A stretch of 64,000 nt of DNA from Labrys wisconsinensis (GTDB taxonomy: Bacteria; Pseudomonadota; Alphaproteobacteria; Rhizobiales; Labraceae). The translations under genes and the position numbers were made by a program. Each line of letters starts with the position of its first letter. Position 1 is the stretch's first letter. Of this stretch, positions 1-64,000 are shown in pieces. The stretch is from contig NZ_JAUSVX010000017.1 of the NCBI RefSeq assembly GCF_030814995.1, positions 1-64,000 of the forward strand. Direction: 5' to 3'. The notes under the pieces were generated by a model. That model was not told the DNA's origin, did not search any database, and saw nothing but the letters and a program-made list of their open reading frames with translations.

Positions 1-1
1 C

Positions 2-1918
2 GCCAATGCCGGCGGCAACACCGTCCTCAGCACGGCGACCTATGACGCCGTGCGCGGCTGGCTCACCGGCCTGCGGCACGAGCAGTCCGGCGGCAGCGCC
101 CTGCTGTCGCTGGGCTACACCCGCGCCCTGACCGGCCGCATCGACGCCGTCACCAGCAGCACCGCGACCGATGCCTGGACCTATACCTATGACCGGCTCG
201 ACCGGCTGACCCAGGCGACCAATGCCGGCGCCAGCGCCTACAACGAGGCCTATACGTACGACCTCGCCGGCAACCTCACCTCCAAGACCGGGGTGGGGAC
301 CTACACCTACGGGCCGAACGGCGGCGCCAGCCCCAATGCCGGGCCGCATGCCGTCTCCAGGATCGTCCTCGGCAGCACGACCTCCGACTTCCTCTATGAC
401 GCCAACGGCAACCTGACCAGCGGCAATGGCCGCACCTATGTCTGGGACGGCGAGAACCGGCCGGTCTCGATCACGGTCGGCAGCACGACCTCGACCTTCG
501 TCTACGGGCCCGACGGAGGGCGGCTGAAGAAGATCACCAAGGCCGCGCCGCGCGGCTGCGCCGGCGCCGGGCCGACGGAGACGACGCTCTATGTCTTCGG
601 CGACGAGCGCGTCACCTATGCCGGCTCGTCCTTCGCCTGCGTGCCGGCGGCGCCGACCTGGATCACCTATCCGACCTCGACCACCAAGCGCGAGGCGATC
701 CCCGGCCAGGCGGTGCAGACCTATCTCCTGCTGAAGGACCATCTCGGCTCGGTCCGGGTGGTGGCGGATGCGGCGACCGGCGCCCTGGTCTCATCCTCGA
801 GCTACGCGCCCTTCGGCTTCCAGCGCGTGGTCACGACCTCGACGGCGACGCGCGAGAGCCGAGCCTATATCGACCAGGTGCAGGACGAGACCGGGCTGCT
901 CTACCTCAACGCCCGCTACTACGACCCGAAGGTCGCCCGCTTCGTCTCGCCCGACTGGTGGGACCCGACGCAGGATGGTGTCGGCACCAACCGCTATGCC
1001 TATGCGGCAAATGATCCCGTCAATATGAGTGACCCCAGCGGCCATGCTTCTGGATCGGGGAGTGTCGTCGGTCCGGGGAATACCAACTGGGGATGCGGCG
1101 CATGCGGAAGCGACCCGAACAGCACGTACGCTGGCAATAGCGGAGCTGGCAACAGAGGCAATGAAAGCGCGAACGCGGTCGGAAACTTCAGCGGTGGCGG
1201 AGGCGGAGGAGGAGGCGGAGCCTCGACGACCGTTGCTGCCTCACGTCGGCCGACAATCTGGGCTCAGATCGGATATACAGGAGATACTGAAACTGCGGCA
1301 GGGTTCGCACGCGCCGCGTCACTCGTGACTGCCGCCGGCTTGGACCGCCGTTGTGATTGTGGCACACGCTCGGCAAGTGCCTATGAGCAGGCAGGATACT
1401 TTGGCGAAACAACAACTGCGATGGGCTTACTGCTCGGCGAGGCGGCTAGGTCCGCCGCAGAAACTGCTGCCGTTGCCGGAGTTCAGGCAGTTTGGACCGG
1501 CAACGGCTACGCTCTCGTAAAAGATAGCTCGGCAGGTTATGAATTGCTGGGAACTTCGGATTGGCAATTTGCTCAATTGGCTCAACGTACGGTTTCCGAA
1601 GATGGTAGAGTTATTTACACAATATCTCCATCCGACATAGGGACGTTTTTCCGCGCGCAAACTAATCCAAATAGTGTTGGGTTCAGTTTGGGCAATCATC
1701 GTGGTGGAGCGTATTTGATGAAAGGCGCGACATATTACGGTGAAACGGTTTTTGGCGGAATATATACAAATGGATCTATGATTGTTTCATGGGGTGACAA
1801 GACATATGGTATTGTGACTGCGACGCAAGATACCACCATAGTGGCGACTCCATTACGGGGGCCAAGTGGAGAGCGATATAGTGGTGGATTTACCATTCAT
1901 CAATATAACGGATACTGA
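2..1918 (+). CDS. RHS repeat protein, C-terminal part with unique toxin-like tail (5' end outside window)
   Basis: The frame is open from the first bases of the window, so this is the 3' part of a longer RHS gene. YD-type repeats run to about base 800. The RHS-associated core follows, with [14 protein letters not shown] and a closing DPSG near base 1035. After DPSG the protein changes character: a glycine run near 1195-1220, then about 230 residues with lower GC and AT-rich third positions, ending QYNGY. This core-plus-variable-tail plan is the hallmark of polymorphic RHS toxins, in which the core cage encloses a C-terminal effector. I do not recognise the tail fold. The core is nearly identical to the two other RHS modules in the window. 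Small AT-rich genes follow directly and are candidate immunity genes. Confidence 0.9.
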
Positions 1919-1935
1919 AGAGGAATTTTAGAAAA

Positions 1936-2280
1936 ATGATGCGCTACCGCTTATCGATCTGCGTAAGCTGTGCTGTCTACTCTGCGCTCTGCTATATGTT
2001 TGGAGGGTTGAGTGCTGGAGAGGTCGATGGTGGTGATGATCTTCCATTTCAGTCGACTGTGGAAATTGGGCGCGGTGAGGATTGTATCACTGGAGCTGGG
2101 ATATTTACGTTCAGCGGAGATAAGATGACAATTGTTATTCCGAGAAATGTTGGACGTGAATATAATTCCTTTATGATCTTGAAGGCGCCCTTGTCGGATG
2201 GAAGTGGCCAAAGAATAACTCTTGTCGGCAAGACATGTTCAGTTGAAATGGTGATAAAATCTAAGAAGCTTAATGATTGA
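1936..2280 (+). CDS. small exported hypothetical protein, candidate periplasmic immunity factor
   Basis: A 114-residue protein starting 17 bases after the RHS stop, with an AGGA ribosome site before the ATG. Residues 1-28 look like a Sec signal peptide: basic start, hydrophobic core, cleavage plausible near LSAGE. Two cysteines remain in the mature part. GC is well below the flanking operon and matches the toxin tail upstream. Position immediately after a polymorphic toxin suggests an immunity role. The signal peptide would place protection in the periplasm, which would fit an envelope-acting toxin. No family is recognised, so function is inference from context only. Confidence 0.65.
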   Translation: MMRYRLSICVSCAVYSALCYMFGGLSAGEVDGGDDLPFQSTVEIGRGEDCITGAGIFTFSGDKMTIVIPRNVGREYNSFMILKAPLSDGSGQRITLVGKTCSVEMVIKSKKLND

Positions 2281-2566
2281 TAGGATTTTCATTTTGCTGT
2301 ATTGGCTGCCCATTAGTCTGGTGATGTTTGGGTGTCAATCTGAATGATTGAAATGTTGCTATGCAAGATATGACGTGTCTTGTCGCAAGCTCGCTGATAG
2401 CCTTGAGGCGCAAGTTAATTTACCTCTATCATGATGGACTGGAACGTTGTCACTCAATCGCGACGAAGAAAGGGGTAATACAATTGGTTTAACAGGATCA
2501 AGTCCGTTTACCGAAATTAAAATCAGACACGGTCTTGGAATTGGCTCGCGGCGGAGCGCCCAGTGA
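2273..2566 (+). pseudogene. small lipoprotein gene broken by two in-frame TGA codons
   Basis: The frame starts with an ATG overlapping the previous stop and ends with a TGA overlapping the GTG of the next gene (GTGA), so it fits a translationally coupled three-gene unit. The first 24 codons read as a lipoprotein signal peptide ending LVMFGCQSE, with the Cys as possible lipidation site. In-frame TGA codons then occur at 2345-2347 and 2432-2434. The sequence between and after them still reads as ordinary protein. The gene is most likely decayed; two sequencing errors or a functional 24-residue lipopeptide are alternatives. A frame of about 97 codons in AT-rich DNA is short, so this call rests mainly on the coupled ends. 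Confidence 0.4.
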
Positions 2567-3105
2567 GCGGCAGGCGAGGCAAATCGACTCTAATTTCAGC
2601 AGTATTTATTTTACTGGTCGGTCCGTATTTTTCAATTTTTGGAAGCAATTGCACCTCGGCTAGTGAAATTCTCTATTCAGACATTGTGCTACTATCCTTG
2701 ACTGACATGGAGGCGCAGCGTGCAGATGGCCGAATGCCATCTTCTTTTGGGCCGTTCTGGGACCTTGGCGCACAGGAGGCAATGGATGCCTTCACGGCGA
2801 CGAAGGCTAAGATTTCTGAGAGTATACGAATCGGTAGCAAAGAGGCTTTCAACAATGACGATCTCAAGGAAATAATACATAACGAGAACTATGTCGTGCA
2901 AATGGTTAGAATGTACGAGAAAAACCAAAGGATCGTATATATCAATGGCATTTGCTCAGGCATCTGGAAAAATCAACCTGCGGAAATTGTCCAGAGAAGG
3001 CTTCTTGTTGTCTACGATCATCGCGGATGCTCATTTGATATTGAGTACGATCCGGTTGCCAGGAAAATTGTCGGTCATTCCGTATCAAATGAGTTGCAAC
3101 CATGA
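2563..3105 (+). CDS. exported hypothetical protein in toxin/immunity neighbourhood
   Basis: A 180-residue protein with a GTG start in a GTGA overlap. Residues 1-30 form a signal peptide: a basic stretch, then a hydrophobic core rich in Ile, Leu, Val and Phe, with cleavage plausible near TSASE. The mature part is acidic/mixed and has three cysteines. Base composition is low-GC like the two genes before it, suggesting the trio arrived with the toxin tail. No family recognised. It could be a second immunity or accessory protein for the upstream RHS effector, or an unrelated cargo gene. Confidence 0.6.
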   Translation: MSGRRGKSTLISAVFILLVGPYFSIFGSNCTSASEILYSDIVLLSLTDMEAQRADGRMPSSFGPFWDLGAQEAMDAFTATKAKISESIRIGSKEAFNNDDLKEIIHNENYVVQMVRMYEKNQRIVYINGICSGIWKNQPAEIVQRRLLVVYDHRGCSFDIEYDPVARKIVGHSVSNELQP

Positions 3106-3149
3106 TGATTCGTTTGGTGCCGCGAACCAGAGGCTTTTTAAGAAGCTGC

Positions 3150-3415
3150 ATGGATTGCGAGATTTCTGTGTGTACAAAACTGGTCGTCGCCTGACAGTTT
3201 CGCCCTCTGCCGGGTTGAGGCAGACTGCCTGTGGTAAGCTATCTGGCCTCGTTTGGTCTCTTTCTGCGATGTCTTGGGCAGGCACTGCCTGAAGACCTGA
3301 GCCGGGGTTCGGCCCGGTCATGCCGCGGCCCTGGTGAGGCCGCTGGCGATTGTAGTACCTGAGACAGATGTCGAGAACCGCCTGCATCGCTTGGCGAATG
3401 GCGAGCCGGCGAGGT
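3150..3415 (-). mobile_element. insertion sequence remnant (3' end of a DDE/integrase-type transposase)
   Basis: On the minus strand the translation contains LRYYNRQRPHQGRGMTGP, the C-terminal signature of rve-type transposases (IS3/IS481-like), followed by a degenerate proline- and arginine-rich tail. The catalytic DDE region is absent, so only the 3' end of the element survives. The fragment begins right where the last T2SS gene ends, so the element may have inserted into or eroded that gene's 3' end. No terminal inverted repeats could be identified confidently. Confidence 0.55.
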
Positions 3416-3418
3416 TGG

Positions 3419-3925
3419 CTATTCCCCCGCGCACGCCCGCGTAGCGCAACGCTCCACAGGCTTCGGCGCGAACGGAATCTGCCAGGAGGTTTCGCCGCGC
3501 ATGAGTACCACCGTATTTCGCCGTACTGCCGCAAGCGTCCACGGCCCGAGGTGAGCCCCCTCCGCGACGCGCTGCGTTGCCTCGCCCGGCCCTGACCTTA
3601 GGACCGCAAAGCTCTTCCCCCCAAGCGCTATCCCGACGAGCTCGACGGTCGGCGCTTCGACCGGCACGTCCTCTGCCGGCTGCTGACCCGTCTCTGCTTC
3701 TGGCAGCACAGCAGCATTGAATGGATCGCGCTGCGGCGCAGCCCGAGCCGTGGATTGGACTGCCGGGGCGGGAAGAGAGCTCGACGCGGCAGGGCCGGCC
3801 CTGCTCGTGACCGCCGGCAATCTCGGGTCCGTTGGCGCCGTCAGCCAGGTCTGCGCCAGCAGGGCCGCGAGGCCGCCGTTGGCCAGCACGAGAGCGAGGC
3901 GTCGGAGGGAAAGGGCGCCGATCAT
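3419..3925 (-). CDS. gspC: type II secretion protein GspC-like (HR domain)
   Basis: Last gene of the T2SS operon, 168 residues, overlapping gspM by ATGA. Residues 1-30 are a membrane anchor, followed by a Pro/Ala-rich periplasmic linker. The segment LVGIALGGKSFAVLRSG through NTVVLMRG matches the homology region of GspC, which links the inner-membrane platform to the secretin. There is no PDZ or coiled-coil domain after it. The protein ends CATRACAGE directly at the edge of an IS remnant, so the C-terminus may have been truncated or replaced. Short GspC/GspN-like proteins also occur naturally in alphaproteobacteria, so truncation is not proven. Confidence 0.75.
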   Translation of the reverse strand: MIGALSLRRLALVLANGGLAALLAQTWLTAPTDPRLPAVTSRAGPAASSSLPAPAVQSTARAAPQRDPFNAAVLPEAETGQQPAEDVPVEAPTVELVGIALGGKSFAVLRSGPGEATQRVAEGAHLGPWTLAAVRRNTVVLMRGETSWQIPFAPKPVERCATRACAGE

Positions 3926-4485
3926 CTGGGCGACGTCCAGAAAGCCCGCAGCGTCGCCCGCATCGAGACCATGCCGTCCGGGCGGCGCTGGATCGTCAGC
4001 TTGTCGATGATCAGCATCGGCTTGTCCTGCTCCAGCGCCTGAAGCAGCCCGAACACGGCGGCCGACGAGGCCTCCCCCGTGGCCTCCAGGCGCAATGTCT
4101 TGGCGATGCCATCCGTCAACGGCAGCCGGCGCAGGCCCGTCATCTGCACCTGGTTCGAGGCGAAGATCCCGGCGACGATCTGCTCCAGGGTGGCGGTGGC
4201 CCGGTCGATGTCCGGCGCGGCGAGGTAGCCGAGGCTGTCCGGCGATCGCGTCCGAAGGCTCTTGGCCTCCGCCTCGAGCGGGGCCGGATTTTCGCGCCGG
4301 AGGGCGAGCCGGTCGAGGCGCTCGTGCAGGGCGGCGATCTCCTCGGCGTCGTCGATCCAGGCCGTGGCGACGCCGGCGGCGAGGGCGAGCGGCACGGCGA
4401 CGAGAACGGCGAGGCCGAGCCAGGCTCCGATGCGGGCGGCCACGGACGGCTGCAGGGATGGAGCGTCCATGCTCTCGACCGTCAT
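3922..4485 (-). CDS. gspM: type II secretion protein GspM
   Basis: A 187-residue bitopic protein. One transmembrane helix lies near residues 20-42, followed by a helical stretch and a periplasmic ferredoxin-like region (FASNQVQMTGLRRLPLTDG to VSMRATLRAFW). This fits the GspM type found in alphaproteobacterial T2SS. It pairs with GspL in the inner-membrane platform and stabilises it. Start and stop both sit in four-base overlaps (gspL before, gspC after), which supports the ATG chosen and tight co-translation. Confidence 0.8.
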   Translation of the reverse strand: MTVESMDAPSLQPSVAARIGAWLGLAVLVAVPLALAAGVATAWIDDAEEIAALHERLDRLALRRENPAPLEAEAKSLRTRSPDSLGYLAAPDIDRATATLEQIVAGIFASNQVQMTGLRRLPLTDGIAKTLRLEATGEASSAAVFGLLQALEQDKPMLIIDKLTIQRRPDGMVSMRATLRAFWTSPR

Positions 4486-5483
4486 GGCCTGGCTCCCGCG
4501 CCGGCGATGATGCCCGTAAGCTCCGTCATCCCGCCCTTGTCCGAGACGGTGTAGCCGGTCTCGAACAGGGCGTTGCCCAGGTGCTGGGCCTGGCCCGCGA
4601 GATCCTGATCGGGCCGTGCGGCCAGGACGAGCGACAGGCGGCTTCCGTCCAATGAGAGGCTGTCCAGGCGGATCTCGGCCGGCAGCTGCGCGGCAATGCG
4701 GCCGAGCAGGTCGACGGCGCGTGTCGCCGCCCTGCGCTGGTCCGGCACGAAGGCGGCGAGCCGATGCCGGCGCTCGATCTCGAGGCGAAGCGCCTGGACC
4801 CGGCTCAACGCGTCGGTTTCCCCAGCGAGCGCGGCGCGAAGCCCGGCGCGCATGTCCTGGCGCTGCCAGGCGGTGACCATGGCGAGGCTTCCGGCGAGCG
4901 TCACGGCGAGCAGCAGGAGCAGGCCGTCGAGGCGCAGGCCGTCGCGGCGCCGGCTCGCCGCCGCGGGGTCGAGGTCGGCGACGAGGCCTTCGCCGAAGCG
5001 AATGCGAGCCGGGCGGACAGCCAGGGCCTCGGCCCGCTCGAGCCAGGGCGCGAGCGCCTGGCGCGTCGCCATGGCGACCTCGACCCGCGCCCGCCCCGGG
5101 CCGGCGGCGCCTCGCGGCGCCGCGGCGAACACCACCTCGTCGGGACGGAACGGCGTCGAAATCGGCATGTCGAGACGGACGACGGCGTCGAGATCGGCCA
5201 GGGCGCCGCGCGGCAGCTCCATCGAGCGGCGCAGGACGATGTCGTCCGGTGGAACCAGAACCACATCCTGCCTGGCCTTGCGCCCGAGGCGCCGGGCTTC
5301 GACGGGGTGGACGTCGCCATCCGCCGCGACCTGCCTGAGCTGTGGGGCAGGGGCGCAGACGAGCTCGACCCTGCGGCCCGATCCGAAGAGCGGGCGAAGC
5401 CAGGCGGGAGCGCCGGCACGCAGCGCCTCGTGCCAGAGGGCCAGGCCGTAGCGCAGCCGGAGGGAGAGGCCTGCCAGGGTCAT
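4482..5483 (-). CDS. gspL: type II secretion protein GspL
   Basis: A 333-residue protein with a cytoplasmic actin-like part (about residues 1-190), one transmembrane helix near 195-215, a coiled-coil/linker and a periplasmic ferredoxin-like domain of the GspL/PilN type. It recruits the ATPase GspE to the membrane and partners GspM. An ATG six codons further upstream also exists, but the ATG at 5483 overlaps the gspJ stop by ATGA like every neighbour, so that start is preferred. The cytoplasmic half is divergent from enterobacterial GspL. Confidence 0.8.
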   Translation of the reverse strand: MTLAGLSLRLRYGLALWHEALRAGAPAWLRPLFGSGRRVELVCAPAPQLRQVAADGDVHPVEARRLGRKARQDVVLVPPDDIVLRRSMELPRGALADLDAVVRLDMPISTPFRPDEVVFAAAPRGAAGPGRARVEVAMATRQALAPWLERAEALAVRPARIRFGEGLVADLDPAAASRRRDGLRLDGLLLLLAVTLAGSLAMVTAWQRQDMRAGLRAALAGETDALSRVQALRLEIERRHRLAAFVPDQRRAATRAVDLLGRIAAQLPAEIRLDSLSLDGSRLSLVLAARPDQDLAGQAQHLGNALFETGYTVSDKGGMTELTGIIAGAGARP

Positions 5484-6091
5484 GGCGCCTCCTGCCGGCA
5501 TGCGCGCAGCCCGGGCTCGCGCAGGCAGCGGATCGACGTGGCGCGTTCGAGCGAGGCGACGTGCTGGTGCAATGGGCTTCCGCGCTGGCGCCAGGTCAAC
5601 CGCAGGGCACTCGGCCGCGGGCTTCCGCCGGTCCAGGCCGTAGACCAGCGCCCGTCGACCGCGAGCTCGAAGCGCAGGAGGTCTGCGTCCGTCACAAGCA
5701 CCTGGCTGTTGTCGCCGCCGGCCGGTGCGCCGGCGCCGCCCCGCCGCAAGGCCCGCAGCGCCAGCACTTGGCCTTGCTCCGCAGCCTTTGCGGCGAGCTC
5801 CAGGCGGACCGGGCCGGGAGCGGCGAGGGACAGCGGCGGCGTGGATGTCGAGATCGTCAGCACTCCGCCCTGGAGCCGCACCGCATCGACCTCCCGCCCG
5901 ACCCCGCTCGCCACCTGGTCGAGCAGCATCCCCACCGACGCGGCGGCTCGCAGGTCCCGCTCGCTGCGCAGCTGGCGCTCGGACTGGGTGGTCAGGAAGG
6001 CGACGAGGCTGCCGGTCGCCATGACGACGAAGCTGGCGATCACCAGCGCGACGAGCGCTTCGACGAGCGTGAGGCCGCTGTCGCCGGTCAT
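5480..6091 (-). CDS. gspJ: type II secretion minor pseudopilin GspJ
   Basis: A 203-residue protein with a type IV prepilin leader: MTGDSG|LTLVEALVALVIASF, with the conserved Glu five residues after the cleavage Gly. About 20 hydrophobic residues form the N-terminal helix; the globular part is rich in Ala and Arg, as in GspJ. It belongs to the pseudopilus tip complex with GspI and GspK. It lies between gspI and gspL with four-base overlaps on both sides. The leader is the substrate of the GspO peptidase encoded in the same operon. Confidence 0.82.
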   Translation of the reverse strand: MTGDSGLTLVEALVALVIASFVVMATGSLVAFLTTQSERQLRSERDLRAAASVGMLLDQVASGVGREVDAVRLQGGVLTISTSTPPLSLAAPGPVRLELAAKAAEQGQVLALRALRRGGAGAPAGGDNSQVLVTDADLLRFELAVDGRWSTAWTGGSPRPSALRLTWRQRGSPLHQHVASLERATSIRCLREPGLRACRQEAP

Positions 6092-6438
6092 GGCCCGGCC
6101 TCGACCAGGCGCAGGGCGGTCAGGACGGGCGCGCCGGCGCCGGCCGGCTGCACGGCGTAGACCAGCAGCCGGCGCGACTCCGGACTGGGCGAGACCGTCA
6201 GGGTCCAGGCGGCGCCATCGGGCGCGGCGACCGGCCAGCGTCCGGGCGCGCGCGCCGCATCGAGGCCGGCCTGCGTGAGCAAGCCCTTGGCGGTGAGCAG
6301 CGTTTGCAAGCGGGCGGCGGCGGCCGCACGCCGGATCGCTGCACCGGCGACCATGTCGTAGAGCGCCGTCGCGGTCACGCCGAGGATGGCGAGCGCCACG
6401 ATCGCCTCCAGCAAGCCGAAGCCCCGGTCACGGCTCAC
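6088..6438 (-). CDS. gspI: type II secretion minor pseudopilin GspI
   Basis: A 116-residue pseudopilin with leader MSRDRG|FGLLEAIVALAIL and Glu at the +5 position, followed by a small globular domain. Size and operon position (after gspH, before gspJ) match GspI, the minor pseudopilin that nucleates the tip complex. The gene overlaps gspH by 11 bases and gspJ by four. Confidence 0.82.
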   Translation of the reverse strand: MSRDRGFGLLEAIVALAILGVTATALYDMVAGAAIRRAAAAARLQTLLTAKGLLTQAGLDAARAPGRWPVAAPDGAAWTLTVSPSPESRRLLVYAVQPAGAGAPVLTALRLVEAGP

Positions 6439-6895
6439 GGCGCACGCTCCCGTCCGCCCACGACACGCGCAGCCGCCGCATGCCGTGGCCCGGCCGCGAC
6501 AGCGTCAGCATCGCGCCGGTGGACGAGCCGTCCGGCAGGAACAGGATCGACGGGGCGTCGCCCATGGCTGCCGTCTCGGCCAGGAGCTGCGTGTCCGGCG
6601 GCAGCGCGAGCCGCTTCGACAGCGCCGGGATGGCGAGGGTGCCCTGGGCGGCGTTCACGGAGAGCGTCACGGCCTTGCCCTGGCGCAGGGCTTCCACGCG
6701 CGCCTGGCCGGCGAGGCGCACGATGCGCCCGGCGCTGTCGTCGAGCGCACGGGCGTTGCGCCAGGTCAGCCATCCCGTCGCTCCGAGGGTGGCGGAGAGG
6801 CCGAGAATGGCGAGCACCACCAGAAGCTCGACCAGCGTCGCGCCGCGATCATGGCCGGGCTCATCGCCGGTCGTTCGAGGAGATGTCGCGGTCAT
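6428..6895 (-). CDS. gspH: type II secretion pseudopilin GspH
   Basis: A 155-residue protein with prepilin leader ending HDRG|ATLVELLVVLAILGL. The C-terminal half has the beta-rich GspH pattern (ILFLPDGSSTGAMLTL). GspH is a minor pseudopilin thought to couple the tip to the main GspG fibre. Its start overlaps the gspG 3' end by 35 bases; no shorter start retaining the leader is apparent, so the long overlap is accepted. Confidence 0.82.
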   Translation of the reverse strand: MTATSPRTTGDEPGHDRGATLVELLVVLAILGLSATLGATGWLTWRNARALDDSAGRIVRLAGQARVEALRQGKAVTLSVNAAQGTLAIPALSKRLALPPDTQLLAETAAMGDAPSILFLPDGSSTGAMLTLSRPGHGMRRLRVSWADGSVRREP

Positions 6896-7334
6896 CGCCG
6901 TCTCCTCCGGGCTTGCCGTCGGCGCCCAGGCTGACGATCTCGAAGGGCGCGTCGCCGGCCGGGCTGCGGTAGATCCAGGGGCGTGCCCAGGGGTCGGCCA
7001 GCGATGCGCGCTTGCGCAGATAGGGGCCGCGCCAGGTCGTGAGCTGCGCCGGCTGGTCGACCAGCGCCGCCAGGCCTTCCTCGGGGGTGGGCGGGCGTCC
7101 GATGTCGATGCGGAAGAGGTCGATGGCGGAGGACAGGTCCTCGATCTGCAGGCGGGCGGTGTCGGCCCGGGCCCGGCCGAGATAGTTCACGACCTGGATG
7201 CCGCCGATGGTGGCGATCAGGCCGAGGATGACGAGGACGACCAGAAGCTCGATCAGCGTCAGCCCGGCGTCCGGCGCGAGACCGCGCCCGGCGCTGGTGC
7301 CGCGAGACATCGGCATGGGGAGGAGCGGTATCAT
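6861..7334 (-). CDS. gspG: type II secretion major pseudopilin GspG
   Basis: A 157-residue major pseudopilin. The ATG overlaps the gspF stop (ATGA); the methionines at residues 7 and 9 are alternative starts. The leader is APDAG|LTLIELLVVLVILGL. The mature protein carries the classic GspG sequence: RPPTPEEGLAALV, a WRGPYL segment, and a C-terminal loop with GADGKPGGDGDDRDI whose acidic residues bind calcium in known GspG. This is the main fibre subunit of the secretion piston. Confidence 0.92.
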   Translation of the reverse strand: MIPLLPMPMSRGTSAGRGLAPDAGLTLIELLVVLVILGLIATIGGIQVVNYLGRARADTARLQIEDLSSAIDLFRIDIGRPPTPEEGLAALVDQPAQLTTWRGPYLRKRASLADPWARPWIYRSPAGDAPFEIVSLGADGKPGGDGDDRDISSNDRR

Positions 7335-8536
7335 TGGAAGGCGACCTCGTTGAGGCTGGTGACCGCGGTGAGGACCATGTAGGCGAGCCCGCCGACGACC
7401 GCGCCGGCGAAGACGGTGATGGCCGGGGTGAGCAACGCGCCGAAGCGCTCGATCCTGGCGCGCACGCGGGCGGCATGCAGCGCCCCGCCGTGGCGCATGA
7501 CGTCGGCCAGGCGCCCCGTGCGCAGGCCGACGCCGATCATGGCCAGGAGATCGGTGGGCAGGGCCCTGGCCTGGGCCAGCGCTTCCGTCAGCGGCGTGCC
7601 GCGCGCCGCCTGCGTCAGCGCCGCGTCGATCGCGCTGCGCATCGCCCGGTTGCCGATGGCGGCCGCTGCCAGGGGAAGGGCCTGCGTCGGCACGACCCCG
7701 CACTCGATCATCAGCGCGCCGGCCGAGGCGAAGCGAGCGCTCTCCCGCGAGCGCAGCAGCGACCCGAAGAAGGGCAGGCGCAGCATGGCCGTGTCGATCA
7801 CGCGGCGGCCGCTCTCCTCCCGCGCCATGACGATGAGGGCGGCGATGGCGAGCACCACCAGCCCTCCGGCGAGGGGAGCGGCGAAGCGGATCCAGTCGGC
7901 GGCCGAGAGCAGCGCCGCCACCCGGGCGGGCGGCTTGCCACCGGCCCCTTCGAACAGGGCGGCGAGATTGGGCGCCACCACCAGCACGATGACGGCCAGG
8001 GCGGCGATGGTGGTGACCAGCAGCACGGCGGGATAGAGCAGGGCGGTCGCCAGGCCCTCCTCGGTGGCGCGGCGCTGGGCCATGTCGTCGGCGAGGCGCT
8101 CCAGCACCCGCGGCAGCGCGCCGGCCGCCTCGCCGGCTTCGACCAGCGCCAGCGCCTCGCGCGCCAGAAACCCACCCTCGGCCAGCGCGCGATGGAAGGC
8201 CTGGCCGTCGCGCACCGCGCGCCGCAGGCGGGTGATGGCGTCGGTGACGGCGCGCCGCCGCCCGCTCTCCAAGGAGACGGAGAGGGCTTCGTCCACCGTC
8301 AATCCGGCGGAGAGCAAGGTCGACCATTCCCGGACGAGCGCGACGCTCTCGTCAGGCCGCAGGCGCCGGCGGATCCCCGGGCGCGGCCTGGCGGAGATCT
8401 TCGCGGCGACGATCTCGATCGGCACCAGCCCGCTGGCGGCAACCAGCCGCGTCGCCTCGATCTCCTCGGCGGCTTCGAGCTGGCCGGTGACGGTGCGCCC
8501 GTCCGGCGCGACGGCGCGATAGCGGAAGGCGGTCAC
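7331..8536 (-). CDS. gspF: type II secretion inner-membrane platform protein GspF
   Basis: A 401-residue polytopic protein with two T2SSF domains (about residues 65-190 and 265-390) and three transmembrane segments near 165-190, 215-235 and 370-395. It starts MTAFRYRAVAPDGR, the usual GspF N-terminus. It is the central membrane component around which GspE, GspL and GspM assemble. Four-base overlaps join it to gspE and gspG. Confidence 0.92.
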   Translation of the reverse strand: MTAFRYRAVAPDGRTVTGQLEAAEEIEATRLVAASGLVPIEIVAAKISARPRPGIRRRLRPDESVALVREWSTLLSAGLTVDEALSVSLESGRRRAVTDAITRLRRAVRDGQAFHRALAEGGFLAREALALVEAGEAAGALPRVLERLADDMAQRRATEEGLATALLYPAVLLVTTIAALAVIVLVVAPNLAALFEGAGGKPPARVAALLSAADWIRFAAPLAGGLVVLAIAALIVMAREESGRRVIDTAMLRLPFFGSLLRSRESARFASAGALMIECGVVPTQALPLAAAAIGNRAMRSAIDAALTQAARGTPLTEALAQARALPTDLLAMIGVGLRTGRLADVMRHGGALHAARVRARIERFGALLTPAITVFAGAVVGGLAYMVLTAVTSLNEVAFQ

Positions 8537-10215
8537 GACGAGGCCTCCGCGGCGACGTTGTCGCCGAGGACCCGCTCGATCTCGGCGAGAGAGGTCTCGC
8601 CGGTCTCGATGCGCGCGAAGCCGTCCCGGGCCAGCGGCCGATAGTCCGGGATGAGAGCCGCGAGGCCGCGCTCGTCGGCGCCGCGGGCGATCGCCTCCGC
8701 CAGGCGCGGCGTGCAGGCGGCGAACTCGCCGATCGAGACGCGTCCCCGGTAGCCGGTCTGTTCGCAGGCCGGACAGCCCACAGCGTCATGGACCGCCTCG
8801 CAGCGCAGGCCTGCCGGCAGGGCCAGCTCCTCGGCCGCGCGGGGGCGCCGGCAGGCCGGGCACAGGCGACGGACCAGGCGCTGCGCCATGGTGGCGCGCA
8901 GGGTGGAGGCGACGAGCCAGGGTTCGATGCCCATGTCGATCAGGCGGGGAATGGCGGCGAGCGCCGAATTGGTGTGGACGGTCGCCAGCACGAGATGGCC
9001 GGTGAGGGCGGCCCGCAATGCGATGGAGGCGGTCTCCGCGTCGCGGATCTCGCCGATCATCACCACGTCGGGGTCGTGGCGCAGGACCGAGCGCAGCGCC
9101 ACCGCGAAATCGAAGCCGATGCGCCGGTCGACCTGGACCTGGGCCGCGCCTTCGAGCGCGTGCTCGACGGGATCCTCGACCGTGACGATGTTGCGGTCCG
9201 GCCGGGCGAGGCGCTGCAGCGTCGCGTAGAGCGTGGTGGTCTTGCCCGACCCGGTCGGGCCCGTCACCAGCACCAGGCCGTTCGGCGCGGCGATGATCCG
9301 CTCCAGCCCGGCCACGACGTGCCCGGGCAGCCCGAGCGACGACAGGTCGGGCGTCGCCCGGGCCCGGTGCAGCACGCGCAGGACCACGCCTTCGCCGTGC
9401 AGCTGGGCGATGGTCGCAAGGCGCAGGTCGATTTCGACGCCGCGATGCGGCAGGCGCACGCGGCCGTCCTGCGGCAGGCGCGTCTCGGCGATGTCGAGGC
9501 CGGCCATCACCTTGAGGCGCGAGGTCACGGCCAGGGCCAGCTCCTTCGGCCAGCCCGGCAGGTCGCGCAGCACGCCGTCGACGCGCACGCGCACGCGGGC
9601 CCCGGTGACGGTCGGCAGGATGTGGATGTCGGAGGCGCCGAGCTCCACCGCGCGGTCGACCAGCATCTCGACGGCGCGCACCGCCGGCGCGTCGCTGGCG
9701 AGGTCGCGCAGCCGGTCGATATCGCTGGCGAGGCCCTTGCCCTCCGATGCGGCGCCGGGCTCCGCCGTCGCGATCAGGCTCAGGCGGGCCTGGAGCTCCG
9801 CCGGGCGGGCGAGACAGGGGCTGACCGTGAGCCCCGTCTTGGCGGCGCAGGCCGACAGCGAGAACTGGTCGAGCGGATCGAGGATGGCGAGGTGGAGGAC
9901 ACCGTCCTCGACGCCGAGGGGCAGCAGCCCGGCGCGCGCGAGGAAACGGGCGGGCAGATCGGGCACGCTCACCGGCTCCGCCGGCCAGGCCGTCAATACC
10001 GGCAGCCCCGAGGTCGCCGCCCAACCCGAGACGAAGGCGTCGTCGGAGACGAGGCCGAGCTTGTTGAGGGCGCGGTCGAGCCGCTCGCCGCTGGCCTCCG
10101 CCGCCCGCTTGCCGCGTTCGAGGGCATCGTGGGTCAGCGCTCCCGAGTCCAGCCAATGGTCCACCAGGCGCTGCAGGGGCGGGGACTCCGCGGCCGTCTC
10201 GGCGAGGGCGGCCAT
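8533..10215 (-). CDS. gspE: type II secretion ATPase GspE
   Basis: A 560-residue hexameric ATPase that drives pseudopilus assembly. Domains in order: an N-terminal MshEN/N1E region (about 1-150), the N2E domain, and a RecA-like core with Walker A (GPTGSGKTTT), an Asp box, and Walker B with VVMIGEIRDAETA. Near the C-terminus a tetracysteine zinc motif is present: CPAC followed by a second CPAC about 28 residues later. A longer frame exists upstream, but the ATG at 10215 shares one base with the gspO stop and is preceded by gspO coding sequence, so it is the credible start. Confidence 0.93.
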   Translation of the reverse strand: MAALAETAAESPPLQRLVDHWLDSGALTHDALERGKRAAEASGERLDRALNKLGLVSDDAFVSGWAATSGLPVLTAWPAEPVSVPDLPARFLARAGLLPLGVEDGVLHLAILDPLDQFSLSACAAKTGLTVSPCLARPAELQARLSLIATAEPGAASEGKGLASDIDRLRDLASDAPAVRAVEMLVDRAVELGASDIHILPTVTGARVRVRVDGVLRDLPGWPKELALAVTSRLKVMAGLDIAETRLPQDGRVRLPHRGVEIDLRLATIAQLHGEGVVLRVLHRARATPDLSSLGLPGHVVAGLERIIAAPNGLVLVTGPTGSGKTTTLYATLQRLARPDRNIVTVEDPVEHALEGAAQVQVDRRIGFDFAVALRSVLRHDPDVVMIGEIRDAETASIALRAALTGHLVLATVHTNSALAAIPRLIDMGIEPWLVASTLRATMAQRLVRRLCPACRRPRAAEELALPAGLRCEAVHDAVGCPACEQTGYRGRVSIGEFAACTPRLAEAIARGADERGLAALIPDYRPLARDGFARIETGETSLAEIERVLGDNVAAEASS

Positions 10216-10688
10216 CACAGCCACTCCACCGCCTGCGCCACGGCGACCGACATGGTCGCCATGGCGATATGCGGCCCGAAAGCGACGGCGCCGTCGGGTA
10301 TCGCGCCATCCGCGCGCGGCCGCTGCGACGGCGCCCAAATCTTCCCCGCCGCGGCAAAGGCCAGCGCCGACAGCGAGGCGAGGAGCACCATCGGCCCGAC
10401 GCCGGCGACGCCGATCCAGGCGCCGCAGCCGGCGGCGAGCTTGACGTCGCCGAAGCCGAGGCCATCCGCGCCGCGCAGCCTTCGGAAGGCGGCGGCGACG
10501 CCGGCGAGAAGCCCGGTGGCGAGCAGGATGCCGAAGACGCGGCTGTCCGGATCGGCGGGGCCGGCGACGGCCGCGACCAGCAGGAGAGGCAGTGTCAGCG
10601 CGTCGGGCAGCCGGAAGGTCGAGAAGTCGGCCAGCGCCAGCGCAGCCAGGAGGCCGGCGAACACGATCGGTGCGAGCAGCGCCGTCAT
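10215..10688 (-). CDS. gspO: short A24 prepilin peptidase (GspO-like, lacks methylase domain)
   Basis: A 157-residue membrane aspartic peptidase. The first catalytic Asp is in LADFSTFRLPDALTL and the second in the GxGD motif GLGFGDVK. About five transmembrane segments are predicted by eye. Classical GspO/PilD enzymes are about 280 residues and carry an N-terminal cytoplasmic methyltransferase domain; that domain is missing here, as in archaeal and CpaA-type peptidases. It presumably cleaves the pseudopilins GspG, H, I, J and K encoded alongside. Its stop shares one base with the gspE start. Confidence 0.85.
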   Translation of the reverse strand: MTALLAPIVFAGLLAALALADFSTFRLPDALTLPLLLVAAVAGPADPDSRVFGILLATGLLAGVAAAFRRLRGADGLGFGDVKLAAGCGAWIGVAGVGPMVLLASLSALAFAAAGKIWAPSQRPRADGAIPDGAVAFGPHIAMATMSVAVAQAVEWL

Positions 10689-10756
10689 GGTCCGGCGGCC
10701 TCGGCGACTTGGCTCCGAACTGCCGGACTGCTCCTCGCCATGGCCGCGCTCCCCGC

Positions 10757-12835
10757 TCAGTTTCGCCTGAGCGCCCGGTCGGCGCCCGCCATGCCGGCGC
10801 GCACCGCCCGCGTCACGGCGGCGACATCCGTGCCGCTTCCCATCACGGTCGGCCGCAGGATGATCAGGAGCTCGCTGCGGTTCTTGATGGCGCTGGCGCT
10901 CGACTTGAAGGCGTTGCCGAGGAGCGGGATGTCCTTGAGCAGGGGAATGCCGCTGTCGCCCTTCTCCCGCCGCGTGCCGATCAGGCCGCCCAGCACGATC
11001 TCGGCGCCCGAGCCGACGGCGACGGTCGAGTCGATCTTGCGCTGGCGGATCGTCGGTGAGTCGATGTCGGAGGTGGTGGTGGCGACGACGTCGCTGACCT
11101 CCTGCGAGATGTCGAGCTGCACGAGGCCGCTGGCGTTCACGCGGGGGGTGACCGACAGGATCACGCCGGTGTCCTTGAGCTCGATGTCGTTGACGACAGG
11201 CGCATCCGGATTGGTGACGCTGCGCGAGGAGCGCGTGGCGATCGGCACCTGGTCGCCGACCTTGAGCGTGGCGGTCTGGTTGTCGAGCACGGTGAGAGCG
11301 GGCGAGGACACGACCTCGACGTCGGTGACCTGCTCCAGGGCGCTCAGCACCACCCTGGCCGAGGGCACGCTGAACACGTAGCTCCCGCCGGGATAGGTCG
11401 GGGTCACGGCGCCGGTGCCGAGATCCGACAGGTTGAAGCTGTGGTTGCCGGTCTCGAAGTACCAGCGCACGCCGTGGCGCAGGGTGTCGTTGAGCTGCAC
11501 CTCGGCGATGGTCGCCTCGATCAGCACCTGCGTCGGCTGGACGTCGAGCCGCGAGATCGCCGCGGCGATGGTACGCCATTGCTCCGGCGTCGCGGTCACG
11601 ACCAGGGAATTGGTGGCGACGTCCGCCTGGATGGCGATGCGCGTCTCGGCGCGCTGGACGGATTCGGCGCCGGCATCGCGGAACGCCGCCTCCATCAGGG
11701 CCTGCTGGTTCATCGGCTGCCCGGAGGCCGGCGCCGCTGCGGCCGGCGCATCGCCGCCGCCGCCCGTGCGCTGCACCTGGAAGGCCGGCGAGATCGCCGA
11801 GCCCTCCGCCGCGCCCTGGCCGTCCTTCTTGCCGGCGGCGAACATGGCCCGCAGCACGCCGGCAAGATCGGCGGCGCGCCGGTTCTGCACGGGGTAGACG
11901 AACATGCGCCCGGTGCTCTTGGTCTCGCGGTCGAGGCGCGCCACCCATTGGCGGGCCTGCTGGATCTGGCCGGGGGTGTTGGCGATGACGAGCAGGGCGT
12001 TCATGCGGGCGACCGGGATCACCTGCACGTTCCGCCCTGAGGCCGCGAACACCTGGGCGAGGTCCTTGGCCACGGCGACGGCGCCGGCCTCGCGCAGCGG
12101 CAGCAAGGCGAAGGACTGGCCGCGCATGCGGTCGACATCGAGGCTGGCGACGAGGTCGAGCAGCGGCTCGACGTCCTGCGGCGCGCCGGAGAGGACGAGG
12201 GAGCGGCCGCCGGGCAGGGCGGTGACGGCGACCGTGCCGTTGGAGAAGGCCTGGAGGGCTGCGCGCACCTCTTCGCCGTCGGCGTTGCGCAGGGTGACGA
12301 TCCGTGCTGCGCCGGCCGGCCGGGATGGGCCGCCGGCACGCGTGGCGATGCGCCAGACCTTGCCCTCGCGGCTGAGGCTGGCGCCGTTCATCTCAAGCAT
12401 CTGGCGGGCGATCTCGACCGCCGCCGAGCGATCGACCGGCTGGCCCGTGCGCACCGTGACCTTGCCCGTGACGTTCGGGTCGATCACCACGGGCTCGTGC
12501 AGGATCTCGTCGAACACGGCGCGCACGAAGTCCTGCACGTCGGCGTTGACGAAATCGAGCGTCATCGTCTCGCCGCCGGGCTCGATGCCGATCGGCCTGG
12601 ACCCCGGCGCACGGACGGCGGCGGGCGAGCCGTATTCGACATAGCCGGCGACCGGCGCGCTCACGTTGCCGCCGAGCGAGGCCGGCCGGACCTCCGCGGG
12701 CTTGCCCGACGTGCCGAAGAAGCCGGAGTCGCCGAGAATGCGCGTGCCGGGCCTGGCCGAATCCAGGGCGCCTTCCGTCTGGGCGCACCCACACAGAACC
12801 GCGCTCGCCACCAGCGCCGAGAAGATACGCCGCAT
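10757..12835 (-). CDS. gspD: type II secretion secretin GspD, lipoprotein type
   Basis: A 692-residue outer-membrane secretin. The N-terminus is a lipoprotein signal (VASAVLCGC with Cys as lipidation site), which may explain the absence of a GspS pilotin gene. The N0 domain starts near residue 90 (MTLDFVNADVQDFVRAVFDE) and is followed by three N1-N3 repeats (about 165-410). An insertion rich in Gly, Ala and Gln lies near 355-385. The C-terminal secretin domain carries VPIATRSSRSV, ELKDTGVILSVTPRV and GIPLLKDIPLLGNAFKS. The gap to gspO is 68 bases, the largest inside this run apart from the gap to gspK. Confidence 0.93.
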   Translation of the reverse strand: MRRIFSALVASAVLCGCAQTEGALDSARPGTRILGDSGFFGTSGKPAEVRPASLGGNVSAPVAGYVEYGSPAAVRAPGSRPIGIEPGGETMTLDFVNADVQDFVRAVFDEILHEPVVIDPNVTGKVTVRTGQPVDRSAAVEIARQMLEMNGASLSREGKVWRIATRAGGPSRPAGAARIVTLRNADGEEVRAALQAFSNGTVAVTALPGGRSLVLSGAPQDVEPLLDLVASLDVDRMRGQSFALLPLREAGAVAVAKDLAQVFAASGRNVQVIPVARMNALLVIANTPGQIQQARQWVARLDRETKSTGRMFVYPVQNRRAADLAGVLRAMFAAGKKDGQGAAEGSAISPAFQVQRTGGGGDAPAAAAPASGQPMNQQALMEAAFRDAGAESVQRAETRIAIQADVATNSLVVTATPEQWRTIAAAISRLDVQPTQVLIEATIAEVQLNDTLRHGVRWYFETGNHSFNLSDLGTGAVTPTYPGGSYVFSVPSARVVLSALEQVTDVEVVSSPALTVLDNQTATLKVGDQVPIATRSSRSVTNPDAPVVNDIELKDTGVILSVTPRVNASGLVQLDISQEVSDVVATTTSDIDSPTIRQRKIDSTVAVGSGAEIVLGGLIGTRREKGDSGIPLLKDIPLLGNAFKSSASAIKNRSELLIILRPTVMGSGTDVAAVTRAVRAGMAGADRALRRN

Positions 12836-12950
12836 CGAAACCTCAACCCGCCCGGCGCAACTTTAAGGTGACTTCGCGACAGGCGCTTGAATTGGAATCG
12901 CTCGTCCACAGCAAATCGGCCCGCTGGCCGGGGGCGCCCGGCAGCGGCGC

Positions 12951-13808
12951 CTACTCGTCGGTCGGCGGCAGATCGAGCATCCGCTCGATCCGGGCGCTGC
13001 GGCCGGCCGAATCGAGGGTGACAAGGGCGCTGCGTCGGGAGCGGATGCCGTTGGGCAGGCTCGCCTGCGCGTCGATCGTGTAGAGCGGCCGCTGCTGCGA
13101 GATCATGGCGCCGAGGCCGGCGGCGAGGTCGGCGGTGAGCAGGCCGTTCTCCACGCTCTGCGCCATCGCCGCGTCCAGGCCCGGATACAGGGCGAGGATC
13201 GCCCCGCGCACCAGCGGCGTCGCCGCCAGCGGATCGACGCCGCCCTGGTTCGCGACGAGCGTCAGGTGGTCGTCGAGAATGTGCGCCGTATCGCCAAGGC
13301 GCAGGGCGGGTGGAAACAGCGCGATCAGGCTCTCAGGGACGGCGCCGCCTTGCCGCAGGCGATCGATCCGGCCGAGGATCTCGTCGGCGAGCGCGGCATC
13401 AGAGATGGTGGCACGCACCACCAGGCCGAGCAATTGCCGGTTGCCGACCAGCACGTCGACCTTGCCGCTCTCGGCCCGCACGCGCAGGCGCAGATCGGCC
13501 GAGCCGAAGGTCCAGCGCGCGCCCGGCGCATAGGGGGATAAGCCCCGGCGGAGGGAATCCTCCTGATCGGCGAGGGCTGCGAGGACGCGCTGCAGTCCCG
13601 CATCGGCGGCGTTGCGCGCCTGCAGGAGGGAGGCCTCGACGGACAAGGTCTGGGCATCGGACGTCGCACGGCCGGTGATCCAGACCGCGAGGGCCGACAG
13701 GGCGACGATGGCGACCAGCACCGCGAACAGGACGAAGCCGCTCTCACCACCGGACACGCGGCCGGTGTCCGGAGCATGCTCCTCCTGATCATGACTTTTG
13801 CTCGTCAT
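12951..13808 (-). CDS. gspK: type II secretion minor pseudopilin GspK
   Basis: First gene of the operon. The preferred ATG (13808) gives 285 residues; ATGs at 13817 and 13901 are alternatives. The leader SGGESG|FVLFAVLVAIVAL lacks the usual Glu at +5, which is typical of GspK, the tip subunit. The globular part has two SAM-like/alpha domains with ALAVWITGRATSDAQ near the N-terminus and DEILGRIDRLRQ in the middle. The gene is divergent from the giant RHS gene, with about 215 bases between the starts, and ends 115 bases before gspD. Confidence 0.82.
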   Translation of the reverse strand: MTSKSHDQEEHAPDTGRVSGGESGFVLFAVLVAIVALSALAVWITGRATSDAQTLSVEASLLQARNAADAGLQRVLAALADQEDSLRRGLSPYAPGARWTFGSADLRLRVRAESGKVDVLVGNRQLLGLVVRATISDAALADEILGRIDRLRQGGAVPESLIALFPPALRLGDTAHILDDHLTLVANQGGVDPLAATPLVRGAILALYPGLDAAMAQSVENGLLTADLAAGLGAMISQQRPLYTIDAQASLPNGIRSRRSALVTLDSAGRSARIERMLDLPPTDE

Positions 13809-14023
13809 TTTCACCATGCATAAGATTGACGTAACGGCAGAGATTCGCCAGCGCAGCCGACGCTCTTTGCAAAATTTCGCTGCGCCGCGCCATTCTCTCA
13901 ATTTTCACTTGCATTCTTCAACGAGATCGCCCTAATTCGGCCATAATTCGCGCAGGGGGCTGCGCGTGTTGGCACAGGGGCTGGGCATGATCTGGGACCG
14001 GGGCGGTCGCGGAACGGGGACGT
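13809..14023. promoter_or_regulatory. divergent intergenic region between T2SS operon and giant RHS gene
   Basis: About 215 bases separate the gspK start from the RHS start, so both promoters should lie here. A locally AT-richer stretch spans about 13860-13945 (for example caatttcacttgc and cctaattcggccataattc), in contrast to the GC-rich surroundings. No confident -35/-10 pair or palindromic operator was identified by eye. The shared region makes coordinated expression of secretion system and RHS protein possible, which is inference. Confidence 0.45.
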
Positions 14024-17000
14024 TTGCCGTCTCGATCGAGGCGCAAGCGGCGTGTCGGGGGGCGGCCCGGCAGGCGGATGAGCGTCGCCTGCGCGGCATT
14101 GCTGGCCGCTTTGGCGGTCGGAGCGCAAGGCAATTGGGGTGTCGGTGGCGCGCTCGCGCAGGAGCCGGTTGCCGGCGGGCCGCAGGTGCCCGTATCCGAT
14201 CCGGTCCAAACCTCGGAATCCTCGCCCGCGCAGAGTCCGGATCCTTCTCCGTCGGCCGAGATGGACGTCTCGACCGACGAGGCCGCGACGAAAGAAGGGG
14301 GCCCCGAGGCGTCGGAGGATCCCGCCCAATCGGATCCCGTCGTGGCTGCAGCGGCCCCGCCGCCCGAGGATGATCCGAACAGCCAGACGAGCCAGTTGAG
14401 CGGGATCTCCAGCAAGGACGAGCCGCCGGCCTCGAGCGGCTCCTTCACCCAAGCCGTGCCGATCGTCCTGCCGGCATTCCACGGCCTGGAGCCGAAGCTG
14501 AAGCTCGTCTACGATTCGCTCGCAGGCGCCCGAGCGGGTGGATATTGGGCCGGCTTCACCGGCGTCGGCTTCCGCCTGGGCGGGCTCTCGGAGATCACCC
14601 GCACGAACCGCGGTGGCGGAGCGCCGCGCTTCAGCATGAACGACGTCTATGCCCTCGACGGCGAAGAGTTCGTGGCGTGCGGCGGCACGGCCGGGGCCGC
14701 CAGCGATGCCTGCGGCGCTCCGGACGCGGGCGTCAGCTATTACGTCACCCGGGTCGAGAGCTTCCTGCGCGTCAAGTTCAGCGGCAATCTGTGGAGCATT
14801 ACGCAGCGCGACGGCACCGTGGCCACCTACAAGCCGGTGTCGACCTGGGGGAGTCTCGACCCTCATCCCGACCTTCAGAAGCTGGGAACCTCGACACGCT
14901 GGCTGTTGGCGAGCCTCAAGGACACCAACGACAACGTCGTCATCTACGACTATACATGCCCCAAGGTGCCGGTTTGCTGGCCGGCAACGATCAAGTACAA
15001 CGGCATCACGATCACCTTCTATCACGAGCAGGCGCCTGCCGGAGCGCGGATGACGCTTGCGACGGGCGCTGCACCGCCTGTCGATATCGACCAGACGGTG
15101 GTCGCGCCGAGGGTTCTGGCGACGCTCGATCGTCGGCTGACGGCGATCGACATCCAATCCGGCGACAGCCAGGCCGGGGCCTCCCGGATCCGGGCCTATG
15201 ACCTCGCCTACGACCAGAGCGCTGCAACAGGATATTCGCGCCTGATCGCCGTCAAGCTCTACGGCAAGGATGCGAGCATCGACACTGCAGGCCATGTCAG
15301 CGGTCCGACAGCGCTCCCGGCGACGACCTTCGGCTATCAAGGGGCAAGCTTCTACCAGGGAACGCCGGCACAACTGGCCACGTCGACGAGGACGTCGCCC
15401 ATCACGTTGAAGCAGCGCTTGCTGGGCGATGCGAACAGCGATCAGCTGCCGGACGCTTATGAATTCGACACGAGTGCGCCGCCGCCGCCGCGGAACGAGT
15501 GCGTCTACATCGGGTCGAGATACAAGCTCGAGCTCAACAGCGTGGCTGTGCAGCCGACGCCGGACCTGGGGCGCTGCTACATACCGAGTTCCGAGTGGAC
15601 GATGTTTCTCGCCGACATGGACGGCGACGGCCGCAACGACATTCTGGCCTACGATCTCCCAAAGCCGCCGCACGGTCGCGGCATGGCGAGTGTTTTTCTG
15701 AACAATCCCGACCTCAAGCTGGGGAGAAGTGCAACGGTTGTTGACCTCGTTCCCGAGAGCGATCGGGCCGTCGGCGTCAAGATCATCGGCGCTCTGGAGG
15801 TCAATGGCGACGGCAACCAGGACATCATGCGTTCGGACGGCAGGTTCTATGGCCTGGCGAAGGATGGAACGCCGATCAGGTTCCCGTTTGTCTCGCCGGT
15901 CACGGTGACGGGGCGTCAATCGCTGCTCGACATCAACGGCGATGGTCTCACCGATCTGGCAGAGGTCGGGTTGGTGGTCATCGATTCTGGTCCGATATTC
16001 GGAGGAGAGACCAAAATCCAGGTCAACTTCGCCCTGTCGACCGGGTCGGGTTTCACGAGTCAGCAGGTCGTCTATTTTCCCGGTAAGGTTCTTCTCAAGG
16101 AGGATATCTGTAAAGGTATCAAATATGGCCAGGCGAATATCCGGCCCGCCGACGTCAACGGCGACGGGAAAATGGATTTCGTGTTGCTGGAGCAGGATAC
16201 GGCCACGACTGTCAATGTCGGCGTCCTGCTCTCGACCGGTTCCGGATTCGTCCATCAGATCTGGGCGCAGCACGTGCCTGCCCACTACGGTCTCGACCAA
16301 GGGGCCCAATGCGGCTCGTCTCTGGTCGTCGGCGATATCGACGGCGACGGCCGCACCGATGTCGTGGTGAACAACACCTGGGGCAGCTCGACGCTGCTTC
16401 GTTCCACCGGCGAAGGCTTCGAAGCAACCGGCTTGAACTTTGCCGCCTACGCGCTGATGGACCTCGACGGCGATGGGCGCGACGACATCCTGCCGAACGG
16501 CGATGACAAGTGGCGGCCCGCCGGAACATTCGTCTCGGTGACGCGTCCTTTTCCGGATCTGATGACGTCCGTGCGCGGCCCGCTCGGCGGCACGTTGACG
16601 GTCGCCTACCAACCCTCGTCCGGCGTCGTGCACGGCCCGATGCCCGGCGTGCTGCAGCAGATCAAGAGCCTGACCCGCAACGACGGGAGAGGCGGCGTCG
16701 GTGTCACGACCTATTCCTTCGCGGGCGGTCAGTACTCGGCGGCCGAGCGGCGTTTCTTCGGCTATCGCACCGCCACCGTGGATCTGCCCTTTAACGCGGG
16801 CGAGGCCGTCTGTCCGCGCAAGATCTACACCTGCCGCCAGGACGCCGCATCGGCCGGCAAGCTGGAGACGCTGGAGGAGACCACCACCGAGGGTGCGCCC
16901 ATCTTGCGGCGGCAATTGGAGACCTGGAGCGTCAAGACCACGGCCGGCCTTCAGCCGAGCTGGCCGCCGGCGTCGGGCACCGTGCCGGCACTGACGCTGC

Positions 17001-18769
17001 CCTACACCGCATACAACGCCGCTTCCGAAAGCCAGGCCATCTTCTCGGAGAAGGTTACGACCGGCGGCGGTGGTGGTTCGGGCAGCGGCGGTGTGATCGG
17101 CGGCCCGCCTCAGACGACCTGGAACGTGATCGCGACACGGCGCAGCAGGGTCGAGCGGGCTTATGGCCAATTCGGCAACATGGTCGGGCTGATAGAACAC
17201 GGGGACGCGGACCAGCTTGGGGACGAGCGCTATACGCTGACCGAGTTCAAGCCGAATGCGGTCGACTACATCGTCTCGGCGCCGAAGCGGATCCGCACCT
17301 ATGCCGGGACCACGAGCGCCGGCACGCTGCTGGCGGACCAGGTGATCTACTACGATGGCAGCACGAATCTGGAGGCCGTGCCCACCAAGGGCAATGTCAC
17401 CCAGACGGGCCGCCGCTCGCAGGCGTCCGCCAACTGGTACCTCGCCAAGACCGAATATGACAGCTACGGCAACAAGACGGCTGTCATTGACGAGCTCGGC
17501 AACCGAACGGAGACGGACTACGACGCGACCTATCACCTGCTGCCGGTCGAGGTGCGCAACGCCAAGTATGCGACCGACCCCAAGCAGAAGGTCGTCACGA
17601 CCTACGATTTGGCGTGCCGGAAGCCGCTGACCGTCACCGATATGAACGGGGAGGTGACGGCGTTCACCTATGACGCGCTGTGCCGGTTGACCGAGAAGAA
17701 GCCGCCGCTGAACGCATTCGAGCGTTACACCTATTACAGCGTCGGCAACCCGGCGACACAATACGTGGACCTGCGCAAGCCTGGCCCGACCGGGACGGCG
17801 ACGATCTACACCAAGACCTACCTCGATGGCTTCGGCCGCATCTGGAAGGTGCTGGCACAGGGGCCGGACACGGCCCGTGTGATCACGACGCTGACCGATT
17901 ACACGGCGCGGGGCAACGTGGCGCGCACCAGCCGGCCATTCTATTCCGGCGAGAAGGCGCAATACACGACGGCGGCTTACGACGCGCTGGACCGGCCGGT
18001 GAGCGCGACCAACCCCGACGGCAGTGCGTCAAGCACGACATACGGCTATTCGAGCCTGTCAGCGCTCTCCGGCTTCCTGACGGTGACGGCGACGGACGAA
18101 CTCGGGCGGCGCAGCATCGTGCACACCGACGCCTTCGGGCGGACGGTGCGCCAGACGCGGTTCCTGGGCACGAGCGAGGTGAACCGGTCGATGGTCTACG
18201 ACGCGATGGGCCGGCTGACGCAGCTGACCGACCCGGCGGGCAACCAGTGGATCAACACGTTCGACAACATGGGGCGGCGCACCCAGGTGCAGGATCCGGA
18301 CCTGGGCACCTGGACCTATGCCTATGACGGGGCGAGCAATCTGACCCGTCAGACCGACGCCAAGGGCCAGCAGGTAGCGTTCCTGTACGATCCGCTCAAC
18401 CGCGTGCGCAGCAAGATCGCGCACGCCGAGCTGCCGGCGAACGATCCGGGGCGGGACACCACCACCTACGCCTACGACGAGGGGCGGACCGGCTTCTTCA
18501 ACGTCGGCAAGATGACAACCAGCACCAACGCGGCGGCGACGCTGACGGCGGACTACGACGTGCTGGGACGGGAAGTGAAGAAGACGCTTGTCGTCGACGG
18601 ACAGACCTATGTGACGACGACCGTCTACGACACTGGCTCGCGGGTGACCGCGCGGAGCCTGCCGGACGGCAGTAGCGTGGGGCCGATCACCTATGACCCG
18701 GCCGGCTGGTGTCGGTGCCCGGTCTCGTCACCGGCACGACCTATGACGCAGCCGGCCAGCCCCTGGTGA
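14024..18769 (+). CDS. giant exported RHS/YD-repeat protein with SpvB-like and FG-GAP regions (frameshifted 3' end)
   Basis: A 1581-codon frame with a TTG start at 14024 or an ATG at 14078. Residues 1-46 contain an arginine-rich n-region and a hydrophobic core ending near GGALAQEP, read as a Sec signal peptide; an acidic Pro/Ser-rich linker follows. Residues about 145-250 match the SpvB/TcdB N-terminal pattern. Residues about 530-820 carry six FG-GAP/VCBS-like metal motifs ([54 protein letters not shown]). YD repeats fill the rest ([22 protein letters not shown]). Homology continues past 18705 in another frame, so the terminal 20 or so residues are out-of-frame. The natural product would be about 2130 residues, comparable with TcB/TcC-type or RHS toxins. 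Confidence 0.88.
18698..18705 (+). repeat. tandem CCGG pair at the RHS frameshift
   Basis: Two CCGG units lie exactly where the YD-repeat reading frame switches. Adding one CCGG would read [15 protein letters not shown] and restore a single frame, consistent with slipped-strand loss of one unit. A sequencing error or a one-base loss would explain it equally well. Confidence 0.5.
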
Positions 18770-20430
18770 CGAGCTATGCCAGCGGGGTGGTGTCGACGGC
18801 GACCTACGACCCGACCCGCGGCTGGCTGAGCACGTTGGTGCACCAGCAGGGGAGCGGCGGCACGGCGCTCTTGTCGTTGAGCTACACGCGGGCCTTGACC
18901 GGCCGGATCGAGGCGGTGACGGACCAGCTGAACGCCTCGTCCGCCGACAACTGGACCTACACCTATGACGACCTCGACCAGCTGAAGCGGGCGGCGAACG
19001 CCGGCAACAGTGGCTACAACGAGGCCTATGCCTACGACCTCGCCGGCAACTTGCTCTCCAAGACCGGGGTGGGGAGCTACACCTACCCTGCGCAGGGCCC
19101 GGCGGCGGTGCGCCCGCACGCGGTCACAGCGGCGGGCAGCTTCACCTTCACCTACGACGACAACGGCAACATGCTGGCGGGTGCGAACCGCACCTATGTC
19201 TGGGACGGCGAGAACCGGCCCATCTCGATCACGGTCGGCACCAGCACCTCCACCTTCGTGTACGGACCGGATGGAGTGCGACTGAAGAAGATCGCCAAAG
19301 CCGCGCCGCGCGGCTGCGCCGGTGCGGGCCCAACGGAGACGACGCTCTATGTCTTCGGCGACGAGCGCGTCACCTACACCGGCTCGTCCTTCGCCTGCGT
19401 GCCGACGACGCCGACCTGGATCACCTATCCCACGCCCGAAACCAAGCGGGAGGCCGTGCCGGGACAGGCTACGCAAACCTACACGCTGCTCAAGGATCAC
19501 CTCGGCTCACAGCGTGTCGTCGCCGATGCCAGCGGCACCCTCGCCAGCTCGTCGAGCTACGGCCCATTCGGGTTCCAGCGGGCCGGGCAGACCTCGACGA
19601 CGACGCGGGAGGCGAAAGCCTTCATCGGTGAGCGACAGGACGAAACGGGCCTGCTCTACCTCAACGCCCGCTACTACGACCCGAAGATTGCGAGGTTCGT
19701 CTCCCCGGACTGGTGGGATCCGGCCAAGGAAGGCGTCGGGACCAACCGATACACCTACGCCGGCAACAATCCTGTCAATGTCGCGGATCCGAGTGGGCAT
19801 ATCATACCAGTCCTCGCCGTCGGCTGCGTGGCAAGCGGCGCATGTGAGGCCATCGCGGGGGCCGTCTATGTCGGGTCGGTCTTTGTTGCGGCTTATGCGC
19901 TCGATCGCCTTGGGTTGAATCCGTTTTCCATGACCGCCGTGGAGCCGACGGTGTACAAGCCGTCGCCTGCTCCCGACGTCAGCAAGGATCTGAGCGGGCC
20001 GCCGCCATCGGTTGCAACGAATGATTGGTCAACGGCGTTTGCCAATCCCGGGCGGGCGGCTGTAGATCAGGGCTGCGCGGGAATGTGCACAGAGCAGCTT
20101 ACAGCCCGGTCTGACGATGCGATTACGAAGCTCGATGATCGCGCGTTTGCAGACTACAATCAAGCGCGGAACGCTGCCCTGAAATGGCTCGAGGATCGGG
20201 GGGAATTTAAGGCTGAACAGCCGACGTTGGGGAAGTTTGGTGACAACGCTGGTAAGCCCATTGGAATGCGATCGGCAGATGGGAAGTCCGGTTTTCGAGT
20301 CGAATTCGATGAGCGACACGGTGCTCACATCAACGTGTGGTCCGGGAAGCAAAAAGATACTTTCACCTTTGAAGATAATCAGTCGATGATCAATCAGATT
20401 GTTAAGCAATTTTTTAAGGATTTACTATGA
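18709..20430 (+). CDS. RHS core and C-terminal toxin domain (downstream half of the giant RHS gene)
   Basis: A 573-codon frame that continues the upstream RHS protein after a shift near 18705. Its GTG start has no obvious ribosome site, so it is probably not an independent gene. It contains the last YD repeats, the RHS-associated core ([25 protein letters not shown] ending near 19800), then about 210 AT-richer residues. The tail has a hydrophobic segment right after DPSGH. Its compact C-terminal domain holds [18 protein letters not shown] and ends [10 protein letters not shown]; it looks like a small cytoplasm-acting effector, but the fold was not identified. The stop overlaps the next gene by ATGA, a typical toxin/immunity junction. 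Confidence 0.85.
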
Positions 20431-20855
20431 GCAATTATGAAGAAGATTTGCGGCAGCAGTTTAAAGACGAATTTGATGCAGGTCATGTGCGGGAAGTTGG
20501 TGAGTCGATCGATGTTTTCAGTGGACTGGCAAAACTTTATCCGACAATGGGAAGTAAAATCGATTGGAATCGCGTTCCAAGAGCAGTTGAAAGGGTTGAG
20601 GGCGATATTTCCTTGCAGGCGATGCGATTTGTAACATTTTTTGACGAAATGTGCTCGCGATTTGAGTTATCGGGGCCTGTGCTCTACGTCGGCGATAGCG
20701 CGACAGAATTTGCGTTGGAAGGGGCTATGGATGCTATGCGACGCATATTGGGAGCGTTGATCGAGATCCCTCAGCATCATTACTTCATCGGCCCGAATTA
20801 CTTGTGGTGCATATCCATGACGATGGAGGGCGATATGGCATTTGGGTTCCGGTAA
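20427..20855 (+). CDS. candidate immunity protein for the central RHS toxin
   Basis: A 142-residue cytosolic protein without a signal peptide, starting in a four-base overlap with the RHS toxin stop. It is acidic, with a helical N-terminus ([16 protein letters not shown]) and a C-terminus [12 protein letters not shown] followed by [14 protein letters not shown]; this resembles small CDI/RHS immunity proteins as I remember them, but no family is assigned. Low GC matches the toxin tail. The absence of a signal peptide suggests the cognate toxin acts in the cytoplasm. Confidence 0.7.
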
Positions 20856-20909
20856 CACTCCTCTTGATTTCGACGGAGTCGCACAATAGCTGACGCCGCC
20901 TGCCAATCG

Positions 20910-21233
20910 TTGGTGACGAGCTATGCCAGCGGTGTGGTGTCGACGGCGAGCTACGACCCGGCGCGCGGCTGGCTGAGCACGCTGGTGCACCAGCAGGGGA
21001 GCGGCGGCACGGCGCTGCTGTCGCTGAGCTACACCCGGGCGCTGACGGGCCGGATCGAGGCGGTGACGGACCAGCTGAACGCCTCGTCCGCCGACACCTG
21101 GACCTACACCTATGACGACCTCGACCAGCTGAAGCGGGCGGCGAACGCCGGCAACAGTGGCTACAACGAGGCCTATACCTACGACATCGCCGGCAACTTG
21201 CTCTCCAAGACCGGGGTGGGGAGCTACACCTAG
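20910..21233 (+). pseudogene. 5' part of orphan RHS core cassette, ended by in-frame TAG
   Basis: Homology to the central RHS gene resumes abruptly near 20909 (GTGACGAGCTATGCC in both copies) with no upstream YD, FG-GAP or signal regions. The frame matches the 18770-19090 part of the full-length gene almost codon for codon until 21231-21233, where TAG replaces the tyrosine codon TAC seen in the first copy. It then continues in the same frame in the next entry. This is an orphan rhs C-terminal cassette of the kind that accumulates downstream of full-length rhs genes. Confidence 0.75.
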
Positions 21234-21254
21234 CCGGCGCAGGGCCCGGCGGCG

Positions 21255-22715
21255 GTGCGCCCGCACGCGGTGACAGCGGCGGGCAGCTTCACCTTCACCT
21301 ACGACGACAACGGCAACATGCTGGCGGGTGCGAACCGCACTTATGTTTGGGACGGCGAGAATCGGCCGATCTCGATCACGGTCGGCAGCACCACTTCGAC
21401 CTTCGTCTACGGGCCGGACGGGACGCGGCTGAAGAAGATCACCAAGGCCGCACCGCGCGGCTGCGCCGGCGCCGGGCCGACGGAGACGACGCTCTATGTC
21501 TTCGGCGACGAGCGCGTCACCTATACCGGCTCGTCCTTCGCCTGCGTGCCGACGACGCCGACCTGGATCACCTATCCCACGCCCGAGACCAAGCGGGAGG
21601 CCGTGCCGGGACAGGCTACGCAAACCTACACGCTGCTCAAGGATCACCTCGGCTCACAGCGTGTCGTCGCCGATGTCAGCGGCACGCTCGCCACCTCGTC
21701 GAGCTACGGCCCGTTCGGGTTCCAGCGGGCCGGGCAGACCTCGGCGGCGACGCGCGAGGCGAAGGCGTATATCGGCGAGCGGCAGGACGAGACGGGCCTG
21801 CTCTACCTCAACGCCCGCTACTACGATCCGAAGATCGGGAGATTTGTGTCTCCGGACTGGTGGGACCCGGCCAAGGAGGGAGTGGGTACTGACCGTTACG
21901 GCTATGCTGCCAACAATCCCGTGAATGTCACGGATCCGAGTGGGCACGACTACTTCGGGTCATTCGGAGGGTTGTTTGGAGGATTTTACGGTAACCTTGA
22001 TTTCGCACAGTTCCAGAACGGGAACTCGATGTCTCTGGTGGATACGGGGATAAGATTCCCGTCCGAGGGGCAGCTTCCGAAAACAGATCTTGACTATCTG
22101 AGCGATTATATTTCGAGGGGTAACTACGGGTTATCAAGAATTCCCGGCGACATTGCGAAATGGGGGGCGGAGTTTGTCGATTCGCCATGGCCGACATTTG
22201 TAAACACCGCTGCCAGCGTCGGCATACCGGAATTTGAAGGCATTGCGTCTGCCGCGAGCATGTTTCGTCTGGCGAGCGGGGGAGCGCGGCTTGCCGCAGA
22301 AAGTGGGCCCATTAATCTGATGGGGAGGAGCGACGGGTTTCTCGTAAACGCTTCCCGTCGGGCGAATATCGACCCTGCTGGCATGTTGGATGTTGTCGCT
22401 CACGGCGGCGCCAATGCAATCGAGATCGGTGGACGCTTGGTCGATCATCGGATTGCGGCGAGAATTATTCAAAATGATCTGCAGTTTGTTGGCCAAGATG
22501 TTCGATTGCTGTCGTGTAATACGGGTGCATGCTTGGGCGGATTTGCTCAGAATCTCTCGAATAAACTGGGAGTAAATGTGGTGGCTCCAAACAATTACCT
22601 CTGGGCTTATCCCAATGGCGGTTTGGTGGTAATGGGTGGACGAACCGTAGGCGGTCGCTTAGTACCGGTGCCATCTCAGCCTGGGCAATGGGTCCGTTTC
22701 ACTCCCGGAAATTGA
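21255..22715 (+). CDS. orphan RHS core with caspase-like C-terminal domain
   Basis: A 486-codon frame, in frame with the fragment before the TAG. The RHS core is nearly identical to the central gene up to [11 protein letters not shown] (about 21945). The following 255 residues are unrelated to the other tails and AT-richer. They include VVAHGG (His at 22401) and, 38 residues later, [10 protein letters not shown] (Cys at 22515), a His-Gly/Cys arrangement like clan CD peptidases (caspase, CHAT and C80 folds), then [22 protein letters not shown] cysteine-protease-type effector is therefore plausible. There is no signal peptide or full N-terminus, so expression would require recombination onto the full-length rhs or an internal start. 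Confidence 0.75.
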
Positions 22716-22729
22716 TCGGAGTTTAACCT

Positions 22730-23104
22730 ATGAGAGCGGATGATAGGTGGTTCGGATTCTGGCGGGTTGATGCGAATAATGATACGCGTCTACCAACGCT
22801 AAGCTCTTGGATTGATCCTACATGGGGGCCAGGCGACAAAGAGAAGCTACTGTCCTACATCAATAACTCTCCAGTAGTTATTGCCTCGAGTGCCGTTAGA
22901 TCTCCTTGTATTATCTGTGGAATGGCTCTCAGTTCTTCGGATTTCCAGAGCGATGGCACATGGTTATGGCCGGCGGATTTGAGGCACTACATGTCAACTC
23001 ATCATGTCAGAATCCCAGATTCTTTAGCAAATCATATCCGACAGCGCGGATATGATCCTCCGAAGGAAGTTGAAACTGAACTAGACAACCTGCCGTGGCC
23101 TTAA
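22730..23104 (+). CDS. small hypothetical protein, candidate immunity partner of the orphan RHS tail
   Basis: A 124-residue cytosolic protein starting 14 bases after the orphan RHS stop. It has a CIIC pair, many Trp residues (RWFGFWRVD, LPTLSSWIDPTW, LWPADLRHYMSTHHV) and low GC. The layout matches the toxin/immunity pairs at the other two RHS modules, so an immunity role is inferred. The CxxC with downstream His residues could bind a metal. Confidence 0.6.
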   Translation: MRADDRWFGFWRVDANNDTRLPTLSSWIDPTWGPGDKEKLLSYINNSPVVIASSAVRSPCIICGMALSSSDFQSDGTWLWPADLRHYMSTHHVRIPDSLANHIRQRGYDPPKEVETELDNLPWP

Positions 23105-23113
23105 GATTACAGA

Positions 23114-23133
23114 GAACGCAGGGGCAGTTTACC
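23114..23133 (+). repeat. dispersed repeat, short copy
   Basis: The segment GAACGCAGGGGCAGTTTACC lies ten bases after the preceding small gene. It matches the start of the repeat at 24034-24056, which has GAACGCAGGAACAGTTTAC. Confidence 0.45.
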
Positions 23134-23179
23134 TTCCTTGCTTCTCCGTGGGCTGGGGTAGGACTCCGGGGGAGGATGG

Positions 23180-23231
23180 GGAACGGTTTACTTGATTCCG
23201 GTTGCGGTCACGACGCTGCGCCGGAGATCGT
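23180..23231 (+). repeat. dispersed ~50-bp repeat, copy 1
   Basis: Shares GTTTACTTGATTCCGG, TGCGGTCAC and GCTGCGCCGGAGATCGT with copy 2 (23300-23350). The two copies are direct, about 120 bases apart. The stretch between immunity gene and next gene otherwise shows no coding signal. Confidence 0.55.
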
Positions 23232-23299
23232 GTTTGGGCGCCAATAAAGGAGTGCCAGATTGATTGTGTGCGGAGTTACGGCGAGTGATTGGAACAGAG

Positions 23300-23350
23300 G
23301 GGCAGTTTACTTGATTCCGGCTGCGGTCACCGCGCTGCGCCGGAGATCGT
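23300..23350 (+). repeat. dispersed ~50-bp repeat, copy 2
   Basis: Contains GGCAGTTTACTTGATTCCGG followed by CTGCGGTCACCGCGCTGCGC and CGGAGATCGT; nearly identical to copy 1. It lies just upstream of the hypothetical gene ending at 24011 and could be a decayed mobile-element end or a recombination scar. Confidence 0.55.
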
Positions 23351-23411
23351 AGCTTCGAACTGGCTGATCGTTCAGGGAAAGGTCACGAGCGACGGCGAGA
23401 GTCTTGTCGAG

Positions 23412-24011
23412 ATGACCGTGCCCAACATCGTGCTCCAGCAACTCGAGACGCGAGGCCTGATCCGCGGTGGCGTCGTTCCTAGTGCTTCTGGCCTCCATAA
23501 CCAGACGATATTCCTACCGGGGCACTCGACGCTCTCAACGGCAGCGCGGCGTTTCGAGTTATCCCTCCGAATTTCTAGGACGTGGGTTATGAGCGAAAAG
23601 GGAAATACACCAGCCAACGAGTTCGGCCGGAACTTGGCTGCTGCTTCGTATCCGAGGGTGGAGGAAGTTCCTGGGACACCACAGGCGTTTCGGAGAAAGT
23701 GGGTCTTGCGGCTAAGGGTTAGCGTGCCCTTCGACGACGCCTTGAATGCTGCCGCAAGGTCTTTTGAGCTGAATGCTCGGCGAGAGATTGCTGAAGCGTT
23801 GGGATTAACTGATGATGTCGAGTTGCAACTGCCAGCGGTATCAGCTATTCGCCTGAGCGATCACCATGCCGTATTTGAAATCGATTGCCCACATGTATCG
23901 GTTGGGATGGGCGACGCCGCCGAAATTGCAACTTTGAGCATATTGAGAGGGGCAGACGAGCGGTGGTGTTTGGAAGATCTTCAGGAAATTCCAAAACATT
24001 ACTGGTTCTGA
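23412..24011 (+). CDS. hypothetical protein bracketed by dispersed repeats
   Basis: A 199-residue reading from the ATG at 23412. A TTG at 23289 would add 41 residues but runs through the repeat, and an ATG at 23589 gives a 140-residue version with a better ribosome site (GGACG). The sequence is soluble, with no signal peptide or membrane helix. The C-terminal part contains RKWVLRLRVSVPFDDALNAA and ends EIPKHYWF. Intermediate GC suggests accessory origin. No family recognised. It may be an orphan immunity gene left behind without its toxin, judged only from its place at the end of the RHS array. Confidence 0.45.
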   Translation: MTVPNIVLQQLETRGLIRGGVVPSASGLHNQTIFLPGHSTLSTAARRFELSLRISRTWVMSEKGNTPANEFGRNLAAASYPRVEEVPGTPQAFRRKWVLRLRVSVPFDDALNAAARSFELNARREIAEALGLTDDVELQLPAVSAIRLSDHHAVFEIDCPHVSVGMGDAAEIATLSILRGADERWCLEDLQEIPKHYWF

Positions 24012-24042
24012 ATGATCTGATTCATCAGTTACCTTGAACGCA

Positions 24043-24075
24043 GGAACAGTTTACTTGATGCCGGCTGCGATCGCG
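24043..24075 (+). repeat. dispersed repeat, copy 3 (diverged)
   Basis: GGAACAGTTTACTTGATGCC followed by GGCTGCGATCGCG matches the 5' two-thirds of copies 1 and 2. With copy 2 it brackets the hypothetical gene ending at 24011. Confidence 0.5.
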
Positions 24076-24125
24076 GGTTTCCCGCCACACCCGGCATTGA
24101 GCCACTTATCCCCGGCGTGAGCCGC

Positions 24126-25655
24126 TCAGGCCGCAGGGCTGCGCGCGTCGACGACGCCGCGCGCGGTCAGCTCGAGGCCCGTCAACCGCCGGTCGAGATG
24201 GCGTGCCCGCCAGGCGAGCATGCGTTCGGCCATCTCCAGGCGCACGCCGGCGAGCGCGGGATTGGCCGACCGGTCGACGCATTCGCCGGGATCCTCGGCA
24301 AGGTCAAACAACAGCGGCGGCAGGCCGGCGCAATGCACGTATTTGAAGCGGTCGTCGCGGATCACCGCCAGGTTCAAGGCGTCCAGCGGCAGGCCGAAGC
24401 GCGCCTGCGTCCGGCCGGTGGCGACCTCGCGGAAGTCGTATTCCCAGTGGACCTCCTGGCGCGGGTCGGCCGGCTCGCCGCCGTCGAGATAGGGCAGCAG
24501 CGAGCGCCCGTCGAGATGGCCGGGCGCCGCGACGCCGGCGAGATCCGCCAGGGTCGGCATGAGGTCGATCGATTCGGTGAAGCGTCCGACCCGCGCCGGC
24601 GGCTTGCCCGGCGCGCGGATGATCAGCGGCACGTGGCAGGACGGATCGAAGAAGCCGAATTTGCCGAACGTCCAATGGTCGCCCATCATCTCGCCGTGGT
24701 CGGCGGTGAGCACCAGCACGGTGGTCTCCCAGGCGCCGGCCGCCTTCAGCCCGGCGACGAGGCGGCCGATCTGGCGGTCGACCTCGGAGATCATGCCCCA
24801 ATAGATCGCGCGCACGGTGCGGAAGTCGGCGTCCGGCCAGTTTGCCACCCGCCCACTGCCGGCGCCGGGGACGAAGTGGCCGCCGGCGTAGCTCTCGTGC
24901 CAATGGGCGACGAGCGGGTGCAGCGCCGCGTCCTCCGCCGGGGTGCGGCCGCGGGCGAAGGGCAGGGGATCGGCGGGATCATAGAGCGTGTTGAACGGCG
25001 CGGGCACGACGAAGGGCGGGTGCGGGCGCAGGAAGGAGAGATGCGCGAACCACGGCGTGTCCGCCGCCTGCTCCGACAGCCAGCGCAGGAACTCGCCGGT
25101 GAGGAAGGCGGTCTCGGTCTCGTCCTGGCCGTAGCGGGCCGGCGCGGTGGTGGGCTGCGCCGACGGCTCGCCGGCCGGCAGGTAGATGTCCCAGCGATCC
25201 CTAGGGATGGCATGGCCGCGCCCGGCCAGCCAGGAGAGCCAGGGGCCGTTGTGCTCGGGCAGGCGCAGGCGGGTGGTGAAGCCGGGCAGGACCCCCTCAT
25301 AGGTGGTGAGCCAGGGGTCGCCGGGCGCGGTGGTTCTGGGATCGATGGCCTGGTCGGTATAGCCGAACAAGGTGGGGTCGTAGCCGGCCCGCCGCATCAT
25401 CCAGGCGATGTTGTCGTGGCGGGCGTCGAGCGGCGTGCCGTTGCGCACCACCCGGTTGGTCATCTGGTAGAGGCCGGTATAGAGGCAGGCGCGTGCCGGG
25501 CTGCAGGGCGTGGCCTGGGCGTAGTGGCGCAGGAAGCAGGCGCCTTCGCGCGCCAGCGCGTCGACATGCGGCGTGCGGACCACGGGATGGCCGGCAATGC
25601 CGAGGGCGTCGCCGCGCCATTGGTCGGCGGTGATGAACAGGATGTTGGGGCGCAC
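24126..25655 (-). CDS. formylglycine-type sulfatase / phosphonate monoester hydrolase family enzyme
   Basis: A 509-residue alkaline-phosphatase-superfamily hydrolase. The start is a GTG (VRPNILFITADQWRG), eight bases after the Yip1-like gene. The N-terminus gives the metal-binding Asp. PCSPARACLYTG contains the CxPxR motif, so Cys51 should be converted to formylglycine. LTADHGEMMGDHWTFGK supplies the second metal site, and HLSFLRPHPPF is typical of this family. There is no signal peptide, so it is cytoplasmic, which fits phosphonate monoester hydrolases/arylsulfatases of the PMH type better than exported sulfatases. The true substrate is unknown. An anaerobic or FGE-type maturase is not encoded here. 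Confidence 0.85.
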   Translation of the reverse strand: MRPNILFITADQWRGDALGIAGHPVVRTPHVDALAREGACFLRHYAQATPCSPARACLYTGLYQMTNRVVRNGTPLDARHDNIAWMMRRAGYDPTLFGYTDQAIDPRTTAPGDPWLTTYEGVLPGFTTRLRLPEHNGPWLSWLAGRGHAIPRDRWDIYLPAGEPSAQPTTAPARYGQDETETAFLTGEFLRWLSEQAADTPWFAHLSFLRPHPPFVVPAPFNTLYDPADPLPFARGRTPAEDAALHPLVAHWHESYAGGHFVPGAGSGRVANWPDADFRTVRAIYWGMISEVDRQIGRLVAGLKAAGAWETTVLVLTADHGEMMGDHWTFGKFGFFDPSCHVPLIIRAPGKPPARVGRFTESIDLMPTLADLAGVAAPGHLDGRSLLPYLDGGEPADPRQEVHWEYDFREVATGRTQARFGLPLDALNLAVIRDDRFKYVHCAGLPPLLFDLAEDPGECVDRSANPALAGVRLEMAERMLAWRARHLDRRLTGLELTARGVVDARSPAA

Positions 25656-25663
25656 GGGACCGG

Positions 25664-26197
25664 TCAGGCCAGCGCGATCCGCGCCACGACGGCGCCGATG
25701 ATCAGGTTGAGGACGAAGGCGACGACGCAGACGGCGATGGTGTAGTTCATCGTCTTGTCCGCCGGCGACTTCATCATGACCGGCAGGCCGACATAGAGGA
25801 GATAGAGGCTGTAGAGGCCGAGGATGGTCAGGATCGCCAGGGGCGGGACGATGACGAAGACGCCGGCGAGCCAGGCGGCCGTGGCGCTGTAGGCCGAGAG
25901 CTTGAAGGCGTTGAGGAAGTTCGGCGTGCCGCCGAAGGTCGGAGCGAGCTTGTCGACGATCACGGCGAGGACATAGACGCCGACGAGGCCGAGGACATAG
26001 CCGAGGATCGCCGTCGCCAGCGCGCCGCCGAAGGAGCCGCGCAGGCCGCCGATCAGCCCGGCCACGGCCGGCACGGCGGCGACATAGACGAGATAGTCCC
26101 GGTAGATGGTCTGGACGCTGGTCGGTTCCGCGTCGATGACCGGCCATTCGGCCTTCGGAGTCATCAGGATCGCCTTTGCCCGTCCGACGATGTCCAT
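25664..26197 (-). CDS. Yip1-family membrane protein
   Basis: A 177-residue protein from the ATG at 26197, preceded by a GGGCGAGG ribosome site; upstream ATGs (26212, 26233) are less likely. It opens MDIVGRAKAILMTPKAEW, the characteristic N-terminus of bacterial Yip1-domain proteins, and has about five hydrophobic helices. Bacterial members have no established function. It lies eight bases upstream of the sulfatase-like gene and is probably co-transcribed with it. Confidence 0.85.
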   Translation of the reverse strand: MDIVGRAKAILMTPKAEWPVIDAEPTSVQTIYRDYLVYVAAVPAVAGLIGGLRGSFGGALATAILGYVLGLVGVYVLAVIVDKLAPTFGGTPNFLNAFKLSAYSATAAWLAGVFVIVPPLAILTILGLYSLYLLYVGLPVMMKSPADKTMNYTIAVCVVAFVLNLIIGAVVARIALA

Positions 26198-26350
26198 GGC
26201 CTCGCCCCCCATCGGCCCGCCGGGATGGCGCACCGACTCGATCTCGTGTCGAGAGGGGGAAGACTATGCCGAACTGCGCCGGCCGCAAGGGCACGGCCTT
26301 GCGGTTCGAACCGGCTTCTGCCCTATGGTCGCCGGACGAGGGAGTTCCGC

Positions 26351-27022
26351 ATGCGCCGTTCCGAGATCGACACCATCATCGATGAGACCATCGCCATCCT
26401 GGAGGCGCACGGCACCCGGTTGCCCCCTTTCGCCCATTGGAGCCCGGCCGAGTGGCGGGCGCCGGAGACGCGCACCATGCGCGAGCGTTTCCTCGGCTGG
26501 GCCGTGGTCGAGTTCGAGCCCGGCGCCTTCGCCAAGGCCGGCATCGCGCTGTGCACCACGCGCATGGGCTCGCACCACGACCTGGCGCAAGGCCGCGGCC
26601 GGCTCTACGGCGAGAAGGTGTTCGTGCTGCGCGACCAGCAATATGTGCCGTTCCATCACCACGCCGTGAAGACCGAGGACGTGATCAATCGCGGCGGCGC
26701 GACGCTGGCGATCGAGCTCGTCCGGGTCGACGCTGCGGGGCGGCCGAGCCGGGAGCCGGTCGAGATCGAGCGCGACGGCCTGCCGACGAGCCTGGCGCCG
26801 CAGAGCATCGTCCGCCTCGCGCCGGGCGAGAGCATCACCCTGACGCCGGGCATCGCCCACGCCTTCTGGGCCGAGGGCGGCGACGTCGTCTGCGGCGAGG
26901 TCTCGCTCGCCAATGACGAGCGCACCGACAACCTGTTCCTGAGCGCGCTGCCGGCGCCCGCGCCGATCGTCGAGGACGCTCCGGCACGGCGGCTGGTCGT
27001 GGCGGACTACGCGGCGCTCTGA
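26351..27022 (+). CDS. D-lyxose/D-mannose ketol-isomerase-type cupin
   Basis: A 223-residue cupin. The ATG at 26351 has GGGAG upstream. Metal-binding His pairs are visible in QQYVPFHHHAVKTEDVINRG and a later His in TPGIAHAFWAEGGDVVCGE. The layout matches the D-lyxose isomerase family, which interconverts D-lyxose and D-xylulose or D-mannose and D-fructose. It is divergent from the Yip1/sulfatase pair and convergent with the ABC permease. The specific sugar cannot be fixed from sequence. Confidence 0.82.
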   Translation: MRRSEIDTIIDETIAILEAHGTRLPPFAHWSPAEWRAPETRTMRERFLGWAVVEFEPGAFAKAGIALCTTRMGSHHDLAQGRGRLYGEKVFVLRDQQYVPFHHHAVKTEDVINRGGATLAIELVRVDAAGRPSREPVEIERDGLPTSLAPQSIVRLAPGESITLTPGIAHAFWAEGGDVVCGEVSLANDERTDNLFLSALPAPAPIVEDAPARRLVVADYAAL

Positions 27023-27042
27023 GACGGGGCGCCGGTCCGGTC

Positions 27043-28710
27043 TCAGGGTGGCGTCGAGCGGCGGATCAGCGTTGCGAGCGCGAGGGCCATCAGGGTCGAG
27101 ATGGCGATGGTGACGGTGCTCATCGCCATGCCGACGGTGACGGAGCCCTGGTCGAACTGCTTCCAGATATAGGTGGAAACCGTGGCCATGCCGGCCGGCG
27201 CCAGCAGCAGCGAGGCGACGAGCTCGCGCGATGCGACGGAAAAGACGATCAGCATGGCCGAGAGCACGCTGGGCGCCACCAGGGGAACCAGGATGCGCCG
27301 GAAGGCGGTGAAGCGGCCGGCGCCGGCGATCCGGGCGGCCATCTCGACGCTGTCGCCGATCTGGCGGAAGGCCGCGCCGGCATAGCGCACGGGGTAGGGC
27401 AGGAGGATGCAGCAATAGGCGAGCAGGAGGATGAGCGGCGTGTTGTAGGGCGTGACGGGCAGCCAGGGCTGGTTCCAGGCCAGGATCAGGCCCACCGCGA
27501 CGACGACGCCCGGCAGGGCGTTGGGCAGCACGGTGAGGGCATCGAGCAGCGAGCGGCCCCGCAGCCTGGTGCGCAGGATCACGTAGGCCGCCAGGGTGCC
27601 GAGCAGGCCGGTGATCGCCGCGGTGCCGACGCCGAGCAGCAGGCTGTTGCCCAGGGCGGTGAGGCCGGCCGCTCCCGAGCGGAGCACGGCGCCGAAATTG
27701 TCGAGGCCGAGATTGGCCGGCGAGAGGCCGCCGGAGAGGGTGCGGGAGAAGGCCGTCGCCAGGATGGCCGCCAGGGGCGCCACCGTCGCCAGCAGGACGA
27801 CGAGGGCGAAGGCGGGCAGGACCGCCGGCGCCCAGCGGCCGAGGGAGGCCTGCGCCGACGGAGCGGGACGGCCGGCCACGGTCTCGAAGGAATGGCGGGC
27901 CAGCAGCCGGAACTGGACGAGGAAGGCGGCAAGGGACAGGCAGACCAGGATGAGCGACAGGGCGGCCGCCCCGGGCAGGTCGATCGGCCAGTCGGAGACG
28001 CGGGTCTCGATCTCGGTGACCAGCACCTCGAAGCCCGACTTGGCGCCCAGCGCCGCCGGCGTGCCGTATTCCTCGATGGTGAGGGCGAAGACCAGGAGCA
28101 GGCTGGCGGCGATCCCCGGTGCCGAGAGCGGCAGGACGATGCGCAGGAAGCTCGTCCAGGGCGAGGCGCCGGCCACGCGCGCCGCTTCGATCAGCCGGCC
28201 GCCGATGGCGCCGACCGTGCGGGAGACGGCGAAATAGACGACGGGAAGCCCGGTCAGGGTCATCACGAAGACGATGCCCCAGAACGAGAACAGGAAGCCC
28301 TGCAGGTGGAAGCCGGCGAGCTGCTGCAGATAGCCCCTGGGCTGCAGGGTCAGGATCCAGCTCAGGGCCGCGATATAGGGCGGGATCATGAAGGGGACGA
28401 GCATCAGCACGTCCCACAGGCCCTGGAGCGGCAGGCGGAACAGGCCGCGGACGACGCCGAGGGGCACGGCGACGACGGCCGAGACGCCGACGACCGTCAG
28501 TCCCAGCACGATGGTGTTCAGCATCGATCCCGCCAGCGCCGGCGCGCCGAGGATGGCCAGGACCGGGCTGAACGGGGCGGCGAGGGAGCCGGAGGCGATC
28601 GCGGGGAAGACCGCCTGCAGCGCGATGAAGGACAGCGGCAGCGCGACGACGGCCAAGAGCGACAGGACCGCCAGGAGGACGAGCCCCCCGCCGCCGCGCT
28701 GCCGGGTCAT
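27043..28710 (-). CDS. ABC transporter permease, fused double-domain (iron / 2-aminoethylphosphonate type)
   Basis: A 555-residue protein with about 12 transmembrane helices and two BPD_transp_1 domains in one chain (each with an EAA-like loop: EAARVAGASPWTSFLRIVLP and MAARIAGAGRFTAFRRILVP). Fused permeases are usual in FbpB/AfuB and PhnV-type importers. The ATG overlaps the binding-protein stop. It should form the pore of the importer encoded by the three-gene operon. Confidence 0.9.
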   Translation of the reverse strand: MTRQRGGGGLVLLAVLSLLAVVALPLSFIALQAVFPAIASGSLAAPFSPVLAILGAPALAGSMLNTIVLGLTVVGVSAVVAVPLGVVRGLFRLPLQGLWDVLMLVPFMIPPYIAALSWILTLQPRGYLQQLAGFHLQGFLFSFWGIVFVMTLTGLPVVYFAVSRTVGAIGGRLIEAARVAGASPWTSFLRIVLPLSAPGIAASLLLVFALTIEEYGTPAALGAKSGFEVLVTEIETRVSDWPIDLPGAAALSLILVCLSLAAFLVQFRLLARHSFETVAGRPAPSAQASLGRWAPAVLPAFALVVLLATVAPLAAILATAFSRTLSGGLSPANLGLDNFGAVLRSGAAGLTALGNSLLLGVGTAAITGLLGTLAAYVILRTRLRGRSLLDALTVLPNALPGVVVAVGLILAWNQPWLPVTPYNTPLILLLAYCCILLPYPVRYAGAAFRQIGDSVEMAARIAGAGRFTAFRRILVPLVAPSVLSAMLIVFSVASRELVASLLLAPAGMATVSTYIWKQFDQGSVTVGMAMSTVTIAISTLMALALATLIRRSTPP

Positions 28711-29666
28711 TTGCCGGCGGCCTTGGCGAAGCCGGCGAGAAGCTCCTTGCGGGCGCCGTAGACCTTCTTGGTGTCGATGGGCAGCAGCTTGAGGTCGCCG
28801 ATCAGGGCGCGGTCGGCCTTGGCGTCCTCGCGGGCCGGCATCAGGTAGACGGCGGCGACGGCCTTCTGGCCTTCGTCGGAGAGGACATAGTCGATGAAGG
28901 CCTTGGCGGCATCCTGCTGCTTCGACCAGGTCATGATCATCATCGGCCGCGGGGCGATGACCGTTCCCGAGGCCGGGAAGATGACCTCGATCGACTCGCC
29001 CTTGGCCTTGCCGGCCAGCGAGATGTAGTCCACCGCGCCGAACACCGCCGCCTTGGCGCCCTGCAGCACAGGCGTCAGGGCCGCGGCGTTGGCGCCGCCG
29101 GTGGCCATGCCGTTCTTCGCCAGGCTCTCGAACAGGCTCCAGTCGCCGGTCCGGCCTTCGAGCGCTGCGACCAGCTCGAACGTGGCGCCGGACTGGGCCG
29201 GGTCGGGCATGGTCACGGCATCCTTGTACTCCGGCTTGGCCAGGTCGGCCCAGTCGGTGGGACGCGGCGTGCCGCTCTTGGGGTTCCAGGCGATGCCGAG
29301 CGCCGAGACGCCCTGGGCCACCGCGTTGCGGGTCTTGAGGAAGGCGGGCACCTTCTCCGCGTTGGGGCTGGCATAGTCGACGAGCCAGCCGCGCTCGGAG
29401 AAATCGCTCGCCGAATCCCAGGAGGCCGAGATGACGACGTCGACGATCGGGTTGGCGGCTTCCGCCTCGATGCGGGCCATCACCTTGCCGGTCGTGCCCT
29501 GGAAGACCTCGACGGGCGTCCCGGTCTTGTCGGTGAAGCCCTTGGCCAGGGTCTCGATCAGGTCGGCCGGCCCGGCGGAGTAGACCGTGAGCTTCTCCGC
29601 GGCATGGGCCGAGGCCGACAAGACCAGCGCGAGGGCCGCGCCGAACAGTGCTCTTCCTATCATCAT
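28707..29666 (-). CDS. ABC transporter periplasmic binding protein (iron / phosphonate-type, family 1)
   Basis: A 319-residue protein with a clear Sec signal (MMIGRALFGAALALVLSASAHA|AEK) and a SBP fold starting LTVYSAGPADLIETLAKGF. VFQGTTGKVMARIEAEAANP is typical of the family annotated as Fe3+ or 2-aminoethylphosphonate binding proteins. The twin Tyr residues that bind iron in FbpA were not found at the expected place, so an organic ligand is possible. It overlaps the ATPase and permease genes by ATGA on both sides. Confidence 0.88.
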   Translation of the reverse strand: MMIGRALFGAALALVLSASAHAAEKLTVYSAGPADLIETLAKGFTDKTGTPVEVFQGTTGKVMARIEAEAANPIVDVVISASWDSASDFSERGWLVDYASPNAEKVPAFLKTRNAVAQGVSALGIAWNPKSGTPRPTDWADLAKPEYKDAVTMPDPAQSGATFELVAALEGRTGDWSLFESLAKNGMATGGANAAALTPVLQGAKAAVFGAVDYISLAGKAKGESIEVIFPASGTVIAPRPMMIMTWSKQQDAAKAFIDYVLSDEGQKAVAAVYLMPAREDAKADRALIGDLKLLPIDTKKVYGARKELLAGFAKAAGK

Positions 29667-30808
29667 GGAACTTCCTCGGTTTGAAGGCTCGTCCCCGGTC
29701 CGTCCTCGAAGAACCGGAGCCGGTTGACGTCGACGTCCAGGGGCACCGTCTCGCCCGCACGCCCGCGCTGGCGCGTCACGACGAGGATGTCGGCTCCCGG
29801 CGACGGGTCGGCCCCGACACGGACGGTCAGGACGTAGTGATCGCCGCGGAACACGCAGGCGACGATCCGGCCGCGCAGCATGCCCCGCGCGTCCGGGCCC
29901 GCGCTCACTGCGTCCCGCCGCATCAGGAGCCGGCCCGGGCCGGGGCGGGCCGCGCCGAGGTCGGCGGCCAGGGTCAGGCCGGCCTCGGGCAGGACATAGC
30001 CGTCCGGCCGCCGTTCCGCCCGCACCAGCGTGCCCAGGTGCAGGAATTCGCAGACGGCCGGGCTGGCCGGGTCCGCCACCAGCCGCTCCGGCGCGGCGAT
30101 CTGCTCGATCCGCCCCTCGCGCATCACGGCGACGCGGTCGGCGAGGGCGAAGGCCTCGCCCTGGTCGTGGGTGACATAGACCGCGCTGAGGCCGAGGTCG
30201 CGGATCAGGGCGGCGATCTCGGTGGCCAGGGTGTCGCGCAGGTCGCGGTCGAGATTGGACAGCGGCTCGTCGAACAGCACGAGGCTGGGCTCGGCGACGA
30301 TGGCCCTGGCGATGGACACGCGCTGCTGCTGGCCGCCGGACATGGAGCCCGGGTTGCGCGGGCCATAGTCGGCGAGGCCGACGCGCTCCAGGGCCCGCTG
30401 CGCCCGCCGGCGCCATTCCTCGCGCGCGACGCCGCGCATCTCCAAGGGAAAGCTGACATTGCGGAGCACGGAGAGGTGCGGCCACAGCGCATAGTCCTGG
30501 AACACCATGCCGAGGCCGCGCTTCTCCGGAGCGGTGAAACGCCCGCTGGCCGCGTCGGCGACGCAGCGGCCGGCAATGTCGAGACGGCCCTCGCTCGGCG
30601 CGATCAGGCCGGCGATCAGCTTGAGCAGCGTGGTCTTGCCGCAGCCGGACGGGCCGAGAAGGGCGACGATCTCCCCCTTCGCCACCCGCAGGTCGACCTT
30701 GCGCAGGACATGGCCCGCGCCGTAGCTGTGCGCGACGCCGTCGACGACCAGCGCGGTCGGAAGGCGCGTTGCTGCTGCCGCGTTCAATGAAATAACTGCC
30801 CCAGACAT
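29663..30808 (-). CDS. ABC transporter ATPase (iron / 2-aminoethylphosphonate type)
   Basis: A 381-residue ATPase from the ATG at 30808; an ATG at 30832 is also possible but lies very close to a TATAGC box on the minus strand (30836-30841) that could be the -10. Walker A is GPSGCGKTTLLK, the signature SMSGGQQQRVSIARA, Walker B LVLFDEPLSNLD. A C-terminal TOBE-like regulatory domain occupies the last 120 residues. First gene of the importer operon. Confidence 0.9.
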   Translation of the reverse strand: MSGAVISLNAAAATRLPTALVVDGVAHSYGAGHVLRKVDLRVAKGEIVALLGPSGCGKTTLLKLIAGLIAPSEGRLDIAGRCVADAASGRFTAPEKRGLGMVFQDYALWPHLSVLRNVSFPLEMRGVAREEWRRRAQRALERVGLADYGPRNPGSMSGGQQQRVSIARAIVAEPSLVLFDEPLSNLDRDLRDTLATEIAALIRDLGLSAVYVTHDQGEAFALADRVAVMREGRIEQIAAPERLVADPASPAVCEFLHLGTLVRAERRPDGYVLPEAGLTLAADLGAARPGPGRLLMRRDAVSAGPDARGMLRGRIVACVFRGDHYVLTVRVGADPSPGADILVVTRQRGRAGETVPLDVDVNRLRFFEDGPGTSLQTEEVP

Positions 30809-31080
30809 TGCCGTTGTCTTGCCCCGCGGCACTGCTATACAGCCGGCGTGACGCTCGTGTGACGATGGAATGGGGCGATGATTTCAAGTATTTCATGCGA
30901 TTCGCGGGGCTATGCCAAAGAGCATGGCTTCTGTTGCCCGGCTCTATCCGGGATTCGCCTTGGAGATGCCGCATTGCTGTCTTGCGAAAGCTGGTGCATC
31001 GGGTGCCGATCCACTCCGCGCTCCACCGGGATCCGTCATCGCGCAGGGCGCTGGCCCGGCCCGACTTCCGAAGGTCGCGC

Positions 31081-31902
31081 ATGAACCGATCGTCCTCGTC
31101 CTGGGCGGCCTGCCTCGCCCGTCTCCCCGGCGGACGACAATGGCTGCCCGTCGGTTCCGGCGAATCCGGCGACCATGTGTTCCGTCGCAGCGACGGCGAA
31201 GCCTATGCCAAGGTCGCTGACGGGGAGCGGGCGCCGCTCCTCGAGGCGGAGCGCAGGCGGACGCAATGGCTGTCCGCGTTCGACCTCGGGGCTCCTCCCG
31301 TGCTCGATTGGATCGAGGCGGACGGTGCGGCGTGCCTCGTCACCGGCGCCGTGCGCGGCGTGCCGGCGAGCGATCTCGACGCGCCGGCGCTCGTCCGGGC
31401 CTGGCCTTCGATCGCCGAGCGCATCAAGGCCCTCCACGCGCTGCCTGTCCGGGATTGCCCTTTCGCGCGCGGCCTGTCGGCGATGGTCGGGCGGGCCGAG
31501 GACGTCGTCGCGCGCGGCGCCGTCAACCCCGACTTCCTCGACCCCGAGGATCGGGACACGCCGCCACCGGTCCTGCTCGCCCGCCTGCAGGCGGAACTGC
31601 CGATGCGACTCGATCAGGAGGCCGGCGACCTCGTCGTCTGCCACGGCGATGCCTGCCTGCCCAACATCATGGTCGACCCCGAGACATTGCGCTGCACCGG
31701 CCTGGTCGATCTCGGCCGGCTCGGCACGGCCGACCGCCATGTCGACCTCGCGCTGCTGATCGCCAACGCCCGCGAGACCTGGACGGGGGGCGATCAGGCG
31801 CAGGCCGCCCGTGACCGCCTGTTCGCCATCCATGCGATCGAGGTTCCGGACCAGGCCCGGCTCGACTTCTACCTCCGCCTGGATCCGCTGACCTGGGGTT
31901 GA
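31081..31902 (+). CDS. aminoglycoside 3''-phosphotransferase (streptomycin kinase)-like protein
   Basis: A 273-residue protein of the APH fold. The Brenner motif is VVCHGDACLPNIMVDP (catalytic Asp about residue 190). It is followed by CTGLVDLGRLGTADRHVDLA and the C-terminus RLDFYLRLDPLTWG, the pattern of APH(3'')-I enzymes, which inactivate streptomycin by phosphorylating the 3''-hydroxyl. The GC-rich codon use equals that of the host, so it looks resident and not recently acquired. A longer frame starts at 30808, but the ATG at 31081 matches family length. There is no integron or transposon around it. Confidence 0.85.
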   Translation: MNRSSSSWAACLARLPGGRQWLPVGSGESGDHVFRRSDGEAYAKVADGERAPLLEAERRRTQWLSAFDLGAPPVLDWIEADGAACLVTGAVRGVPASDLDAPALVRAWPSIAERIKALHALPVRDCPFARGLSAMVGRAEDVVARGAVNPDFLDPEDRDTPPPVLLARLQAELPMRLDQEAGDLVVCHGDACLPNIMVDPETLRCTGLVDLGRLGTADRHVDLALLIANARETWTGGDQAQAARDRLFAIHAIEVPDQARLDFYLRLDPLTWG

Positions 31903-32105
31903 GGCAGGGGGGCGGGAGGCCATCTTTGTGGCGTTCCGCCGGGAGGCGGGGCGTCTACGGGCGTTGTGTCATTGTTCTGTTTCTTATATGTTCACTTTCT
32001 GTGGTCTATAAAGCCCTGCCGCAATGGCGTTTCAGCCTTTGCCTTATGGATGCGATCACGAAAAACGATGGTTGCCGGAATTGCGCGCGGGGGCAGGGCA
32101 TGATA

Positions 32106-32129
32106 GTGAGAATGAACGTTCATTTTCAC
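32106..32129. promoter_or_regulatory. palindromic operator upstream of the TetR/RND operon
   Basis: AATGAACGTTCATT (32111-32124) is a perfect 14-base palindrome, extended by GTGAG and TTCAC arms to a 24-base imperfect palindrome. This size and symmetry are typical of TetR/AcrR operators. It sits immediately before the regulator gene, so it is probably an autoregulatory site of that regulator. Confidence 0.65.
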
Positions 32130-32131
32130 TC

Positions 32132-32818
32132 GTGGGTGCCGCCATCTTGTCCACCGCCGGGCCCGCGCCCATACCCGACCGCCGTCCCGCCGAGCGGCAG
32201 GCCTTGATCCTGGACGCGTTCGAGCGTTGCATCGTGCGCTCGGGCTTCCATCGCACCACCATGCAGGACGTGGCGCGGGAAGCGGGGATGAGCGCGGGCA
32301 ATCTCTACCGCTATTTCGTCTCCAAGGAGCAGCTGGTCTCCGGCCTGTGCGAGCGCGACCGCGAGCGCTTCGGCGCCGACTTCCAGCACGCCCGCGAGCA
32401 TTCCGACGTGATCGGCCTCCTCACCGAGCTCGGCCGCAAGCATTTCGTCGAGGAGCCGCGCTCGCGCTGCATCCAGTTCATGGAGATCTGGGCCGAGGCG
32501 ACGCGCAACCCGGCCGTCGGGGCGGTGTGCATGGCCACGGACCGCGAGGTCACCGAGCAGATCGTCGGCCTGTTCGACCTCGCCAGGAGCCGCGGGCAGA
32601 TCGCGCCGAATGTCGACAGCGCGGCGGCCTTCGCCGTGCTCTCGGCCATCGGCGACGGCATGCACATGCACCGCGCCTTGGATCCCGACTTCGACCCGGC
32701 CGAGGCTTTCCGGCTGATGCTGGTGGTGATGAAGGCGATCTTCTCCGGCCAGCTCGACCTCAATCGTCCGCAGGAGGCCGAGGCCGCCTCTCCAGCCCGA
32801 TCGGAGCGATCGTCATGA
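32132..32818 (+). CDS. TetR/AcrR-family regulator of the RND efflux operon
   Basis: A 228-residue reading from a GTG at 32132; a TTG at 32147 is another candidate. The HTH is TTMQDVAREAGMSAGNLYRYF, preceded by the usual ILDAFERCIVRSGFH helix. The C-terminal ligand domain ends in a Pro/Ala-rich tail. The stop overlaps the membrane-fusion gene by ATGA. It most likely represses its own operon through the palindrome just upstream. Confidence 0.82.
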   Translation: MGAAILSTAGPAPIPDRRPAERQALILDAFERCIVRSGFHRTTMQDVAREAGMSAGNLYRYFVSKEQLVSGLCERDRERFGADFQHAREHSDVIGLLTELGRKHFVEEPRSRCIQFMEIWAEATRNPAVGAVCMATDREVTEQIVGLFDLARSRGQIAPNVDSAAAFAVLSAIGDGMHMHRALDPDFDPAEAFRLMLVVMKAIFSGQLDLNRPQEAEAASPARSERSS

Positions 32819-34137
32819 CCGCGCAGACCATTCACGGCCCGATCGAGGGCGCGCCGGTCGCGGCGCCCGCCGACCTCTGCCCGGATGCCGCGCCCGCGGC
32901 CGAGATCGTCCTGCCGAGGCGGCGCGGGCGCTCCTTCTGGTTCCGCGCCTCCGGCGTCGTGACCGGCCTCGTCGCCGTGGCGGGCGCCGGCATCCTCCTG
33001 CTGGCCCGGCCCGCACCCGTCGAGCATCCGGCCGTCGCCGCGACCAGCGCGGCCGAGGCCGTCGCCCGGCCGCCGTCGATCACCGTGGTGCACGCCGCGC
33101 GCGGGCCGATCACCGAGACCGCCGTGGTCACCGGCAACCTGGTGCCGCGCGAGGAGGTGCTGGTCTCCCCGCAGATCGACGGCTACGCCGTCGAGGACAT
33201 CCTGGTGGAGGAGGGCGACACCGTCGCCAAGGGCCAGGTGCTGGCGCGGCTGTCGCGCGCGATGATCGACACGTCGCTCGCCCAGAACGCTGCCCAGATC
33301 GCCCGGGCCGACGCGGCCATCGCCCAGGCCGAGGCTTCGATCGCCGAGGCGCAGGCCTCCAAGGACCAGACCTCCAGCGCCTTCGCCCGCTCGCAGACCC
33401 TGCGCAAGGACGGCATCGCCACGGCCGACACGCTGGAGCAGCGCGAGATGGCCGACAGGACGGCCGCCGCGCGGCTCGACTCGGCCCAGCACGCGCTCAC
33501 CGTGGCGCAGGCGGACAAGAACCTCGCCGTGGCCCAGCGCAGCGAGATGATGGTGCGGCTCGCGCGCACCGAGATCAAGGCGCCGGCCGCCGGCACCGTC
33601 AGCCGGCGCACGGCCCGGATCGGCGCCATCGCCGCCATCGCCGGCGACCCGCTGTTCCGCATCATCGAGAACGGCGAGATCGAGCTCGAGGCCGACGTGC
33701 CCGAGGCGACGCTGGCGGCGCTGCGGCCGGGGATGGCCGCCAAGGTGCTGACCGCGGCGCGGACCGAGCCTTTCTCCGGGCATGTCCGCCTGGTTTCGCC
33801 GGAGGTGACCCAGAGCACGCGGCTCGGGCGGGTGCGCATCAGCCTCGATCCGGCCCCGGGCCTGACCATCGGGGCCTTCGGCCGCGCCGCGGTCGAGATC
33901 GCCAGCCGCGACGGCGTGCTGCTGCCGCAATCGGCCGTGCTCTTCTCCGAGCAGGGGCCGACCGTGCAGGTGGTCAGGGACGGCGTGGTGACGACGACGC
34001 CGATCGTCATCGGCCTGCGCACCGAGAGCCATGTCGAGATCGAGAAGGGCGTTGCCGTCGGCGATGCCGTCGTCGCCACCGCGGGCACCTTCGTGCGCGA
34101 CGGCGACCGCGTCACGCCGGTCGAACCGAAGGGCTGA
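32815..34137 (+). CDS. RND efflux periplasmic adaptor (membrane fusion protein)
   Basis: A 440-residue HlyD/AcrA-type adaptor. One N-terminal membrane helix lies near residues 42-60, with no lipobox. Then come a barrel-sandwich half (TGNLVPREEVLVSPQIDGYAV), a coiled-coil hairpin rich in Ala/Gln (about 155-240), the second half TEIKAPAAGTVSRRTARIGA, and a beta-barrel and membrane-proximal domain. It connects the RND pump to an outer-membrane channel, which is not encoded in this cluster. Confidence 0.9.
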   Translation: MTAQTIHGPIEGAPVAAPADLCPDAAPAAEIVLPRRRGRSFWFRASGVVTGLVAVAGAGILLLARPAPVEHPAVAATSAAEAVARPPSITVVHAARGPITETAVVTGNLVPREEVLVSPQIDGYAVEDILVEEGDTVAKGQVLARLSRAMIDTSLAQNAAQIARADAAIAQAEASIAEAQASKDQTSSAFARSQTLRKDGIATADTLEQREMADRTAAARLDSAQHALTVAQADKNLAVAQRSEMMVRLARTEIKAPAAGTVSRRTARIGAIAAIAGDPLFRIIENGEIELEADVPEATLAALRPGMAAKVLTAARTEPFSGHVRLVSPEVTQSTRLGRVRISLDPAPGLTIGAFGRAAVEIASRDGVLLPQSAVLFSEQGPTVQVVRDGVVTTTPIVIGLRTESHVEIEKGVAVGDAVVATAGTFVRDGDRVTPVEPKG

Positions 34138-34149
34138 GGGGGCGCGCCG

Positions 34150-37100
34150 ATGGCCTTGAACGTCTCCGCATGGTCGATCCGCCAGCCGGTGCTCTCCATC
34201 GTGCTGTTCGTGGTGCTGCTGGCGCTGGGCTGGGTGTCGTTCAGCACCCTGCCGATCACCAAGTTTCCCAACATCGACATCCCGATCATCGCGATCACGA
34301 TCACCGAGTCCGGCGCGGCTCCGGCCGAGCTGGAGACGCAGGTCACCCGCAAGATCGAGGATGCGGTCTCCAGCGTCGCCGGCATCAAGCACGTGCGCTC
34401 GACGGTGACGGACGGCTCGTCGGTCACGCTGATCGAGTTCCGCCTGGAGGTGAACACCGACCGGGCGCTCAACGACGTCAAGGACGCGGTGACCAAGGTG
34501 CGCACCGACCTGCCGCGGGCCATCGACGAGCCGCTGGTCAGCCGGGTCGACGTCGAGGACCAGTCGATCCTGACCTATTCCGTCGCCTCGCCCGGCATGA
34601 CGCTGGAGCAGCTCTCCTGGCATGTCGACGACGTGGTCAAGCGCGAGCTGCAGGGGCTCAAGGGCGTGGGCAAGGTCGACCGCATCGGCGGCGTCTCGCG
34701 CGAGATCCGCGTGTCGCTCGATCCCGACCGGCTGATGGCGCTCGGCGTCACCGCGGCCAGCGTCAACCGCCAGCTCCAGGCGACCACCGTCGACCTCGCC
34801 GGCGGCAAGGGCGACGTCGGTGACCAGGAACAGTCGATCCGCACCCTGGCCGGCGTGCGCACGCTCGAGGGCCTCAGGGCCACGAAGATCGTGCTGGCCG
34901 GCGGGCGGGAAGTGCGACTCAGCGAGATCGCCGACGTGCGCGACGCCTATGAGGAGCCCAAGTCCTTCGCGCGGCTCGACGGCAGGACGCCGATCGTCGC
35001 CTTCTCGATCTATCGGGCCAAGGGCGCGAGCGACACCGAGGTCGCCGCCCATGTGGCCCGGGCCATCGAAGGACTGGCCAAGGCCCATCCCGACATCGCC
35101 TACCAGCTGGTCGACGACGGGGTGAAGGACACCTACGGCAATTTCCAGGCGGCGATGTCGACCCTGATCGAAGGGGCGTTGCTGGCCGTCATCGTCGTGC
35201 TGATCTTCCTGCGCGACTGGCGCGCCACGCTGATCGCCGCCGTGGCCCTGCCGCTCTCGGCCATCCCGACCTTCTGGGCGATGAGCATGATGGGCTTCTC
35301 GCTCAACCTGATCAGCCTTTTGGCGATCACGCTGGCGACCGGCATCCTCGTCGACGACGCCATCGTCGAGATCGAGAACATCATCCGCCACATGAAGATG
35401 GGCAAGTCGCCCTATCGCGCCTCGCTCGAGGCCGCCGACGAGATCGGCCTCGCCGTGATCGCGATCACCACGACCATCATCGCCATCTTCGTGCCGGTCA
35501 GCCTGATGGGCGGCATCGCCGGCCAGTATTTCAAGCAGTTCGGCCTGGTGGTCGCCGTGGCGGTGTTCTTCTCGCTCCTGGTGGCGCGCCTGATCACACC
35601 GATGATGACGGCCTATCTGCTGCGGCCGCATCCGCACAGGGAGCCGGTCGACGGCTTCGTCATGCGCAGCTATGTGCGGTTCCTGGAGTGGACGCTGGCG
35701 CGCTGGTACTCACCCTACCTGACCGTGGCGGTCGGCATGGTGCTGTTCGTCGCGTCGCTGGCGGCGATGGGCCTGCTGCCGCAGGGCTTCATGCCCAAGA
35801 CCGACGAGGGACGCATCGTCATCGCCGTCGAGGTGCCGCCCGGCGGCCGGCTCGAGGACACGCGGCGCAAGACCGACGAGGTCGTCGCCGCCATCCGGCA
35901 GATGCCGGAGGTGGAGCGCGTCCTGGTGATCGGCGGGGCCTCGCCCACCGGCTCGCTGGAAGTGCGCAAGGCCGCGGTCTATGTCGAGCTCGTGCACAAG
36001 AGCGAGCGCGAGCGTCGTCAGTGGACGCTGCAGGAGGATATCACGCAGCGGATCGCCGGAATCCCCGACGTGCGCGCCTGGTACGTCAACGACCGCGGCG
36101 AGCGCGGCGTCAACGTGGCGCTGCTGGGCACGGATCCGGCCGAGCTCAACCAGACCGTGGCCGGGCTCGAGGCGGCGATGCGCAAGATCCCGGGCTTCTC
36201 CAGCGTCGCCGCCAGCGCCGGCCAGGACCGGCCGGAAGTGCAGATCGTGCCGCGCACCGACGATGCCGCGCGCTACGGCATCACCACCGAGCAGATCTCG
36301 GAGGCGGTGCGCGTCGCCACCATCGGCGACATCTCCGGCAATCTCGCCAAGTTCAATGCCGGCGACCGGCTGGTGCCGATCCGGGTGCAGCTGACGGAGG
36401 CCTCGCGCGCCAATCTCGGCCTGATCCAGGCGCTCAGCCTGGTCACCGCCGCGGGTGGCACGGTGCCGCTCTCGGCGGTGGCGGACGTGAAGTTCGGCCA
36501 GGGACCGTCCTCGATCGACCGCTACGACCGCGTGCGGCTGATCAGCGTCGGCGCGGACCTGCCGGGCAGCATGACCCTCGGCGAGGCGATGGCGAAGGTC
36601 GAGGCGCTGCCGGTGATGCAGAACCTGCCGAAATCCGTGCGGACCGCGCCGACCGGCGACGCCGAGATCATGGGAGAAGTCTACACCGGCTTCGCCATGG
36701 CGATGGGCGCCGGATTGATGCTGGTCTTCGGCGTGCTCATCCTGCTGCTCGGCAGCGTCTTCCACCCCGTCACCATCCTGTTCTCCCTGCCGCTCTCGCT
36801 CGGCGGCGTGGTGGGCGCCCTTCTCATCACCGACAACTCGGTGTCGCTGCCTGTCGTGATCGGCATCCTGATGCTGATGGGCATCGTCACCAAGAACGCC
36901 ATCATGCTGGTCGACTTCGCGGTGGAGCGGGTCAAGCACGGCATGTCGCGGCACGATGCCATCATCGACGCCGGCCGCAAGCGCGCCCGGCCGATCGTGA
37001 TGACCACCATCGCCATGGTGGCCGGCATGGTGCCGACCGCCCTCGGCCACGGCGACGGCGGCGAATTCCGCGCGCCCATGGCCATCGCCGTGATCGGCGG

Positions 37101-37296
37101 CCTGACCGCGTCGACGGTGCTGTCCCTGATCTTCGTGCCGTCGTTCTACTCGGTCATGGACGACGTCACCCGCCTGTTCGTCTGGATCTTCGGCCGCTTC
37201 ATCGGGCCGAAGGACGAGGACGAGACCGCGCCCGCGCCGCCTGCCCGGCTGCCGGGCGGGCCCCCCGCCCATTCTCTGCCCATCGCCGCCGAATGA
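34150..37296 (+). CDS. RND efflux pump, HAE1-type inner-membrane transporter
   Basis: A 1048-residue transporter of standard length. It starts LNVSAWSIRQPVLSIVL, with 12 transmembrane helices and two large periplasmic loops. The proton-relay Asp pair is in GILVDDAIVEIENIIRHMKMG (TM4), and the second repeat has GIVTKNAIMLVDFAVE. It lies 12 bases after the adaptor gene. Such pumps expel hydrophobic drugs, detergents or metabolites; the substrate is not predictable here. Confidence 0.93.
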   Translation: MALNVSAWSIRQPVLSIVLFVVLLALGWVSFSTLPITKFPNIDIPIIAITITESGAAPAELETQVTRKIEDAVSSVAGIKHVRSTVTDGSSVTLIEFRLEVNTDRALNDVKDAVTKVRTDLPRAIDEPLVSRVDVEDQSILTYSVASPGMTLEQLSWHVDDVVKRELQGLKGVGKVDRIGGVSREIRVSLDPDRLMALGVTAASVNRQLQATTVDLAGGKGDVGDQEQSIRTLAGVRTLEGLRATKIVLAGGREVRLSEIADVRDAYEEPKSFARLDGRTPIVAFSIYRAKGASDTEVAAHVARAIEGLAKAHPDIAYQLVDDGVKDTYGNFQAAMSTLIEGALLAVIVVLIFLRDWRATLIAAVALPLSAIPTFWAMSMMGFSLNLISLLAITLATGILVDDAIVEIENIIRHMKMGKSPYRASLEAADEIGLAVIAITTTIIAIFVPVSLMGGIAGQYFKQFGLVVAVAVFFSLLVARLITPMMTAYLLRPHPHREPVDGFVMRSYVRFLEWTLARWYSPYLTVAVGMVLFVASLAAMGLLPQGFMPKTDEGRIVIAVEVPPGGRLEDTRRKTDEVVAAIRQMPEVERVLVIGGASPTGSLEVRKAAVYVELVHKSERERRQWTLQEDITQRIAGIPDVRAWYVNDRGERGVNVALLGTDPAELNQTVAGLEAAMRKIPGFSSVAASAGQDRPEVQIVPRTDDAARYGITTEQISEAVRVATIGDISGNLAKFNAGDRLVPIRVQLTEASRANLGLIQALSLVTAAGGTVPLSAVADVKFGQGPSSIDRYDRVRLISVGADLPGSMTLGEAMAKVEALPVMQNLPKSVRTAPTGDAEIMGEVYTGFAMAMGAGLMLVFGVLILLLGSVFHPVTILFSLPLSLGGVVGALLITDNSVSLPVVIGILMLMGIVTKNAIMLVDFAVERVKHGMSRHDAIIDAGRKRARPIVMTTIAMVAGMVPTALGHGDGGEFRAPMAIAVIGGLTASTVLSLIFVPSFYSVMDDVTRLFVWIFGRFIGPKDEDETAPAPPARLPGGPPAHSLPIAAE

Positions 37297-37303
37297 GGAC
37301 GCC

Positions 37304-37600
37304 ATGACCTACATGCCCGTTTTCGACCGTCCGCCGACGCCGCGCGAGCTGGCCTATCTCGAAGCGCTCGCGTCCGGCGACATGCGCCCGGCGATCAGCG
37401 GCCAGGCGGGGCACATGTGCCGCAAGTTCGGCTGGTGCGAGGTGATCTACCGCAGCCCCGCCGGCGAGGAGCTGCCGCGCTCGGCCCTGCCGCTCGGCAT
37501 GGATTCGATCGCCATCGTGCGGGCGGGCTATCGCGCCATCGGCTACGTCATCACGCAGAAGGGGAAGAGCGCCCTGGAGCGTGCCGTCAGCGCCGAATGA
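37304..37600 (+). CDS. small hypothetical protein at the end of the RND operon
   Basis: A 98-residue soluble protein starting seven bases after the RND stop. It contains FDRPPTPRELAYLEALASGD and GHMCRKFGWCEVIYRS, with two cysteines seven apart. No family recognised. Position and spacing suggest co-transcription with the pump. Confidence 0.6.
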   Translation: MTYMPVFDRPPTPRELAYLEALASGDMRPAISGQAGHMCRKFGWCEVIYRSPAGEELPRSALPLGMDSIAIVRAGYRAIGYVITQKGKSALERAVSAE

Positions 37601-37608
37601 AGGCATCC

Positions 37609-37633
37609 GGCCGGGGACGCCCGCGTCCCGGCC
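37609..37633. terminator. GC-rich hairpin between convergent genes
   Basis: GGCCGGGGACGC pairs with GCGTCCCGGCC around a two-base loop, with one bulge. It lies between the convergent stops at 37600 and 37640 and could terminate transcription from both sides. There is no clear T-run. Confidence 0.45.
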
Positions 37634-37639
37634 CGCCCT

Positions 37640-39451
37640 TCAGCCCTCCAGCTCCTCGCGCAGCATCTCCAGCGCCAGCCATTCCTCCTCGGCCGCCGCC
37701 TTCTTCGCCTCGACGTCGGCAAGCCGGCGGCCGGCCTCGGAGAAAGCCTTGGGATCGCGCGAGAACAGGCCGGGATCGGCCAGGAGGGCCTGGATCTTCG
37801 CGGCTTGCGCCGCCAGTCCGTCGATCGTGCCGGGCAGCGTCTCCAGGGCGTGCTTTTCCTTGAAGGAGAGCTTGCGCGCCGTCTTCCTGGCGGGAGCGGC
37901 AGCCGGTGCCTCGGGCGCGGCCTTCCCGGCCGGGCGCTCGACCGAGCGGCGCTCCACCCCGGCGCCGCGCTGGACGATCATGTCGGAATAGCCGCCGGCA
38001 TAGTCCAGCCATTGGCCGCCGCCTTCGGACATCAGCGTCGAGGTGACGACGCGGTCGAGGAAGTCGCGGTCGTGGCTGATGACGATGACGGTGCCGTTAT
38101 AGTCGGCGATCATCTCCTGCAGGAGGTCGAGCGTCTCCAGGTCGAGATCGTTGGTCGGCTCGTCCAGGACCAGGAGGTTCGAGGGCCGCGCCAGGGCCCG
38201 CGCCAGCATCAGCCGGCCGCGCTCGCCGCCCGACAGCGCCGCGACCGGCGTGCGGGCCTGCTCGGGCAGGAACAGGAAGTCGCGCATGTAGCCGATGACG
38301 TGCTTGCGCTCCCCGGCGACGTCGACATAGTCCGAGCCGCCACCGGTCATGGTGTTGGCGAGCGTCTCCGCGGGGTCGAGGCTTTCGCGGCGCTGGTCCA
38401 GCGTCACCATCGCCAGGCTGGCGCCGAGCTTCACCGTGCCGCTGTCCGGCGGGATGGTGCCGGTCAGGAGGTTCAGGAGCGTGGTCTTGCCGGCGCCGTT
38501 CGGCCCGACGATGCCGATGCGGTCGCCGCGGGCGATGCGGATCGAAAAATCCTTCACGACCGGCTCGTCGGGGCGCCAGGCCTTGCCGACGCCGATCGCC
38601 TCGATGACGAGCTTGCCGCTCTCCTCGCCCTCGGTCGCCGCCATCCTGACCGAGCCGACGGCGCGGCGGGCCTCGCGCCGTTCGCTGCGCAGCGCCGCGA
38701 GGTTGGCCATGCGCCGGACATTGCGCTTGCGGCGGGCGGTGACGCCGTAGCGGACCCAGTGCTCCTCGGCGACGATCTTGCGGTCGAGCTTCTGTCGGTC
38801 GCGCTCCTCCTCCTCCAGCACGGCGTCGCGCCATTCCTCGAAAAAGGCGAAGCCGCGGTCCATCCGCCGGGTCCGGCCGCGGTCGAGCCAGACGGTGGCG
38901 CGCGACAGGGTTTCGAGGAAGCGGCGGTCATGGCTGATCAGCACCATGGCCGAGCGCATGGCGCCGATCTCGCGCTCCAGCCATTCGATGGCGGGCAGGT
39001 CGAGATGGTTGGTCGGCTCGTCCAGCAGCAGGATGTCGGGCTCGGGCGCCAGCGCGCGGGCCAGCGCGGTGCGGCGGGCCTCGCCGCCGGAGAGGGTCTT
39101 CGGGTCCTCCTCGCCGGTCAGGCCGAGCTCGCCGAGGAGATAGGCGGCGCGGTAGGGATCATCGCCCGGGCCCAGCCCCGCCTCGACATAGGCGAGCGTG
39201 GTGGCAAAGCCCGTCAGATCCGGCTCCTGCGGCAGGTAGCGCACGGTGGCGCCGGGATGGACGAAGCGCTCGCCGGCATCGGCCTCGACCAGGCCGGCGG
39301 CGATCTTGAGCAGCGTCGACTTGCCCGAGCCGTTGCGCCCGACCAGGCAGAGCCGTTCGCCGGGCGCGATGGAAAGATCCGCGCCCTCGAGCAGGGGCGT
39401 GCCGCCGAAGGTCAGCCGGATGTCGCGCAGGAAGAGGAGAGGGGGAGCCAT
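37640..39451 (-). CDS. ABC-F family ATPase (Uup-like)
   Basis: A 603-residue soluble protein with two ATPase domains and no membrane segments. Walker A motifs are GRNGSGKSTLLK and GPNGAGKTTLLN; signatures LSGGEARRTALARA and LSGGERGRLMLARA; Walker B LLLDEPTNHLD and LVLDEPTNDLD. A charged linker joins the domains, and a C-terminal coiled coil (about residues 525-600) is of the Uup type. ABC-F proteins act on ribosomes or, for Uup, on DNA/ribosome maintenance rather than transport. The start ATG has GGAGAGGGGGAG upstream. Confidence 0.92.
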   Translation of the reverse strand: MAPPLLFLRDIRLTFGGTPLLEGADLSIAPGERLCLVGRNGSGKSTLLKIAAGLVEADAGERFVHPGATVRYLPQEPDLTGFATTLAYVEAGLGPGDDPYRAAYLLGELGLTGEEDPKTLSGGEARRTALARALAPEPDILLLDEPTNHLDLPAIEWLEREIGAMRSAMVLISHDRRFLETLSRATVWLDRGRTRRMDRGFAFFEEWRDAVLEEEERDRQKLDRKIVAEEHWVRYGVTARRKRNVRRMANLAALRSERREARRAVGSVRMAATEGEESGKLVIEAIGVGKAWRPDEPVVKDFSIRIARGDRIGIVGPNGAGKTTLLNLLTGTIPPDSGTVKLGASLAMVTLDQRRESLDPAETLANTMTGGGSDYVDVAGERKHVIGYMRDFLFLPEQARTPVAALSGGERGRLMLARALARPSNLLVLDEPTNDLDLETLDLLQEMIADYNGTVIVISHDRDFLDRVVTSTLMSEGGGQWLDYAGGYSDMIVQRGAGVERRSVERPAGKAAPEAPAAAPARKTARKLSFKEKHALETLPGTIDGLAAQAAKIQALLADPGLFSRDPKAFSEAGRRLADVEAKKAAAEEEWLALEMLREELEG

Positions 39452-39604
39452 GCCCGGCCTTTTGGGCCGGGGCCCGTCCGGGGTCAAGGCTGCAGGCGGC
39501 GGGACGCGCCATTTGCCGGATCTTAACCCTGCGAGGCGCTTCATCACCTTCGGGCAGGTCCGGCCGATGGGCGAGGGCGGGGACGCGCCGACAGGGGTTG
39601 GAGC

Positions 39605-40936
39605 GTGGCGATCGACACCGTTTCGGGGGCAAGGCCGCAGGCACCGCTCCTGCCGCAGGGCAGCACCGGCCTTCCCGCCGCGCTCGCGGCGCTCGCGCCC
39701 GGCGACAAGGTCGATGCGACGGTGCTCGCCCGGCTGGAGACCGGGGAGATCCGGCTCGCCCTGCTCGGGACCCTGCTCGATATCCTGCCCTCGGAGCCGC
39801 TGACGCCGGGCGAAGCGGTGAAGCTCACCGTGGTGGAGACCGCGCAGCAGCTCGCCGTCTCGGTCCAGCGCCAGACGCCGGACGCGGCGCCGGCCGGCGC
39901 CGACCTGGGGGCGGAGGCGCCGGCGGCCGTCGCGACGCTGCGACCGGCGCCATCGACCTCGCCGGCTTCGGCACCCGCCGGAGACGGGCCGAGCCCCGAG
40001 GCCCGCGCGGCTCTCGGCGCGGTGCTGCCCAGGGCGGCGGCCAACCAGCAGGGGCGGGCGCCGCTGATCGCCAATGCCGTGGCGATCCTGGCCGGCCCGG
40101 CCGGCGACCAGCTGCCGGCCGCGGTCCGGAACACGCTGGCGGCCCTCCTCGCCACCGCGCTCGACCCGACATCTCTCGACGGCCCGGCGCTGCAGGGCGC
40201 CGTCGCCCGGTCCGGCTCGTTTCAGGAGGCGGCCATCCTGCGCCTGGCGCAGGCCCCGGCCGGCGCCGATGCCGCCGCGGCCCTGCAGGGCGATGCCAAG
40301 AGCCTGATGCTGGCGCTGCGGCCGATGCTGCAGGCCCTGGCGGACGGGCGGAGCGTGCCGCCGGCCGATCCGCCGCCGCTGCCGCGGCGCGGCGCCGTGC
40401 CGCAGGCCCAGCCCGCCGTGGCCGCGACGCTCGGGCCGGATGCGTCGACGGCCCAGGCCGCCCGGACCCTGCTCGCCGGCGTCGAGGGGGCGCTCGACCG
40501 GACGCGGCTGCTGCAGGCGGCCTCGTTGCCGGAGGCGCGGCCGGGTGCCGACGATCCGTCGGCCGGGGAGAGGCTGGTCGAGATCCCCCTCGCCCTGCCG
40601 GGCGGGCAGACCTCGGTGATGGCCCTCGCCGTCGGCGGCGACGGACGGGCCGCCGGCACGGCCGGCGCTGCGCCGGCCTGGCGCATGCGCCTGTCGCTCG
40701 ACCTCGGCGATACCGGCCCGATGCATGCGCTGGTGTCGGTGCGTGGCGAGACGGCCGGCGTGACGCTGTGGGCCGAGCAGCCGGGGACGGTCGAGCTCTT
40801 CCGCCGGACGATCGGCGATCTGCGCGAGGCGCTGGAGGCGGCCGATCTCGACGTCGGGTCGCTCGACATTCGCGCCGGCGCGCCGCCTGCGCCGCCGCCG
40901 GCCGCGACCGGCACCTTCCTGGACCGACGCTCGTGA
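39605..40936 (+). CDS. FliK-like flagellar hook-length control protein
   Basis: A 443-residue Ala/Pro/Gly-rich protein with a GTG start. The first 340 residues are low complexity. The last 100 (VSVRGETAGVTLWAEQPGTV to DLDVGSLDIRAG) match the Flg_hook C-terminal domain of FliK. It overlaps the next gene, an FlhB tail homologue, by GTGA, and FliK and FlhB-C interact in flagellar export. No other flagellar gene is nearby, so this is a detached pair. Confidence 0.7.
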   Translation: MAIDTVSGARPQAPLLPQGSTGLPAALAALAPGDKVDATVLARLETGEIRLALLGTLLDILPSEPLTPGEAVKLTVVETAQQLAVSVQRQTPDAAPAGADLGAEAPAAVATLRPAPSTSPASAPAGDGPSPEARAALGAVLPRAAANQQGRAPLIANAVAILAGPAGDQLPAAVRNTLAALLATALDPTSLDGPALQGAVARSGSFQEAAILRLAQAPAGADAAAALQGDAKSLMLALRPMLQALADGRSVPPADPPPLPRRGAVPQAQPAVAATLGPDASTAQAARTLLAGVEGALDRTRLLQAASLPEARPGADDPSAGERLVEIPLALPGGQTSVMALAVGGDGRAAGTAGAAPAWRMRLSLDLGDTGPMHALVSVRGETAGVTLWAEQPGTVELFRRTIGDLREALEAADLDVGSLDIRAGAPPAPPPAATGTFLDRRS

Positions 40937-41241
40937 CGGCCGCCCGGCGCACCGCCGTCGCGCTGGAATACCGGCATGCCGGCGTGCCGCGCCTCACCGC
41001 CAAGGGGCAGGGCGCGGTGGCGGCTGCGATCGTCGAGACCGCGCGGGCGGCGGGCGTCGCCGTCGAGGAGAACCCGGCGCTGGCCGAGGCGCTCGCCCGG
41101 GTCGAGCTCGACGAGCAGATTCCCGAGGCGCTCTACCGCGCCGTGGCCGAGGTGCTGGTCTTCGTGCTGCGGGCGACCGGGCATCTGCCCGGCGGGGCGC
41201 AACGGCCGGCGTGCGGAGAGGCCTCTCTGAGAAAGAGTTAA
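40933..41241 (+). CDS. FlhB C-terminal-domain homologue (EscU/YscU/FlhB family)
   Basis: A 102-residue protein matching only the cytoplasmic export-switch domain of FlhB: VALEYRHAGVPRLTAKGQG, ENPALAEALARVELDEQIP, EALYRAVAEVLVFVLR. The autocleavage NPTH motif and the membrane part are absent, as in stand-alone FlhX/YlqH proteins. GTG start inside the preceding FliK-like gene. It may modulate flagellar or type III export specificity. Confidence 0.8.
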   Translation: MTAARRTAVALEYRHAGVPRLTAKGQGAVAAAIVETARAAGVAVEENPALAEALARVELDEQIPEALYRAVAEVLVFVLRATGHLPGGAQRPACGEASLRKS

Positions 41242-41307
41242 GTGTGGCGGAACGGGGGATCGTCTGCCTACCATGGCGGCCTTCCCGAACGTCCTCCAAG
41301 GCCCGCC

Positions 41308-42270
41308 ATGACCAAGCCCCGCATCGTCTTCCTCGACCGCGACACGCTCTCGCCCGAGACGCGGCTGCGCGCGCCGGCCTTCGAGCACGACTGGGTGGTG
41401 CATGATCGCACCGCGCCGGCCGAGGTCGCCCAGCGGATCGCCGAGGCCGACATCGTCATCACCAACAAGGCGCCGGTGCGGGCCGAGGCGATCGCCGGCG
41501 CGCCGCGCCTGAAGCTGATCGCGGTGGCGGCGACCGGCACGGACGTGGTCGACGTCGCCGCGGCCAAGGCCCGCGGCATCGTCGTCTCGAATATCCGCAA
41601 CTATGCCGTCAATACCGTGCCGGAGCACACCTTCGCCCTGATCCTGGCCCTGCGGCGCAGCATCCTGGCCTATCACGCCTCGGTGGCGCGCGGACGCTGG
41701 CGCGAGGCGGCGCAGTTTTGCTATTTCGACTATCCGATCCGCGACCTCGCCGGCTCGACGCTCGGCATCATCGGCGACGGCGTGCTCGGCAAGGCGGTGG
41801 CGGACATCGCCCGCGGCTTCGGCATGACGGTGCTGTTCTCCGACTACAAGGGCACGACGGGCATGGGCCCGCTCTACACGCCCTTCGAGACGGTGCTGCG
41901 CACCAGCGACATCATCACCCTGCATTCGCCGCTGCTGCCCTCGACCCGCAACCTGATCGCCGCGCCGGAATTCGCGCTGATGCAGAAGCGGCCGCTGATC
42001 ATCAACACGGCGCGCGGCGGGCTGGTGGACGAGGCGGCGCTGGTCGCCGCGCTGGAGGGCGGCCAGATCGGCGGGGCGGCTTTCGACGTGGTCACGCAGG
42101 AGCCGCCGCCGGCCGACCACCCCTTCATGCGGCTGATGGAACGGCCCGACTTCATCCTGACCCCGCACATCGCCTGGGCCAGCAGCGAGGCGATCCAGGG
42201 CCTGGCCGATCAACTGATCGAGAACGTCGAGGCGGCCTGGGCCGGAGCGCCCCGGAATGTGGTGGGCTGA
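41308..42270 (+). CDS. D-2-hydroxyacid dehydrogenase
   Basis: A 320-residue NAD(P)-dependent dehydrogenase. The nucleotide-binding segment is STLGIIGDGVLGKAVADIAR. The catalytic Arg region is IINTARGGLVDEAALVAAL, the Glu is in FDVVTQEPP, and the His in ILTPHIAWAS. It resembles hydroxypyruvate/glycerate dehydrogenases, so glyoxylate or hydroxypyruvate reduction is possible. ATG chosen by family length. Confidence 0.88.
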   Translation: MTKPRIVFLDRDTLSPETRLRAPAFEHDWVVHDRTAPAEVAQRIAEADIVITNKAPVRAEAIAGAPRLKLIAVAATGTDVVDVAAAKARGIVVSNIRNYAVNTVPEHTFALILALRRSILAYHASVARGRWREAAQFCYFDYPIRDLAGSTLGIIGDGVLGKAVADIARGFGMTVLFSDYKGTTGMGPLYTPFETVLRTSDIITLHSPLLPSTRNLIAAPEFALMQKRPLIINTARGGLVDEAALVAALEGGQIGGAAFDVVTQEPPPADHPFMRLMERPDFILTPHIAWASSEAIQGLADQLIENVEAAWAGAPRNVVG

Positions 42271-42391
42271 CAGGCGCTTAGCGGCGGTTTCCGCAGCAAA
42301 GAAAAGCGGAACGTTGCGGAGCGGCAACAGCGGCGCATCGCGCTGTTGCCGTAGTATGGCGTCAGTCCACGCCAAGGAGTTGGTTTCCTCG

Positions 42392-43153
42392 ATGTCCGCC
42401 CCGTCCCGCCGCACTTTCCTGATCGGGGCCGCCGGCCTCGCCATGGGCCTCGCCGGCTGCGCCACGACGCAGAAGACTTCCTGGGTCGAGCCGCTGGCGC
42501 CCGGGCTCGAGCCCGCCTCGGCCGCACCGGTATCGCCGGTGACGGGCGAGCCGCTGGTCGAGCCGGGCCAGCAGTTCGACTATGCGGCGATCTATGCGCG
42601 GCAGGATGCCGGCCTCTTCCCGGTGCCGGCGGTCGACCTGAAGAAGGTCAACCATGCCTTCCTGCGTGCCGAGGTCAACTACGACACCGACCAGGAGCCG
42701 GGCACGATCGTCATCGATCCGCATGCCCACTATCTCTACCATGTCGAGGGCGGCGGACGGGCGATGCGCTATGGCGTCGGCGTCGGGCGCGAAGGCTTCG
42801 GCTGGTCCGGCGAGGCGGTGATCAAGACCAAGCAGGAATGGCCGGACTGGTATCCGCCCAAGGAGATGATCGCCCGCCAGCCCGAGCTCGCCGTCAAGAT
42901 GTCGAAGCTGCAGAGCGGCATCGGCATGCATGGCGGCCCGGGCAACCCGCTCGGTGCGCGCGCCATGTATCTGTGGCAGGGCAACAAGGACACGCTGTTC
43001 CGCATCCACGGCACGGTCGAGCCCTGGACGATCGGCAAGAGCGTCTCGTCGGGCTGCATCCGCATGATCAACCAGGACGTGATGGACCTCTATCTGCGCA
43101 CGCCCGAGGGCACGAAGGTCGTGGTGCTGGGCTCGGAGCAGCCGGTCGGCTGA
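42392..43153 (+). CDS. YkuD L,D-transpeptidase, exported
   Basis: A 253-residue protein. Its N-terminus SRRTFLIGAAGLAMGLAGC combines a twin-arginine-like n-region with a lipobox ending at Cys. The YkuD domain has IHGTVEPWTIGKSVSSGCIRM with catalytic His and Cys (about residue 222). It would form 3-3 crosslinks in peptidoglycan or attach proteins to it. AAGGAG lies 12 bases before the ATG. Confidence 0.9.
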   Translation: MSAPSRRTFLIGAAGLAMGLAGCATTQKTSWVEPLAPGLEPASAAPVSPVTGEPLVEPGQQFDYAAIYARQDAGLFPVPAVDLKKVNHAFLRAEVNYDTDQEPGTIVIDPHAHYLYHVEGGGRAMRYGVGVGREGFGWSGEAVIKTKQEWPDWYPPKEMIARQPELAVKMSKLQSGIGMHGGPGNPLGARAMYLWQGNKDTLFRIHGTVEPWTIGKSVSSGCIRMINQDVMDLYLRTPEGTKVVVLGSEQPVG

Positions 43154-43250
43154 CGGCGGCCGCACCGCGACGAGGCTGCAACTTAAAGGAGTTTGTCCAC
43201 CTCTGATCAATCTATCCGCTGTAGATCTGCAGCGGGGCGGGGCAGGGGTG

Positions 43251-44834
43251 ATGACGGCGGCGGCTTCTTCGTTCTTCGCGGACATGACGCTCAGGACGGG
43301 CTATTCGCCCTTCCTGAGATCATTGGCGCCCTCGGCGCTGCTGGCGGGCCTGCTCGCCAAGTTCAGCGCGGTGATCGCGCCGGACTGGAACATCCAGGCG
43401 TCGTCATGGCTGGCGACGCTGCTCTACCTTTATTTCGCCCTTGGCCGCGCCGCTTTCGTGCGGACCCATTGCGCCGCCAATGGCAGCCTCGCGGACAGGG
43501 CCACGCTGCTGCGGGCAGAACTCGCCTTCGGGCGGGCGACACGCCCTCATCGGCGGGGCTGGAGCCTCTTCGCCGGCAGCGTCCTCGCCGTCGGTGCCGC
43601 CATCGACGCGCTCTTCACCCTCGGCGAAGCCGGCGGTTCCTCGTCGATCATGATGCTGGTGCTGACGCCGGCGCTGATCGGCTGGCTCGCGGGCGGTCCC
43701 GGCTTTCTCCTGACCTGCGGCCTGTGGGTGCGCGAGGGCGAGGCCTCGCCGCCGCGAAGCTTCGCCCTGCTGCGGCGCTTTCGCGGGCGTCTGCACCTGC
43801 CGTGGCTGGCGATCGTCCTGCTCATCGCGGTGGTGGGCCTCGCCGCCACGCGATTCCTCCATGAACCGGGCCAGGCCTGGCTGATGGCGATGCTGCCGCG
43901 CGGCGATGTGGTCTATCTCTGCGGCGCGCTGTTCCTCGCCTGCCTCATCGCCTTCCAGCTCTGGCTGCAGGCGGCCTATGCGGCCTGGATGTCGGCGGAA
44001 GCCCTGAAGGCGGAGCAGGAGGCGGGCGCCGCCGCCCTGCCATCCCGTGCTCCACGGCGGGCGACTGCGGCCACAGGCGCAGCTGTCCGCCCGATCAGGC
44101 CGATGGAGCGCCTGTCGTGCATCCTGGCGGGTGCCACGGTCACCCTGATTGGCGCGCTCCTGCTGGGCCAGGCCGTCATTGATCGGCTGACGGCCGTCGA
44201 TCTCATCGCGACGGTCCGGACGGTCGAGCCTTGGTGTCAGGTCGAATGGCGGGAGGGCCGGAACGACGACCGCCGCCTGAAGCTGTCATGCGCCGATGCC
44301 GCCACCTTCGTGGCCGAGCATTCGGACTATCGCGACATCAGGATGTCCACGGGCGCCTACGTCACCGTGTCCTACGACAGTCCAGACGGGCGGCAGCTTT
44401 CCTTCCAGGGTTTTCTTCCTGACCCTCTGGCGGCATCGGCGGTGAAATCGGGCAGCGTTTCGATCGAATACCACGCCGGATCGAAATCTCCCGCCCGCTT
44501 CAAGCGGCCGAACGGGCCGTGGTTTGCGGCGCTGCTTCTCGTCATCGGCCTCGGCGTCCTGCTCGTCTTCCTGCCGGCGCTGCGTCAGCGGCTCGCGGGA
44601 GCGGCCCACGTCGAAGACGAGACGGGACACCTCGACCGCCGGCAACCTGCCGCACGCGTCTCCACGGCCGGCGGATGGCGCGTCGTGAGGCTGCTCTTCG
44701 GCATCGCCGCGGTCGCCGGCATCGCCTGTGTCGCGTTCCCGACCAGTCCCTTCCTCGCGGTGGCCCTGGTCCTATCAGTCGGCGGCGCAATCCTGCGCCG
44801 TCTGCTTGCGTTGTTGCGAAACACATCGTCCTAG
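43251..44834 (+). CDS. polytopic membrane protein of unknown function
   Basis: A 527-residue protein with about five hydrophobic helices in the first 245 residues, one near 295-315, a soluble beta-rich stretch (about 320-405, with VEWREGRNDDRRLKLSC and GAYVTVSYDSPDG), then a helix near 425-445 and a C-terminal pair near 485-520. The middle domain vaguely resembles DUF3592-type extracytoplasmic loops. The start is ATG 43251 or the adjoining GTG 43248. No operon partner is evident. Confidence 0.6.
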   Translation: MTAAASSFFADMTLRTGYSPFLRSLAPSALLAGLLAKFSAVIAPDWNIQASSWLATLLYLYFALGRAAFVRTHCAANGSLADRATLLRAELAFGRATRPHRRGWSLFAGSVLAVGAAIDALFTLGEAGGSSSIMMLVLTPALIGWLAGGPGFLLTCGLWVREGEASPPRSFALLRRFRGRLHLPWLAIVLLIAVVGLAATRFLHEPGQAWLMAMLPRGDVVYLCGALFLACLIAFQLWLQAAYAAWMSAEALKAEQEAGAAALPSRAPRRATAATGAAVRPIRPMERLSCILAGATVTLIGALLLGQAVIDRLTAVDLIATVRTVEPWCQVEWREGRNDDRRLKLSCADAATFVAEHSDYRDIRMSTGAYVTVSYDSPDGRQLSFQGFLPDPLAASAVKSGSVSIEYHAGSKSPARFKRPNGPWFAALLLVIGLGVLLVFLPALRQRLAGAAHVEDETGHLDRRQPAARVSTAGGWRVVRLLFGIAAVAGIACVAFPTSPFLAVALVLSVGGAILRRLLALLRNTSS

Positions 44835-44906
44835 GCCCCGAATCGGTCGCTTCCGCCTTGGCGCCAGGTCCGGTCCGCGGGTTGCGTGTCTCTCCGGCAT
44901 TTGCCA

Positions 44907-44919
44907 TGGTCCTACCAGT
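44907..44919. promoter_or_regulatory. FadR/GntR-like operator candidate upstream of the catabolic cluster
   Basis: TGGTCCTACCA has inverted TGGT/ACCA half-sites spaced by three bases, matching the FadR-subfamily GntR pattern. It lies about 80 bases before the isomerase start. A near copy, TGGTCCTATCAGT, occurs at 44767-44779 inside the preceding gene. No GntR gene is in the cluster, so this is tentative. Confidence 0.35.
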
Positions 44920-45000
44920 TGCCGGAGGCGCCCGCCTCCGCACCGTGCTGCCGCCGAGCGAGGGGAGCGGCGGCTGAGAAAATCCTGGGAGAGGCGATTC

Positions 45001-46059
45001 ATGGCGGCCAACATCAAGGGACCGGCGATCTTCCTTGCGCAATTCGCGGGGGATGCGGCGCCCTTCAATTCGTGGGATTCGATCTGCCAATGGGCTGGAT
45101 CGCTCGGCTACAAGGGCGTGCAGATCCCGACCTGGGACGGCCGCCTGTTCGACCTGGAGAAGGCCGCCGGCTCCAAGACCTATTGCGACGAGGTCAAGGG
45201 CATCGCCGGCCGGCACGGCCTGGCCATCACGGAGCTGTCGACCCACCTCCAGGGCCAGCTCGTCGCCACCCATCCCGCCTATGACGAGGCCTTCGACGGC
45301 TTCGCCCCGGCCGCGGTGCACGGCAAGCCGAGGGAGCGCCAGAAATGGGCGGTGCAGCAGATGCTCAACGCCGCGCAGGCCTCCAGGCATCTCGGGCTCG
45401 GCGCCAGCGTCACCTTCTCCGGCGCGCTCGCCTGGCCGTTCCTCTATCCCTTCCCGCAGCGGCCCGCCGGCCTGATCGAGGAAGCCTTCGCCGAGCTCGC
45501 CAAGCGCTGGAAGCCGATCCTCGATGCCTATGACGAGGTCGGGGTCGACGTCTGCTACGAGCTCCATCCCAGCGAGGACCTGTTCGACGGCGCCACCTTC
45601 GAGCTGTTCCTGGACCGGCTGAAGCAGCACCGGCGCTGCAACATCAACTACGATCCCTCGCACTTCCTGCTGCAGCAGCTCGACTATCTCCAGTTCATCG
45701 ACATCTATCACGAGCGGATCAAGGCCTTCCACGTCAAGGATGCCGAGTTCAATCCGACGGGGCGCCAGGGCGTCTATTCCGGCTATGCGCCGTGGATCGA
45801 GCGGGCCGGCCGGTTCCGCTCGCTCGGCGACGGGCAGGTCGACTTCAGCGGCATCTTCTCCAAGCTGGCGCAGTACAATTATTCCTCCTGGGCCGTGCTG
45901 GAATGGGAGTGCTGCCTCAAGCACCCCGAGGACGGCGCGCGCGAAGGCGCCCCCTTCATCGAGAGCCACCTGATCCGGGTCACCGAGAAGGCCTTCGACG
46001 ACTTCGTCGGCGCCGGCGTCGACCGCAAGCAGATCCGCCGGATGCTGGGGCTGCGCTGA
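45001..46059 (+). CDS. sugar phosphate isomerase/epimerase (AP endonuclease-2-like TIM barrel)
   Basis: A 352-residue xylose-isomerase-like TIM barrel. Metal and substrate residues are seen in DVCYELHPSEDLF, CNINYDPSHFLL, IKAFHVKDAEF and SSWAVLEWECC. The ATG has GGGAGAGG upstream. It is the first gene of the same-strand catabolic cluster and precedes a Gfo/Idh/MocA dehydrogenase, a common pairing in polyol and inositol-like pathways. It probably interconverts keto-sugar intermediates; the substrate is unknown. Confidence 0.87.
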   Translation: MAANIKGPAIFLAQFAGDAAPFNSWDSICQWAGSLGYKGVQIPTWDGRLFDLEKAAGSKTYCDEVKGIAGRHGLAITELSTHLQGQLVATHPAYDEAFDGFAPAAVHGKPRERQKWAVQQMLNAAQASRHLGLGASVTFSGALAWPFLYPFPQRPAGLIEEAFAELAKRWKPILDAYDEVGVDVCYELHPSEDLFDGATFELFLDRLKQHRRCNINYDPSHFLLQQLDYLQFIDIYHERIKAFHVKDAEFNPTGRQGVYSGYAPWIERAGRFRSLGDGQVDFSGIFSKLAQYNYSSWAVLEWECCLKHPEDGAREGAPFIESHLIRVTEKAFDDFVGAGVDRKQIRRMLGLR

Positions 46060-46148
46060 GGCAGACGGTGGCCCAGAGCGGCGCAGAACCCTTCTCCGTC
46101 CGGGGGAGGGGTTCAAGCGTTTACTCATTTTGGCAAGGAAATCACGCG

Positions 46149-47324
46149 ATGGCCATCGAGGGACGGTCGGACGACAAGGCGGGGGGCCGCATCCGGCTCG
46201 GGATGGTGGGCGGGGGCGAGGGCGCCTTCATCGGGGCGGTGCACCGCATCGCCGCGCGGCTCGACGACAATTATGTGCTGGTGGCGGGCGCGCTGTCCTC
46301 GACGCCGGAGAAGGCATTGCGCTCGGGCGCGGCGCTGGGGCTCGATCCGGCGCGCACCTATCCCGACTTCGCGACCATGGCCACCCAGGAGCGGCGGCGT
46401 CGCCGCGACGGCATCGAGGCGGTGGCGATCGTCACGCCCAACCACATGCACGCCCCGGCCGCCGAAGCCTTCATCCGGGCCGGCATCCACATCATCTGCG
46501 ACAAGCCCCTGACCACGACGCTCAAGGATGCGCGGCGGCTGAAGCTGCTGGCCGAGCGCCGGGGCATCGTCTTCGCCGTCACCCACAATTACACCGGCTA
46601 TCCCCTGATGCGTGCGGCGCGCGAGATGGTGCAGGCCGGCGAGCTCGGCGAGATCCGGGTGGTGCAGGTGGAGTACCCGCAGGACTGGCTGACCACCAGG
46701 ATCGAGGACACGGCGCAGAAGCAGGCGGAATGGCGCACCGATCCCGCCCGGTCCGGCGCCGGCGGCTGCATCGGCGACATCGGCACCCACGCCTTCAACC
46801 TGGCGCAGTTCGTCACCGGCCTGACGGTCGCGGAATTGTCGGCCGAGCTCACCACCTTCGTGCCCGGCCGCCGGCTCGACGACAATGTGCAGATCAACTT
46901 CCGCTACGCGAACGGGGCGCGCGGCTCGCTCTGGGCGAGCCAGGTGGCGCCCGGCAACGAGAACGGCCTGATGCTGCGCATTTACGGCACCAAGGCCGGC
47001 ATCCAGTGGCGCCAGGACAATCCGAACCTGCTCTATTTTTCCCCGCTGGGCGAGCCGACACGGATCATCACCCGCGGCTCGGCTGCCGCCGGCGCCGCGG
47101 CGGCGCGGGTGACGCGGGTGCCGCCCGGCCATCCCGAAGGCTATCTGGAAGGCTTCGCCAGCATCTATACCGAGATCGCCGCGGCCATCCGGGCGGCGCG
47201 CGAGGGCAGGGCGCCGGACCCGGCCGTGACCTTTCCGGGCCTCGACGACGGCATCGCCGGCATGGCCTTCATCGAGGCGGCGGTCCGCTCCTCCGCGCGC
47301 AACGGCGCCTGGGTCAGGCTCTGA
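46149..47324 (+). CDS. Gfo/Idh/MocA-family NAD(P)-dependent oxidoreductase
   Basis: A 391-residue enzyme. The nucleotide-binding loop is LGMVGGGEGAFIGAVH, the catalytic Lys in IICDKPLTTTLKDAR, and GCIGDIGTHAFNLAQF supplies the downstream catalytic Asp/His motif. Members oxidise sugars or cyclitols at a secondary hydroxyl. AAGGAA precedes the ATG. Together with the isomerase upstream it should feed the kinase module downstream. Confidence 0.9.
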   Translation: MAIEGRSDDKAGGRIRLGMVGGGEGAFIGAVHRIAARLDDNYVLVAGALSSTPEKALRSGAALGLDPARTYPDFATMATQERRRRRDGIEAVAIVTPNHMHAPAAEAFIRAGIHIICDKPLTTTLKDARRLKLLAERRGIVFAVTHNYTGYPLMRAAREMVQAGELGEIRVVQVEYPQDWLTTRIEDTAQKQAEWRTDPARSGAGGCIGDIGTHAFNLAQFVTGLTVAELSAELTTFVPGRRLDDNVQINFRYANGARGSLWASQVAPGNENGLMLRIYGTKAGIQWRQDNPNLLYFSPLGEPTRIITRGSAAAGAAAARVTRVPPGHPEGYLEGFASIYTEIAAAIRAAREGRAPDPAVTFPGLDDGIAGMAFIEAAVRSSARNGAWVRL

Positions 47325-47472
47325 GCCGAGGGGCCGCGAGCCCGGCGAAGACCAGCCGCGCTCCCGCCGATCGGGGCGCGGCATCCCGCAGCGCGGTGAG
47401 ATCGCGCCTGCCGGCCTCCTTGATCGCAGCCGCCGCATCGCGCGCTTCCTCTACGCGATTTGCCGCTTGCAA

Positions 47473-47500
47473 TGTTTAGTGTTTCGTGTTGCACTAAACA
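47473..47500. promoter_or_regulatory. inverted repeat operator candidate before the ABC importer
   Basis: Perfect nine-base arms TGTTTAGTG and CACTAAACA are separated by ten bases, inside the 440-base gap between the dehydrogenase and the binding-protein gene. TTTAGT/ACTAAA half-sites resemble ROK- or LacI-type operators. No terminator-like T-run follows, so a regulator site is the likelier reading. The rest of this gap (47325-47766) holds no convincing gene. Confidence 0.5.
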
Positions 47501-47766
47501 AATCGAGGGATCTGCAAGGGGCGCGCAACAGCCCGGGCGATCCATCGGGGGAAATGCTGGTTTCGTGACAGTCCATCGTTGATCCGCGGCTCCGCCCGCC
47601 ACGCCCGGCCTCGTGCCGGCGCGTCGTTCGGCGCTGCCTCGACCCTGCCCGACGTCTTCGGGCGGGACCGGAGAATCGTGCCGACTGTCGCGCCAAGCCA
47701 TGCCGTGCCGATCCCGGCCTTGCCCGGGCGGTTGATCTGGTTGGTTCCACTGGGAGGAAAGCTGCG

Positions 47767-49098
47767 ATGCGATATACGGTGAAAGCGCTGTTTGCCGCCG
47801 CCGGCGCCCTGGCGCTGGGGCTCGGCCTCGGGGCGCCGGCCCGGGCCGAGGGCAAGACGATCACGCTGTGCTGGGCCGCCTGGGACCCGGCCAACGCCTT
47901 GGTCGAGCTCTCCAAGGACTTCACGGCCAAGACCAACATCGCCATGAAGTTCGAGTTCGTGCCATGGACGAACTATGCCGATCGTTTCCTCAACGAGCTG
48001 AATTCCCACGGCTCGCTCTGCGACGTGATCATCGGCGATTCCCAGTGGATCGGCGGCTCGGCGGAGAACGGGCACTACGTCAAGCTGAACGACTTCTTCG
48101 ACAAGAACGGCATCAAGATGGACGACTTCATGCCGGCCACGGTGCTGGGCTATTCGGAATGGCCCAAGAACACGCCCAACTACTGGGCGCTGCCGGCCAT
48201 GGGCGACGCGGAGGGCTGGACCTACCGCAAGGACTGGTTCGCGCGTCCCGAGCTCCAGGCCGAGTTCAAGAAGACCTATGGCCGCGACCTCGCCGTGCCC
48301 AAGACGCTCGACGAGCTCACCGACATCGCCAAGTTCTTCCAGGGCCGCGAGATCGACGGCAAGAAGGTCTATGGCGCGGCGATCTTCACCGAGCGCGGCT
48401 CGGAAGGCATCACCATGGGCGTGTCGAACTTCCTCTATCCCTACGGCTTCCAATACCAGGACCCGAACAAGCCTTACGCCATGGACGGCTTCGTCAACTC
48501 GCCGGACTCGGTGAAGGGGCTCGAAGCCTACAAGGCGCTCTATGATTGCTGCACGCCGCCCGGGCATTCCAACGCCTACATGCAGGAGGACCTGGACGCG
48601 TTCAAGTCGGGCCAGGTCGCGCTGCAGATGAACTGGTTCGCCTTCTTCCCCGGCCTCTACAAGGATCCGAATGTCGGCGGCGACAAGATCGGCTTCTTCG
48701 TCAATCCCGGACAGAAGACCAAGGGCTCCCAGCTCGGCGGGCAGGGGATCTCGGTCGTCTCCTATTCGAAGAACCAGGCGGAGGCGCTCGAATATATCAA
48801 GTGGTTCGCGACCGCCGACGTGCAGAAGAAATGGTGGGCGCTCGGCGGCTATTCCTGCGCCAAGTCGGTGCTGAACGACCCGGACTTCCCGAAGACGGCG
48901 CCGTTCGCCTCCGACTTCCTGGAGGCGATGGGGCAGGTGGTGGATTTCTGGGCCGAGCCGTCCTACGCCCAGCTTCTCCTCGCCGAGCAGAAGCGCGTCC
49001 ACGACTATGTCGTCGCCGGCAAGGGCACGGCCAAGGACGCCCTCGACGGCCTGGTGAAGGATTGGCAGGACGTGTTCAAGGAAGACGGCAAGATCTGA
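47767..49098 (+). CDS. carbohydrate ABC transporter periplasmic binding protein
   Basis: A 443-residue family-1 solute-binding protein with a Sec signal peptide (cleavage near GAPARA|EGK). It starts TITLCWAAWDPANALVELSK and has many Trp/Tyr residues typical of sugar or polyol ligands (WTNYADRF, YWALPAMGDAEGWTYRKDW). A GGAGGAAA ribosome site precedes the ATG. It defines the importer of the cluster. It is shorter than the glycerol-binding GlpV proteins (about 570 residues). Confidence 0.92.
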   Translation: MRYTVKALFAAAGALALGLGLGAPARAEGKTITLCWAAWDPANALVELSKDFTAKTNIAMKFEFVPWTNYADRFLNELNSHGSLCDVIIGDSQWIGGSAENGHYVKLNDFFDKNGIKMDDFMPATVLGYSEWPKNTPNYWALPAMGDAEGWTYRKDWFARPELQAEFKKTYGRDLAVPKTLDELTDIAKFFQGREIDGKKVYGAAIFTERGSEGITMGVSNFLYPYGFQYQDPNKPYAMDGFVNSPDSVKGLEAYKALYDCCTPPGHSNAYMQEDLDAFKSGQVALQMNWFAFFPGLYKDPNVGGDKIGFFVNPGQKTKGSQLGGQGISVVSYSKNQAEALEYIKWFATADVQKKWWALGGYSCAKSVLNDPDFPKTAPFASDFLEAMGQVVDFWAEPSYAQLLLAEQKRVHDYVVAGKGTAKDALDGLVKDWQDVFKEDGKI

Positions 49099-49185
49099 GA
49101 CCGGACGCATCCCAACCCCTCTCCCCGGCGGGGGGAGGGGCATCCTCGAGCCGGCAGTGGCCGATCACCCTCCAGGGCCCCTTCG

Positions 49186-50139
49186 ATGAACGATCTTGCC
49201 AAGGCCTCGGAACTCGCCGCTCGCGCGACGCCCCCCGGTGTGGCGCGGCGCGTCCGCGGCCTCTCCGACCGGGCCATCGCCTGGGTGTTCATCGCCCCGA
49301 CCATCGCGCTCTTGCTGGCGATCAACATCTTCCCGTTGATCTGGACGGTGTACCTGTCTTTCACCAATTACCGCGCCAACCGGCCGAATGCGGAGGTCAA
49401 GTCGGTCGGGCTCGACTGGTACAGCAAGATCCTGACCGATCCGGACGTCTGGGCGGCGATGCAGGTGACGGCGCATTTCGTCATCGCGACCATCGTGATC
49501 CAGACGGTGCTCGGCTTCGGCCTCGCCTTCCTGATCGACAAGAAGTTCCGCGGCCACGGCGTGTGGACCACCATCATCCTGCTGCCGATGATGCTGTCGC
49601 CGGCCGTGGTCGGCAATTTCTGGACCTTCCTCTACCAGCCGCAGATCGGCCTGTTCAACTACGCCGTGTCCTTCCTCACCGGCGTGCCGCCGTCCTCCTT
49701 CCAGATGCTCGGCGACGTGACGCTCAGCCCCTGGGCGATCGTCATCGTCGACTGCTGGATGTGGACGCCCTACGTCATGCTGATCTGCCTGGCGGGCCTG
49801 CGCTCCATCCCCGACTATATCTACGAGGCGGCCGAGGTCGACCGCGCCTCGACATGGCGGCAGTTCTGGTCGATCACCCTGCCGATGGCGCTGCCCTTCA
49901 TCATGCTGGCGGTGCTGTTCCGCGGCATCGAGAACTTCAAGATGTTCGACATGGTCAACCTCTTGACCGGCGGAGGACCGGGCTCGACCACCGAGGTCGC
50001 CTCGATCACGCTGAAGCGCGAGGCCTTCGAGAAATGGCGCACCGGCTATTCCTCCGCCTTCGCCATCATCCTGTTCGTGACCGTGTTCGGGCTCGCGAAC
50101 ATCTATGTGAAGGCGCTCAACCGGGTGAAGCAGAGATGA
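49186..50139 (+). CDS. carbohydrate ABC transporter permease 1
   Basis: A 317-residue permease with six transmembrane helices and the EAA loop IYEAAEVDRASTWRQFWSITLP. It is of the MalF/UgpA type and should pair with the second permease downstream. It starts 87 bases after the binding-protein gene, in a gap that contains a small GC hairpin (near 49115-49142). Confidence 0.92.
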   Translation: MNDLAKASELAARATPPGVARRVRGLSDRAIAWVFIAPTIALLLAINIFPLIWTVYLSFTNYRANRPNAEVKSVGLDWYSKILTDPDVWAAMQVTAHFVIATIVIQTVLGFGLAFLIDKKFRGHGVWTTIILLPMMLSPAVVGNFWTFLYQPQIGLFNYAVSFLTGVPPSSFQMLGDVTLSPWAIVIVDCWMWTPYVMLICLAGLRSIPDYIYEAAEVDRASTWRQFWSITLPMALPFIMLAVLFRGIENFKMFDMVNLLTGGGPGSTTEVASITLKREAFEKWRTGYSSAFAIILFVTVFGLANIYVKALNRVKQR

Positions 50140-50212
50140 GGGAGGGGGCGATGCTGAACATCTCCGAGTGCGACGCCAGCCTTTTCGCCCTCACACGCGA
50201 CGCGGGCCATTT

Positions 50213-50355
50213 CCCCTCCCCCGTGCGGGGAGGGGTAAGGGGTGGGGGTCGTGCAGAACGATCTGCACCGCTCGCCGGAAGGCGCCTCTTGTCGCATCTC
50301 CTGCCTCTTCCTGATGAACCCCCACCCCTTACCCCTCCCCGCACGGGGGAGGGGA
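50213..50355. repeat. long inverted repeat (RPE/REP-like) inside the ABC operon
   Basis: Two arms of about 35 bases, at 50213-50249 and 50319-50355, are near-perfect reverse complements (CCCCTCC...GTGCGGGGAGGGG against CCCCTCCCCGCACGGGGGAGGGG). They enclose about 70 bases. Such palindromes are widespread in alphaproteobacterial intergenic DNA. It sits in the 253-base gap between the two permease genes and could form a strong RNA hairpin that stabilises or attenuates the mRNA. Confidence 0.7.
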
Positions 50356-50392
50356 GTGGCACACGTCGCGCCTCTTCGGCGGAGATCCTCGC

Positions 50393-51340
50393 ATGACCAC
50401 CGCCGCCCATTCCGTCGTCGAGCCCTCGCGCGCCACCAAGAGCATCGCCGGCGCGCTGGTGATCCTCTATGCCCTGATCACCATGATCCCGCTGGTGTGG
50501 ATCGGCCTCACCTCGATCAAATCGCCGACCGATTCGATTTCCTATCCGCCCAAGGTGATGTTCACGCCGTCGCTGGAGGGCTACTGCAACCTCTTCACCA
50601 CGCGCTCGCGGCAGACGCCGGACTATATCCAGAGCCTGGGGCCGGCCACGGGCCTCTGCGACGAGATCGCCCGCGACCGCAACATGGTGATCGTCGGGCC
50701 CTCGAACTACGTGCCGCGCTTCGTCAACTCGCTGATCATCGCCTTCGGCTCGACCTTCCTGGCCGTGCTGCTCGGCACGCTGGCCGCCTACGGCTTCTCG
50801 CGCTTCAAGGTGCCGCTGAAGGACGACCTGCTCTTCTTCATCCTCTCCACCCGGATGATGCCGCCGATCGCGGTGGCGATCCCGATCTTCCTGATGTTCC
50901 GCGAGCTCGGGCTGTCCGACACCCGGCTCGGCATGATCCTGCTCTACACCTCCGTCAACGTGTCGCTGGCCGTCTGGCTGCTGAAGGGCTTCATCGACGA
51001 GATCCCGCGCGAGTATGAGGAGGCGGCGATGATCGACGGCTATACCCGCTTCCAGGCCTTCATCAAGGTGGTGCTGCCTCAGGCGGCGACCGGCATCGCG
51101 GCGACCGCGATCTTCTGCCTGATCTTCGCCTGGAACGAATATGCCTTCGCCGTGCTGCTCACCTCGGGCGAGGCGCAGACCGCGCCGCCCTTCATCCCGA
51201 TCATCATCGGCGAGGGCGGGCTCGACTGGCCAGCGGTGGCGGCGGGCACGACCCTGTTCCTCATCCCGATCGTGGTGTTCACCGTGCTCCTGCGCAAGCA
51301 TCTGCTACGCGGGATCACCTTCGGAGCGGTGCGCAAATGA
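50393..51340 (+). CDS. carbohydrate ABC transporter permease 2
   Basis: A 315-residue MalG/UgpE-type permease with six helices, a long periplasmic insertion after helix 1 (about residues 60-100) and the EAA loop EYEEAAMIDGYTRFQAFIKVVLP split around residues 205-225. The stop overlaps the small membrane protein gene by ATGA. Confidence 0.92.
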   Translation: MTTAAHSVVEPSRATKSIAGALVILYALITMIPLVWIGLTSIKSPTDSISYPPKVMFTPSLEGYCNLFTTRSRQTPDYIQSLGPATGLCDEIARDRNMVIVGPSNYVPRFVNSLIIAFGSTFLAVLLGTLAAYGFSRFKVPLKDDLLFFILSTRMMPPIAVAIPIFLMFRELGLSDTRLGMILLYTSVNVSLAVWLLKGFIDEIPREYEEAAMIDGYTRFQAFIKVVLPQAATGIAATAIFCLIFAWNEYAFAVLLTSGEAQTAPPFIPIIIGEGGLDWPAVAAGTTLFLIPIVVFTVLLRKHLLRGITFGAVRK

Positions 51341-51507
51341 CGAAGCTCCTGCGTCGCGGGCCGCTCGAGGCGGTGGCCACCGGCATCATCGCGCTCGGCA
51401 TCATCATGCTGATGCAGCCGGTGTCGCTCACGCTCTATTCCTACTCCTTCGTCACCACGCTCGCCGGCACGGTGATGTTCATCATCGTGTCGAAATTCCC
51501 GGAGTGA
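51337..51507 (+). CDS. 56-residue membrane peptide in the ABC operon
   Basis: A small gene below usual ORF cut-offs: the ATG overlaps the permease stop and the TGA lies four bases before the first ATPase gene. The product has a basic N-terminus (MTKLLRRGPLEAVATG) and two hydrophobic helices (about residues 12-30 and 33-52), ending SKFPE. Glycerol-type ABC operons carry a comparable small membrane protein. It may be an accessory subunit of the transporter. Confidence 0.75.
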   Translation: MTKLLRRGPLEAVATGIIALGIIMLMQPVSLTLYSYSFVTTLAGTVMFIIVSKFPE

Positions 51508-51511
51508 GACG

Positions 51512-52609
51512 ATGGCGCAGATCCGGGTCGAAAACCTCGAAAAATCCTTCGGCGCCTTCCAGGCGGTGAAGGCGTCGAGCTTCACCGTCGAGGACGGCGA
51601 GTTCTTCTGCCTGCTCGGCCCCTCGGGCTGCGGCAAGACCACGACGCTGAGGATGATCGCCGGGCTGGAGCTGCCGACCTCCGGCGCGATCTTCCTCGGC
51701 GGCGACGAGGTGGCGCAGAAACGCGCCTCCGAGCGCGACATCGCCTTCGTCTTCCAGCTGTTCGCGCTCTATCCCCACATGAACGTGCGCAAGAACATTG
51801 GCTTCTCCTTGCTGTGCGAGGGGGTGGCCGCGGCCGAGATCCGCACGCGGGTGGAGGAGGCGGCGCGGATCCTGCGGATCGGCCATCTCCTGGACAAGCC
51901 GGTGTCGGGGCTGTCCAGCGGCGACCGCCAGCGCGTCGCCCTCGGCCGGGCGATCGTGCGCAAGCCCAAATGCTTCCTGATGGACGAGCCGCTGGGCGCG
52001 CTCGACACCGAGCTGCGCGAGGCCATGATCCACGAGCTGCGCGGCCTGCACGACCGGCTCGGCGCCACCACGGTCTACGTCACCCACGACCAGCTCGAGG
52101 CCATGGCCATGGCCGACAAGATCGCCGTCATGAACGCCGGCGTGGTCGAGCAGGTGGCGAGCCCCAAGGTGATCTACGACCGGCCGGCCTCGCTCTTCGT
52201 CGCCGATTTCATCGGCTCGCCGCCGATGAACTTCCTGCCGTTCCGCGGCGCGCTGGCGCCGGGCGCGAGCGAGATCCGGCTGGGGCAGGGGCGGGTGGCC
52301 ATGCCGGCGGCGCGCGAGGCGGTGGCCGAGAGCGACCTCGTGCTCGGGGTCCGGCCCGAGCATGTCCGTTTCTCCGAGGCCGGCGCGGTGCGTGGCGCGG
52401 TCTACGGCGCCGAATATCTCGGCACGACCCAGATCGTCACGGTGACCACCGACTACGGCATGCTGCGCGCCCGGGCGCCCTCGGCGGCCGCCTTCGCCAC
52501 GGGCGAGGCCGTCGGCCTCGACTTCCGGCCGGAGAAGCTCTCCGTGTTCGACAAGGCCTCGGGGCGGGCGATCCGCACCGCCCTGCACGAGGGAGCGGGA
52601 CATGGCTGA
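51512..52609 (+). CDS. ABC transporter ATPase 1, degenerate signature motif
   Basis: A 365-residue MalK-like ATPase: Walker A GPSGCGKTTTLR, Walker B CFLMDEPLGALD, H-loop YVTHDQLEAM, and a C-terminal TOBE region. The signature reads LSSGDRQRV instead of LSGGQ, so one of the two ATP sites is probably impaired. A second, canonical ATPase follows, suggesting an asymmetric heterodimer as in GlpS/GlpT-type importers. Its end overlaps the next gene by eight bases. Confidence 0.92.
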   Translation: MAQIRVENLEKSFGAFQAVKASSFTVEDGEFFCLLGPSGCGKTTTLRMIAGLELPTSGAIFLGGDEVAQKRASERDIAFVFQLFALYPHMNVRKNIGFSLLCEGVAAAEIRTRVEEAARILRIGHLLDKPVSGLSSGDRQRVALGRAIVRKPKCFLMDEPLGALDTELREAMIHELRGLHDRLGATTVYVTHDQLEAMAMADKIAVMNAGVVEQVASPKVIYDRPASLFVADFIGSPPMNFLPFRGALAPGASEIRLGQGRVAMPAAREAVAESDLVLGVRPEHVRFSEAGAVRGAVYGAEYLGTTQIVTVTTDYGMLRARAPSAAAFATGEAVGLDFRPEKLSVFDKASGRAIRTALHEGAGHG

Positions 52610-53615
52610 GATCCGCCTCAACGCCGTCGCCAAGGCGTTCCGCGAGACCCGCGCCGTCGAGGCGCTGACGCTCACCGTCGGCGACGGCGAGTTCGTGGTG
52701 CTGCTCGGGCCGACGGGCGCGGGCAAGACCACGACGCTGCGCCTCGTCGCCGGGCTCGAGGCGCCGGATGCCGGCAGCGTCTTCATCGGCGGCCGCGACG
52801 TCACGGCCGAGCCGCCGGCGGTGCGCGACGTCGCCTTCGTGTTCCAGCAATATTCGCTCTATCCGCATCTCAGCGTGTACGACAATCTCGCCTTTCCCCT
52901 GCGCTCGCCGACGCGGCGCACGCCGGAGGCCGAGATCCGCGCCAAGGTCGACAGCATCGCCCGGCTGCTGCACATCGAGGGCAAGCTCGCCAACCGGGCC
53001 ACCGAGCTCTCGGGCGGCCAGATGCAGCGCGTCGCCATCGGCCGGGCGCTGGTGCGCTCGCCCGCCGTCTATCTCATGGACGAGCCTTTGTCCTCGCTCG
53101 ACGCCAAGCTCAGGGCCGAGCTGCGGCTGGAGCTGAAGCATATCCAGCAGGATCTCGGCGCCACCATGCTCTATGTCACCCACGACCAGACCGAGGCGAT
53201 GACCATGGCGAGCCGCATCGGCGTCATCGACCGCGGCCGCCTGGTGCAGGTCGGCTCGCCGCGCGAGATCTACGAGAACCCGGTCAACACCTATGTGGCG
53301 ACGCGGCTCGGCCAGCCCGGCATCAACCTGGTGCCGGCCGGCGTGTTCCGCGACAGCGGCCTGCCGTCGGCGACGCAGACCGTCGGCGTGCGCACCGAGC
53401 ATCTCGCCATCGCCAAGGGGGGCCCGGGCCTGGCCGCCACGGTGACGCGCATCGAGCATCTCGGCGACCAGAGCCACCTGCATCTCGACCTCACCGGCCG
53501 GACTATCGTCACCCTCGCCGATCCCGACTCCGCCTTCGCGGCCGGAGACCGGGTCGGCGTCAGCCTGAAGGGCGCGCTGCTCTTCGACGCGAATGGGGAG
53601 CGCGTGGCGGCATGA
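52602..53615 (+). CDS. ABC transporter ATPase 2, canonical
   Basis: A 337-residue ATPase with Walker A GPTGAGKTTTLR, signature LSGGQMQRVAIGRA, Walker B VYLMDEPLSSLD and H-loop YVTHDQTEAM. The C-terminal TOBE domain is shorter than in MalK. It overlaps the first ATPase gene and the dhaL gene (ATGA), tying transport and kinase genes into one transcript. Confidence 0.92.
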   Translation: MAEIRLNAVAKAFRETRAVEALTLTVGDGEFVVLLGPTGAGKTTTLRLVAGLEAPDAGSVFIGGRDVTAEPPAVRDVAFVFQQYSLYPHLSVYDNLAFPLRSPTRRTPEAEIRAKVDSIARLLHIEGKLANRATELSGGQMQRVAIGRALVRSPAVYLMDEPLSSLDAKLRAELRLELKHIQQDLGATMLYVTHDQTEAMTMASRIGVIDRGRLVQVGSPREIYENPVNTYVATRLGQPGINLVPAGVFRDSGLPSATQTVGVRTEHLAIAKGGPGLAATVTRIEHLGDQSHLHLDLTGRTIVTLADPDSAFAAGDRVGVSLKGALLFDANGERVAA

Positions 53616-54220
53616 CCATGGACCAGGCGGGCCGGGAGCAGCTGGTGCGGGCGCTGGCGGCGGCGGTGATCGACCATGCCGAGGAGCTGACGCGCCTCGA
53701 CCAGGCGATCGGCGACGGCGACCATGGCCTCAACATGAAGCGCGGCTTCGAGGCGGTGCTGGCGGATCTGCCGGCGACCGCGGCAAAGCCGCTGCCGGAC
53801 ATGATGAAGGCGATCGGCATGACCATGGTGATGAAGGTGGGCGGCGCCTCCGGCCCGCTGGTCGGCACCTTCTTCCTGGAGCTGGGCAAGGCCCTGCCGG
53901 GCGAGCCGGCCCGTGCGGATCTGGTGGCGGCGACCGCCAAGGCCATTGCCGGCGTCCGGGCGCGCGGCAAGTCCGAGACGGGGCAGAAGACCATGCTCGA
54001 CGTGCTGGTGCCGGTGCAGGCGGCCTTCGCCGCAGGCGGCGACGGCGCGGCGCTCAAGGCCGAGGCGGCCAGGGCGGCCGAGGCGACGGTGCCGATGCTG
54101 GCGACGCGCGGGCGGGCCTCCTTCCTCGGCGAGCGCTCGATCGGGCACATGGATCCCGGTGCCCGCTCGTCGCAGCTGATGATCGCCGCGGCGGCGGATG
54201 CCCTGGGCGGCGAGGTATAG
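53612..54220 (+). CDS. dhaL: dihydroxyacetone kinase ADP-binding subunit DhaL
   Basis: A 202-residue DhaL/Dak2 subunit. The nucleotide/Mg motif is LDQAIGDGDHGLNMKRGF; GKSETGQKTMLDVLVP and RASFLGERSIGHMDPG are also characteristic. DhaL keeps bound ADP that is rephosphorylated by DhaM, then hands the phosphate to the substrate on DhaK. ATGA overlap with the second ATPase gene. Confidence 0.92.
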   Translation: MTMDQAGREQLVRALAAAVIDHAEELTRLDQAIGDGDHGLNMKRGFEAVLADLPATAAKPLPDMMKAIGMTMVMKVGGASGPLVGTFFLELGKALPGEPARADLVAATAKAIAGVRARGKSETGQKTMLDVLVPVQAAFAAGGDGAALKAEAARAAEATVPMLATRGRASFLGERSIGHMDPGARSSQLMIAAAADALGGEV

Positions 54221-54249
54221 GCTTGGTTGGTTCGGGAAGGCACGGTCTC

Positions 54250-54633
54250 ATGAATGTCGGCATCGTCATCGTCTCCCATTCCGTGAAGGTCGCCGAGGGC
54301 GCCGCCGACATGGTGCGCCAGATGGTCGGCGAAGCGGTGCCGCTCGCCTGGACGGGTGGCGATCCGGCCGGGGGGCTCGGCACCGACGTCGCCAAGATCC
54401 TGGCGGCGATCGAGGCGGCCTGGTCGCCGGCCGGCGTTGCCGTGCTGGTCGACCTCGGCGGCGCCGAGACCAATTCGGAAATGGCGATCGAGATGCTCGA
54501 CGAGGACAGGCGCGAGCACGTGGTGGTGTGCAACGCCCCGATCGTCGAGGGGGCCGTCATTGCCGCGACGGAGGCGTCCGGCGGCTCCTCGCTCGATGCG
54601 GTCAAGCGCACGGCGGAAGACCTCTATGCGTAG
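54250..54633 (+). CDS. dhaM: PTS-dependent dihydroxyacetone kinase phosphotransferase subunit DhaM (EIIA domain only)
   Basis: A 127-residue EIIA-mannose-type fold. The phospho-acceptor His10 is in GIVIVSHSVKVAEG, with GGDPAGGLGTDVAKI and VDLGGAETNSEMA following. Unlike the E. coli DhaM, no HPr or EI domains are fused; both are separate genes immediately downstream. It transfers phosphate from HPr to ADP on DhaL. Confidence 0.92.
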   Translation: MNVGIVIVSHSVKVAEGAADMVRQMVGEAVPLAWTGGDPAGGLGTDVAKILAAIEAAWSPAGVAVLVDLGGAETNSEMAIEMLDEDRREHVVVCNAPIVEGAVIAATEASGGSSLDAVKRTAEDLYA

Positions 54634-54643
54634 GGATGACACC

Positions 54644-54931
54644 ATGAGCTCGCAGATTGCCCTGACCGGTTCCGCCGTCCTGGAAAACGCGGTCGGCCTG
54701 CATGCGCGGCCCTCGGTGAAGCTGACGCAGCTCGCCAAGCGCTACGCCGCGTCGATCGAGTTCGCGCTCGGGCCCGACGGCCCCTGGACGGATGCCAAGA
54801 GCCCGGTGAAGGTGATGCGGGTCAAGGCGTCGAAGGGGACGACGCTCTATTTCCGAGCCGCCGGCGAGGATGCGGAAGCGGCGCTCGACGCCGTGCTGAC
54901 GCTGGTGCGCGACAAGTTCGGGGAAGAGTGA
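54644..54931 (+). CDS. HPr-family phosphocarrier protein
   Basis: A 95-residue HPr with the active-site His20 in ENAVGLHARPSVKLTQLA. The regulatory Ser region is replaced by WTDAKSPVKVMRVKA, so the HPr-kinase Ser46 site is not obvious. It starts ten bases after dhaM and should shuttle phosphate from Enzyme I to DhaM, dedicated to this kinase. Confidence 0.92.
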   Translation: MSSQIALTGSAVLENAVGLHARPSVKLTQLAKRYAASIEFALGPDGPWTDAKSPVKVMRVKASKGTTLYFRAAGEDAEAALDAVLTLVRDKFGEE

Positions 54932-54977
54932 TGGCGGCCCGGCCAAACGGCATACGGCACCGCCCCGGAGGGCGACC

Positions 54978-56555
54978 ATGACGGAGCTGCGCCTCTCCGG
55001 CCGTGCCGCCGCGCCCGGCCTTGCGATCGGGCCGGTGGTCGCGATGGCGGCGGCAACGGCGGCGCGGGCCGCAACGGGCGACCCGGCCCGCGAGGCGGGC
55101 GACCTCCGCGCGGCTCTCGCCGCCGCCGCCGCTGAGATCACGGCCCTGGCGGAGCGCAGCGACGGCGAGGCCGCCGACATCCTCGCCTTCCAGGTGGCGA
55201 TGCTGGAGGACGCGGCGCTGGCCGAGGGCGCCTTCCATGCGATCGAGGCGGGCATCCCGGCCGACCATGCCTGGCGCCAGGCGCTGGCGGCCGAGATCGA
55301 GGGCTACGAGGCGGCCGAGGACGAGTATTTCCGCGCCCGTGCCGCCGATCTCGTCGATATCCGCGACCGGGTGTTGGCGCATCTCACCGGCACGGCGGGG
55401 CTGGACGTCGTCCCGCGCGGCGCGATCCTCGCCGCCGAGGACCTGACGCCCTCGCGCTTCCTCGCCACCGACTGGAGCGCGGGCGGAGCGGTGGTGCTGG
55501 CTGGCGGCTCGCCCTCCTCGCATGTGGCGATGCTGGCGCGAGCCCGCGGCGTGCCGATGGTGGTGGCGCTGGGGGAGACGCCGGCGGGCCGGGTGGCGCT
55601 GGTCGACGGCGACCGCGGCGTGGTGGTTGTCGAGCCCGGGCCGCAGACGCGGCAGGCTTTCGAGGGGCGGATGGAGGAGGCCGCGGCCGCGGGCGCGGCG
55701 GCGCTCGCCTTTCGCGATCGCCCGGCGGCGATGGCCGACGGCACGCCCGTGTCGGTGCTGATCAACATTGCCGAGCCGGCGGAGCTCGACGGGCTCGACC
55801 CGGCGATCTGCGACGGCATCGGCCTGGTGCGCACCGAGTTCCTGTTCCATGCCGGCCGCGGCTTGCCGGACGAGGAGGCGCAGCTTGCGGTCTATGCCCG
55901 CATCGCCGCCTGGGCCCGGGGCCGGCCCGTCACCATCCGCACGCTCGATGCCGGCGGCGACAAGCCGATCGCCGGACTGACGGTCCAGGAGGCCAATCCG
56001 TTCCTCGGCCTGCGCGGCATCCGGCTGTCCCTGACGCGGCCGGAGGTGTTCCGGGTGCAGCTGCGGGCGCTGGCCCGTGCCGCCGTGCACGGCAACGTCA
56101 AGGTGATGCTGCCGATGGTGGCGGTGCCCGCGGAGCTGGAGCGGGCCGGCGCGCTGCTCGACGAGGCGGTGGCGGACCTCAAGGCGGCCGGCCTGCCGCA
56201 TGCCCGTCCGCCGCTCGGCATCATGGTGGAGGTGCCGGCGGCGGCGATCTCGGCGACACGCTTTCCCGCCGCCTTCTATTCGATCGGCTCCAACGACCTG
56301 ACGCAGTATACCATGGCGGCGGCGCGCGACCTCGGCGCGGTGGCCGAGCTCAACGATGCCGGCGATCCCGCCGTGCTGGCGCTGATCGCCAGCACCGTGG
56401 CGGCCGGGGCGGCGCGCGGCGTCGAGGTCTCGCTTTGCGGCGACGCCGGTGCCGACCTATCCTTGCTGCCGAAGCTGCTGGCCACGGGCCTCAGGGCGGT
56501 GTCCGTGGCGCCGGTGGCGGTGGCGCGCGTCAAGGCGGCGATCGCGAGGTGCTGA
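54978..56555 (+). CDS. phosphoenolpyruvate-protein phosphotransferase (PTS Enzyme I)
   Basis: A 525-residue Enzyme I. The phospho-His182 is in AGGSPSSHVAMLARARGVPM. PEP-binding elements are DGIGLVRTEFLF, TIRTLDAGGDKPI, LPMVAVPAELERA and SNDLTQYTMAAARD; Cys487 lies in SLCGDAGADL. No GAF or HPr domain is fused, so it is neither EI-Ntr nor a multidomain PTS protein. It starts the PEP-to-HPr-to-DhaM relay. Confidence 0.93.
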   Translation: MTELRLSGRAAAPGLAIGPVVAMAAATAARAATGDPAREAGDLRAALAAAAAEITALAERSDGEAADILAFQVAMLEDAALAEGAFHAIEAGIPADHAWRQALAAEIEGYEAAEDEYFRARAADLVDIRDRVLAHLTGTAGLDVVPRGAILAAEDLTPSRFLATDWSAGGAVVLAGGSPSSHVAMLARARGVPMVVALGETPAGRVALVDGDRGVVVVEPGPQTRQAFEGRMEEAAAAGAAALAFRDRPAAMADGTPVSVLINIAEPAELDGLDPAICDGIGLVRTEFLFHAGRGLPDEEAQLAVYARIAAWARGRPVTIRTLDAGGDKPIAGLTVQEANPFLGLRGIRLSLTRPEVFRVQLRALARAAVHGNVKVMLPMVAVPAELERAGALLDEAVADLKAAGLPHARPPLGIMVEVPAAAISATRFPAAFYSIGSNDLTQYTMAAARDLGAVAELNDAGDPAVLALIASTVAAGAARGVEVSLCGDAGADLSLLPKLLATGLRAVSVAPVAVARVKAAIARC

Positions 56556-56556
56556 G

Positions 56557-56985
56557 ATGGCGGATTCGGCGGGGGAGAAGGAGGGCCGGACGCTCTCCGG
56601 CGTCGCCGCCTACAAGGGCGTGCTGCGCCAGGTGCTCGACAACCGGCCCTCCGGCACGCGGCTGAAGCTGGCCGCGGCGCTGGGCAAGAACCGCTCCTTC
56701 GTCTCGCAGATCACCAATCCGGCCTATCCCGTGCCGATCCCGGCGCAGCATGTCGAGATCATCTTCGAGGTCTGCCACCTCTCGCCGGCGGAGAAGGCGG
56801 CCTTCCTGGAGGCCTATCACCAGGCGCATCCGCGCCGCCTCGCCGGCAAGGACCATGCGCCGCACACCCGCACCATCACCGTCACGGTGCCGGACCTCGG
56901 CGATGCCCGCAAGAACCGGGCGCTGGAGCAGACCATCGCCGATCTCGCCGCCCGGCTGGCGCGGTACGCGGAGGACGTCGGCTAA
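56557..56985 (+). CDS. small HTH-like protein between Enzyme I and DhaK
   Basis: A 142-residue protein starting one base after the Enzyme I stop. The N-terminal half reads as an XRE-like helix-turn-helix (TRLKLAAALGKNRSFVSQI, with SPAEKAAFLEAY further on). The C-terminal part has TITVTVPDLGDARKNRALEQ followed by a helix. No known kinase or PTS family is recognised. It could be the local regulator or a protein that binds the kinase subunits. Confidence 0.65.
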   Translation: MADSAGEKEGRTLSGVAAYKGVLRQVLDNRPSGTRLKLAAALGKNRSFVSQITNPAYPVPIPAQHVEIIFEVCHLSPAEKAAFLEAYHQAHPRRLAGKDHAPHTRTITVTVPDLGDARKNRALEQTIADLAARLARYAEDVG

Positions 56986-57043
56986 GGCGGCGTGAAGGCC
57001 GCAGACGTGCCGCCACGACAGAACGATCCGAGGGGGAAACGCC

Positions 57044-58033
57044 ATGAAGAAGCTGATCAACGCCGTCGACGCCGTGCTGGCGGAGAGCCTGGACGGCTTC
57101 GCCGCCGCCCATGCCGACATCCTGACCATGGGTGAGGAGCGCAAGTTCGTGCGCCGCAGGACCCTCAAGCCCGGCAAGGTCGGGCTGATCTCCGGCGGCG
57201 GCTCCGGGCACGAGCCGCTGCATGCCGGCTTCGTCGGCCTCGGCATGCTGGACGCGGCCTGCCCCGGCCAAGTCTTCACCTCGCCGACGCCCGACCAGAT
57301 GCTCGCGGCGGCCGAGGCGGTGGACACCGGGGCCGGCGTGCTGTTCATCGTCAAGAACTACGAAGGCGACGTGATGAACTTCGCCATGGCGGCCGAGATG
57401 GCCGGCCGCGAGGTCGCCACCGTGATCACCGACGACGACGTGGCGGTGGAGAACTCGACCTACACCACCGGCCGGCGCGGCGTCGCCGGCACGCTGATCG
57501 TCGAGCGCATCGTCGGCGCGGCGGCCGAGCAGGGGCGCGACCTCGCCGCGCTCCAGGCGCTGGGCGAGGCGGTGAACGGGCGCACCCGCTCGATGGGCGT
57601 GGCGCTGAGCTCCTGCACCGTGCCGGCTGCCGGCACGCCGACCTTCACGCTCGGCGAGGACGAGATGGAGATGGGCGTCGGCATCCATGGCGAGCCCGGC
57701 CGGCGCCGGGTCAGGCTCGCGAGCGCCGACGCCATCGCCGAGGAGATGCTGGGCTCGGTCCTGAAGGATCTCGCGCCCAGGCGCGGCGCCGAGGCGCTGC
57801 TGCTGGTCAACGGCTTCGGCGGCACGCCGCTGATGGAGCTCTACCTCATGGTCGACAGTGCCCGGCGCGTGCTGGAGGGGGCCGGCGTCAAGGCCGTGCG
57901 CTTCCTCACCGGCTCCTACGTCACCTCGCTGGAGATGGCGGGCTGCTCGCTCACCCTGTCGCTGCTCGATGCGGAGACGACGGCGCTCTGGGACGCGCCG
58001 CTGCACACGCCGGCCCTGCGCTGGGGAGCATAA
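57044..58033 (+). CDS. dhaK: dihydroxyacetone kinase substrate-binding subunit DhaK
   Basis: A 329-residue DhaK/Dak1 subunit. His56 lies in SGGGSGHEPLHAGFVG, and His215 in MGVGIHGEPGRRR is the residue that binds substrate covalently as a hemiaminal in known DhaK. MNFAMAAEMAGREVATVITD and LLVNGFGGTPLMELYL are further family motifs. It phosphorylates dihydroxyacetone or a similar short ketose with DhaL and DhaM. It follows the HTH-like gene by 58 bases, and a ribosome site (GAGGGGGAAA) precedes the ATG. Confidence 0.93.
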   Translation: MKKLINAVDAVLAESLDGFAAAHADILTMGEERKFVRRRTLKPGKVGLISGGGSGHEPLHAGFVGLGMLDAACPGQVFTSPTPDQMLAAAEAVDTGAGVLFIVKNYEGDVMNFAMAAEMAGREVATVITDDDVAVENSTYTTGRRGVAGTLIVERIVGAAAEQGRDLAALQALGEAVNGRTRSMGVALSSCTVPAAGTPTFTLGEDEMEMGVGIHGEPGRRRVRLASADAIAEEMLGSVLKDLAPRRGAEALLLVNGFGGTPLMELYLMVDSARRVLEGAGVKAVRFLTGSYVTSLEMAGCSLTLSLLDAETTALWDAPLHTPALRWGA

Positions 58034-58197
58034 CCGCTTCGCCGTCGAGGGTGAGTTCGAGCTTCGTTCGGCAATGTCATGGTTAATAGATCGTTAATCG
58101 GTGTCGAGAATTTCTTGGTAAACAGGAATGTCATGGTAACGATATAAAACGAATTGGATTTGGATAGATTTGTTCTCTATTGCCCTTTGGTCATTTC
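58034..58197. other. AT-rich intergenic stretch with short direct repeats
   Basis: Unusually AT-rich for this window. AATGTCATGGTTAA (58073) and AATGTCATGGTAAC (58128) are near-identical direct repeats 55 bases apart. A promoter and binding sites for the following VWA gene are likely here; no coding potential is seen. Confidence 0.4.
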
Positions 58198-58235
58198 ATC
58201 TGCATTTTGGCTAAACTTTTAGGCGAAATGCAGAT
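58198..58235. promoter_or_regulatory. inverted repeat in the leader of the VWA protein gene
   Basis: Perfect ten-base arms ATCTGCATTT and AAATGCAGAT flank an 18-base AT-rich loop, 20 bases before the ATG at 58256. It could be an operator or an mRNA hairpin influencing translation. Confidence 0.45.
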
Positions 58236-58255
58236 TGAGATGGCCGGGGGGCTCC

Positions 58256-59584
58256 ATGATTGTCTCATCGATCTTCGATCGGCTCGGCAGCCGCATCCGG
58301 CAGTTCCCGGCGGCTCGCGAGGGCAATGCCATGATGCTGTTCGGCTTCATGCTGCTGCCGCTGATTGCGGCAGCCGGCAGCGCGGTCGACTATGGCCGGG
58401 CATCCTCGGCCCGCACCGAGATGCAGGCGGCGCTCGATCTCGCGGCGCTGGCCGTGTCCAGGGACGCCAAGAACCTGTCGGCGGCGCAGATCAACTCCAA
58501 GGCCAAGGCCTATTTCGACTCGATGTTCCAGTACAAGGGCGTGAGCGGCGTCACCGTGACGACGACGTACACGACCAGCGGCGTGTCGCAGCTGACGATG
58601 AACGCCAGGGGTTTCGTGAAGACCGACTTCATGGGCCTGTTCGGGCACGACCGGATCGAGATCGGCACGGATACCACCACGAAGTGGGGCACCAAGCGCC
58701 TGCGCGTGGCCATGGTGCTCGACAACACGGGATCGATGAACGACGACGGCAAGCTGCCGGCGCTCAAGTCGGCCGCGCTGGGCATGTTGAGCAAGCTCAA
58801 GAGCTTGGCCAAGACCGACGGCGACGTCTATGTCTCCCTCGTTCCCTTCGCCAAGACCGTGAACTCCGGAATTACCCGCAGCGACAGCCCGTTTCTGAGA
58901 TGGGACGTCTGGGACGCCGGCTCGGTCTGCACCGACGGTGTTTCGGCCGATGAGAGGAGTTGTCGCCGAGCCGGCAAGTCGTGGGAGAGGGGATCGCTCC
59001 ATCGCGACCTGTGGAAGGGCTGCGTCACCGACCGCGACCAGGATTATGACGTGGGAGCCGCCGCCGCGACCCAGGCCAACACCTCGACCCAGTTCCCCCG
59101 CGCCTATCTCTGCCCGACCGCGGTGCAGGGCCTGACGTCCGCGTTGGACAGCACCGCGTGGAACGCCCTGACGTCGCAGGTGACGAACATGGTGGCGGGC
59201 GGCAACACCAATCAGACGATCGGGCTGCAATGGGGCTACCAGTCGCTCGCCGGCGCCTCGCCCCTGTCGGCGCCGGCGAAGGATGCGAATTACGAGTATG
59301 CGAGCTACATCATCCTGCTGACGGACGGGCTCAACACCGAGAACCGCTGGTCGACCAGCCGGTCGACCATCGACCAGCGCACCGAGAAGCTGTGCACCAA
59401 CGTCAAGTCGGCGGGCGTCACCCTGTTCACGGTCCAGGTCAACACCGGCGGCGATCCGACCTCGGCGATGCTGCAGCGCTGTGCCAGCAATGGCGGCTTC
59501 TTCCTGGTGACCTCGGCCGGCGGCATCGACAGCGCCTTCGACCAGATCTTCGGCGTGATGAGCGACCTGCGCCTTTCGAGCTGA
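58256..59584 (+). CDS. TadE/TadG-like pilus-assembly protein with VWA domain
   Basis: A 442-residue protein. The N-terminal region EGNAMMLFGFMLLPLIAAAGSAVDYGRA is the TadE/TadG pilin-like membrane segment, followed by DLAALAVSRDA. A VWA domain starts at VLDNTGSMNDDGK (MIDAS DxxGS) and continues to IILLTDGLNTENRWS. There is an insertion with several cysteines (about residues 220-285). Related proteins belong to the Flp/Tad pilus apparatus, but no tad genes are next to it here. Confidence 0.88.
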   Translation: MIVSSIFDRLGSRIRQFPAAREGNAMMLFGFMLLPLIAAAGSAVDYGRASSARTEMQAALDLAALAVSRDAKNLSAAQINSKAKAYFDSMFQYKGVSGVTVTTTYTTSGVSQLTMNARGFVKTDFMGLFGHDRIEIGTDTTTKWGTKRLRVAMVLDNTGSMNDDGKLPALKSAALGMLSKLKSLAKTDGDVYVSLVPFAKTVNSGITRSDSPFLRWDVWDAGSVCTDGVSADERSCRRAGKSWERGSLHRDLWKGCVTDRDQDYDVGAAAATQANTSTQFPRAYLCPTAVQGLTSALDSTAWNALTSQVTNMVAGGNTNQTIGLQWGYQSLAGASPLSAPAKDANYEYASYIILLTDGLNTENRWSTSRSTIDQRTEKLCTNVKSAGVTLFTVQVNTGGDPTSAMLQRCASNGGFFLVTSAGGIDSAFDQIFGVMSDLRLSS

Positions 59585-59608
59585 GGGAGACGCCGGCGCG
59601 TCTTGATG

Positions 59609-59640
59609 CCGCCGATGGGGCAGGCATGCTGCATCGGCGG
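59609..59640. terminator. hairpin after the VWA gene
   Basis: Nine-base perfect arms CCGCCGATG and CATCGGCGG with a 14-base loop, 25 bases after the VWA stop. No T-run follows, so a weak or Rho-assisted terminator is likely. Confidence 0.45.
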
Positions 59641-59699
59641 TTGACGCCGCGCGCTGCGTCCGCCAAATCCTCCGACAATCAGGCTCGAGGAGGACGGTC

Positions 59700-61145
59700 A
59701 TGACGATCCACGCCAAGAATTTCATCGCCGGGGAATGGGTGGAGGCGGCCGACCTCGCCCCCGACGTCAATCCCTCCAACACCGGCGAGGTGGTCGGCCA
59801 CTTCCCGCGGGCCGCCAAGGCCGATGCGGAGCGGGCCATCGCCGCCGCCAAGGCCGCCTTTCCCGCCTGGAGCCGCTCGACGCCGCAGGAGCGTCACGAT
59901 ATCCTCAAGCGCATCTCGGACGAGATCCTGGCCCGCAAGGACGAGCTCGGCGCAATCCTGTCGCGGGAGGAGGGCAAGACCTTGCCCGAGGGCATCGGCG
60001 AGGTGGTGCGCGCCGGCCAGATCTTCGGCTTCTTCTCCGGCGAATGCCTCCGGCAGGCCGGCGACATCCTCGCCTCGGTGCGCCCCGGCGTCGGCGTCGA
60101 GGTGACGCGCGAGCCGGTCGGGGTCATCGGCCTGATCACGCCCTGGAACTTCCCGATCGCCATCCCCGCCTGGAAGATCGCCCCGGCGCTCGCCTACGGC
60201 AATTGCGTCGTGCTGAAGCCGGCCGACCTGGTGCCGGCCACCGCCCATGCCCTGTCGGAGATCATCGCCAAGGCCGGGCTGCCGGCGGGCGTGTTCAACC
60301 TCGTCATGGGCCGCGGCTCGGTGGTGGGCGAGGCGCTGCTCGCCTCCAGGGACGTCTCGGCCATCTCCTTCACCGGCTCGGTCGGCACCGGCCGCAAGAT
60401 CGCGGCGACCTGCGTCGCCTCCGATCCGATGAAGAAGGTGCAGCTGGAGATGGGCGGCAAGAACCCGCTGGTCGTGCTCGACGATGCCGACCTCAAGATC
60501 GCGGTCGAAGTGGCGGCGAACGGCGCCTTCTTCTCAACCGGCCAGCGTTGCACCGCCTCCTCGCGCCTGATCGTGACCGACGGCATCCACGATGCCTTCG
60601 TCGCCGCGCTGGTGGAGCGGATGAAGGGCATCGTCGTCGACGATGCGCTCAAGGCCGGCACCCATATCGGTCCGGTGGTCGACCAGAGCCAGCTCGACCA
60701 GGACCTCAACTACATCAAGATCGGCAAGGACGAGGGCGCGACGCTGGCCCATGGCGGCGAGCCGGTCAGCCGCGACAATCCCGGCTTCTATCTGACGCCC
60801 GCCCTGTTCACCGGCGTCGCCAACACCATGCGCATCGCCCGCGAGGAGATTTTCGGGCCCGTCGCCGCGGTGGTCCGGGTGAAGTCCTACGAGGAGGCGC
60901 TGGCCGCGGCCAACGATACCGAGTTCGGCCTCTCCGCCGGCATCTGCACCACCAGCCTGAAATACGCCACCCATTTCAAGCGCAATGTCGAGGCGGGCAT
61001 GGTGATGGTCAACCTGCCGACCGCGGGCGTCGACTATCACGTGCCCTTCGGCGGCCGGAAGGGCTCCAGCTACGGCCCGCGCGAGCAGGGCCGCTATGCC
61101 GCCGAGTTCTACACCACGGTGAAGACGAGCTACACCCTGGCCTGA
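59700..61145 (+). CDS. NAD(P)-dependent aldehyde dehydrogenase (semialdehyde type)
   Basis: A 481-residue ALDH. Conserved elements: ITPWNFPIAIPAWKIAPAL, LEMGGKNPLVVLDDAD (catalytic Glu), FFSTGQRCTASSRL (catalytic Cys about 284), EEIFGPVAAVVRVK and PFGGRKGSSYGPREQG. The last motif is typical of alpha-ketoglutarate-semialdehyde and related dehydrogenases. GAGGAGGA lies just before the ATG. It would fit a sugar-acid pathway; its substrate is not proven. Confidence 0.9.
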   Translation: MTIHAKNFIAGEWVEAADLAPDVNPSNTGEVVGHFPRAAKADAERAIAAAKAAFPAWSRSTPQERHDILKRISDEILARKDELGAILSREEGKTLPEGIGEVVRAGQIFGFFSGECLRQAGDILASVRPGVGVEVTREPVGVIGLITPWNFPIAIPAWKIAPALAYGNCVVLKPADLVPATAHALSEIIAKAGLPAGVFNLVMGRGSVVGEALLASRDVSAISFTGSVGTGRKIAATCVASDPMKKVQLEMGGKNPLVVLDDADLKIAVEVAANGAFFSTGQRCTASSRLIVTDGIHDAFVAALVERMKGIVVDDALKAGTHIGPVVDQSQLDQDLNYIKIGKDEGATLAHGGEPVSRDNPGFYLTPALFTGVANTMRIAREEIFGPVAAVVRVKSYEEALAAANDTEFGLSAGICTTSLKYATHFKRNVEAGMVMVNLPTAGVDYHVPFGGRKGSSYGPREQGRYAAEFYTTVKTSYTLA

Positions 61146-61172
61146 GAACAGGCGAGGGCTCCGTCGGGGGCC

Positions 61173-62576
61173 TCACCGCAGCAGCGCGCCGAGCTTCGCA
61201 GCGGCGGCGCGCAGCGCCTCGCTCGAGAACCCCGAGAAGCCGAGCACCAGGCCCTGTCTGGCCGGGGCGTCGACGAACATCGGAGACAGGGCCCGGGCGC
61301 CGACGCCGGCGGCCTTGGCGGCGGCGGCGAGGGGCCTGTCGGGGAGCCTCGGCGGCAGTGCGGCGACGAGGTGCAGGCCCTGTTCCGGCGCGGTCGCAGC
61401 CAGCCCGGCGCCGGCATGCTCGCGCAGGCCCGCGATCAGTGCATCGCGCCCTGCCTCCGCTCGCCGCCGGGCACGGCGCAGATGGGCGGCGAAATGGCCC
61501 TCGTCCAAGAGGTCGGCCAGCGCCGCTTCGACCAGGGTCGGCGGCTGCCTGTCGGTCAGGGCGCGAAGCGCCAGCACCGCCTCGAGCAATGGCTCCGGCA
61601 GCACGGCATAGCCGACACGCAGGCCCGGAAACAGCACCTTGGAGAACGTGCCGAGATAGGCGACGCGGCCGGCATCGTCGGCCCCCTGCAAAGCGGTGAG
61701 GGGCGGGCCGGCATAACGGAACTCGCTGTCGTAATCGTCCTCGATGATCCAGGCGCCGGCCCGCCGGGCCCAGTCGATCAGCGCAAGGCGCCGGCGCATG
61801 GTCATGGTCACCCCCAGGGGGAACTGGTGCGAGGGCGTGACATAGACGGCCCGCGCCCCGGGGCAGAGCGCCTCGCCGAGCCCGGGATCGAGGCCCTCGG
61901 CGTCGACGGGCACGCCGACGAGGCGGCCGCCGGCATTGGCCAGCGCCGCCCGCGCCATGGGATAGCAGGGGTCCTCGATCCACACCGCATCGTCCGGCCC
62001 CAGAGCGGCGCGGGCCACGAGGTCCAGGCCCTGCTGCGTGCCCGAGGTGATGACGATGCGGCTGGGATCGCAGCGCACGCCCCGGGCCGAACGCAGATAG
62101 GCGGCGATAGCCCGGCGCAGGGCGAGGCCGCCGCGCGGATCGCCATAGCCGAAATGCTCCGGACCCGGACGGGCGAGGTGGCGCGACAGCAGGCCGCGGA
62201 AGATGCGCAGCGTGCGCGCATCGCCCATGGCGACCCCCAGGGTGCAGGGCAGGGGTGCGGTCGGACCGTGCTCCGGCGGATCTGCCGCGACCGCGGCCGG
62301 CAGGCGCGGCACGGCGCGCGCCACGAAGGTGCCCGCGCCGATGCGGGCCTCGGCAAAACCTTCGGCGACGAGCAGCTCGAAGGCGGCGACCGCGGCCGCC
62401 CGCGACAGGCCGAAGCGGCGGGCGAGATCGCGCGTGGTCGGCAGCTTGGCGCCTGATGGCGCCAGGCCCGCCTCGATCAGCCGCCGGATGGCGGCATAGA
62501 GCTCGCGGGTGCGCGGGCCGTCGCCCGGCAGGATCGGCATCAGCGCCGACCAGTCCGGTGAATTGGTTTGCTCCAA
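61173..62576 (-). CDS. MocR-type regulator (GntR HTH plus PLP aminotransferase domain)
   Basis: A winged-helix domain (about residues 15-80, TTRDLARRFGLSRAAAVAAF) is joined to a class-I aminotransferase domain containing RIVITSGTQQGLDLVARAAL, IIEDDYDSEFRY and the PLP lysine in LGTFSKVLFPGLRVGY. The start is uncertain: TTG 62576 (keeps the conserved DWSALMP), ATG 62540 or ATG 62612. It is divergent from the FMN-binding-type gene and probably binds the ATTGG/CCAAT repeats between them. Confidence 0.85.
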   Translation of the reverse strand: MEQTNSPDWSALMPILPGDGPRTRELYAAIRRLIEAGLAPSGAKLPTTRDLARRFGLSRAAAVAAFELLVAEGFAEARIGAGTFVARAVPRLPAAVAADPPEHGPTAPLPCTLGVAMGDARTLRIFRGLLSRHLARPGPEHFGYGDPRGGLALRRAIAAYLRSARGVRCDPSRIVITSGTQQGLDLVARAALGPDDAVWIEDPCYPMARAALANAGGRLVGVPVDAEGLDPGLGEALCPGARAVYVTPSHQFPLGVTMTMRRRLALIDWARRAGAWIIEDDYDSEFRYAGPPLTALQGADDAGRVAYLGTFSKVLFPGLRVGYAVLPEPLLEAVLALRALTDRQPPTLVEAALADLLDEGHFAAHLRRARRRAEAGRDALIAGLREHAGAGLAATAPEQGLHLVAALPPRLPDRPLAAAAKAAGVGARALSPMFVDAPARQGLVLGFSGFSSEALRAAAAKLGALLR

Positions 62577-62607
62577 TGGCTTGTGATTGGTTCTTTTTCG
62601 GTCCAAT
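62562..62607. promoter_or_regulatory. paired ATTGG/CCAAT operator repeats
   Basis: ATTGG (62562) with CCAAT (62573), then ATTGG (62586) with CCAAT (62603), give two successive inverted pairs between the MocR gene and the divergent oxidase gene. Multiple such half-sites are typical for MocR operators. Confidence 0.55.
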
Positions 62608-62649
62608 GCCATGCGCCACACTGCGCCGATCAAGCCTGAGGATCAAGCC

Positions 62650-63399
62650 GTGACCGCCGACCCGATCGCCCCGTCCGATACGTTCCCCGTCACCGTGCGC
62701 AACCGCGTGCGCCGGCTGCACGAGCGCGGGCACTACGACCGGGAGGCGGTCTATGCGGTGCTCGATGCCGGCATGCTCTGCCACGTCGCCTATGTCTTCG
62801 ACGGCCAGCCCTATTGCACGCCGACCATGCACTGGCGCGAGGACGACAGGCTCTACTGGCACGGCTCCTCGGCGAGCCGGATGCTGCGCCAGCTCAAGCC
62901 CGGCGTGCCGGCCTGCCTGACGGTCGCCCATCTCGACGGGCTGGTGCTGGCCCGCTCCGGCTTCAACCACTCCGCCAACTACCGCTCGGCCATGTGCTTC
63001 GGCACGGCTGGGATCGTCGACGACCCCGAGGAGAAGGCGCGGGCGCTGCACGGCGTGGTGAATCGCTTCTTTCCCGGCCGGGCGGCCGAGCTGCGCGCGA
63101 CCACGGGCCAGGAGAGCAAGGCCACGACCGTCATCGGCATGCGCATCGAGGAGGCCTCGGCCAAGGTGCGGGCCAAGGGCGTCGGCGACGACGAGGAGGA
63201 CTACGGCCACCCGGTCTGGGCCGGCGTGATCCCGGTGCGCACCGTCATCGGCGCCGACGAGCCGTGTCCGCGCCTGAAGCCCGGCATCGATCGGTCCGAA
63301 GGCCTCGCCGCCTATCGCGAGGGCCGGCGGCTGGACGAGGCGCTCCTGGAGACGCAGGATCTCTATGCCGCCGCCGAAGCTCTCGCCGGCGGCCGCTGA
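62650..63399 (+). CDS. pyridoxamine 5'-phosphate oxidase-related, FMN-binding-type protein
   Basis: A 249-residue reading from GTG 62650, which has GAGGA seven bases upstream; an ATG at 62611 adds 13 residues but overlaps the likely operator region. Family features: HVAYVFDGQPYCTPTMHW, RLYWHGSSASRMLRQLKPG, NYRSAMCFGTAGIVDD. These proteins are split-barrel flavin- or haem-binding proteins often controlled by a divergent MocR gene. A LysE exporter follows 14 bases downstream. Confidence 0.85.
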   Translation: MTADPIAPSDTFPVTVRNRVRRLHERGHYDREAVYAVLDAGMLCHVAYVFDGQPYCTPTMHWREDDRLYWHGSSASRMLRQLKPGVPACLTVAHLDGLVLARSGFNHSANYRSAMCFGTAGIVDDPEEKARALHGVVNRFFPGRAAELRATTGQESKATTVIGMRIEEASAKVRAKGVGDDEEDYGHPVWAGVIPVRTVIGADEPCPRLKPGIDRSEGLAAYREGRRLDEALLETQDLYAAAEALAGGR

Positions 63400-63413
63400 C
63401 CAGGAGCCGCGCG

Positions 63414-64000
63414 ATGCCGTCGATCCAGGTGCTGGCCGCCTTCCTCGCCACCACGGCGATCTTCGCCTATATCCCCGGGCCGGCCATGCTCTATGCCGCG
63501 GCCCAGACGCTGGCGCGGGGCCGCTGGTCCGGGCTGATGGCGGCGTTCGGCATCCATCTCGGCGGCTACGTCCATGTCGCCGCGGCGGCCGCGGGCCTGT
63601 CGTTCCTGTTCCACGCGGTGCCGGTGCTCTACCTCGCCGTCAAGGTCGCGGGCGCCGGCTATCTCGTCTGGCTCGGCATTTCGCTGCTGCGCGCCGGTGG
63701 GCCGGCACAGCACGCCTTGCCGCATGCCGAGGCGAAGTCGGGCCGGCGCGCCTTCCTGGAGAGCGTGACGGTCGAAGTGCTCAATCCCAAGACGGCGATC
63801 TTCTTCCTCGCCTTCCTGCCGCAGTTCGTCGATGCCCAGGCCGCCTTCCCGGTGTGGCTGCAGTTCGCGCTGCTCGGCACGGTCGTCAACCTGATGTTCT
63901 CCTCCGCCGACCTCGTCTGCGTCATGCTGGCCGGCGCGGTGGTGGCGCGGCTCAAGCGCTCCGGCCGGGCCCAGCGCCTGATGCGGCGGGCCGGCGGCAC
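63414..64000 (+). CDS. LysE/RhtB-family amino acid exporter (3' end outside window)
   Basis: 195 residues are visible and the frame runs off the end. It starts MPSIQVLAAFLATTAIFAY and contains IPGPAMLYAAAQTLARG, the LysE signature region. VEVLNPKTAIFFLAFLPQF is a second family motif. About five helices are seen in this part. It is co-oriented with the FMN-binding-type gene and is likely under the same MocR control. Confidence 0.9.
   Translation, partial: MPSIQVLAAFLATTAIFAYIPGPAMLYAAAQTLARGRWSGLMAAFGIHLGGYVHVAAAAAGLSFLFHAVPVLYLAVKVAGAGYLVWLGISLLRAGGPAQHALPHAEAKSGRRAFLESVTVEVLNPKTAIFFLAFLPQFVDAQAAFPVWLQFALLGTVVNLMFSSADLVCVMLAGAVVARLKRSGRAQRLMRRAGG

Follow-up and report, generated by a model that had tools for sequence, protein, structure and literature searches.

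The genes from 47767 to 58033 in the window, a 64,000-nucleotide stretch of the genome of the soil bacterium Labrys wisconsinensis, on balance probably constitute one operon for the uptake and activation of dihydroxyacetone (DHA), with a small HTH-like protein as its predicted regulator, acting through a perfect palindrome (Table 1). In the proposed mechanism, a CUT1-type ABC importer would take in DHA at the expense of ATP, DhaK would bind it covalently, and PEP would supply phosphate that the EI and HPr encoded in the operon hand on to DhaM, which would re-phosphorylate DhaL-ADP, the product dihydroxyacetone phosphate then entering lower glycolysis. The 142-aa HTH-like protein would control transcription by binding the palindrome upstream of the first gene. 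DHA import and phosphorylation is the best reading because the importer is found with several Dha-kinase architectures and because the window kinase passes curated DHA cut-offs; it is from sequence that we infer DHA as the solute, the action of the HTH-like protein on the palindrome and the sign of its control.

Gene content and organization of the cluster

A preliminary description had reported a same-strand cluster of about 13 kb combining an isomerase-type enzyme, a Gfo/Idh/MocA dehydrogenase, an ABC importer and a full Dha kinase, and all of the genes it named are indeed open on the plus strand within 45001-58033 and match their families. The cluster consists of two units. The first comprises iso and gfo (45001-47324), and the second, which starts at 47767, encodes in order the binding protein, two permeases, a 56-aa ORF, two ATPases, DhaL, DhaM, HPr, EI, the 142-aa HTH-like protein and DhaK. 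The 56-aa ORF, the 142-aa HTH-like gene and the perfect 28-bp palindrome were absent from that description. It had also claimed that the cluster lacks a PTS membrane permease, which agrees with our search of the whole genome for PTS_EIIC (PF02378 only), where there were 0 matches and the positive control matched 7 of 14 named genomes. Scans returned three promoter-like sites (0.8 expected), none of them within the gap at 47325-47766, and three terminator-like sites (5.2 expected).

Table 1. Positions, strands and supporting matches of the features of the cluster
Feature	Position	Strand	Basis or remark
Cluster, two units	45001-58033	+	
iso, TIM-barrel, neighbouring unit outside the core	45001..46059	+	PF01261; phmmer 8ro4 E 1e-172
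gfo, Gfo/Idh/MocA oxidoreductase	46149..47324	+	PF01408, PF22725, PF02894; 3v5n E 5.7e-168
Predicted operator, perfect 28-bp palindrome TGTTTAGT-N12-ACTAAACA	47473..47500	.	267 bp before binding-protein start codon
sbp, extracellular solute-binding protein	47767..49098	+	PF01547, PF13416
p1, permease, MalF/UgpA-like	49186..50139	+	profile match
p2, permease, MalG/UgpE-like	50393..51340	+	profile match
56-aa small ORF, hydrophobic by eye	51337..51507	+	positional counterpart of bsr3569 and a Rhizobium T136 'hypothetical protein'
a1, ABC ATPase, UgpC-like	51512..52609	+	383 bits, 432 needed
a2, second ABC ATPase, UgpC-like	52602..53615	+	ABC_tran, TOBE_2
dhaL, ADP-binding kinase subunit	53612..54220	+	TIGR02365 213.1 bits, cut-off 138.3
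dhaM, phosphoryl donor subunit, EIIA-man type	54250..54633	+	TIGR02364 137.3 bits, cut-off 98.25
HPr	54644..54931	+	TIGR01003 56.1 bits, cut-off 47.9; PF00381
EI, PEP-protein phosphotransferase	54978..56555	+	PF05524, PF00391, PF02896
142-aa HTH-like protein, unannotated, predicted operon regulator	56557..56985	+	between EI and dhaK
dhaK, dihydroxyacetone-binding kinase subunit	57044..58033	+	TIGR02363 472.3 bits, cut-off 406.25

The kinase and its phosphate relay

DhaK, DhaL and DhaM all exceed the curated NCBIfam cut-offs for dihydroxyacetone kinase, and the top PDB match of the dhaK product is a PTS-dependent DhaK. The window DhaK carries His56, Lys104, Asp109 and His215, whose roles in DHA binding and catalysis we take to be those of E. 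coli DhaK; in an alignment of 82 rows, His56 and Asp109 are present in all 82, His215 in 81 and Lys104 in 80. The three other DhaK copies of the genome score below the DHA-kinase cut-off that the window DhaK exceeds, and one of them sits, by our own reading, in a tetrose/acid-sugar-like cluster. With EI and HPr encoded inside the operon, a phosphate source for DhaKLM is present. This EI, one of two EI genes in the genome, scores 275.4 bits against Pfam PF02896 (cut-off 22.8) and 339.1 bits against TIGR01417, just below the NCBIfam cut-off of 341.7.

The importer and its conserved pairing with Dha kinases

A binding protein, MalF/MalG-type permeases and UgpC/MalK-type ATPases identify the transporter as a CUT1 carbohydrate importer, and in the profile search none of its proteins reached an equivalog cut-off, so the profiles assign it no solute. 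The binding protein had no NCBIfam match at 0.001 and its nearest solved counterparts are distant (5iai, E 2e-16), and the 56-aa ORF matched nothing in Pfam or NCBIfam.

In a sample of 80 loci, the complete ones retain the importer-kinase gene order, with importer genes roughly 53-91% identical to those of the window, a degree of conservation that is far beyond chance and that bears out the earlier proposal of importer and PEP-dependent Dha kinase as one module. Depending on the locus, the importer pairs with DhaLM-HPr-EI-HTH-DhaK or with DhaL-DhaK alone; on an Agrobacterium vitis plasmid it is found with a single-chain kinase, in a module of LacI, importer and kinase only, and in Rhizobium T136 it is accompanied by both kinds of kinase. 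When neighbouring genes of the 80 loci were clustered mechanically, with ORFs overlapping window-gene matches dropped, Dha kinase was the common partner, no other family except LacI-type regulators occurred in more than seven loci, and no recurrent dehydrogenase or aldolase was found. From this constant pairing with Dha kinases, we infer that the importer moves DHA.

A candidate regulator and its putative operator

The 142-aa protein has no match in Pfam or NCBIfam at 0.001, and some of the 31 members of its family show weak matches to HTH_31, HTH_3 or HTH_19 (best 2.6e-05, HTH_31, 4/31). It matches PDB 3f6w weakly (E 0.012), and its predicted structure is an all-helical model (pLDDT 84.2, pTM 0.57).

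The palindrome is a single site in the 8.9-Mb genome at up to two mismatches. Among loci that carry the HTH-like gene, 50 of 57 have it ahead of the operon, versus 0 of 28 that lack this gene; only two supported independent switches lie behind this association (four when the best tree is used; p 0.5 in a sign test). Seven HTH loci lack it at two mismatches, and a search of these for other palindromes returned partial matches only, with 3 to 6 mismatches. In four genomes of the same genus, which have neither the importer nor a close binding protein, the palindrome lies directly before dhaL. At the class level, the palindrome pattern occurs in 4 of 385 genomes and a reversed control pattern in 9, which counts against the link; the palindrome is present in 3 of 13 HTH genomes versus 1 of 372 others, such that three of the four palindrome genomes carry the HTH gene. 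We predict that the HTH-like protein regulates the operon by binding the palindrome.

Alternatively, the palindrome may be bound by another, unlinked regulator while the HTH-like protein acts otherwise, for example by modulating EI or DhaK. The small number of independent switches fits this alternative, as does the occurrence of the HTH gene together with EI in 85 of 85 rows, which could mark it as a PTS accessory, and six loci have LacI-type genes alongside the HTH gene. Nevertheless, we regard an unlinked regulator as rather unlikely, since a single palindrome per genome where tested, its movement with the dha genes in the four same-genus genomes and the class-level distribution all suit a dedicated local regulator. 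More speculatively, and only as a tentative possibility, the operon may join a dedicated DHA importer to a private PTS relay with the kinase as its sole output, and its control may lie with small HTH regulators of a new family that lack a ligand domain; these would sense the state of DhaK, DhaL or the relay through contacts between proteins and bind to TGTTTAGT-N12-ACTAAACA.

The upstream enzymes and alternative substrates

The iso product is identical to the solved 2-hydroxy-3-keto-glucal hydratase (PDB 8ro4) at 242 of 348 aligned positions (70%); myo-inosose-2 dehydratase IolE was rejected as its identity (TIGR04379, 52.6 bits versus a cut-off of 290). The gfo product is probably its partner reductase, with a 3-keto-glucose to glucose step suggested by the Agrobacterium pathway. 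Judged by these similarities, the pair look like glucoside-breakdown enzymes rather than producers of a new kinase substrate. They adjoin the importer-kinase module in 12 of 90 loci from several families, eight in the same direction and four divergent, and are absent beside 78 of the 90, of which 13 have less than 4 kb upstream. Chance adjacency was dropped as an explanation because the arrangement recurs in both orientations. The pair probably forms a 3-keto-glucoside salvage unit of its own that has often become established beside the operon; a purely separate unit does not account for the recurrence, and there may be some link.

The preliminary description had taken the upstream enzymes to imply that the kinase substrate may be a ketose other than DHA. 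In its fullest form, this idea has the upstream isomerase and dehydrogenase make or supply a different ketose (erythrulose, apulose or similar) for the kinase, and a larger sugar or polyol enter through the importer. Beyond the recurrent adjacency, this is favoured by the presence of an iso homologue in all 11 HTH-bearing genomes versus 11 of 49 others among 60 relatives (raw counts that include genome-size bias) and by partner kinases that score below the DHA cut-offs, namely those of Rhizobium T136 (DhaK, 398 versus 406.25; single-chain, 554 versus 574.95) and A. vitis (single-chain, 504 versus 574.95). We consider it improbable, as a 443-bp gap containing the predicted operator separates iso and gfo from the importer, iso resembles the hydratase, the pair is missing beside most loci, and the window DhaK, alone among the copies in its genome, passes the DHA cut-off. 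A tetrulose or branched ketose as the kinase substrate is thus not supported.

It is likewise doubtful that glycerol or a similar polyol is what the importer carries, to be oxidised to DHA for the kinase by a glycerol dehydrogenase encoded elsewhere: a two-ATPase CUT1 glycerol importer is known (GlpSTPQV of Rhizobium), and the genome holds ten Fe-ADH matches and, elsewhere, a glycerol-dehydrogenase-like 146-aa piece (167 bits, 336 needed), but the neighbourhood clusters show no recurrent dehydrogenase family and the A. vitis plasmid module has none.

A full-text search of the papers available to us turned up none on a transporter for DHA or a protein that binds it. If DHA uptake and activation is indeed the function, the operon would explain DHA scavenging by many soil and plant-associated bacteria and show what a sugar-type PTS is used for in a genome that has no PF02378 permease. 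It would also provide a regulator-operator pair that can be tested directly, for genes whose annotation is 'hypothetical protein'.

Comparison with known systems

The DhaS-DhaQ and DhaR regulators also exert operon-linked control of Dha kinase genes, but Pfam and NCBIfam show no enhancer-binding, TetR or DhaQ part in the 142-aa protein. The DhaR-regulated DhaKLM of E. coli shares with the window the three kinase subunits, the conserved active-site residues and the relay from PEP through EI, HPr, DhaM and DhaL to DHA, whereas the window operon has its own separate HPr and EI genes, a dedicated ABC importer and, where E. coli has DhaR, a small HTH-like protein. For E. coli, GlpF is the only putative DHA channel named in the portion of the source available to us (PMC6643234).

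The iso and gfo products are counterparts of the hydratase and the reductase of the Agrobacterium tumefaciens glucoside pathway (GlycDH, AtOGE, AtHYD and Gfo, in the part of the report consulted; PMC10628242); in contrast to that pathway, the window pair comes without a dehydrogenase or eliminase gene and adjoins a Dha-kinase operon.

A known counterpart is blr3566-blr3577 of Bradyrhizobium diazoefficiens, by annotation the same operon with the same order, including bsr3569 and the hypothetical blr3576. In the sections consulted of a 2016 study, which reports co-expression, the listed genes of this cluster are all 4.2-24.3-fold up in a TetR mutant and stand at 0.17-0.60-fold in wild-type bacteroids; the same sections give no iso or gfo in the published cluster B, and we found in them no description of a palindrome or an HTH role (PMC5017801). 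Overall, an operon of this kind is already known by annotation and co-expression, and what we present as new is the co-occurrence of the HTH-like gene, a candidate regulator, with the palindrome, its putative operator.

Gene content of the cluster

The preliminary description placed an isomerase/epimerase gene (iso), a Gfo/Idh/MocA oxidoreductase gene (gfo), an ABC importer and all parts of a Dha kinase in one same-strand cluster lacking a PTS membrane permease. All of these genes are present, in the order iso, gfo, binding protein (sbp), permeases (p1, p2), a 56-aa ORF, ATPases (a1, a2), dhaL, dhaM, HPr, EI, a 142-aa HTH-like gene and dhaK, and a PF02378 permease match is absent from the whole genome as well (8.9 Mb, 55 contigs). 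Overlaps of a few bases (p2/56-aa ORF, a1/a2 and a2/dhaL) and the single base between EI and the HTH-like gene form a pattern like that of a single transcription unit. The distance from gfo to sbp is 443 bp. In a family profile search the kinase subunits and HPr passed curated cut-offs, and EI, one of two EI genes in the genome (the other has an 812-aa open frame), fell 2.6 bits below its NCBIfam cut-off and matched clearly in Pfam. DhaKLM is a PTS kinase that normally has no membrane permease; the unusual part of the cluster is the dedicated importer rather than the permease-less kinase. Judged by its genes, the module is a predicted PTS-type dihydroxyacetone (DHA) kinase with its own importer.

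Features of the window and of one further locus in its genome
Feature	Position	Strand	Detail
Whole cluster, iso to dhaK	45001-58033	+	
iso and gfo	45001-47324	+	Pair also next to the module in L039, L046, L047, L054, L072, L112, L115, L116, L168, L169, L170, L173
Palindrome (predicted operator before sbp)	47473-47500		TGTTTAGT-N12-ACTAAACA
Importer-kinase module	47767-58033	+	
L,D-transpeptidase-like gene	42257-43153		By eye, a like gene flanks iso in L112
Segments of lower G+C	1-4000; 20001-24000		0.58; 0.56 (0.65-0.74 elsewhere in the window)
DhaK paralogue locus (L099)	G000:C1:822500-842000		CUT1 importer and regulator beside the paralogue

Substrate of the kinase

It had also been proposed that, given the upstream enzymes, the kinase substrate may be a ketose other than DHA. 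The iso product, a TIM-barrel protein, is identical at 242 of 348 positions to PDB 8ro4 (named 2-hydroxy-3-keto-glucal hydratase), which would be the Agrobacterium enzyme AtHYD, and gfo matches 3v5n (E 5.7e-168). According to the part of the source available, the Agrobacterium glucoside pathway comprises oxidation, elimination, hydration and reduction steps, the evidence for the hydratase step being preliminary in its authors' words (PMC10628242). Because iso and gfo probably correspond to the hydratase and reductase steps of the glucoside pathway, they give no reason to expect a new kinase ketose, and an undescribed ketose pathway is unsupported.

Against a DHA cut-off of 406.25 bits for the DhaK profile, the DhaK of the window (472.3 bits) and that of Paraburkholderia (451.7) score above, and the genome's three further DhaK copies below (389.5, 383.5 and 382.1). 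A counter-argument comes from kinases beside the same importer elsewhere: DhaK of Rhizobium T136 reaches 398 bits, and single-chain kinases reach 554 and 504 where 574.95 is the cut-off. Between 80 and 82 of the 82 rows retain the active-site residues of DhaK. One of the three further copies is the DhaK paralogue at L099, whose neighbours are presumably of OtnI, OtnK, OtnC and LtnD types, and this cluster probably serves tetrose or acid-sugar use. Since import and a Dha kinase form the shared core, we infer that the solute of the module would be DHA.

Distribution of the module and its upstream pair

A binding-protein scan of genome contigs gave at least 593 stretches, with 592 confirmed among the matches listed, and 80 loci were retained. 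Among the matches listed, 68 of the 80 hold the importer, dhaK and at least 250 bp upstream, the 12 others being left out as partial or short. DhaM, EI and the HTH-like gene occur in 40 of these 68 (HPr went undetected in one, L063); in the other 28 among the matches listed, mostly of Paraburkholderia and Variovorax types, DhaL and DhaK are present and no DhaM or EI was detected. The smallest module form seen is on an Agrobacterium vitis plasmid (L180, NZ_CP081839.1), where the same importer is accompanied by a LacI regulator and a kinase of the single-chain Dak1-Dak2 type, between conjugation-type genes. In Rhizobium T136 the PTS set occurs together with a single-chain kinase, and the HTH-like gene is annotated 'hypothetical protein'. 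Among plasmid records, 24 carry the HTH-like gene and 165 the binding protein, 114 of the latter at <60% identity. On Sinorhizobium meliloti pSymA (L179) a 44%-identical importer lies in an annotated stretch that holds no Dha kinase, and therefore the more distant members of this importer family may take up different solutes. Neighbours of the L179 importer include PEP hydrolase-family and Tm-1-like genes.

Among 90 loci that include both dhaK and the operon's first gene, 12 have the iso-gfo pair beside the module; when only the 77 loci with 4 kb or more of upstream sequence are counted, the figure is 11. The 12 span several families, including Alsobacter, Prosthecomicrobium and Piscinibacter records, and both orientations (eight in the same direction, four divergent). 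Because this adjacency recurs, it is not a matter of chance. In three same-genus genomes (G001-G003) iso lies ~8 kb from the dha genes. Among 60 relatives, an iso homologue occurs in 11/11 HTH-bearing genomes versus 11/49 others, as raw counts uncorrected for genome size.

A candidate regulator and operator

The module probably has its own regulator, the candidate being the HTH-like protein. At 0.001 neither Pfam nor NCBIfam gives it a match; some of its 31 relatives match HTH profiles weakly, and comparison with XRE and Cro chains gave E values of 0.012 and 0.049. Its AlphaFold model is helical (pLDDT 84.2, pTM 0.57). The gene occurs in 11 of 60 relatives, always between EI and dhaK. At class level 13 of 385 genomes have it; the 12 copies beyond that of the window all lie in a dha cluster, 10 of them in EI-HTH-dhaK order (L165 and L167 differ).

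When up to two mismatches are allowed, the genome has no second copy of the palindrome. Scanning with spacers of N11-13 and up to two mismatches, we found it in 39/40 loci with the HTH-like gene versus 0/28 without, and no further site, within the 68 loci among the matches listed; adding 16 loci and the window brings this to 50/57 and 0/28. By our own reading a LacI-type gene lies upstream in 27 of the 28 non-HTH loci (Pfam-confirmed in an A. vitis relative), and the A. vitis LacI-type locus lacks the palindrome. Fisher values are tiny but overstate the association given kinship, because the tree needs few switches: two independent pairs have support and the best tree has four; all are concordant, and a sign test gives p 0.5. 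In whole genomes at one mismatch, the palindrome occurs in 7/60 relatives, of which six belong to the 11 with the HTH-like gene, and the reversed control pattern in 2/60; the class-level figures are 4/385, three from the 13 HTH genomes, and 9/385 for the control. Sinorhizobium fredii NGR234 has a perfect copy and Rhizobium T136 one with two mismatches.

In the same-genus genomes G001-G004 no binding protein closer than 28-30% identity was found, yet the palindrome is kept, immediately upstream of dhaL (1, 1, 1 and 2 mismatches): the predicted operator follows the kinase operon. The same-genus loci L109-L112 have the dha operon and no importer; at L112, iso-gfo directly precedes the palindrome and dhaL.

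Comparison with known systems

In the part of the literature covered, which takes in few subscription journals, we found neither the palindrome nor the HTH-like protein described, and no ABC importer for DHA. By the annotation available, Bradyrhizobium diazoefficiens blr3566-blr3577 has the same gene order as the module of the window. In the available part of the report on these genes, they are up 4.2-24.3-fold in a TetR mutant and at 0.17-0.60-fold in wild-type bacteroids, and its authors interpreted them as ABC and PTS sugar uptake (PMC5017801).
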